IMG/VR virus record: IMGVR_UViG_3300034061_002046
Location: 1 to 29,299 of that record
DNA length: 29,299 nucleotides
Origin: a virus
Direction: 5' to 3' (one strand)
Under the pieces are notes generated by a model, which worked only from the letters and a program-made list of their open reading frames with translations, was not told the DNA's origin and did not search any database. The position numbers and the translations under genes were made by a program. Shown piece by piece: positions 1-29,299 of this stretch. How positions within the stretch are numbered: position 1 is the first letter of the stretch; every line of letters starts with the position of its first letter.

Positions 1-2174
1 GTAAGTTTAGTTCTGGTATACAACCAGTAGGAATAGTTAGTGGCAGTACTGTACCTACTACAAGAACTACTGATACTATATTTTTATCTGGTACTGGTAA
101 ACTATATAGGTGGAATGGTACAGCATACACAGCAGCTGTAGATACCAGCGATCTAAACGGAACCATAACACAAACACAAATATCTGACAATGCAATCAGC
201 ACACCAAAACTAGCTGCCAATGCTGTTAATGCTAGTAAAATAGCAGCTAATACTATTACTGCTAATGAAATAGCTGCTAATACTATTACTGCAGGTCAAA
301 TAGCTGCTGCTACTATTACTGCTACTCAAATAGCTGCTAATACTATTACTGCTGGTCAAATACAGGCAGGTACTATTACTGCTGATAGAATGAATATTAC
401 TAATCTATCTAGTATTAATAGTAATTTAGGTACTATCACTGCAGGAAGTATTACTATAGGTACTGGTAGCACCATATTCAATGTAGACTCAGGCGGTAAT
501 ATATGGAGCGGCAATGCTACATTTGCTAGCGCCCCATTTAGAGTTACAAATACCGGAGCTTTAACAGCCACTAATGTGACTATTACAGGTGGCACTATTA
601 AAGATACAAGCCATACAGGTACAGGAGACGGATCCGGATTCTCTAGTACTGGCATGTCAATTAATCTTGCAACTGGAGGCATATCATCTAAGAATTTTAG
701 AATAGATGCAAGTGGTAACGCTTTCTTTAAAGGTGATATTACTGGTGCTTCAGGTACTTTTTCTGGACAACTACAGGTTGGTGGGACTGCATATAATACG
801 TCATCATTCTTAAACAGCAATACGACTGCTACTGATGTTGGTCTTGGAAATGTATCTAACTTAACACCTCAAAATCAGGCTCAAACAGGTATTATTGCCG
901 GTGTAACTATTACTGGTGGTGGTATTACAATGAATACAGCTGCTAGTATTAAAGCTGGACAAACATCTTATAATAATGGTACTGGATTCTTCTTAGGCTT
1001 TGAAGGTGGTGTTGCTAAGTTTAGTATAGGCAATTCTGCAGGCAATAGAATGTTTTGGGATACTACCTCAGGTGTACTTACAATAATTGGTACACTAGAT
1101 GGTAGTGCTTTAATCGGCTCAACACTTGCTTCTACAGTAGTTGCTAACTCGAATGCAGTAACTTCTAAATTAGACAAACAAGCTACCTATATTTTAGGAA
1201 CTACTACCGCTAGTAACGAAATAACTCTTAAAACATCTGGATATGATGGCGGAAATGGTATTGTAATTACCAACACCGGTATCTTAGGTAAAAAAGCTGG
1301 TAGTACTACCTTTGCTGTAGACAATGCTGGTGATGCTACATTTGTTGGTACTGTAACAGCAACTGCAGGTAGTTTTGGCGGAGTTACTATTGCTAGTAAC
1401 AAAGTATACAGTGGAACAGGAACAGGAACCTTTAATAATGCAGATACTGCATTTTACTTTGATAATGCCGGTCAGTTTTCTTTAAAAGACAGACTAACAT
1501 GGAATGGCACTGATTTAACAATTAGAGGTAACATTGACACTAACGGCACTGCCCGGTTTACTGGTAGTAATGCTGCTTTTTCTATAGACGCAGCACTATA
1601 TGCTTCTGCAACAGGCGGTGTTACCGTAGGCATTCGAGCCGAAGGACAGTACGGCGTCTGGGGTATAGGATCCCTCACAGGTGCAGGAGGAGTTTATGGT
1701 ACTACTACTTCTAGTACTGGATACGGTGTTCTTGGCAATTCAGCTAATAGTGTTAACTCAGCAGGTGTACGGGGTAATGCAACTGGAAGTGGAATTGGTG
1801 TAGATGCATATAGTGATACCTATGTAGCTCTTCGCACTACAAGTGCTGGAATTGCTACAGCACTGTATGTCGGCGGTTCAATGGCAATTACCAGTACTAA
1901 CCTGGTCACTAATCTGAATGCAGACATGGTAGATGGCCGACATGTAGGCACAGGCACTAACCAAATACCTATTAACAATGACACTGTCAATCCTGGGCTA
2001 GTTGCTGGCTACTTGGGCTTTGGGGTTAACAAATACTATCTATCCGGAACTGCTGCAACTGGAGCAGCCACTGCAACATACTCTGGGGTCAAACCTGGAA
2101 ACGCAACTACAAACAGTTGGTTAAGCGTATACATAAACGGCACTCAATATTATGTACCAATCTGGCCAGCATAA
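1..2174 (+). CDS. phage tail-tip protein, gpJ/DUF1983-like C-terminal part (5' truncated)
   Basis: The reading frame is already open at base 3 and runs to TAA at 2172-2174, giving 723 visible codons, so the ATG at 390 is internal and not the start. The visible part resembles the distal end of lambda gpJ-type tail-tip proteins: five 10-residue repeats of the form AxxTITAxxI, then beta-rich stretches such as NLGTITAGSI typical of DUF1983 regions, then a fibre-like end with GVxG repeats and the motif NLNADMVDG, a variant of the NADTLDG motif of many tail fibres. It would sit at the tail tip and contact the host. It is followed 13 bases later by another gene in the same direction. Family call is from pattern recognition; the N-terminal baseplate-hub part lies outside the window. 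Confidence 0.75.
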   Translation, partial: KFSSGIQPVGIVSGSTVPTTRTTDTIFLSGTGKLYRWNGTAYTAAVDTSDLNGTITQTQISDNAISTPKLAANAVNASKIAANTITANEIAANTITAGQIAAATITATQIAANTITAGQIQAGTITADRMNITNLSSINSNLGTITAGSITIGTGSTIFNVDSGGNIWSGNATFASAPFRVTNTGALTATNVTITGGTIKDTSHTGTGDGSGFSSTGMSINLATGGISSKNFRIDASGNAFFKGDITGASGTFSGQLQVGGTAYNTSSFLNSNTTATDVGLGNVSNLTPQNQAQTGIIAGVTITGGGITMNTAASIKAGQTSYNNGTGFFLGFEGGVAKFSIGNSAGNRMFWDTTSGVLTIIGTLDGSALIGSTLASTVVANSNAVTSKLDKQATYILGTTTASNEITLKTSGYDGGNGIVITNTGILGKKAGSTTFAVDNAGDATFVGTVTATAGSFGGVTIASNKVYSGTGTGTFNNADTAFYFDNAGQFSLKDRLTWNGTDLTIRGNIDTNGTARFTGSNAAFSIDAALYASATGGVTVGIRAEGQYGVWGIGSLTGAGGVYGTTTSSTGYGVLGNSANSVNSAGVRGNATGSGIGVDAYSDTYVALRTTSAGIATALYVGGSMAITSTNLVTNLNADMVDGRHVGTGTNQIPINNDTVNPGLVAGYLGFGVNKYYLSGTAATGAATATYSGVKPGNATTNSWLSVYINGTQYYVPIWPA
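243..392 (+). repeat. five tandem 30-bp repeats coding AxxTITAxxI
   Basis: Five consecutive 30-bp units at 243, 273, 303, 333 and 363 share the core TACTATTACTGC and code for 10-residue units ending in I (last one in M). They lie inside the tail-tip gene and keep frame. Such short in-frame repeats near the C-terminal part of gpJ-like proteins can form a thin solenoid or stalk; copy-number change by slippage would alter length without breaking the gene. Confidence 0.9.
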
Positions 2175-2187
2175 TTGAAAGGATAAC

Positions 2188-2514
2188 ATGAGAACACAAA
2201 TTATTCCACAACAAAGCGTTATAGAAGACATTGTAAACATAGACCACAATTTGGGTAACTTTGTCAGATTGATGGTTGGTAATGGTATCGAAACAAATGG
2301 TAAATTTGAATTGTTACCCAGCCAGACCTTGGAAACAATTGTTATCGCAAATATACCTAACGGCATTATCAACGAAGATGGAACAAAAACAGATATTGTT
2401 GACTACCAAGAGTTGATGAGCGCAAACCCAACTTGGGCTCCTAATAAACCCGCTGGAGTTTTTCGTAAAGAAGACCTTTGGCATTTTGTTGACACAATCA
2501 GATCCAGAGGTTAA
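2188..2514 (+). CDS. small conserved-type phage protein of unknown function
   Basis: A 108-residue acidic protein starting at ATG 2188 with AAAGGA seven bases upstream, located between the tail-tip gene and a tail-associated gene. I do not recognise a domain with certainty. It is predicted soluble, without signal peptide or membrane segment; the C-terminal third is richer in charged and aromatic residues (FRKEDLWHFVDTI). Its stop is separated from the next ATG by a single base, with the next gene's ribosome binding site inside its last codons, so the two are translationally coupled. Position after a gpJ-like gene suggests a tail or tail-assembly role; this is inference from neighbourhood only. 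Confidence 0.7.
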   Translation: MRTQIIPQQSVIEDIVNIDHNLGNFVRLMVGNGIETNGKFELLPSQTLETIVIANIPNGIINEDGTKTDIVDYQELMSANPTWAPNKPAGVFRKEDLWHFVDTIRSRG

Positions 2515-2515
2515 T

Positions 2516-3448
2516 ATGCCCAATCTGAGAATAATTTATCAAAATCAGGTGGACTTGTCCACAACCACAATAACCTCCTCTAGCAATCAATCGTCCTCAA
2601 CCAGTATCAGTAATCTGAAGCTGGACACTAAAAGTCAAGTATGGAGAACCTCTCCAACTACAATCAGTAGTAACCAAGTACGTGGTAACTTGATAGTGGA
2701 CTTGGGATCTACAAAAACAGTGGGTGGAGTGGTGTTGGCGTTTACTAACTTGAATAGTAGCACTGCTACTGTGCGAGTAAGAGGCTATAACTCCGCTCCA
2801 ACTCACAGCAGCACCTCTGGATCAGATCAGATCAACTACCCCAGTATTACATCTGGAACCAGCGTGTTTGATACAACTGCAATCCTGTGCTGCCCCTGGA
2901 ATACTTGGGGAATATCAGACTGGGGAACAAACCCTGTAGGGTCCTCAAACTACAGTTATGGTGGTGGAACGTATGCAAGAGCTTGGTTTACACCTTCCAC
3001 AGTGAGATACCTCAGCATAGAGCTGGTAGATAATTATACCACTAGTGTCACTGGTAAATACATTGAGGTTTCCCGTTTGATTGTGGGCAACTACTGGACA
3101 CCCAAGTACAATGTGGGATATGGAGTAACTGCTGGTATAAAAGACATGAGTGAGCATGTTAGAACTGAGAGCGGCGACCTACTCACTACCCGTGGCCCCA
3201 TGTACCATTGTGTCAACTTTAACTTGGAGTGGTTGAGTGTTAGTGATCGTCAGGAAGTGGCAAAAATCTTGGCGGTCAATGGTATTAGTAGGCCAATGTT
3301 GATTAGCCTATTTCCAGACGGTACTGACTCAGAGGAATACGAACGAGAGCGAGCCCACCAAATCTATGGTAAGCTCTCACAGGTATCCCAGATGACCTAC
3401 AACAACCCCTTTATGTATTCTATTCCCCTAGATATCGAGGAAGTTTAA
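2516..3448 (+). CDS. tail-associated protein with galactose-binding-like beta domain
   Basis: The 310-residue protein begins at ATG 2516, preceded by AGAGG; the frame is open further upstream to a TTG at 2486 inside the previous gene, but the ribosome binding site supports 2516. The first ~200 residues are Ser/Thr-rich with beta-strand alternation (NLIVDLGSTKTVGGVVLAF resembles discoidin/galactose-binding folds), and the last ~100 residues (from about YGVTAGIKDMSEHVRTESGD) match a pattern I have seen in proteins next to gpJ-like genes of environmental siphophages. The probable role is a tail-tip or minor tail component with possible glycan contact. It is the last gene of its transcription unit, ending two bases before a terminator. 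The exact function is not known. Confidence 0.65.
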   Translation: MPNLRIIYQNQVDLSTTTITSSSNQSSSTSISNLKLDTKSQVWRTSPTTISSNQVRGNLIVDLGSTKTVGGVVLAFTNLNSSTATVRVRGYNSAPTHSSTSGSDQINYPSITSGTSVFDTTAILCCPWNTWGISDWGTNPVGSSNYSYGGGTYARAWFTPSTVRYLSIELVDNYTTSVTGKYIEVSRLIVGNYWTPKYNVGYGVTAGIKDMSEHVRTESGDLLTTRGPMYHCVNFNLEWLSVSDRQEVAKILAVNGISRPMLISLFPDGTDSEEYERERAHQIYGKLSQVSQMTYNNPFMYSIPLDIEEV

Positions 3449-3449
3449 A

Positions 3450-3480
3450 AATACCCCACCCACAAGGTGAGGTATTTTTT
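3450..3480 (+). terminator. rho-independent terminator 1
   Basis: An 11-bp stem (3450-3460 with 3466-3476, one C/A mismatch) closes a CACAA loop and runs into a T tract to 3480. It starts immediately after the stop of the tail-associated gene and ends three bases before a -35 box, so it separates the tail-tip operon from a new unit. Confidence 0.9.
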
Positions 3481-3483
3481 CAC

Positions 3484-3512
3484 TTGATCAAAGTATGCCC
3501 TTATGGTATAAT
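3484..3512 (+). promoter_or_regulatory. sigma70-type promoter 1 (TTGATC-17-TATAAT)
   Basis: A -35 box TTGATC (3484-3489), a 17-base spacer and a perfect -10 TATAAT (3507-3512) follow the T tract of the preceding terminator. The next gene starts at 3563. The spacer half nearest the -10 (ATGCCCTTATGG) is almost identical in the second promoter at 19262, more than spacing alone requires. Confidence 0.9.
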
Positions 3513-3562
3513 GGATACAAAATAAAAATGCACTATGTGGTGTATATCAACAAGGAGTTAAG

Positions 3563-3970
3563 ATGGCAACCACACTATACTTTGTTCAATCGGACACTCT
3601 GCCACAAATCAAATTGACACTTACAGATGAGGTTACTAGTGGGCCTAGAAATTTAACTGGCAAACAAGTAAGCTTACATGCCAAACCATCCACTGGAACC
3701 GGAGTGGCTTTTACGCGCCCTGCCAGCTTAGACCTAAATGGTACAGACAGAGCGAATGGTATAGCCTATATAGTATGGCAGGACGGTGATTTAAATCGAC
3801 CGGCTGGAACCTACACAGCAGAAATTGAGATTTATGATTCCGGTCAGAATACCAGAGAAACAGTATATGAAACTCTAAACTTGGTAATCCGTGAAGATAT
3901 CGCAGACATAACCCCACTTCCCACAACTCCGGGTAATACACCTCCGCCTAATGCTGCTCCTGGAGGTTAA
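3563..3970 (+). CDS. BppU-like (baseplate upper protein N-terminal-like) virion protein
   Basis: A 135-residue protein with a strong AAGGAG site seven bases before ATG 3563 and first in its transcription unit. The pattern FVQSDTLPQIKLTLTD, then NLTGKQVSLHAKPS, then PAGTYTAEIEIYD is that of the small Ig-like/BppU_N-type domain found in phage baseplate and neck accessory proteins, which acts as a structural adaptor joining fibres to the tail or head. The last 20 residues are a Pro-rich tail (TPLPTTPGNTPPP) that may be a flexible linker. The next gene follows after two bases, and the GGAGGT in this gene's final codons serves as its ribosome binding site. A related domain opens the second unit at 19349. 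The fold assignment is moderately sure; the exact partner is unknown. Confidence 0.65.
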   Translation: MATTLYFVQSDTLPQIKLTLTDEVTSGPRNLTGKQVSLHAKPSTGTGVAFTRPASLDLNGTDRANGIAYIVWQDGDLNRPAGTYTAEIEIYDSGQNTRETVYETLNLVIREDIADITPLPTTPGNTPPPNAAPGG

Positions 3971-3972
3971 CC

Positions 3973-5559
3973 ATGGCTTCTCTTATAGCTAGTATTGTTT
4001 CCAAAACTACAGCAACAATTGAAAAAGTTTCTAGTTTGGCAAATGTTGCTGGCTATAGGTCAAGAACTATAGCCAGTGAAATACTACAGTTAACCAAAAC
4101 TAAAGCCGAATATCTTACAGGAATATTCTTTGTACTCATTAGTAGGTCCTACGAAGAAGCAGTGAATTTAACAGAGACTGTAAGCCGACTTTTTGGTAAA
4201 AATTCAACAGATCAGGTCAATGTTACTGACTCTAACGACTTAAATGTTGGCAAGAATCCAGCTGATCAAACAAACATTAGTGATACACTAGACCGCACTG
4301 TAGCCTTCTACAGAGAGATTGATGATCAAACTAACATTTCAGAGTTTGATGTTATCGACTTCAATAAAAACTCTGATGATGGCATCAGTGTGTTTGAATC
4401 TGATGTAGTCAACTTCAACAAAAACCCTGACAATGGCATCGATGTACTTGAGACCAATGTTACAGATTTTAATAAAAACTCTGACGATGGTATCAGTGTA
4501 CTTGAATCCGCTGTAGCAGACTTCACCAAGAGCTCTGTTGACCAGTTCAATCTCAATGACTTTTTAGATCGCACTGTAGAGTTCTCCAGAAATTTTACAG
4601 ATCAAGTCGATGTAACAGACGACATAAACGGAGCAGCTGTTGATGATGATCAGGTAGCTGACTTCTTTAAGATTACTGGTGATCAAGCAAATATAGCAGA
4701 CGAATTAGATCGTACTGTAAACTTCTCCAGAGAGATTGTTGATCAAACCAGCATTTCAGAGTCTGATGTTATAGACTTCAACAAGAACTCTAATGACCTG
4801 TTAAACATAATTGAATCAGGTGATATTGATGTTGGTAAAAACTTAGACGATGAATTTAATATTACGGACGTTTTAAACAGACTGGTTCAGTTCTCTAGAG
4901 ATTTTACTGATCAGAGTGATATTTCAGAGTCCAGCGTAACAGACTTTAATAAAGGTCTAAGTGACTCAGCACAGTTGTCAGACATAATTTCTATATTACT
5001 ACAAACGCTGTACTCGTATCAAGATAGCCTTAATGTTACTGATAACCTAGATCGCACTGTACAGTTTTCCAGAGACTTTACAGATCAGTCAAACATTAGT
5101 GATGTTTTAGATTTATTAATGTCGTTTTCCAGAGTAGCGACTGACAATTTCAATATCAGCGAATCTAATATATTAAGCTTTAACAAAAGCGTATCCGACT
5201 CTGCCCAGTTATCTGATTCAATATCTATAATAATACAGATTTTGTACGATATTCAGGACAGCCTAAATATCAGCGATAATCTGACATACAACATGGACTA
5301 TGTCAGAGATTTTACAGATCAAGTCAATGTAACAGACGACGTAAACGGTGCAGCTGTTGATGATGATCAGATAGCTAGCTTCTTTAAAGTTATGAGTGAT
5401 CAGTTCAATTTAACTGACACCACAGAAAGTGCTTTTAACAAGCAGTCACAAGATAGTTTAAACCTATCAAACTCAGGAACAATCCTGAACCAGGATTATA
5501 TCAACGGACCCGACTACTTTCTAGAGGATTATGTAGGGGTTTCCAGGACAATTACATAA
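3973..5559 (+). CDS. long repeat fibre protein with about 22 DQxNISD repeats
   Basis: A 528-residue protein with two parts: residues 1-75, an Ala/Thr-rich, partly hydrophobic segment likely to be the attachment end, and residues 76-510, about 22 degenerate repeats of 18-21 residues. The repeat core is [ST]DQxN[IV][ST][DE], followed by a V/LD step and a [FN][NS][KR] step. Asp and Asn dominate, so the shaft is very acidic. Regular repeats of this length suit a trimeric or solenoid beta shaft, that is, a thin tail or head fibre. Two repeat blocks share a near-identical 79-bp stretch. The C-terminus (DYFLEDYVGVSRTIT) leaves the repeat and may be a tip or trimerisation end. No enzymatic motif is seen. 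Calling it a fibre is inference from architecture and neighbours. Confidence 0.75.
   Translation: MASLIASIVSKTTATIEKVSSLANVAGYRSRTIASEILQLTKTKAEYLTGIFFVLISRSYEEAVNLTETVSRLFGKNSTDQVNVTDSNDLNVGKNPADQTNISDTLDRTVAFYREIDDQTNISEFDVIDFNKNSDDGISVFESDVVNFNKNPDNGIDVLETNVTDFNKNSDDGISVLESAVADFTKSSVDQFNLNDFLDRTVEFSRNFTDQVDVTDDINGAAVDDDQVADFFKITGDQANIADELDRTVNFSREIVDQTSISESDVIDFNKNSNDLLNIIESGDIDVGKNLDDEFNITDVLNRLVQFSRDFTDQSDISESSVTDFNKGLSDSAQLSDIISILLQTLYSYQDSLNVTDNLDRTVQFSRDFTDQSNISDVLDLLMSFSRVATDNFNISESNILSFNKSVSDSAQLSDSISIIIQILYDIQDSLNISDNLTYNMDYVRDFTDQVNVTDDVNGAAVDDDQIASFFKVMSDQFNLTDTTESAFNKQSQDSLNLSNSGTILNQDYINGPDYFLEDYVGVSRTIT
4592..4670 (+). repeat. 79-bp direct repeat, copy A (copy B at 5309-5387)
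   Basis: This stretch and 5309-5387 code for the same block TDQVxVTDDxNGAAVDDDQ and differ at only a few bases. They lie 717 bp (239 codons) apart in the same frame. The higher identity than other repeats of the gene points to a recent internal duplication or conversion. Confidence 0.85.
5309..5387 (+). repeat. 79-bp direct repeat, copy B
   Basis: Second copy of the block at 4592-4670. Recombination between the two would remove exactly 239 codons and leave the fibre in frame. Confidence 0.85.
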
Positions 5560-5573
5560 CCAGAAAGGTTTTT

Positions 5574-6023
5574 ATGAATTCCCAAGAAAATTTGAAAATT
5601 ACAGGCAAGTTAAACATCGCAGTGACTGATGAAACGGGTGTGTTAAAAGACACTCGCGAAATTGACAACTTAGTAGTTACAAGCGGTTTAACCCATATTG
5701 TTAGCAGAATGGCGTCCGCCTCTGATACAGCCATGAGTCACATGGCGGTCGGAACAGGTGCAACTGCCGCTGCAGCTGGTAACACCACTCTCGGCACCGA
5801 AACTGCCCGGGTGGCTCTGAGCAGTACAACTCCTGGCACAACCAACATTGTGTATTCAGCCAGCTTTGGCGCTGGTGTTGGTACTGGAGCCCTAACAGAG
5901 GCAGGAATTTTTAATGCGTCCAGTGCTGGTACCCTGCTGTGCCGTACCGTGTTCAGTGTGATCAACAAGGCCGCCAACGACACCATGAGTATTACTTGGA
6001 CTGTTACCTTGGCAGCAGTTTAA
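5574..6023 (+). CDS. conserved phage tail/virion protein (MSHMAVGTG family)
   Basis: A 149-residue protein with AAAGG upstream of ATG 5574. The order of features matches a widespread phage structural family: an N-terminal strand pair, NLVVTSGLTHIVSRM, then MSHMAVGTGATAAAAGNTTL, TEAGIFNASSAGTLLCRTVF, and a final TMSITWTVTL. These proteins usually lie among tail-fibre genes and are annotated as tail or fibre-associated; no enzymatic activity is known to me. Length fits the family and both ends look complete. It is the last gene before terminator 2, so it closes the first accessory unit. Family membership is recalled from pattern, and the role in the particle is inferred. Confidence 0.7.
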   Translation: MNSQENLKITGKLNIAVTDETGVLKDTREIDNLVVTSGLTHIVSRMASASDTAMSHMAVGTGATAAAAGNTTLGTETARVALSSTTPGTTNIVYSASFGAGVGTGALTEAGIFNASSAGTLLCRTVFSVINKAANDTMSITWTVTLAAV

Positions 6024-6031
6024 TCTTTACC

Positions 6032-6065
6032 AATAATGGCGAGAAATCCTCGCCATTATTTTTAT
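6032..6065 (+). terminator. rho-independent terminator 2
   Basis: A perfect 12-bp stem, AATAATGGCGAG (6032-6043) with CTCGCCATTATT (6049-6060), has the five-base loop AAATC and is followed by TTTAT. It follows the stop of the preceding gene by eight bases. A second weaker hairpin with A/T-rich arms follows at about 6060-6086. Confidence 0.9.
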
Positions 6066-6108
6066 AGGGCTGGTGGCCTTATAAAAATAATGAATAACAG
6101 GAGTAGAA

Positions 6109-7356
6109 ATGGCAGCAATTACCACAAGACAAACCGCAGGTACGGGTGCCACAGTTGCTGGAGTACCACTCACCAACACTCAGTTGGACACCAACTTTAT
6201 TAATCTAAACACAGAGCTAGTTTCAGCAGCTAGTACTAGTGGTAGTTATAGTAATCCAGCTTGGATTACATCTCTAGATGAAGCTAAGGTATTACCCGCA
6301 CAAACAGGTCAAAGTGGTAAAGTTTTGGTTACCAACGGAACAGCAACCAGCTGGGGTACAGTAAGCGGCGGTATTACATACACCAGAATAACCACTAACA
6401 CTACTTTAACAGACAAGCAAGGCGTAGTTGCAGATACTACTGGTGGCACATTTACAGTCACACTTCCAGCTTCACCAGCAACTGGTGCGCAGGTAGCTAT
6501 TGCTGATGGTGCTAATTGGGGTACCAATAGCTTAACGGTAGCTAGAAATGGTAGCACTATTGAAGACTACGCAGAGGACTTGGTATTAGATATTACAGGT
6601 GCTTTAGTCAATTTAATTTATGACGGTAATACTTGGGAAGTCTACACTCAAACCGGTATTGGACAAAGTACTATACCTGGTGGTTTTAATTATACTAGAG
6701 TGACTAGTGCTATAACAGTTGTAGATAAACAAGGTATTATTGCAGATACTACTGGTGGTAGTTTCACAATCACTCTTCCATCTACGCCAACAACTGGTAC
6801 ACAAATTGCAATTGCTGATGGAGCTAGCTGGGGTACCAACAATCTAACAGTTGCCAGAAATGGTAATACTATAGAAAATCTGGCAGAAGATTTATTGTTA
6901 GATATTACAGGTGCGTTAGTGAACTTTATTTACGATGGTAATACTTGGGAAGTCTACACACAGGTAGGCGGCGTAGGTGGCACTATTCTTGCAGTAAGTA
7001 ATGGAGGTACTGGTGTAACAACTAGCACTGGTTCTGGTAGCACAGTTTTGTCTATAACTCCAACATTAGTCACTCCAATTCTCGGCACTCCTACATCAAT
7101 TACCTTAACCAATGCAACAGGATTACCGCTGACTACCGGTGTCACTGGCACATTACCTGTGGCCAACGGTGGCACAGGCGCAGCTACATTTACAACCAAT
7201 AATGTATTACTGGGTAATGGGACTTCTTCCTTTCAAAGCATAGCTCCTGGTGCATCAGGTAATGTTTTGGCGTCAAATGGAACTACTTGGCAATCTGTTG
7301 CACCAAGCATGTCAACAGGAAAAGCTATTGCAATGGCAATAGTATTTGGAGGATAA
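6109..7356 (+). CDS. tail fibre-type protein with duplicated domain and GGTG repeats
   Basis: The 415-residue protein starts at ATG 6109 with AGGAG upstream. Residues 1-86 form an attachment-like region. Residues 87-190 and 191-288 are two tandem copies of a ~100-residue beta domain common in cyanophage-like virion proteins (GVVADTTGGTFTVTLP, IADGANWGTNSLTVARNG, LIYDGNTWEVYTQ). Residues 296-400 carry SNGGTGVTT and LPVANGGTG blocks followed by a VLLGNGT segment; these GGTG blocks recur in the proteins at 12821 and 14712. The short end KAIAMAIVFGG is hydrophobic. No catalytic motif is visible. Its last codons provide the GGAGG for the next gene. Likely a fibre or decoration protein; the receptor is unknown. 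Confidence 0.75.
   Translation: MAAITTRQTAGTGATVAGVPLTNTQLDTNFINLNTELVSAASTSGSYSNPAWITSLDEAKVLPAQTGQSGKVLVTNGTATSWGTVSGGITYTRITTNTTLTDKQGVVADTTGGTFTVTLPASPATGAQVAIADGANWGTNSLTVARNGSTIEDYAEDLVLDITGALVNLIYDGNTWEVYTQTGIGQSTIPGGFNYTRVTSAITVVDKQGIIADTTGGSFTITLPSTPTTGTQIAIADGASWGTNNLTVARNGNTIENLAEDLLLDITGALVNFIYDGNTWEVYTQVGGVGGTILAVSNGGTGVTTSTGSGSTVLSITPTLVTPILGTPTSITLTNATGLPLTTGVTGTLPVANGGTGAATFTTNNVLLGNGTSSFQSIAPGASGNVLASNGTTWQSVAPSMSTGKAIAMAIVFGG
6367..6972 (+). repeat. tandem duplication of a ~104-codon domain
   Basis: Two in-frame copies (6367-6678 and 6679-6972, offset 312 bp) code for closely similar domains beginning GGxxYTRx and ending NTWEVYTQ. Identity is highest around the codons for ADTTGG and YDGNTWEVYTQ and lower between them. 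Confidence 0.85.
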
Positions 7357-7359
7357 TTT

Positions 7360-7713
7360 ATGGCAGCACCTAATATAGTAAACGTAGCCACAATAAATGG
7401 TAAAACGGCAGGTTTAGCTGTAACGGCATCGGCCAGTGCCATAGTCGCTAATGCTAGTAGCAGTAACAAAGTCTTAAAAATAAACGCTCTCTATGTCAGC
7501 AATGTTGCTGCCAGCAATGGTTGGGTAACTGTAGATGTTTTTAAGAATGCAACTACTGCATTTAGAGTTGGTTTTCAAATCACAGTGCCTACAAATGCTA
7601 CGTTGGATGTCCTAAGCAAACCTATCTACCTAGAAGAAAATGATTCGCTGAGGCTGACTGCCAATGCTGTTTCTACAATAGAAGCAGTGGTGTCTTATGA
7701 GGACATTAGCTAA
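7360..7713 (+). CDS. small virion protein of a cyanophage-type family
   Basis: A 117-residue protein opening MAAPNIVNVATINGKT. Its layout (ASAIVANASSSNKVLKIN, VSNVAASNGWVTVDVF, YLEENDSLRLTA, ending VVSYEDIS) matches a family of small beta-sandwich structural proteins seen repeatedly in cyanophages and other aquatic phages. The ATG at 7360 is served by GGAGG inside the last codons of the upstream gene, so translation is coupled. No signal peptide or membrane segment is present. It probably decorates the tail or head surface or acts as an adaptor; its biochemical function has not been described to my knowledge. Confidence 0.7.
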   Translation: MAAPNIVNVATINGKTAGLAVTASASAIVANASSSNKVLKINALYVSNVAASNGWVTVDVFKNATTAFRVGFQITVPTNATLDVLSKPIYLEENDSLRLTANAVSTIEAVVSYEDIS

Positions 7714-7715
7714 CT

Positions 7716-8627
7716 ATGCCAACTTTTCCTAATACAAGTGGTGCTCCAGGTCGCTGGAGGTTGGGTGACGTTCGTGAAGCTGTTATGGGCAGCAATTGGC
7801 CTACGTTTGGAGTTTTAATTGACTACCTTGTAGTTGCTGGCGGTGGTGGTGGCGGTGGTGCATATGGCGGCGGCGGCGGTGCAGGCGGATTACTTTCTGC
7901 AAGTTCTTATCAGATCTCACCAAGTACTGTTTTTACTGTAACAGTAGGTGGAGGTGGAGCAAGTAATGGAAATCAACCGGGTGGCCAAGGTGGAACCTCC
8001 AGTATTATAGGAACAGGCCTAAGTGTATCCTCAACAGGTGGTGGTTTTGGGGGTTCCGAGCGCCCTGTATCTGGCAGTCACCAAGGTGGTAATGGCGGTA
8101 GTGGGGGTGGTAATGCCTACAGTATGGGCCCTGGTACTGGTATTGTTGGACAGGGTAATAACGGTGGTCAAGGTTCTTACAACGCCAGCACGCTTACGAT
8201 TGGAGGTGGTGGAGGTGGTGGCTCAGGAGCTGTTGGTGGTTCTTATAATTCATCTACAGGTGTTGCCGGTAGTGGCGGCACAGGCTCGTCCAGTACCATA
8301 ACAGGATCATCTGTTATTTATGCCGGTGGCGGGGGTGGGGCTTCAGGAGATGGAAGTTACACAGGAACCGCAGGAGGCGGTGGTAGTGGGGGCGGCGGTG
8401 CGGGTGCGCAATGGGCTACAACCACAGGCAGTAGTGGCACTACTAATAGAGGCGGGGGCGGAGGTGGTGGTGCGGGTAATGCGGGCACGGGAGGAGCTGG
8501 AGGTAGTGGCGTAGTCATCATCTCGGCACCACGAGCTGCAGCATCCACCACAGGGTCGCCTACTGTCACAACTAACGCAGGTCGTACGATCTACACATTC
8601 ACTGCCTCAGGTTCAATAACATTCTAA
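7716..8627 (+). CDS. glycine-rich adhesin-like tail protein 1
   Basis: A 303-residue protein: residues 1-36 are an N-terminal module (MPTFPNTSGAPGRW ... GSNWP) shared with the next two genes, residues 37-270 are dominated by Gly runs of 5-8 after IDYLVVAG, and residues 274-303 form a terminal module (TTGSPTVTTNAGRTIYTFTA). Runs of this kind can pack as polyglycine-II helices, as shown for the receptor-binding adhesin gp38 of phage S16; similar ORFs are labelled glycine-rich domain proteins in many phages. It is therefore a candidate receptor-binding or tip protein. The ribosome binding site is weak (GAGGA, some 13 bases upstream). Overlapping frames look open only because of the GGT/GGC codons and are not genes. 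Confidence 0.75.
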   Translation: MPTFPNTSGAPGRWRLGDVREAVMGSNWPTFGVLIDYLVVAGGGGGGGAYGGGGGAGGLLSASSYQISPSTVFTVTVGGGGASNGNQPGGQGGTSSIIGTGLSVSSTGGGFGGSERPVSGSHQGGNGGSGGGNAYSMGPGTGIVGQGNNGGQGSYNASTLTIGGGGGGGSGAVGGSYNSSTGVAGSGGTGSSSTITGSSVIYAGGGGGASGDGSYTGTAGGGGSGGGGAGAQWATTTGSSGTTNRGGGGGGGAGNAGTGGAGGSGVVIISAPRAAASTTGSPTVTTNAGRTIYTFTASGSITF

Positions 8628-8636
8628 GGTGTGCAT

Positions 8637-10406
8637 ATGCCTCAATTTCCTTCAACAACAGGTGCATCAGATATATGGAGTACTCTAGATCAGTACAGAG
8701 CGCAGCTGGGGAGTAACTGGCCTAATATAGGAGCCCTAGTTGACTACCTAGTAATTGCTGGCGGTGGTGGTGGTTCTTTTGAAGGTGGCGGTGGTGCTGG
8801 TGGTTATAGAGCCTCATCAAGTTTTTCAGTTTCAGCCGGTTCACCTATAACTGTAACAGTGGGTGGTGGAGGAAGCGGTAGCACAGGTGCTCCAAATGGT
8901 CCGTGGCCTCCGGGAACCAACGGCAGTAATTCTGTGTTTAGCTCTATCACATCCAATGGAGGTGGTGCTGGCGGTGGCAGTACGAGTGGTACCTCTGTAG
9001 GAAGCGCAGGCGGAAGCGGCGGTGGTGCTGGTCAAGACGGTTCAGGTGTTACCAGGGCAGGTGGTGCCGGAACTGTTGGGCAAGGTAACGCTGGAGGAAC
9101 TTCCACTACTGGAGGCCCCACATATCCTGGTTCGGGAGGTGGCGGAGCAGGTGCAGTAGGTGGTAATAATAACTCGAGTAGTAATTTAGGCGGCGCTGGA
9201 GGTGCGGGTGCAACATCAAGTATAACAGGTTCTTCAGTTACATATGCTGGCGGCGGCGGAGGCGGTGCTGACTTTTATCGTAGCGGTGCAACTCTAGGTG
9301 CAGGCGGTGCTGGAGGCGGTGGTGCAGGTGCGGCTAACAACAGCACAGGTATTGCAGGAACAACCAATACTGGTGGTGGTGGAGGTGGCGGTTCTGGCTG
9401 GTCTGGTGCCGGACAAGCTGGTAATGGAGGAGCAGGCGGCTCTGGTGTTGTTATCCTTAGATCACAGTACGCTGTCACTGCAACTACGGGTTCTCCTACT
9501 GTAACCTACAACGGATCTAATAGTATTTATACTTACACAGCATCTGGAACTATTACATTTAGCCCTGCACTGCTAAATCCACCTGCATCAGTTGAATACT
9601 TAGTAGTCGCTGGTGGTGGCGGTGGTGGGGCAAATAATGCAGCATCATCTGGCTCTAACTCTGTTTTCTCTACAATTACGTCTGCGGGCGGTGGTGGAGG
9701 TGGCGGAGATGGTTATCCAAGCAGTAGTTCTGTCGGATATGGTCTAAGTGGTGGCAGTGGCGGTGGCAGTGGATGGAATAACAATGGTGCTGGTGGACCA
9801 AGTTTTGGAGCAGGCAATACTCCTTCCACTTCTCCATCACAAGGCAATAATGGCGGACATTCGGGTACAAATAACGGTGGTGGCAATTATAGCAGTGGCG
9901 GTGGCGGTGGAGCTGGTGCAGTTGGAGGCAATGCTAGCGGTTCTTCAAGTATAGGTGGTGTAGGTGGTGCAGGCTCCTCTTCATCTATAACAGGAAGTTC
10001 CATAACATATGCAGGTGGTGGCGGCGGAGGAGCCTATCCAGGAACTGCCGGGGCTGGCGGTGCTGGTGGAGGTGGTGCTGGTAATGTATCAGTTGCTGCA
10101 ACTGCCGGAACTGCGAACACTGGGGGCGGTGGCGGCGGTCGTGCAGTAGGTGGAGGTGGTGGAGCAGGTGGTTTTAGAACGGCAACTGGGTTTTCCGTAG
10201 CTACTGGAACACAATTAACCGTAACAGTTGGTGGTGGTGGTAGTGGTGGTACAACCGGTGGTGCTCAAGGTGGCTCTGGTATTGTTGTATTGCGTTACGC
10301 AGACACGTTCGATCTTGCTAGAGCTACAACAGGCTCTCCAACAATAACTACATCTGGTGGATTCCGAATTTACACTTTTACGGCCAGTGGTTCAATTACA
10401 TTTTAA
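8637..10406 (+). CDS. glycine-rich adhesin-like tail protein 2, two fused Gly-rich modules
   Basis: The start is placed at ATG 8637, seven bases after AAGG; a GTG at 8631 in the same frame would only add two residues. The 589-residue protein carries the shared N-terminal module (MPQFPSTTGASDIW ... GSNWP), a first Gly-rich module to about residue 311 ending TGSPTVTYNGSNSIYTYTA, and a second from residue 319 (VEYLVVAGGGG) ending TGSPTITTSGGFRIYTFTA. Each module on its own is as long as the whole Gly-rich part of the preceding protein, so this is a tandem fusion. In module 2 the segment AGGFRTATGFSV...LTVTVGGGG stands near the end rather than near the beginning. Predicted role: host-surface adhesin. 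Confidence 0.75.
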   Translation: MPQFPSTTGASDIWSTLDQYRAQLGSNWPNIGALVDYLVIAGGGGGSFEGGGGAGGYRASSSFSVSAGSPITVTVGGGGSGSTGAPNGPWPPGTNGSNSVFSSITSNGGGAGGGSTSGTSVGSAGGSGGGAGQDGSGVTRAGGAGTVGQGNAGGTSTTGGPTYPGSGGGGAGAVGGNNNSSSNLGGAGGAGATSSITGSSVTYAGGGGGGADFYRSGATLGAGGAGGGGAGAANNSTGIAGTTNTGGGGGGGSGWSGAGQAGNGGAGGSGVVILRSQYAVTATTGSPTVTYNGSNSIYTYTASGTITFSPALLNPPASVEYLVVAGGGGGGANNAASSGSNSVFSTITSAGGGGGGGDGYPSSSSVGYGLSGGSGGGSGWNNNGAGGPSFGAGNTPSTSPSQGNNGGHSGTNNGGGNYSSGGGGGAGAVGGNASGSSSIGGVGGAGSSSSITGSSITYAGGGGGGAYPGTAGAGGAGGGGAGNVSVAATAGTANTGGGGGGRAVGGGGGAGGFRTATGFSVATGTQLTVTVGGGGSGGTTGGAQGGSGIVVLRYADTFDLARATTGSPTITTSGGFRIYTFTASGSITF

Positions 10407-10415
10407 AGGATAAAG

Positions 10416-12431
10416 ATGCCTGATTTTCCTTCGACTACAAGTGCTTCAGGCATCTGGACACTTAAAAAACATAAACGTGCAAAACAGGGTAGCAATTGGC
10501 CAGGTACAGCCGATCTATATTTTCCCTATGTCACCATGCTGCTGCCCGGCAACGGCACCAACGGAGCGCAGAACAACACGTTCCTAGACAGCAGCACCAA
10601 CAACTTCAGCATCACCCGTAACGGCAACACTACGCAGGGTACGTTTGCTCCGTATGGGGCGAACTGGAGTAACTTCTTTGATGGGAGTGGGGATTATTTA
10701 AGTGCGCCTGATAACGCTGCTTGGGTTTTGTCTGGTGACTTTACTATTGAGTCATGGGTATACCCATCAGGTAGTGGAATTCGTGTTATTGCGTCTCAGT
10801 GGCCGGGGGCTGGAGGCGCAACAAACCAAGCATTTTACTTTAGCCTCGCAACTGGTAACTACATAAACTTTACATATGGTTTGGGTTCCGCAAACATCAA
10901 TGTAACAGGCACGTCCGTAACAGCTAATTTAAATTCATGGAATCATGTTGCTGTAACGCGGTTTGGCACAACAGTGCGTTTGTTTGTTAATGGTGTACAA
11001 GATTCCACTACTGCCACAGTAAGTGGGGCATTAAATAACTCAACGAGTTCTTTATATATTGGCATTCTAAATCCAACAGACGGTTTTATATTTACAGGAT
11101 ATATTTCAGATTTGCGATTGCTTAATGGCACCGCACAATACACTTCTAACTTCACGCCACCTTCCTCTCCCCTCACCGCCATCACCAACACCTCTCTGCT
11201 TACTTGCCAGAGCAACCGCTTCATTGATAACAGCGCCAACAACTTCACCATTACACGCAACGGCGATGTAAGCGTCCAAGTCTTCAGCCCGTTCTCTCCG
11301 ACTGCCTCGTATGCTGCAGGGACAAATGGTGGCAGTGGGTACTTTGATGGGACTGGGGATTACCTGACTGTGCCAAGCAACGCTGCACTTGCAGTTGGGT
11401 CAACATTTACAGTGGAATGTTGGGTATATAGAACTGTTGGATCAACAATCCAGTGGCTTGCTGGAAACAACGCTGGAAGTGGTAATACTAATTGGCTTTT
11501 GGAAATAGAAGCAAACAACACTGTTTATGGCGGCGGTTGGTTGTCTGGAACACAAACGGTTTCAACAGTCCCAGTGGCAGCATGGACGCATATTGCAATG
11601 GTGTGCGATAGCGGCTCGTTAAAGATATATATTAATGGCATTCAGTCTGGTACTGCGGGATCAGGTTCAAATTTTACAGCGTCCGACATAACGTACATAG
11701 GACAGTATTCTGGTGCTTCTAGGAATTTGACTGGATATATTTCAAATTTGCGTGTTCTCAAAGGCACCGCCCTCTACACCGCCAACTTCACTCCACCCAC
11801 AGCACCTCTCACCGCAATCACCAACACCAGCCTCCTGCTGAACTACACCAACGCAGGCGTCATTGACAACGCGATGATGAACAACCTTGAGACGGTGGGT
11901 AATGCGCAGATCAGCACCACGCAGAGTAAATGGGGTGGGTCTTCTATTGCGTTTGATGGGACGGGTGATTGGTTGCTTGCCCCGTCATCGCCAAACTTTG
12001 CCATCGATGGCAATTTCACAGTTGAGATGTGGGTGTATTTCAATAACACCACAACCTACGTATTCTTTGATATGCGCGGGATAGGCACCGCAGCCCCAAA
12101 CAACCCGGTTTTGTTCTGGTCTAACTCCGCAAGCAAAATACAAGCGTATATCAATGATGACTTTCGCATTACCTCTGGCACTTTGAATACGGCACAGTGG
12201 TATCACGTTGCTTTGACTCGCAGCGGCACCACCGTAACCTTGTATGTCGATGGCGTGTCACAGGGTACATATACATATTCAGCGTCGATAACCCAGCAAG
12301 CACTTTATGTGGGTACGGGGTCCGGTCTTAACTCCTTCAACGGATACATCGATGACCTGCGCATCACCAAAGGCTTTGCCCGCTACACCGCCAACTTCAC
12401 CCCGCCCTCAGGACCATTTTTTACAAGATAA
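10416..12431 (+). CDS. triple LamG/concanavalin A-like lectin tail protein
   Basis: A 671-residue protein with AAAGGA before ATG 10416. Residues 1-36 are the shared N-terminal module (MPDFPSTTSASGIW ... GSNWP). Three LamG-type jelly rolls follow at about 88-236, 310-446 and 513-655, each with the opening FDGxGDYL/W, the central FTxExWVY, the WxHxAxx step, VNG/ING/VDG, and the closing GYIxxLRxxxGxxxYTxNFTPP. Such domains bind glycans or proteins, so this is a likely surface-glycan adhesin. Linker regions at the domain edges are visibly GC-richer than both the flanking genes and the domain cores, which suggests mosaic origin. It is followed by a small partner-like gene after seven bases. LamG assignment is firm; the ligand is unknown. 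Confidence 0.85.
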   Translation: MPDFPSTTSASGIWTLKKHKRAKQGSNWPGTADLYFPYVTMLLPGNGTNGAQNNTFLDSSTNNFSITRNGNTTQGTFAPYGANWSNFFDGSGDYLSAPDNAAWVLSGDFTIESWVYPSGSGIRVIASQWPGAGGATNQAFYFSLATGNYINFTYGLGSANINVTGTSVTANLNSWNHVAVTRFGTTVRLFVNGVQDSTTATVSGALNNSTSSLYIGILNPTDGFIFTGYISDLRLLNGTAQYTSNFTPPSSPLTAITNTSLLTCQSNRFIDNSANNFTITRNGDVSVQVFSPFSPTASYAAGTNGGSGYFDGTGDYLTVPSNAALAVGSTFTVECWVYRTVGSTIQWLAGNNAGSGNTNWLLEIEANNTVYGGGWLSGTQTVSTVPVAAWTHIAMVCDSGSLKIYINGIQSGTAGSGSNFTASDITYIGQYSGASRNLTGYISNLRVLKGTALYTANFTPPTAPLTAITNTSLLLNYTNAGVIDNAMMNNLETVGNAQISTTQSKWGGSSIAFDGTGDWLLAPSSPNFAIDGNFTVEMWVYFNNTTTYVFFDMRGIGTAAPNNPVLFWSNSASKIQAYINDDFRITSGTLNTAQWYHVALTRSGTTVTLYVDGVSQGTYTYSASITQQALYVGTGSGLNSFNGYIDDLRITKGFARYTANFTPPSGPFFTR

Positions 12432-12438
12432 GGACAAC

Positions 12439-12807
12439 ATGGCTCACTTTGCGCAACTAGACGAAAACAACACAGTGACTCAAGTTATTGTGGTTCATAA
12501 CAATGAAACTCTAGATAATGGTATAGAATCAGAAGCCAAAGGCGTAACATTCTGTCAATCTCTATTTCCTGGAACAAACTGGAAACAAACGTCCTACAAT
12601 GCCAACATTCGCAAGAACTATGCGGGTATTGGGTTTGTTTATGACTCAACCAGGGACGCTTTCATTCCTCCCAAACCATATAACAGCTGGGTGTTAAACG
12701 AGACCACCTGTACTTGGACAGCTCCAACACCTTACCCCACAGACGGTAAACGGTATACTTGGGATGAAACCCAACAAGTTTGGATAGAGATCCAAACACC
12801 ATTATGA
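12439..12807 (+). CDS. small virion-associated protein with YPTDGK motif, copy 1
   Basis: The frame is open upstream into the LamG gene, but ATG 12439 with AAGGA just before it gives a 122-residue protein starting MAHFAQLDENNTVTQVIVV. This is a familiar cyanophage-type family: NYAGIGFVYDSTRDAFIPPK, PYNSWVLNETTCTW, then the C-terminal YPTDGKRYTWDETQQVW. It sits directly after a large fibre gene and before a GGTG protein; the same order is seen at 14374-15050 with another member. The position recalls tail-fibre assembly proteins (Tfa, gp38) placed after their fibre gene, but family members also occur as structural proteins, so a chaperone role is only inference. Confidence 0.75.
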   Translation: MAHFAQLDENNTVTQVIVVHNNETLDNGIESEAKGVTFCQSLFPGTNWKQTSYNANIRKNYAGIGFVYDSTRDAFIPPKPYNSWVLNETTCTWTAPTPYPTDGKRYTWDETQQVWIEIQTPL

Positions 12808-12820
12808 ATTGGAACAACAT

Positions 12821-13642
12821 ATGCCAAATCTTTCGAACATAGTTTCACCAGGCAATGTACTTACCGCTTCCAGTTCAAATATACTTACTAACAAGACTAT
12901 CAGTGGTAGCGCTAACACAGTCACGAACATACCTCTATCTACAGGAGTGACAGGTACATTGCCTGTAGCTAACGGAGGAACCGGAGTAACAACTAGTACT
13001 GGTTCAGGAAATAGTGTTTTGTCCACTAGCCCCACATTGGTTACGCCAATTTTAGGCACGCCTCAGTCTGTTACACTGACTAACGGAACTAATTTGCCGT
13101 TGTCAACGGGTGTCACAGGAACACTACCTATAGCAAATGGCGGCACTGGTGCTGTAACTCTTGCAGGTGCAAATATACCAGTTACGACTGTAGCAAATAC
13201 ATTTACTGGAACTCAAACCTTTAGTGGTAGTTCTAGCGCACTTACAATGATACTTAATAATGCAGCCGAAGTTTGCAATATCTCGGCAACTGCTGCCACA
13301 GGTACTATCAACTATGATGTAACTACACAGTCTGTATTGTACTATACCAGCAACGCTACAGCCAATTGGACTGTTAACTTCAGAGCTTCGTCTGGTACTA
13401 GTTTAAACACAATAATGTCTGTAGGACAAACTGTAACAATAGCTTTTATGGTGACTCAGGGAACTACTGCATTCTTTAACAATGTTGTGCAAGTAGATGG
13501 TAGTCCTGTAACACCTAAATGGCAGGGCGGTACAGCTCCAACTGCAGGTAACGTATCTAGTATAGACAGCTATACCTACACTATTATTAAAACTGCCAAT
13601 GCGGCATTTACAGTGTTGGCTGCTCAAACACAGTTTAAGTAG
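12821..13642 (+). CDS. GGTG-repeat tail protein, copy 1
   Basis: ATG 12821 gives 273 residues beginning MPNLSNIVSPGNVLTASSSN; a TTG at 12809 in frame is possible but alignment to the paralog at 14712 (MANLSNIITPTNVLTASS) favours 12821. Domains: an N-terminal anchor (1-40), two GGTG blocks (LPVANGGTGVTTS, LPIANGGTGAV) like those in the fibre at 6109, then residues 125-273, a beta domain ending DSYTYTIIKTANAAFTVLAA that is common in phage virion proteins of this type. It is probably a short fibre or decoration protein. The ribosome binding site is weak (GGA), with start four codons beyond the stop of the upstream gene, so coupling is likely. Confidence 0.75.
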   Translation: MPNLSNIVSPGNVLTASSSNILTNKTISGSANTVTNIPLSTGVTGTLPVANGGTGVTTSTGSGNSVLSTSPTLVTPILGTPQSVTLTNGTNLPLSTGVTGTLPIANGGTGAVTLAGANIPVTTVANTFTGTQTFSGSSSALTMILNNAAEVCNISATAATGTINYDVTTQSVLYYTSNATANWTVNFRASSGTSLNTIMSVGQTVTIAFMVTQGTTAFFNNVVQVDGSPVTPKWQGGTAPTAGNVSSIDSYTYTIIKTANAAFTVLAAQTQFK

Positions 13643-13648
13643 AATATT

Positions 13649-14371
13649 ATGCCATTAATTAGTAGAAGAGGCGGTGCTGCCGCTCGTGGTCTTGGGTTGT
13701 TTGGGCGTCAAAAAGTACTCACAACTTTTACGTTTCCAGCTGGAACCAGCACTTGGACAGCGCCTGGTGGTGTAACTTCATTGGTCAGTGCAGTAGGTAA
13801 AGGTAGTGACGGAGTTAGTGACTACACAACAGGTGGTGGTGGTCCTATATGGAGAGTCTATTTCGGAAATAGTGGAGTCAATCTTTCCGGAGGTTCTGCG
13901 CCTCCTGCACCTATAAGTTACGACACGATATACTCTAATATGATGTCGGTAGTAAATAATATTAATAATGCTACTGGTATTATTGCGTATAATCACACTG
14001 CGTTTGGATTTATAAGAATTGCATTTGATAATAAGTGGAGTGAGCTGATCTACCCTAATGTTGGGTATGGTGGTCAAATTGTAGCCGGTAGTGCTACATA
14101 TTCCTGGGCACTACCTACCAGTGGAGCACTAACTTGGTCTGCTGGCTACGCAAATCAACAGTTTAATGCAGATGTTAGCTATACTTTTTATATATCAGGA
14201 AGCTCAGGTAGCAATACTACTGGTTTTGCTTTAAGTTTTTCTGGTGGTGGCTACTCTGGAGGTACTGGCACTCCTGCATCAAACACCACCTACAATAATG
14301 TTTCAGTAATACCTGGAACTACTTACACTATTGTTAACAATGGTGCCCTAACAATAACTTACTATGTATAA
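13649..14371 (+). CDS. tail fibre-like protein with RRGGAAARG N-terminus
   Basis: A 240-residue protein. The basic, Gly/Ala-rich start MPLISRRGGAAARGLGLFG resembles N-terminal anchors of small phage fibre proteins; it is followed by FPAGTSTWTAPGGVTSLVS, the W-x-x-P-x-GV signature that opens many glycine-rich phage adhesins, although the usual long poly-Gly region is replaced by a globular, Asn/Tyr-rich domain (residues ~60-165) and a beta-rich end (SFSGGGYSGGTGTP, TYTIVNNGALTITYYV). It lies between the two copies of the small-protein/GGTG pair and is itself followed by such a pair, so it may be the fibre belonging to that pair. Ribosome binding site is not obvious. Confidence 0.65.
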   Translation: MPLISRRGGAAARGLGLFGRQKVLTTFTFPAGTSTWTAPGGVTSLVSAVGKGSDGVSDYTTGGGGPIWRVYFGNSGVNLSGGSAPPAPISYDTIYSNMMSVVNNINNATGIIAYNHTAFGFIRIAFDNKWSELIYPNVGYGGQIVAGSATYSWALPTSGALTWSAGYANQQFNADVSYTFYISGSSGSNTTGFALSFSGGGYSGGTGTPASNTTYNNVSVIPGTTYTIVNNGALTITYYV

Positions 14372-14373
14372 TT

Positions 14374-14709
14374 ATGTATGCAAAAATAAAAGATAATGTA
14401 GTAATACAATTTCCGTATGGATTTGATGAATTGCAGTCTGAATTTGACAAAGTCTTAACGGGAAACATAGATATATTAAACACCTTTAAGCTTTCTAATG
14501 CATACTTAGATGGTTTTACAATCTACACTGTAACCCAGCAAGAAAAGCCTTTAATGCATTCGGCAGGTGAAAAGCATATCTTGGCCGAATTGCCGGTATT
14601 AGTAAATGATCAATGGACACTTGTTTGGCAAGTAGAAGCAGTTCAGTATCCTACTGATGGAAAAACTTATAAATGGAACCCGACAAGTAGAGCTTGGGAT
14701 GAGGAGTAA
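14374..14709 (+). CDS. small protein with YPTDGK motif, copy 2 (MYAKI-type)
   Basis: A 111-residue protein beginning MYAKIKDNVVIQFPYGFDEL, a pattern of a common small phage family (MYAKxxxNxVxxxPYxxxDL). The C-terminus YPTDGKTYKWNPTSRAWDEE matches the end of the protein at 12439 while the middles differ, so the two share a C-terminal module. It starts two bases after the stop of a fibre-like gene without a clear Shine-Dalgarno site, which suggests coupled translation, and contains the GAGGAG used by the next gene. Likely fibre-associated, perhaps an assembly factor; unproven. Confidence 0.7.
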   Translation: MYAKIKDNVVIQFPYGFDELQSEFDKVLTGNIDILNTFKLSNAYLDGFTIYTVTQQEKPLMHSAGEKHILAELPVLVNDQWTLVWQVEAVQYPTDGKTYKWNPTSRAWDEE

Positions 14710-14711
14710 AC

Positions 14712-15050
14712 ATGGCAAATCTTTCCAATATTATTACACCTACCAATGTTCTAACAGCTAGTAGTACCAACACTCTTAGCAATAAAGTGATTAGTGGTAC
14801 TAACAACACTATTACTAACGTTTCACTCACAACAAGTGTAACGGGCACACTACCAGTATCTAGTGGTGGCACTGGATTGTCTAGCACTCCAGCTAACGGT
14901 CAAATCGTCATTGGAAATGGCACTGATTTTACTCTTGCAACACTGACCCCTGGCGTTGGAATCGGTATCACAAATGCCAGTGGATCAATTACAATAAGAT
15001 CTATAGAAACCAATACTCGATCTTTTGCTTATTTTTGCGGAAATTTTTAA
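14712..15050 (+). CDS. GGTG-repeat tail protein, copy 2 (short)
   Basis: A 112-residue protein with GAGGAG before ATG 14712. Residues 1-55 align without gaps to the start of the 273-residue protein at 12821 (NLSNI, NVLTASS, TGTLPVSSGGTG). The remainder is different: ANGQIVIGNGTDFTLATLTP and GIGITNASGSITI are of a type found in many phage tail proteins. So the paralogs share the attachment part and differ in the distal part. It lacks the C-terminal beta domain of copy 1, but ends in a natural way and is not an obvious truncation. Confidence 0.7.
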   Translation: MANLSNIITPTNVLTASSTNTLSNKVISGTNNTITNVSLTTSVTGTLPVSSGGTGLSSTPANGQIVIGNGTDFTLATLTPGVGIGITNASGSITIRSIETNTRSFAYFCGNF

Positions 15051-15059
15051 GGAGTAAAT

Positions 15060-15371
15060 ATGCCAACAGGTATTTTGGGTCAATCGGCCCCAGCGGCAAA
15101 CACAAATACTACGGTATATACCGTTCCTGCGAGTGTTGCTGCTACTTTCAACATCAGTATTGTGAATATTGGTACTGGTTCTGCAAGTGTTACTGTTGCA
15201 ATATCTGCAACCAGCACACCTGCTGTTTCTGAATATATAGAGTGGCAGTCGCCAATACCGCCTGGAGGTGTACTTGAACGAGGTGGACTTGTTGCCCAAA
15301 CCGGCCGTAACGTTGTAGTCAACTGTTCTACTGCCTCTTGTTCGGTGTCTGTTTATGGTTTTGAACAATAA
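15060..15371 (+). CDS. small beta-sandwich virion protein
   Basis: A 103-residue protein with a strong AAGGAG site before ATG 15060. The pattern GILGQSAPAANTNTTVYTVP, then VNIGTGSASVTVAI, EYIEWQSPIPPGGVLERGG and a final VSVYGFE belongs to a family of small structural proteins frequent in cyanophage genomes. It resembles the 117-residue protein at 7360 in length and strand pattern, though not closely in sequence. Predicted soluble. It precedes the 953-residue propeller protein by 12 bases and may be its adaptor or a decoration protein; this is inference. Confidence 0.7.
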   Translation: MPTGILGQSAPAANTNTTVYTVPASVAATFNISIVNIGTGSASVTVAISATSTPAVSEYIEWQSPIPPGGVLERGGLVAQTGRNVVVNCSTASCSVSVYGFEQ

Positions 15372-15383
15372 GGATCAATCCTA

Positions 15384-18245
15384 ATGTCTCGTACTACTCC
15401 TTCTATACAAACTCCACTGGGTAGTCCTGCACCCAGTTACATGACAGTTACATCCAACAATGGTTTTAATCAAGGTGATTTGATATTTCAAAGTGGTGGC
15501 GATTTTCAGCAACTTACCTCTCAAGCAAGCTCAGCTGTTTTTCCCAACAATGTATCACAACCTGTACTATCCGGCCCGTTAGGCGGTATTGGCGGTAGTA
15601 TTGGATTTCCATCTAACAATGGTACAAATACTTCTGGTGGGTCTGGCCTTCGTAATGTGGCACTGTTAACAAACGGCAATATTGTAATTGTTGGGTTTAA
15701 CAGCACTGCAGCCTTTTTTACAATCTACGACACTTCCTTTAACATTGTAGTCAGTCGTACTACACTGCCTACTACTCATACACCTACTAGCCAAAGTGTT
15801 GCTGTTATTGCTCTAACTGGTGGCGGTTTTGTTGTTTATTTTAGACAGAGCGGTGCTTACTTTGCCTATGCCATCTATTCAAACACTGGCAGTGTAGTTT
15901 CTGCATTAACAGTGCCCAGTGATAATCTTACATCTGGATCAAGTTTAGTAACACAGTGGATTGCTACCGCCCTAAGTAACGGCGGTTTTGCTGCAATTGC
16001 CCAAAATAATTCTTCCAATGCTGTTAATTACTATGTCTTTAACTCAACAGGCACAAAGTTATATGCATCTGCATCTCTGGTTAATTCTAACGAGGCTGTA
16101 AGAATAACTGCTGGTGCATCTGGATCATTTGTTGTTTTCTATAAACCTGCTAGTGGTACCAATTACCAGTGGTACTTGATTAGCAGCACAAATACCACTT
16201 TGGGATCAGGAACTATTTCTGTAACAGGTGTTAGTGGTGCAAACTTTAGCTGTGCAACACTGTCTGATGGTATTAACGTAGTACTTTTGTATGGACAAGC
16301 CGATACTGGTATTTATGGATTTAGATTTTTGAACACCTCTACATATGCTATGGGTTCTGAAACAACTATTAATAATCCTCTAGGAGTAACCACTGTTAGT
16401 CACTTTGATTCAATAGCTGTTAGATCTCTATCTTCCGGTGGTTTTATCACACTGTGGCAGACTGTTGGAAACTCTGTTCAACACAATCAAGCTACCCCCA
16501 GCTACTACTACGCTGTTTTCAACTCTTCAGGAACTCCTTTAGCTACTAGTACTCAGACTGCAAGTTTTCCGGTTTACAAAAGCCTATTACAATTGGGATC
16601 TGCTCAAGGAACTGTAGACACAAGTTTATCCACTATTGAAAGTGGCGGAAATTTGTGGTTGTTTTTTAACCCCAGAGCTAGTGGCAGTTCAGCAGGTGCG
16701 CGGAGTTACACAAATTACGTTCAATTGGGCCTTACAAACTACAATCCAGTTTCATCTCTTGCTTACACTGCCCCGTTAGGTTCAGTTACAACTGGAACTG
16801 GTGCAGTTAGTCTTTCTGGTTCAACTCCTACAAAAGCCTCATACTTACCAGGCTTTAATTCAGTTACACAAGTTAATAACCTTTCACCAACTGCAACTAC
16901 ACCGTCAAGAGTAGCGAGTCTTGAGTCTCGAAACTACGACGTTTGCACGCTAACTAACGGCAATTTTGTAGTTGCCTATTGCAATGAGTCTACTTACGAT
17001 ATTTTTGCCTCAGTATATAGCCCAACAGGAGTGCTGTTAACTACTATTTTAGTCGGCACTGGTACAATTAGTCAATGGTATAGTGTAAGAGTTACTCCAC
17101 TTGCAAGTGGAAAGTTTGTAGTAGCATATTGTCCTAATGGCTCTGGTAATGGATCTACATTATCTGTAAATATTTATTCAGCAAGCTATATACAAACAAA
17201 TTCGTTTACTATTACAGGACTTACTATTGGTCTCACTGCCCCTAGCAGTGGTCAAGGTTGGGGTTTGGGATCCATAAATTCTGACAGATTTGCTATTGTT
17301 GCATATTCTACTGCAGACGCATTAATTAGATGGTGGGTCTACAGCAACTCAGGAACTCAACTGGCTACTTCGACTTTTGCTGCTGGAGCAGGTACTTATC
17401 CAACTGCTATACAAGGCCATCCTAGTGGTGGTTTTACGCTGGCGTACAATCCATCAGGATCAACGGGTAATGCTGTATTAGAATACCTTGGAGAAACCTC
17501 AACAAATACATTTGCAAGTAATGGAGCAATAACATTTAGCAATACTGCCGGCAATCAAAGGTCATATTTTGCAAAATTGCTTGTAAATCAATTCAATGAA
17601 GTTTATTACACTGTTCCAAGCTACAGTAATGGTGTTTTCGGATACTTTCACTCAACGTACCTCATGTTTAACAATGAAGGTAATTTTTCTACTGTAATTA
17701 ATCTAGTGGCTGGCAGTAATACTAATAATATGTTATCCGTTCCAACCCCAAGTGGTTTGAGAGCGTACATTGAAATGATCTCTACTGGTTCAAGAATTGG
17801 TATAGTAGGTAGCAGTAACAATAGTCTTAGTAATTACGCTACACTAACCACAATCCGTGCAGCAAATAACAGCACGACACAAGTGGCAACTCCGCTTTAT
17901 GGAAACACAGTAGTTCTGGTTTATCCAAATTCTCTTGACAACAACTTTTTAAGTTTTTCAATAATTACATTTCCGTTCAACAATGTTGTAACCTTAAATA
18001 CAGCATCCTCAGTATCAAACCAAGTTTCGTTTGCTGGTCCCAACTATCCGTTTGTAGGTGTAGCAGCAAGTAATGCTGTTGCTGGTGGCACTGGTATTGT
18101 TCAAACAACTGGTGTTGCAACACTCAACTCCAACTACAGCTCATCGACTCCTTATCAGGCATTTGATTCACAAACTCTTGGTGGCTTTGGAGTTCGTGGA
18201 ACCATTGTGGGCCGCAACGTTAATCTGTTAGGAAATACTCAATGA
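15384..18245 (+). CDS. large tail protein with two predicted seven-bladed beta-propellers
   Basis: The 953-residue protein has an N-terminal segment (1-90), fourteen blade-like repeats and a C-terminal module (about 885-953: PFVGVAASNAVAGGTG, STPYQAFDSQTLGG, VGRNVNLLG). The repeats have the core LxNGxFVVxY followed 12-25 residues later by xYxxTGxxL. I count seven starting near residues 95, 143, 196, 244, 292, 348 and 418, and seven near 522, 571, 629, 678, 731, 788 and 836, separated by a ~70-residue linker. Two seven-bladed propellers are the simplest reading. Propellers in phage tails often bind glycans or proteins, so receptor binding is plausible. The stop overlaps the next start (ATGA). 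The sequence AGGATCAATCCT just before ATG can pair with itself and may partly hide the AAGGA site. Confidence 0.7.
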   Translation: MSRTTPSIQTPLGSPAPSYMTVTSNNGFNQGDLIFQSGGDFQQLTSQASSAVFPNNVSQPVLSGPLGGIGGSIGFPSNNGTNTSGGSGLRNVALLTNGNIVIVGFNSTAAFFTIYDTSFNIVVSRTTLPTTHTPTSQSVAVIALTGGGFVVYFRQSGAYFAYAIYSNTGSVVSALTVPSDNLTSGSSLVTQWIATALSNGGFAAIAQNNSSNAVNYYVFNSTGTKLYASASLVNSNEAVRITAGASGSFVVFYKPASGTNYQWYLISSTNTTLGSGTISVTGVSGANFSCATLSDGINVVLLYGQADTGIYGFRFLNTSTYAMGSETTINNPLGVTTVSHFDSIAVRSLSSGGFITLWQTVGNSVQHNQATPSYYYAVFNSSGTPLATSTQTASFPVYKSLLQLGSAQGTVDTSLSTIESGGNLWLFFNPRASGSSAGARSYTNYVQLGLTNYNPVSSLAYTAPLGSVTTGTGAVSLSGSTPTKASYLPGFNSVTQVNNLSPTATTPSRVASLESRNYDVCTLTNGNFVVAYCNESTYDIFASVYSPTGVLLTTILVGTGTISQWYSVRVTPLASGKFVVAYCPNGSGNGSTLSVNIYSASYIQTNSFTITGLTIGLTAPSSGQGWGLGSINSDRFAIVAYSTADALIRWWVYSNSGTQLATSTFAAGAGTYPTAIQGHPSGGFTLAYNPSGSTGNAVLEYLGETSTNTFASNGAITFSNTAGNQRSYFAKLLVNQFNEVYYTVPSYSNGVFGYFHSTYLMFNNEGNFSTVINLVAGSNTNNMLSVPTPSGLRAYIEMISTGSRIGIVGSSNNSLSNYATLTTIRAANNSTTQVATPLYGNTVVLVYPNSLDNNFLSFSIITFPFNNVVTLNTASSVSNQVSFAGPNYPFVGVAASNAVAGGTGIVQTTGVATLNSNYSSSTPYQAFDSQTLGGFGVRGTIVGRNVNLLGNTQ

Positions 18246-19000
18246 CAGTTCCAATTCAATCTCAAATATTTAATCCTGTTACAGGCGTATTCGGCACTGG
18301 CCAAATTTCTTGGTTTAATTCTAGTAGTATCTGGAAAGTACCCGCAGGAATTGCCAAGTGCAGAGTAAGAGTCTGGGGTGCTGGTGGTAGTGCTACTACT
18401 GGTGGAGGTGCTGGCGGTGGATTTGCCATGAGAACACTCTATGATTTATCTGGAGTTACTTCTGTGGCTGTAACGGTTGGCACAGCCGCCACTAACACAA
18501 CAGGTGGGACTTCCTCATTTGGCAGCTATGTTAGTGCAACAGGTGGTTCTAATACAACCGCAGGTGGTACAGGCACAGGTGGTGATGTTAATAATACCGG
18601 AGGTGCTGGGCCAAACACAAACCAAGGCGGTGGTGGTGGAGTTGCCTCGTTTTTTGGCAATGGTGGATCGGGATCTTCTGGCAATGGGAACAACGGTACT
18701 GGCGGTGCTGGCGGTGGTGGTGGCAGTCAAACATCTTATTCAGGAGGAGGCGGGTTTTTATCTGTAGGTACTACGGGAATTGTGACTAGTGGAACACCAA
18801 CTGCTCCAACAACTGGTATAAATGGTTCGTTCTCTATCGACTTTATTGGTTGTGGAGGTGGTGGTGCATATAATGTTAGTGGTACAAATGGTGGAGGTGG
18901 CCCTGGAGGTGGTAGCGGAGTCCAGCCCGGTGCATTTCCCGGAGGTGGTGGCGGAGGCACAGGCCTTGGTGCACCCGGACTAGTAATCGTGGAGTATTAA
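18242..19000 (+). CDS. glycine-rich adhesin-like tail protein 3
   Basis: A 252-residue protein whose ATG overlaps the stop of the propeller gene (ATGA). Residues 1-35 are an anchor different from the MPxFP module of the earlier Gly-rich proteins; residues 36-60 carry the classic opening WKVPAGIAKCRVRVWGAGGS, and the rest is rich in Gly runs with Asn/Thr, ending GLGAPGLVIVEY, the usual last strand of glycine-rich phage proteins. The fold is probably a polyglycine-helix sandwich on a tail tip. It is immediately followed by a 57-residue gene, as expected for an adhesin with a dedicated small partner. The open frames overlapping it on both strands are shadows of the Gly codons. Confidence 0.75.
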   Translation: MTVPIQSQIFNPVTGVFGTGQISWFNSSSIWKVPAGIAKCRVRVWGAGGSATTGGGAGGGFAMRTLYDLSGVTSVAVTVGTAATNTTGGTSSFGSYVSATGGSNTTAGGTGTGGDVNNTGGAGPNTNQGGGGGVASFFGNGGSGSSGNGNNGTGGAGGGGGSQTSYSGGGGFLSVGTTGIVTSGTPTAPTTGINGSFSIDFIGCGGGGAYNVSGTNGGGGPGGGSGVQPGAFPGGGGGGTGLGAPGLVIVEY

Positions 19001-19001
19001 A

Positions 19002-19175
19002 ATGAAAGCACGAATTCAAAACGGTATTGTTGTTGAAATACTACAAGCACTTCCGGGACACGCAATTGAGGACTGTTTTCATCCAAGTATCTTATTACAG
19101 TGTGTAGACTTTGAAGAGAACATGGAAGTTGGCCAACCACTGCCTGTTCCTCAAACTGATACAGAACCACAGTGA
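19002..19175 (+). CDS. 57-residue putative fibre partner protein
   Basis: Start ATG 19002 with GGAG (18991-18994) upstream; TGA at 19173-19175. The protein opens MKARIQNGIVVEILQALPGH, similar in layout to the start of the MYAKI-type protein at 14374 (basic residue, I, xNxVVxxL), and ends in a Pro/Thr/Gln-rich tail (PLPVPQTDTEPQ). It lacks the YPTDGK module of the two other small proteins. It lies directly behind a glycine-rich adhesin and is the last gene of the unit before terminator 3. The frame, ribosome binding site and tight spacing support it as real despite its size. Function unknown; assembly partner by position. Confidence 0.7.
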   Translation: MKARIQNGIVVEILQALPGHAIEDCFHPSILLQCVDFEENMEVGQPLPVPQTDTEPQ

Positions 19176-19223
19176 GTGGTTGGTACTACAAAATAATTTC
19201 TTATAGTATACTGTAGACCCTAC

Positions 19224-19258
19224 AAAAAATACCCAGCCCACAAAGCTGGGTATTTTTT
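19224..19258 (+). terminator. rho-independent terminator 3
   Basis: A perfect 14-bp stem, AAAAAATACCCAGC (19224-19237) with GCTGGGTATTTTTT (19245-19258), and a seven-base loop containing CACAA. It resembles terminator 1 in loop, in the ATACCC/GGGTATTTTTT arms and in being followed three bases later by a -35 box. The preceding 48 bases after the 57-residue gene hold nothing I can identify. Confidence 0.95.
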
Positions 19259-19261
19259 CGC

Positions 19262-19290
19262 TTGACCCTACGATGCCCTTGTGGTATAAT
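19262..19290 (+). promoter_or_regulatory. sigma70-type promoter 2 (TTGACC-17-TATAAT)
   Basis: TTGACC (19262-19267), a 17-base spacer and TATAAT (19285-19290). The region ATGCCCTTGTGGTATAAT differs from promoter 1 at one base. The leader to the next start has a possible AGAGCT/AGCTCT hairpin (19306-19328) ahead of the AAAGGAG ribosome binding site. Confidence 0.9.
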
Positions 19291-19348
19291 AGTACCAAAA
19301 TGACAAGAGCTTTAAAAATTACAGCTCTATATAATAAAGGAGTGCCCA

Positions 19349-19936
19349 ATGGCTGGTCCGACAAAGTTAAATCTTAAAATATATCAGGGCAGTACCTTTC
19401 GTGAGACGATCCGTTGGGAAAGTGCCTTAAAAGTATACGCACCTATTACCAATATCTCAAAAACTGCACCCATGGTGGTCACTGCCGCTAGTCATGGAGT
19501 TCCAACAGGTTGGAGAGTAAAGATTAATGGTGCTATTGGCATGAAAGAAGCCAACACAGGTGACAATTATTTAATCACTAGTGAAGTTGCTGCCAACACA
19601 GCGACGTTTAACTCAGTCAATGCATTAAACTTTACAACTTACACTGGCGGCGGTGTCTTGGAATATAATCAACCCGTCGACTTGACTGGCTACGCTGCAC
19701 GAATGCAGATTCGTGAAAAAATCACCAGTGAGACTGTGTTAGAAAATCTTACCAGCAGCAACGGAAAAATAATAATAGACAATACCAACAAGAGTATTAG
19801 TTTAATTATTAGTGCCACCACCACTGCAGCCTATACTTGGAAAACCGGTATTTATTCTCTAGAATTGGAGAAGGACGGAGCGGTTATACCTTTGATATAT
19901 GGCTCAGTAAGTGTTGAACCCGAGGTAACCAGATGA
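19349..19936 (+). CDS. BppU-like virion protein with inserted domain
   Basis: A 195-residue protein, first gene after promoter 2, with AAAGGAG before ATG 19349. Residues 1-30 (LNLKIYQGSTFRETIRWES) and 108-195 (VDLTGYAARMQIRE ... GIYSLELEKDGAVIPLIYG) form a BppU/Ig-like adaptor domain like that at 3563. Between them, residues 31-106 (VTAASHGVPTGWRVKINGAI ... TATFNSVNALNFTTYTGGG) are a small beta domain with the HGxxTGxxVxIxGxxGM pattern seen in other phage virion proteins, evidently inserted in a loop. Likely a structural adaptor that attaches fibres. The stop overlaps the next start (ATGA). Fold call is moderately sure. Confidence 0.65.
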   Translation: MAGPTKLNLKIYQGSTFRETIRWESALKVYAPITNISKTAPMVVTAASHGVPTGWRVKINGAIGMKEANTGDNYLITSEVAANTATFNSVNALNFTTYTGGGVLEYNQPVDLTGYAARMQIREKITSETVLENLTSSNGKIIIDNTNKSISLIISATTTAAYTWKTGIYSLELEKDGAVIPLIYGSVSVEPEVTR

Positions 19937-20328
19937 AGTTGAGTGTTGATATTAGAAACAGTATGATTTCACAGTACGAAACATACTTGGGAACCTCACC
20001 GACCATAGAGTTACGCACAGGACCGGCACCCGCGTCTACCACTGACTCAGATACTGGAACTCTCTTGGCCGTTATAGCACTGCCACTAGATTGGTTGAGT
20101 GCTCCTGTTAATGGTGCTGTATCACTGCAAGGATCTTGGATTGGTACTGCAACTTCCTCCGGTACAGCCACACACTATAGATTAAAAAATAGTAGTGGTA
20201 CGACCCATGAACAAGGTTCGGTATCTATTGCTGGAGGTGGTGGTGATTTAGAGTTAGACAACACCAATTTAGCATTGAATCAAATAGTTCAAGTAACAAC
20301 TTGGACACGAACACAAGGAGGCCAATAA
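19933..20328 (+). CDS. small virion protein, first of a tandem paralog pair
   Basis: A 131-residue protein starting in an ATGA overlap. LSVDIRNSMISQYETYLG, then IELRTGPAPASTTDSDTGTL, LLAVIALP and HYRLKNSSGTTHEQGSV follow the pattern of a common small phage structural family (xxARNAxxDAIxxxxxxGxLxIYTG, TGTLLAxxxL, DxxGTAxxxRL). The following gene belongs to the same family, so they arose by tandem duplication, but the pair has diverged strongly. No enzymatic motif. GGAGG in its last codons serves the next gene, whose ATG follows the stop directly. Confidence 0.7.
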   Translation: MKLSVDIRNSMISQYETYLGTSPTIELRTGPAPASTTDSDTGTLLAVIALPLDWLSAPVNGAVSLQGSWIGTATSSGTATHYRLKNSSGTTHEQGSVSIAGGGGDLELDNTNLALNQIVQVTTWTRTQGGQ

Positions 20329-20700
20329 ATGGCAGTAACTTACACAACAGCAGTAAAAAATGCTCGTCTTAATGCGGTAACGACTGCCATTGGCACTACC
20401 GGAGTACTAGAGATTGGTACCTCAGCTATGGGAACAGTATTAGCCACTATAAACCTAGCAAATCCGGCCGCCCCTGCGGCAGACAGCGGAGTATTAACAT
20501 TTACTATGCCACAGAGTGATACAGCAGCGGATGCCACAGGCACTGCAGCAGCAGCTCGTATTCGTACTAGCAGTGGCGGTACCGACATTGTAACTGGTTT
20601 AACAGTGGGTACTAGTGGTACTGATATTGTGTTAGACAATATCAGCATCAATACAGGACAAACCATCACTATTACCAGTGCAACTATCACACACGCCTAA
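20329..20700 (+). CDS. small virion protein, second of the tandem pair
   Basis: A 123-residue protein whose ATG directly follows the upstream TAA. The order TTAVKNARLNAVTTAIGTTG, LEIGTSAMGTVLATINL, SDTAADATGTAAAARI and GTDIVLDNISINTGQTITI is closer to the family standard than its neighbour. All-beta, soluble, probably a decoration or tail-surface protein. It ends 12 bases before the next ATG, with AAGGAG between. Family recognised by pattern only; no known biochemical activity. Confidence 0.75.
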   Translation: MAVTYTTAVKNARLNAVTTAIGTTGVLEIGTSAMGTVLATINLANPAAPAADSGVLTFTMPQSDTAADATGTAAAARIRTSSGGTDIVTGLTVGTSGTDIVLDNISINTGQTITITSATITHA

Positions 20701-20712
20701 GGAGCTTGAACT

Positions 20713-21153
20713 ATGTCAATGACCAACACGGCCGAAGCCAATTTCTTAGGCTTGCTATTTCAAAATATAAACTGGGCTAACATTGGAGACGCCACTGGCT
20801 TGAGAAATGCCTCAACAGCTGGCTCACTATTTATCAGCCTACACACAGCCGATCCAGGCGAAACAGGTAGTCAAACTACCAATGAAACGACCTATACGTC
20901 GTATAGCCGAGTGGGTGTAGTAAGAAGTAACAGTGGATTTACGCTTACTGCACAGACTATTACCAACGCAGCTCTGGTACAGTTTCCACAGTGCACAGGC
21001 GGTACTTCAACAGTTACCCACTTTGGTATTGGCACAGACAGCTCAGGAGCCGGCAACTTGTTGTTAAAAGGCTCTCTAGCCTCACCTCTATCAGTTAGTA
21101 ACGGTATTCAACCTCAATTTGCAGCGGCTGCTCTGAGTGTAACGGTTGATTAA
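20713..21153 (+). CDS. conserved phage tail-type protein (SLHTADPGE family)
   Basis: A 146-residue protein with AAGGAG before ATG 20713. It carries FISLHTADPGETGSQTTNE, YSRVGVVRSNSGFT, then ALVQFPQCTGGTSTVTHFGI and GAGNLLLKGSLASPLSVSNG, a well-conserved pattern found in many phages and prophages among fibre genes. Residues 1-35 (FLGLLFQNINWANIGDATG) form the usual N-terminal helix and strand. Length and both ends are complete. The molecular function of the family is not known to me; it is regarded as a virion component. Confidence 0.75.
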   Translation: MSMTNTAEANFLGLLFQNINWANIGDATGLRNASTAGSLFISLHTADPGETGSQTTNETTYTSYSRVGVVRSNSGFTLTAQTITNAALVQFPQCTGGTSTVTHFGIGTDSSGAGNLLLKGSLASPLSVSNGIQPQFAAAALSVTVD

Positions 21154-21158
21154 TTGTA

Positions 21159-22028
21159 ATGTTTAATACTATAGCTGACATTGCCAACTCTTGGGATACC
21201 AATAGGGTATGGCGACAACACTGGCATAAAACTGCAAACCCACAGATATCGGCTGCAAGTGGTGGATTTTGGTTAGATCTTTCCATGGCAGCTGGTACGC
21301 CCAAGTACAATGCTTATGTAGGTGATCAGTTGGCATTTACTCCCTTAATAGGGGGTGGTAATAATGGTATTAACTGTGGTACCGGTGGAGACAGCTGGAT
21401 ACATAGATACAACTTGAGTGGTGGTGGTACTTCAACAGCAGCATGGCCTGCTGGAGTGGTTATGTTAATGGACTATGTAGGGTTCTATCCGCTCGTAGAC
21501 ATGGACAACATAGACGAACAGGTCTTTGACAACACTCTTTTGAGTTCTCGCTATAGTTCTGGTATGCGTTGTATGGTTGTTACTACGACCCCTCAAACAG
21601 CAGCTGCACCTACACAGGTCTTTTTAGAGTATGAGGGTAGTAATGGTGTAACCACAGTATCCAGTTTCTTTGTAAATTCTACAGTTGCCGCAGGTGCCCT
21701 CAACTGTTTTTCTAGCGCTACCGGTGGCAATGTTTCTGGTGTTGCTGCTCCATTTGTACCTCTTGGTCCTGGTACTTTTGATGTAAAAAAATTAAATAGT
21801 GTAACAATAACTGGTTCCTCAGGGGGCTTTTGTGCCTTTGTTTTAGTTAAACCAATTTTAGAAGCGATCATTGTGGATAACGCTACTCCATACGAGATCG
21901 AAGCACCTCGAAATATGCTGCCCTACTACGTACCAAACGGAGCATATTTAAATCATATAGTGTGTGGTAATAGTGGTAGTGCAGCTACTGGTATTACCAG
22001 AGGTCATATAACATTTGTAAGGAGATAA
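21159..22028 (+). CDS. large beta-rich virion protein, paralog 1 (no insert)
   Basis: A 289-residue protein starting at ATG 21159 without a clear Shine-Dalgarno site, five bases after the previous stop. It aligns with the next protein along its length: IADIANSWDTNRVWRQHW, WLDLSMAAGTPKYNAYVG, VMLMDYVGFYPLVDMDN, TLLSSRYSSGMRCMVV and LVKPILEAIIVDNATPYEI have counterparts there. This family occurs in environmental phages as a beta-structured virion protein of unknown function. It lacks the ~115-residue segment inserted in its neighbour after the position of YVGDQL, so it shows the uninterrupted core. Confidence 0.7.
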   Translation: MFNTIADIANSWDTNRVWRQHWHKTANPQISAASGGFWLDLSMAAGTPKYNAYVGDQLAFTPLIGGGNNGINCGTGGDSWIHRYNLSGGGTSTAAWPAGVVMLMDYVGFYPLVDMDNIDEQVFDNTLLSSRYSSGMRCMVVTTTPQTAAAPTQVFLEYEGSNGVTTVSSFFVNSTVAAGALNCFSSATGGNVSGVAAPFVPLGPGTFDVKKLNSVTITGSSGGFCAFVLVKPILEAIIVDNATPYEIEAPRNMLPYYVPNGAYLNHIVCGNSGSAATGITRGHITFVRR

Positions 22029-22029
22029 A

Positions 22030-23301
22030 ATGGGATTTGCAAGCTATGATGATCTGGTAAATCAGGTCACAACAAACAATAAAATCTGGTTACAGCCCTG
22101 GAATAGGATCACACCCACAGCAATGGCTGCGGGACGTTGGTATGATTTATTTTTAGGCAGCAGTGATCGCGGTCAAGGATACCACGGCAATCACGTTCGT
22201 AACTGGGGTTTTGATTCTATTGCCGAGTGGACCGGTGTAGGTTCCGGGGGCTGGGCGTGGAGTATTGCTGGTACCATGGTACATACTGCTGGTACTCCAG
22301 GGGCCCTATCCCAAACACCACTAGCTACTATTGGGGCTAGTACACCTTACACAATTATTGTAACTACCAGTGCCCTTTCAGGGTCGGGCGGTATCACTAT
22401 TGATATCGGTGGTACAGCATCTTCTTCTATTACTACAGCTACTACTTCTACACTACAAGTCACCACGGGTGCATCACCTACACAGACTATAGCAATCACG
22501 GCGGCTAGTGGTCAAACGGTAACTGTAGATAACTTGATTGTTATTGCTGGTACTAGTAACGGTCAAAACCCTCGATTCATGCCCTACGATAGTAGCATGC
22601 AGGGAAGTATTTGGCCAGGAGACTTAATTGGTGGTAGTGCAACCAAACACCTACTCACCATGAGTGCACAAACAGCTGGTGCAACCACTGTACCTATTAC
22701 ACTGTTGTTGGTTGACCTATTGGGTAGTTACTCACGTATTGATGGTAATACGGGTAATGCTATTACTTTAAACAATACTTTGACGCTACCACGTTATACA
22801 ACAGGTACAGGTGTACTGGCATATTCCGTTGTAGCTCCTGCAGCGACAGGTACTGGTGCTCACAACGTATTAGCTACTTATACCAATCAAGCCAACGTAG
22901 GTACCAGAAGTTTACCTCAAACCGTAGCAGCCACGGTAAGTGCAGTAAACTCACATATTTACCACAGTGGAACAGCTGCCAACAATATTGGTCCGTTTTT
23001 ACCACTACAAGCTGGTGACACAGGTATTCGATCTGTACAAACTTGGCAACAAACTGCTGCCAATGGTACTGCAAATACCTTTACGAACTTGGTATTATGT
23101 AAGCCCATTATGGAACTTCAACTTACCACTCAGTTTTTATTAGCCGAGCGTGATATGTTAAATCAGTTCCCTAGCCTACCAATCATACAGGAGCAGGCTG
23201 CCGCTTCAGGTGCTTGTTTAGGATTTTTGGCATATGCTGGTGCTGCTACGCCAGGTAATACTAACTTTTTTGGTGTCAACAGGTACGCTTGGGGTGGTTA
23301 A
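22030..23301 (+). CDS. large beta-rich virion protein, paralog 2 with CBM-like insertion
   Basis: A 423-residue protein with AAGGAGA before ATG 22030. Its core (1-56 and 176-423) is related to the preceding protein: YDDLVNQVTTNNKIWLQPWN, GRWYDLFLGSSD, LLVDLLGSYSRIDGN, LPRYTTGTGVLAYSVV, LVLCKPIMELQL. Residues 57-175 are an insert: NWGFDSIAEWTGVGSGGWAW, HTAGTPGALSQTPLATIG, then a Thr-rich end with VTVDNLIVIAG. This has the pattern of a carbohydrate-binding-module-like jelly roll (family CBM4/9-like: GWxxxGGxxxHTAGxxGxLSQ and a closing DNLxV strand). The insert may give glycan binding to a structural scaffold. Insert boundaries are clear from the comparison; the CBM call is moderate. Confidence 0.7.
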   Translation: MGFASYDDLVNQVTTNNKIWLQPWNRITPTAMAAGRWYDLFLGSSDRGQGYHGNHVRNWGFDSIAEWTGVGSGGWAWSIAGTMVHTAGTPGALSQTPLATIGASTPYTIIVTTSALSGSGGITIDIGGTASSSITTATTSTLQVTTGASPTQTIAITAASGQTVTVDNLIVIAGTSNGQNPRFMPYDSSMQGSIWPGDLIGGSATKHLLTMSAQTAGATTVPITLLLVDLLGSYSRIDGNTGNAITLNNTLTLPRYTTGTGVLAYSVVAPAATGTGAHNVLATYTNQANVGTRSLPQTVAATVSAVNSHIYHSGTAANNIGPFLPLQAGDTGIRSVQTWQQTAANGTANTFTNLVLCKPIMELQLTTQFLLAERDMLNQFPSLPIIQEQAAASGACLGFLAYAGAATPGNTNFFGVNRYAWGG

Positions 23302-23916
23302 ATGGCATTGCGCTTTAACGGTCAAAGCCCAACAACAGTAGGCAGTTCTTTTTCTTCTTTTCCAAACAGAGTTATTGGTACAGTATCTGGCCTCACTTTA
23401 CACACCGGGATGCAACCACTTTGGGGGGCTAGAAGAGCTGCACTAACCGCTTTTGGTGAACTGGCGGGTATACCAGACGGTACTACCCATCCGATATCTT
23501 GGCAAATGCCTAACGCTGCTGGACGTATATCTTCTGGATACAATGCATCAACGTTTGTACCTACAGCACAAGGAACTCGCGGGTTGCCCACGTCTGGATC
23601 TATAGGTATTACATTTGCTGTAGATCCCGCACAGCTTCAGTTGATTGTATCTACTGATGGCACAACGGGCATAACCTTTACACTAGAGGGCAATGCTAAG
23701 GCAGTATTAGATGCTGTAGCCAACATACAGTTACAATTTACTGTTGAAGATGCCCAAATTGGAGCTAAAGCTGACACTGAGGGTACTTCTTCTATGGTGT
23801 TTACTGCAACTGCAACTCCAAAGGCATTGGGTAATATAGAGGGAAGCATTACACCATTTACCGAACTAAGTCCACAGAGCCTAGCACAAGCAGTTTGGTC
23901 CTATCAGCTGCCATAA
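23302..23916 (+). CDS. hypothetical virion-associated protein
   Basis: A 204-residue protein whose ATG directly follows the upstream TAA; GGGGTGG in the last upstream codons can act as ribosome binding site. Residues 1-95 (LRFNGQSPTTVGSSFSSFPN, ISWQMPNAAGRISSGYNAST) are not recognised. Residues 96-180 contain three related strand units, IGITFAVDPAQLQLIV, ITFTLEGNAKAVLDAVA and LQFTVEDAQIGAKAD, so it has a small internal repeat of ~28 residues. The end SPQSLAQAVWSYQLP resembles C-termini of other small phage tail proteins. By position it belongs with the structural genes; function unknown. Confidence 0.6.
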   Translation: MALRFNGQSPTTVGSSFSSFPNRVIGTVSGLTLHTGMQPLWGARRAALTAFGELAGIPDGTTHPISWQMPNAAGRISSGYNASTFVPTAQGTRGLPTSGSIGITFAVDPAQLQLIVSTDGTTGITFTLEGNAKAVLDAVANIQLQFTVEDAQIGAKADTEGTSSMVFTATATPKALGNIEGSITPFTELSPQSLAQAVWSYQLP

Positions 23917-23934
23917 TACTCTTAGAGGTGTAAT

Positions 23935-25593
23935 ATGACCACAGCAGCACAAAAACTGGTTGCACTATCTGGATTGACCGGTGTTAGTGCTGCAAATCAC
24001 TTAATAGCAATAAGTACTGGTGGTACCACTGCGGGCTCTAGACTGCTGAGTAGGTCTGGTATTGCCAGTGGTACTGCCAGTCAGCACTTAAACAGCATAG
24101 TAATTGGTGGTAGTAGAACAGGCACTTTAACAGTTGTAGAAACTGGCTTAGACCAATTTAATGCTACCAATATTACTGGTGCTGTTACCGGATATTTAAG
24201 CGGTACTGAGACTGGCACTGACAGCTTCCAGGGGCTAGTAAGATCTATAATATCTGGTACGATAACAGGCCAAGAAGTAGGTCAAGATACTGCACTAATA
24301 GTTAGTGAATCTATCAATCTTGGTATCCTTACCAGCCAAGAAATAGGCCAAGATACAGCAAATCTAGCAGCAAAACTGCTAGTACGTGGTACACTATTAC
24401 CCACTGAACTGTCTGATATCGCACAGCTATTGGGTAAGTTATCTGTTAGTGGTACTCTAGCAGTCACAGAACTAACAGATACAATTCAAGCTATTGCCAA
24501 GATTTTAATTCGTGGTAACATAACAACTAGCGAATTAAGTTTAGATAGTGCCCAAGCAGTAGCTAAATTATTAGTAAGAGGTGCTCTGGTTGCCTCAGAG
24601 ACTGGCAACGATGTAGCTCTTAGTGTAGCCAAGGTACTTGTTAACGGTACTTTGAGTGCCACAGAGTTTGGTGGCCAAGACGTATTCTCTAGTGGCGGCG
24701 TAGCAAAAATTGCTTATGGTACCGTTAATGCTCTAGAATCGGCAGACTATGGCTCAGTAATAGCAAAATTATTAGTCAATGGAACACTTGCCCCAACAGA
24801 GCTAACTACAGATCAGGCCGCCATACTGGCTAAATCTATAGTTACAGGTACGGTGGGCGTATCAGAGGCCCAAACAGACCAAGCTCAGATAGTAGCCAAA
24901 GCTATATTTAGGGGCCAACTGGCTGGTATAGAGCCAACTGTTGACATTGCCCAAGCACTGGCCAGGTCTATTGTTACAGGTTACTGGACCTCAACAGATT
25001 CTACAGATCAGGCAAGCAGTACTGGCAGAGTAGCCATAACAGGACTTGCTTCAGCACTTGAAAATCCAGATCAGTCTAATTTAATAGCTAAATTACTGAT
25101 TCGTGGTAACTTTAGTGCAACTGAAACAGAAACAGATAGTCTTCAGGGTCTTGCTAAATCAGTTATTTCTGGCTACTCTTCTACTACAGAGTTTGGTAGT
25201 GATTTTGCTCAATTTAGTGCTAAACTTTTACTAAAAGCGTCTTCTGTTAAATCAATAGATATAGCATATACTTCTATTGGTCAAACCAAAATAGCTGTAC
25301 TAAGTAATGTAGTAATACCACTTAACGGATCTAGCACAGCTGTAAGAATAGCTATAAGCTCAAGGGTATCAGAAACCTACATAAGACAAGTAGAAGATGG
25401 CATAGTTATTAGTGCTTCCATACCTGAGCCCTTATTTATAACTGTTATATCTGAAGATAGTATAGTCTATCACGGAGTAGCCAGCGAGTTTATTATTACT
25501 CAAACTGTCGATGACATATTTGTCAGCACAGATAACGCAGTCCAAAATGTAACCGATGTTGGAGTAAAACAAGTAGTAATTACTGAACTATGA
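23935..25593 (+). CDS. long repeat fibre protein with 21-22-residue GTLxxTE repeats
   Basis: A 552-residue protein with GAGGTG before ATG 23935. Residues 1-60 are an Ala/Ser/Gly-rich start; residues ~68-425 hold about 16 repeats of 21-22 residues (one of 24) with core E[TL]xxDxAQxxAKLLVxGTLxxT; residues 430-552 are a different, beta-rich end (VVIPLNGSSTAVRIAISSRV, ETYIRQVEDGIVISASIPEP). Repeats with this GTLxxTE step occur in very long phage and bacterial surface proteins, probably as a beta-solenoid or trimeric shaft. The distal domain would be the tip. It is the last structural gene of the second unit, mirroring the acidic repeat fibre of the first. Role as a fibre is inferred. Confidence 0.75.
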   Translation: MTTAAQKLVALSGLTGVSAANHLIAISTGGTTAGSRLLSRSGIASGTASQHLNSIVIGGSRTGTLTVVETGLDQFNATNITGAVTGYLSGTETGTDSFQGLVRSIISGTITGQEVGQDTALIVSESINLGILTSQEIGQDTANLAAKLLVRGTLLPTELSDIAQLLGKLSVSGTLAVTELTDTIQAIAKILIRGNITTSELSLDSAQAVAKLLVRGALVASETGNDVALSVAKVLVNGTLSATEFGGQDVFSSGGVAKIAYGTVNALESADYGSVIAKLLVNGTLAPTELTTDQAAILAKSIVTGTVGVSEAQTDQAQIVAKAIFRGQLAGIEPTVDIAQALARSIVTGYWTSTDSTDQASSTGRVAITGLASALENPDQSNLIAKLLIRGNFSATETETDSLQGLAKSVISGYSSTTEFGSDFAQFSAKLLLKASSVKSIDIAYTSIGQTKIAVLSNVVIPLNGSSTAVRIAISSRVSETYIRQVEDGIVISASIPEPLFITVISEDSIVYHGVASEFIITQTVDDIFVSTDNAVQNVTDVGVKQVVITEL

Positions 25594-25606
25594 TAGGAAT
25601 ATAACT

Positions 25607-26092
25607 ATGCTAGAATTTGCAGCAAGTGGCATTTTAGGATCAATCTTCGGTGGGTTGTTCCGGTTGGCCCCAGAGGTGTTGAAGTTCTGGGATCGAAAGG
25701 ACGACCGCAAACACGAACTGGCGATGTATGGCTTACAAATTGACTTGGAAAAAACTAAAGGTCAAGTAAAGATCGAAGAAAAGTACATTGACTATGGCAT
25801 TGCAAATACTCAGGCTATTCAGAGCGCTTTTGAGAGTCAAGCCAAAGAGGCATCCAACAGCTATCGTTGGGTAGCTGCACTGAGTGCCTTAGTCCGACCA
25901 ATGGTGACTTATGTACTATTTGGTATGTACGTGGCATTTAAGGTAATCGTTATCTCTTACGCAATGCAAAATGGTGCCAACTGGATTGACATTGCAAACA
26001 AGCACTGGACACCAGACGACTTTGCAATGTTAAACATGATATTGACATTCTGGTTCTTGGGCCGCAGTATTGAAAAGCGTAGTGGGTCATGA
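25607..26092 (+). CDS. putative holin (three-TM, GTA-holin-like)
   Basis: A 161-residue protein with AGGAA before ATG 25607. N-terminal hydrophobic segment at about 6-25, a long charged helix with Lys/Glu (residues 28-85, KDDRKHELAMYGLQIDLEKT), then hydrophobic segments at about 88-119 (RWVAALSALVRPMVTYVLFG) and 140-156. This layout, with RWxAxxxxLVRP before the membrane pair, matches 3-TM holin-type proteins found beside endolysins in many aquatic phages. The stop overlaps the start of the lysozyme gene (ATGA), which strongly supports a lysis role: making inner-membrane lesions that release or activate the endolysin. Holin by context and topology; no experimental certainty. Confidence 0.7.
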   Translation: MLEFAASGILGSIFGGLFRLAPEVLKFWDRKDDRKHELAMYGLQIDLEKTKGQVKIEEKYIDYGIANTQAIQSAFESQAKEASNSYRWVAALSALVRPMVTYVLFGMYVAFKVIVISYAMQNGANWIDIANKHWTPDDFAMLNMILTFWFLGRSIEKRSGS

Positions 26093-26625
26093 CCCAAGAA
26101 GCCGTCAAATTGTGTACAGATGCCCTCTTACATCCCTTTGAGGGCTATCACAAACGTCTAGCAAATGGTGATTGTGAAAGTTATCCAGATCCTGCGAGTC
26201 CCCTAGGCCGAGGGTTGGTTACCAAAGGTCAAGCAGCTCAAATGACACCAGACGAACTGCTCAAAGCAGGGCACCCATGGACTATTGGTTGGGGTACTAC
26301 AGGACCTGACATTGTGCCTGGACTGGTGTGGACACGTGAACAAGCTGACCGTCGATTTGAGGCAATGCTCAGCAAGTTTGTGAATGGGGCAATCAGCCTC
26401 AGCCCCAACCTATTAAATGAACCGCCCAGAAGGTTGGCGGCAATCATTAGTTTTTGTTATAACTGTGGTTTAGGTAACTACAGAATTAGCACTCTGCGAA
26501 AACGGGTCAATCAGGGTGACTGGTGGGGTGCATACGAAGAAATACAAAAATGGAATAAAGCGCAAGGTATTGTGTTAAATGGATTAACACGCCGCCGCCT
26601 AGCAGAAGGCAAGTTTCTTCTTTAG
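26089..26625 (+). CDS. endolysin, GH24 (T4/P22/RRRD-type) lysozyme
   Basis: A 178-residue muramidase that would cleave the MurNAc-GlcNAc bond of peptidoglycan for host lysis. Visible family marks: catalytic Glu18 in HPFEGYHKR, an acidic residue in YPDP (Asp34), TIGWGTTG (Thr70/71 completing the Glu-Asp-Thr set), and the C-terminal half SFCYNCGLGNYRISTLRKRV, ending GLTRRRLAEGKF, the usual RRxxE end of the phage lysozyme fold. A ~30-residue insertion between YPDP and TIGW (containing TKGQAAQMTPDELL) is longer than in T4 lysozyme. No signal peptide or signal-anchor is evident, so release would depend on the holin whose stop codon overlaps this start. Confidence 0.9.
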   Translation: MTQEAVKLCTDALLHPFEGYHKRLANGDCESYPDPASPLGRGLVTKGQAAQMTPDELLKAGHPWTIGWGTTGPDIVPGLVWTREQADRRFEAMLSKFVNGAISLSPNLLNEPPRRLAAIISFCYNCGLGNYRISTLRKRVNQGDWWGAYEEIQKWNKAQGIVLNGLTRRRLAEGKFLL

Positions 26626-26652
26626 GTGTTCTTCAACCAACCTTCAAAACCT

Positions 26653-27351
26653 ATGGCAAATTCAAGTGGCAAGAAAGCTCGCAGAGCAGCAAGTGAAGCC
26701 CCTAAATCCGAGTTCTTGACCAGAACAGGGTTTAAGGAAGTAAAACCACTAAATTATATACAGGAAACGTATTTAAATGCTATAAAGACAAATGAAATTG
26801 TTTTTGGTATTGGAAGTGCGGGCACAGGCAAAACCTATGTGGCTGCAAGCTATGCTGCAAGTGAACTGTTTCACCGTCGCGTGGAAAAGATCATTTTAAC
26901 CAGACCCAACGTAGAAACTGGCAGAGGTCTGGGATTCCTACCCGGCACACTGGAAGAAAAATACGAACCGTACCTAGATCCCTTTGATCAGGTGTTCCAA
27001 CGGTCACTGGGCAGTGGTTTTTACGAGTACGCTTTGAAGAGCAAAGCCATTGAACCACGTCCACTGGGCTTTATGAGAGGTGCTACTTTTGACAACGCCA
27101 TTGTGTTAGTAGATGAGGCTCAAAACGCTACAAAAACAGAATTCAAAATGTTGTTGAGTCGTATTGGTCGCAATACCAAAATGATTATTAGCGGCGACCA
27201 TGAACAGAGTGATATTGGTAATGACAGCGGCCTGACAGATGCAGTCACCAGACTAGAAGGCATACCCGGCATTGAAGTTGTCCGCTTCTTGGACAGCGAC
27301 ATTGTACGAAGCAAAATGTGTAAACAAATAATCCTAGCTTATAAGAATTGA
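26653..27351 (+). CDS. phoH: PhoH-family P-loop ATPase
   Basis: A 232-residue PhoH-like protein. The frame also contains a GTG at 26626, directly after the lysozyme stop, giving 241 residues; neither has a good Shine-Dalgarno site, and ATG 26653 is preferred because MANSSGKKAR begins a usual basic, disordered N-terminus. Walker A is GSAGTGKT (54-61), Walker B AIVLVDEAQN (149-158), followed by SGDHEQSD (180-187) and the RFxDxDIVR region near the end, all standard for PhoH. The length suits the single-domain phage form. PhoH is common in marine and freshwater phages as an auxiliary gene; proposed roles include RNA handling and the phosphate response, but the function in phage is unsettled. Confidence 0.9.
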   Translation: MANSSGKKARRAASEAPKSEFLTRTGFKEVKPLNYIQETYLNAIKTNEIVFGIGSAGTGKTYVAASYAASELFHRRVEKIILTRPNVETGRGLGFLPGTLEEKYEPYLDPFDQVFQRSLGSGFYEYALKSKAIEPRPLGFMRGATFDNAIVLVDEAQNATKTEFKMLLSRIGRNTKMIISGDHEQSDIGNDSGLTDAVTRLEGIPGIEVVRFLDSDIVRSKMCKQIILAYKN

Positions 27352-27358
27352 GAAGACC

Positions 27359-28135
27359 ATGGCCAAAGAACTGTGTCCAGTGGGTACAATGTATCCAGAT
27401 ATTAATTTAAGTAACCACTTGGCAGCGGTTCAATACGCCAACTACGGACCTGCCGAGGCTCGTGACAGCAACCCTGAATTTTGGGAAATGAAACAAGAAG
27501 TCTGGGGTGTTAGTGAAGGCCAAGCCCGTATGAGGGTATGTGCCAGTTGTCATCACCACGATCGTTCACCAGAAACCCTAGACTGCATCATTGAGGGCCC
27601 GGTCGGTGAGTGGAACGAGAGCGACCTACCGGTCACTCCCAAGTTTACAGACATTGACGGTATGCCGGTCTGGTACTGTAGTCGTTGGAATATGACTGTG
27701 AGTCCCATCAGGGTGTGTGATCAGTGGGAAATGGAAGGCAACGGAGACCACGACGAAGAACTTTCAGAAGAAGAGACCGAAAAGTCTTACTTTGAAAAGG
27801 CAGCAACTACCTACAAGCCTACAACTGGCATGGCCTCCGCAGCACGGCGTGCATTGAAGTGGAAAAAAGAAGGCCACTCCGGTGGAACCCGTGTCGGCCT
27901 GGCCAGAGCAAATCAACTTGTAAATCGTGAAAACTTGACTGCTAGTACAGTAATGAGAATGCACTCATTTTTTAGCCGTCATGAAGTAGACAAGAGGGCA
28001 ACAGGATTCAACAGTGGAGAAGAAGGTTTTCCAAGCCCCGGGCGAGTAGCTTGGGACTTGTGGGGTGGAGATGGTGGCCAGTCTTGGGCCAAAGCTAAGC
28101 GAGATCAAATAGTAAGGGCTCGCGAAAACAACTAA
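27359..28135 (+). CDS. two-domain protein: Cys-rich N-terminus plus GGTRVGLARA-type C-terminal domain
   Basis: A 258-residue protein. Residues 1-125 include CASCHHHD (Cys61, Cys64), Cys76, WYCSRW (Cys107) and VCDQWE (Cys120), a spacing that could bind zinc or an iron-sulphur cluster; similar Cys-rich segments ending CDxWE occur in other phage proteins. Residues 128-145 are an acidic linker (HDEELSEEETEK). Residues 150-255 are a recognisable phage domain: YKPTTGMASAARRALKWKKE, GGTRVGLARANQLVNRENL, VMRMHSFFSRHE, PSPGRVAWDLWGGDGGQSWA. This domain is seen attached to various phage proteins, including head-morphogenesis proteins; its function is unknown to me. The gene begins eight bases after the phoH stop. 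Unclassified but complete. Confidence 0.75.
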   Translation: MAKELCPVGTMYPDINLSNHLAAVQYANYGPAEARDSNPEFWEMKQEVWGVSEGQARMRVCASCHHHDRSPETLDCIIEGPVGEWNESDLPVTPKFTDIDGMPVWYCSRWNMTVSPIRVCDQWEMEGNGDHDEELSEEETEKSYFEKAATTYKPTTGMASAARRALKWKKEGHSGGTRVGLARANQLVNRENLTASTVMRMHSFFSRHEVDKRATGFNSGEEGFPSPGRVAWDLWGGDGGQSWAKAKRDQIVRARENN

Positions 28136-28145
28136 GAGGTGACCT

Positions 28146-28469
28146 ATGGCTGATCCAACAGGTTATTTAAGTGCAAAAGTAGCTAGTATGGTAGGCGGAC
28201 TTTTTGGCGGATTTGCAATCCTGACCTTTATCAAACCCAAAACTATTGGTGAAGCATTTATGAGGGGTGGAATGAGTGTGGGCAGTTCAATGGTTTTTAC
28301 ACAACCACTGCTAGATATAGCTGGTATATCTAATAATTGGGAAACACAGCTCATGGGCGGATTTTGTGTGGGATTTTTAGCATACACTGTATTAGGTATG
28401 ATAGCTAATTTCCTACAGAAAAATCAACACAAAGACATTGTTGAAGTAGTCAAGGATGTAAAAAAATGA
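28146..28469 (+). CDS. small membrane protein, possible second holin/antiholin
   Basis: A 107-residue protein with GAGGTG before ATG 28146. Hydrophobic segments lie at about 12-29 (VASMVGGLFGGFAILTFI), 40-58 and 70-90 (MGGFCVGFLAYTVLGMIANF), followed by a charged C-terminus (QKNQHKDIVEVVKDVKK), a topology typical of class I or III holins. Its stop overlaps the start of the next membrane-protein gene (ATGA), so the two are made together. It lies outside the holin-lysozyme pair, three genes downstream. A lysis-modulating role is inference from size and topology; other membrane functions are possible. Confidence 0.7.
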   Translation: MADPTGYLSAKVASMVGGLFGGFAILTFIKPKTIGEAFMRGGMSVGSSMVFTQPLLDIAGISNNWETQLMGGFCVGFLAYTVLGMIANFLQKNQHKDIVEVVKDVKK

Positions 28470-28807
28470 TTACCAGCCTAGCCGTATTTTTTAACTCTTG
28501 GACATTGTTGTTAAACTTTGTTAGCCACTTTGTAGTTTTTATAGGTATTCTCTATGTTGCTATACACAATCGAGAACTGAAGTCTTGGGTTATTACTCCA
28601 CTATGGTACTTGGGCCTGACCAGCGGGTTTGTGTGTGCCACAATTGTGGTTCAGTGGGCTGTAGGGCCCGAACACCCAATGAGCTACTGGACTTTAGGTG
28701 TTGTTGGTGAAATAATGTCACACTTTGTACTGGCAGCAATAAGTTTTATACTGTTTATAAAAACGCTCAAAGCAGACCTGAATTACAAAAGACTGCGCAA
28801 AAAATGA
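28466..28807 (+). CDS. small membrane protein, three predicted TM segments
   Basis: A 113-residue protein starting in an ATGA overlap with the previous gene. Hydrophobic stretches at about 10-32 (NSWTLLLNFVSHFVVFIGIL), 43-64 (ITPLWYLGLTSGFVCATIVV) and 76-98, with a basic C-terminus (LKADLNYKRLRKK) that should stay cytoplasmic. I do not recognise the family. Coupled translation suggests it works with the preceding membrane protein, perhaps as a holin/antiholin-like pair or a host-membrane modifying pair. The final A of its TGA (28807) is the first base of the A tract of the bidirectional terminator. Last gene on this strand. Confidence 0.7.
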   Translation: MITSLAVFFNSWTLLLNFVSHFVVFIGILYVAIHNRELKSWVITPLWYLGLTSGFVCATIVVQWAVGPEHPMSYWTLGVVGEIMSHFVLAAISFILFIKTLKADLNYKRLRKK

Positions 28808-28846
28808 AAAAAGCCCCTCAACACAAGTTGAGGGGCTTTTTTCATT
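28803..28846. terminator. bidirectional rho-independent terminator carrying both stop codons
   Basis: A perfect 20-bp inverted repeat (28803-28822 with 28827-28846) around the loop ACAA. The central arms GCCCCTCAAC/GTTGAGGGGC are flanked by A6 and T6, so either strand reads as a strong stem followed by U's. The TGA of the plus-strand gene (28805-28807) and the TGA of the minus-strand gene (28842-28844) are both inside the repeat. Confidence 0.95.
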
Positions 28847-28991
28847 CTTGAGGTTTTTGCTTAGGCAATTGCTCTTGGGCCTGCTGTTGTAGCTTTTGAC
28901 TCAAAGGATTTGCAACTCTTGCAGGTAGTTCTTGTAAACCTGCCAAAATTGCATTTGCTTCTTGTTCAGTTACCTTAAATGTAAATTCCAT
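28842..28991 (-). CDS. 49-residue hypothetical protein downstream of the reductase gene
   Basis: On the minus strand an ATG at 28991 opens 49 codons ending at TGA 28844-28842. The protein starts MEFTFKVTEQEANAILAGLQ, predicted to fold as a short strand-helix, and ends in a Gln-rich tail (QKLQQQAQEQLPKQKPQE). An AAAGGA ribosome binding site overlaps the stop codon of the reductase gene upstream (TAAAGGA), so translation is coupled, and the stop lies in the terminator. All of this supports a real gene. Phage proteins opening with EFxFxVxxxEANxILxxLxxLP are common and small; function unknown to me. Confidence 0.8.
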   Translation of the reverse strand: MEFTFKVTEQEANAILAGLQELPARVANPLSQKLQQQAQEQLPKQKPQE

Positions 28992-29000
28992 GTTTTTCCT

Positions 29001-29299
29001 TTATTTAATTGGGCAAGCTCCTGTGGAGCAGTCGTCTTGTACAATCTCATCAAAACTGTTGGCATTGTTGATATCAACTGGCAATAAGTTTTGAATGTAG
29101 TCTTGATAGGTTTGTTCGTCTACTACTTCTTGCGGCAGGTAGAGATAGCCTAAGTCTTTGGCTGTTTTGGTTGGGTCACTACGGAATAAGAAGCTTACCC
29201 CTACATAGCAATCCCAATTGTTTAATAGCCAGTTCTTAATACCCTCAACTTCGCTTGGATCGTAGCTGATAGTTACCGACGTATTTTGCTGAGTCCAGC
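29001..29299 (-). CDS. nrdJ: ribonucleotide reductase, class II (B12-dependent) C-terminus, partial
   Basis: The minus-strand frame is open from the right edge of the window to TAA at 29003-29001, giving the last 98 residues. The end DDCSTGACPIK has the C-x4-C redox pair that reduces the active site of ribonucleotide reductases after each turnover. The preceding segment ISYDPSEVEGIKNWLLNNWD followed by YVGVSFLFR fits monomeric adenosylcobalamin-dependent enzymes. Class I NrdA would show a YY radical-transfer motif ~30 residues before the cysteine pair, and none is present, which supports class II. The enzyme would supply deoxynucleotides for phage replication. Most of the gene, including its catalytic core, is outside the window. 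Confidence 0.8.
   Translation of the reverse strand, partial: WTQQNTSVTISYDPSEVEGIKNWLLNNWDCYVGVSFLFRSDPTKTAKDLGYLYLPQEVVDEQTYQDYIQNLLPVDINNANSFDEIVQDDCSTGACPIK

Follow-up and report, generated by a model that had tools for sequence, protein, structure and literature searches.

According to our analysis, the terminator-promoter cassette that occurs twice in the window (the whole stretch of 29,299 nucleotides analysed here, a linear 29.3-kb viral record) is probably a transcription-unit boundary and, at the same time, the invariant right-hand border of a slot in which fibre genes are swapped. We regard as likely a model in which each cassette marks a fixed boundary between transcription units, located in the tail/adhesin region of a clade of uncultured freshwater phages that are probably T5-like. 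At this boundary, a hairpin followed by a T-run would close the left-hand unit, which ends in a variable gene of the adhesin type. An extended -10 promoter would then initiate transcription of the conserved genes on the right, and the resulting transcript would begin with a leader stem-loop and a strong ribosome-binding site. The cassette and the right-hand genes are conserved and the left-hand gene is not, a pattern which suggests that crossovers in the cassette or leader swap the fibre genes on the left while the right-hand genes remain expressed as before. In the subclade to which the window belongs, there are two such borders (A and B), each before a conserved downstream gene set, and they would delimit two exchangeable slots.

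Both copies can be read directly from the sequence as a terminator hairpin, three bases, a TTGAYC box, a 17-base spacer, TGGTATAAT, a leader stem-loop and AAGGAG (Table 1), so that the two-copy arrangement described in the initial annotation is present, together with the AAGGAG-led gene that it had placed after each copy. The three bases between the stem and the -35 box are CAC in A (TTGATC at 3484–3489) and CGC in B (TTGACC at 19262–19267). TG precedes the -10 box in both copies, and the promoters show all the features of the sigma-70 extended -10 type, i.e., a TTGACA-like -35 box, a 17-nt spacer and TGN before TATAAT. By its position, the hairpin of A closes the upstream unit (gene 2486–3448). 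Over 77 nt, A and B share 78% identity (E = 2.8e-13), and the DNA flanking A had no match in the DNA flanking B, in agreement with the earlier description of the flanks as otherwise unrelated. The core pattern TTGAYCN5ATGCCCTTRTGGTATAAT, with no more than three mismatches, was found twice in the window and not once in 100 shuffles; since it was derived from both copies, the result tells no more than that a pair of this kind is not due to chance. Generic sigma-70 promoter scans of the window gave matches not above the level of chance, and the case therefore rests on the composite and its conservation.

Table 1. Features of cassettes A and B and of the neighbouring genes in the window.
Feature	Position	Strand	Details
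Variable gene left of A	2486..3448	+	phrog_8610; weak galactose-binding-like match
Cassette A, terminator-like hairpin and T-run	3447..3480	+	stem 3447-3479, loop CACAA; fold -14.1 kcal/mol
Cassette A, predicted extended -10 sigma-70-like promoter	3484..3512	+	TTGATC-N17-TATAAT (3507-3512); spacer motif TGCCCTTATGG
Cassette A, predicted 5' leader stem-loop	3528..3545	+	fold z -2.3
Shine-Dalgarno sequence (AAGGAG) preceding gene 3563	3552..3557	+	from sequence; ATG at 3563
First gene after A, beta-sandwich protein	3563..3970	+	10 relatives, all behind the A promoter
Block between A and B	3973..19000	+	conserved genes after A (3563, 3973, 5574), then variable fibre-like genes
Small gene (57 aa) to the left of B, within the variable slot	19002..19175	+	from sequence
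Cassette B, terminator-like hairpin and T-run	19224..19259	+	stem 19224-19258, loop CCACAAA; fold -18.4 kcal/mol
Cassette B, predicted extended -10 promoter	19262..19290	+	TTGACC-N17-TATAAT (19285-19290); spacer motif TGCCCTTGTGG
Cassette B, predicted 5' leader stem-loop	19306..19328	+	AGAGCT...AGCTCT; fold z -2.4
Shine-Dalgarno sequence (AAGGAG) preceding gene 19349	19337..19342	+	from sequence; ATG at 19349
First gene after B	19349..19936	+	phrog_1084; relatives called tail-fibre or structural protein

The genes that flank the cassettes are structural. The structure model of the first protein after A gave weak fold matches to the baseplate proteins of NF5 and 80alpha and to entry 4v96 (E 0.006–0.04). 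No Pfam or NCBIfam profile supported a BppU-type domain and thus the label “BppU-like” used in the initial annotation, and no profile similarity was detected between the 3563 and 19349 proteins. A homologue of the 19349 gene is present in 86 cassette contigs, where it lies downstream of the cassette. In other contigs, members of the family of gene 2486–3448 either directly adjoin the single cassette on its left or are absent, and the DNA at 19002–19175 was found to be unrelated to that of contigs L032, G017, or G021. Long glycine-rich repeats (GGTGGTGG-type) were noted in the fibre-like genes at 7716–10406 and 18242–19000 of the window, and a repeat with a 30-nt unit at 178–387.

The cassette is widespread among uncultured viruses. 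A loose search pattern (3' arm and T-run, TTGA, and TGGTATAAT) retrieved 109 viral contigs, about 105 of which have the cassette architecture. Nearly all of the 109 also have in common traits that go beyond this pattern, namely a CCC..GGG hairpin, GCATTGACAA, the spacer GCCCTTRTGG, and ATACCAAAAT after the -10 box, or close variants of these. The same pattern gave 40 matches in a genome collection of 257 billion bases, none of which was cassette-like, and this collection provided no clue to the host. At the DNA level, the cassette was found in no isolate phage or plasmid of GenBank, where the matches at E 0.1–5 are those expected by chance. A match in the phage Melnitz was rejected because it is situated inside a coding gene. 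The use of CCCTTRTGGTATAAT alone as a diagnostic feature was also rejected: it is found outside the clade as well, in some cases within promoters whose -35 box is preceded by GGGG, and hence the spacer motif alone is not diagnostic.

The best-sampled relative (G003, 99.7 kb) has a terminase about 49% identical to those of T5-like Vibrio phages and a helicase about 38% identical to its T5-like counterparts; it also encodes a tip protein that is lambda-J-like and contains an NlpC/P60 domain. Based on these three proteins, the clade is probably T5-like, a placement that comes from this one relative rather than from the window, which is without a terminase. A freshwater origin is suggested by the names of the nearest isolates and not by the contig records.

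In relation to the genes on its right, the cassette has a constant position. In 89 of the 90 contigs that extend for 700 nt or more downstream of the cassette, the cassette precedes a gene from one of four syntenic families, namely those of a membrane/coiled-coil protein, of phrog_1084 (gene 19349), of gene 3563, and of the L012-type gene. The cassette stands at block borders, and its anatomy suits the insulation and restart of transcription that the initial annotation proposed for such places. In each of the 16 contigs that were searched whole (most of them 44–102 kb), one cassette promoter was found, with a degenerate A copy in addition in G016. The contigs of the main clade (44–102 kb) carry a single GCCCTTRTGG-type cassette each, and those of the window's subclade carry two to a few. 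As judged from its constant neighbours and its single occurrence in the main clade, the cassette is fixed and not free-moving, and what moves appears to be the DNA to the left of it.

The left border is marked by an abrupt end of homology. When the contigs were aligned on the -10 box, 141 pairs were at least 90% identical across the cassette and rightward. The homologous coverage of these pairs decreased from 1.00 in the last 100 nt up to the -10 box to 0.26 in the 100 nt adjoining on the left, and the rightward coverage was 0.85–1.00 over the first 2 kb. For the pairs with at least 95% identity, the left coverage was 0.71. The pairs are not independent of each other, but the step persists once redundancy is removed: of 113 pairs with a right-hand likeness of at least 0.9, 101 are unrelated on the left. 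At 43 of 51 loci, the closest right-hand relative does not share the left side, and at the other 8 it does. Cassette B of the window and its counterpart in L032 are 97% identical over 9.9 kb to the right and unrelated to the left of -71; cassette A and its counterpart in L106 (which matches G017 here) are 98.5% identical to the right and unrelated to the left of -65. The C-terminal 120 residues of the upstream gene products form 21 unrelated, adhesin-like clusters, and the genes ending at the cassette include those for long proteins of 600–1800 aa, chaperone-like short genes, and genes for phrog_8610 proteins. By position and make-up, these left-hand genes are of the adhesin type, and they presumably have a role in binding.

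The sharp left edge could in part reflect the end of fast-diverging adhesin genes rather than exchange, and only the near-identical pairs (12 of the 41 with at least 95% identity) argue directly for replacement. In an alternative reading, the cassette is an ordinary operon boundary that has no role in exchange, where the terminator-promoter is under selection and the adjacent adhesin genes diverge fast in place. Functional signals would account for its conservation without recombination, and the left edge does coincide with the end of a coding gene. We nevertheless consider this explanation rather unlikely, because near-identical right sides are joined to wholly unrelated left genes (L032 and the window, L106 and the window, L026 and L088) and because the left-hand families differ in kind (chaperone-like, phrog_8610, and long fibre proteins). 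We consider it very improbable that the 60-bp unit is mobile in its own right, whether by hopping or by being copied to new sites. Although there are two copies in one genome, and the hexamer CTACGA is common to cassette B of the window and cassette A of G018, the syntenic position before the same four families, the single cassette per main-clade contig, and the grouping of A and B each with their positional orthologues are at odds with such mobility. The initial annotation proposed a mobile or duplicated regulatory unit; according to our analysis, the duplication is real and appears to be ancient, whereas the mobility is contradicted by the constant downstream families.

In eight contigs (the window, G016, G017, G018, G019, G021, G022, and G023), cassette A precedes the 3563 gene and cassette B precedes the 19349 gene, and the two cassettes are 5.6–15.8 kb apart. 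The A promoter lies directly upstream of the gene in all 10 contigs holding relatives of the 3563 gene. The A hairpin was found in about 6 of these 10 copies; it is present in G016, G017, G019, G021, and G023 and missing from G018, G022, G024, and G025. The resemblance of A copies to A copies and of B copies to B copies suggests an old duplication that predates the window's subclade and not a recent hop. One possible scenario, to which we give somewhat less than even weight and which is compatible with the exchange model, is that the A-type and B-type downstream modules came to stand in tandem in the subclade's ancestor through one unequal crossover at the cassette. Consistent with this, L065 and L012 have a single cassette followed by homologues of genes of the A module (5574 in both, 3973 in L012), in main-clade contigs the B module follows a lone cassette, and the eight contigs hold both; however, in L012 and L065 the gene directly after the cassette is a different one (membrane/coiled-coil). 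Terminator-promoter joints were also observed before a tape-measure-like gene in G023 (16586) and G025 (10630), with similar ones in G021 (6427) and G022 (5582). They have a different hairpin of the GCCCGC/GCGGGC type, and such joints seem to be general in the subclade.

The leader that follows the promoter also contains a predicted structure in the window's subclade. In all nine of the different A-type leaders that were folded, a hairpin is predicted at the same place with changed pairs, and paired changes were seen in the B-type leaders of G017, G019, G022, and G023. Stems were present in all the A and B leaders folded (GCACCA/TGGTGT, GCATTAC/GTAATGT, AGAGCT/AGCTCT, and GAAGAC/GTCTTC). The covariation was read by inspection of single folds; an automatic alignment of the leaders misaligned the stems and yielded no consensus structure. 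The leaders of the main clade fold barely better than their shuffles (median z of -0.6), and the leader hairpin is therefore claimed for the window's subclade only. A predicted stem-loop before AAGGAG would fit a role in protection of the message.

One part of the spacer differs from the rest of the cassette. From the hairpin into the gene, cassette B of the window matches that of L032 at every base except the six after TTGACC, all of which differ (CTACGA at 19268–19273 in the window, AAGTTC in L032). Across 95 main-clade cassettes, the hexamer positions hold 0.17–0.74 bits, as compared with 1.8–2.0 for their neighbours, which are partly fixed by the search pattern, although GCATTGACAA and GCCCTT largely are not. 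The hexamer was more divergent than adjacent third codon positions of the downstream gene (0.21 versus 0.03, 0.40 versus 0.08, and 0.49 versus 0.16 per site), with a two-peaked distribution. In total, 48 hexamers were recorded over the 108 cassettes read; they are C-rich, and G is absent at two positions (main-clade set). Hexamers of contigs with a shared left side differed at 0, 0, 1, 0, and 3 positions, and those with unshared left sides at a mean of 3.0; thus, the hexamer mostly travels with its left partner, which suits a crossover to the right of it. The pair L081 and L103, in which both sides are shared and the hexamer differs, runs against this linkage. It is conceivable, though improbable in our estimation, that these six bases are a real fast-switching element, diverging in discrete blocks between near-invariant bases, and not neutral filler. 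In that case, they might serve a phage-coded regulator as a specificity tag, or they might be a scar left by some dedicated process of exchange.

In lambdoid phages, promoters and terminators at the module joints of mosaic genomes are known from morons and from conserved boundary sequences. Morons are inserted genes that carry their own promoter and terminator, whereas the cassette divides two operons and needs no inserted gene. The PeSL motifs, reportedly described by Arbiol in 2010 and Comeau in 2014, appear to be the nearest known idea. According to papers that cite this work (PMC4503421, PMC3950731), they are promoter-terminator composite motifs of T4-like phages associated with modular shuffling of the flanking genes. 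Like them, the cassette is a short intergenic promoter with a terminator-type stem-loop that is tied to the shuffling of flanking genes. In contrast to PeSLs as described in those papers, it belongs to a clade that is probably T5-like and not to T4-like myoviruses; it occurs once to a few times per contig, whereas PeSLs are dense in regions of intense shuffling; the genes that flank it are structural (adhesin) ones, as against the early gene clusters of PeSLs; and it is fixed with respect to the right-hand genes, whereas mobile PeSLs would have copies at non-homologous positions.

By location, the nearest counterpart is a conserved non-coding motif, a predicted terminator, which lies directly downstream of swapped receptor-binding genes in several genera of lytic E. 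coli phages and has been proposed as a recombination hotspot (PMC10408124). The cassette likewise places a terminator-like motif just downstream of exchanged genes, which here would encode receptor-binding proteins. That motif comprises 20 nt and a terminator only, whereas the cassette combines a terminator with a promoter in about 60–120 nt, has a leader hairpin in the window's subclade, belongs to an unrelated uncultured clade, and exists in a two-slot version. The cassette would thus extend exchange-permitting promoter-terminator joints from the early regions of T4-like phages to the structural genes of another lineage, with a two-slot form. It may also serve as a landmark for host-recognition genes in a large uncultured clade, the gene that ends at it being a candidate adhesin.

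Several minor observations concern hairpins and promoters. The loop of the A terminator in G017 (CACCTTGTAGGTG) looks inverted as compared with that of L048 and the window (CACCCACAAGGTG), an apparent flip of the hairpin inside; it can be seen between 3447–3480 of the window and L106/G017 (L165, about 1165–1200). A second promoter family, with TTGACA, an 18-nt spacer of the CCAAAATTATGTG type, and GTATAAT, was noted in G004, G005, G008, and G023, with up to three members per contig, away from the structural genes. In L132, L133, L140, and other unrelated contigs, GGGG precedes TTGACA and CCCCTTRTGGTATAAT follows it, so that the -35 box is situated between an inverted GGGG/CCCC pair.
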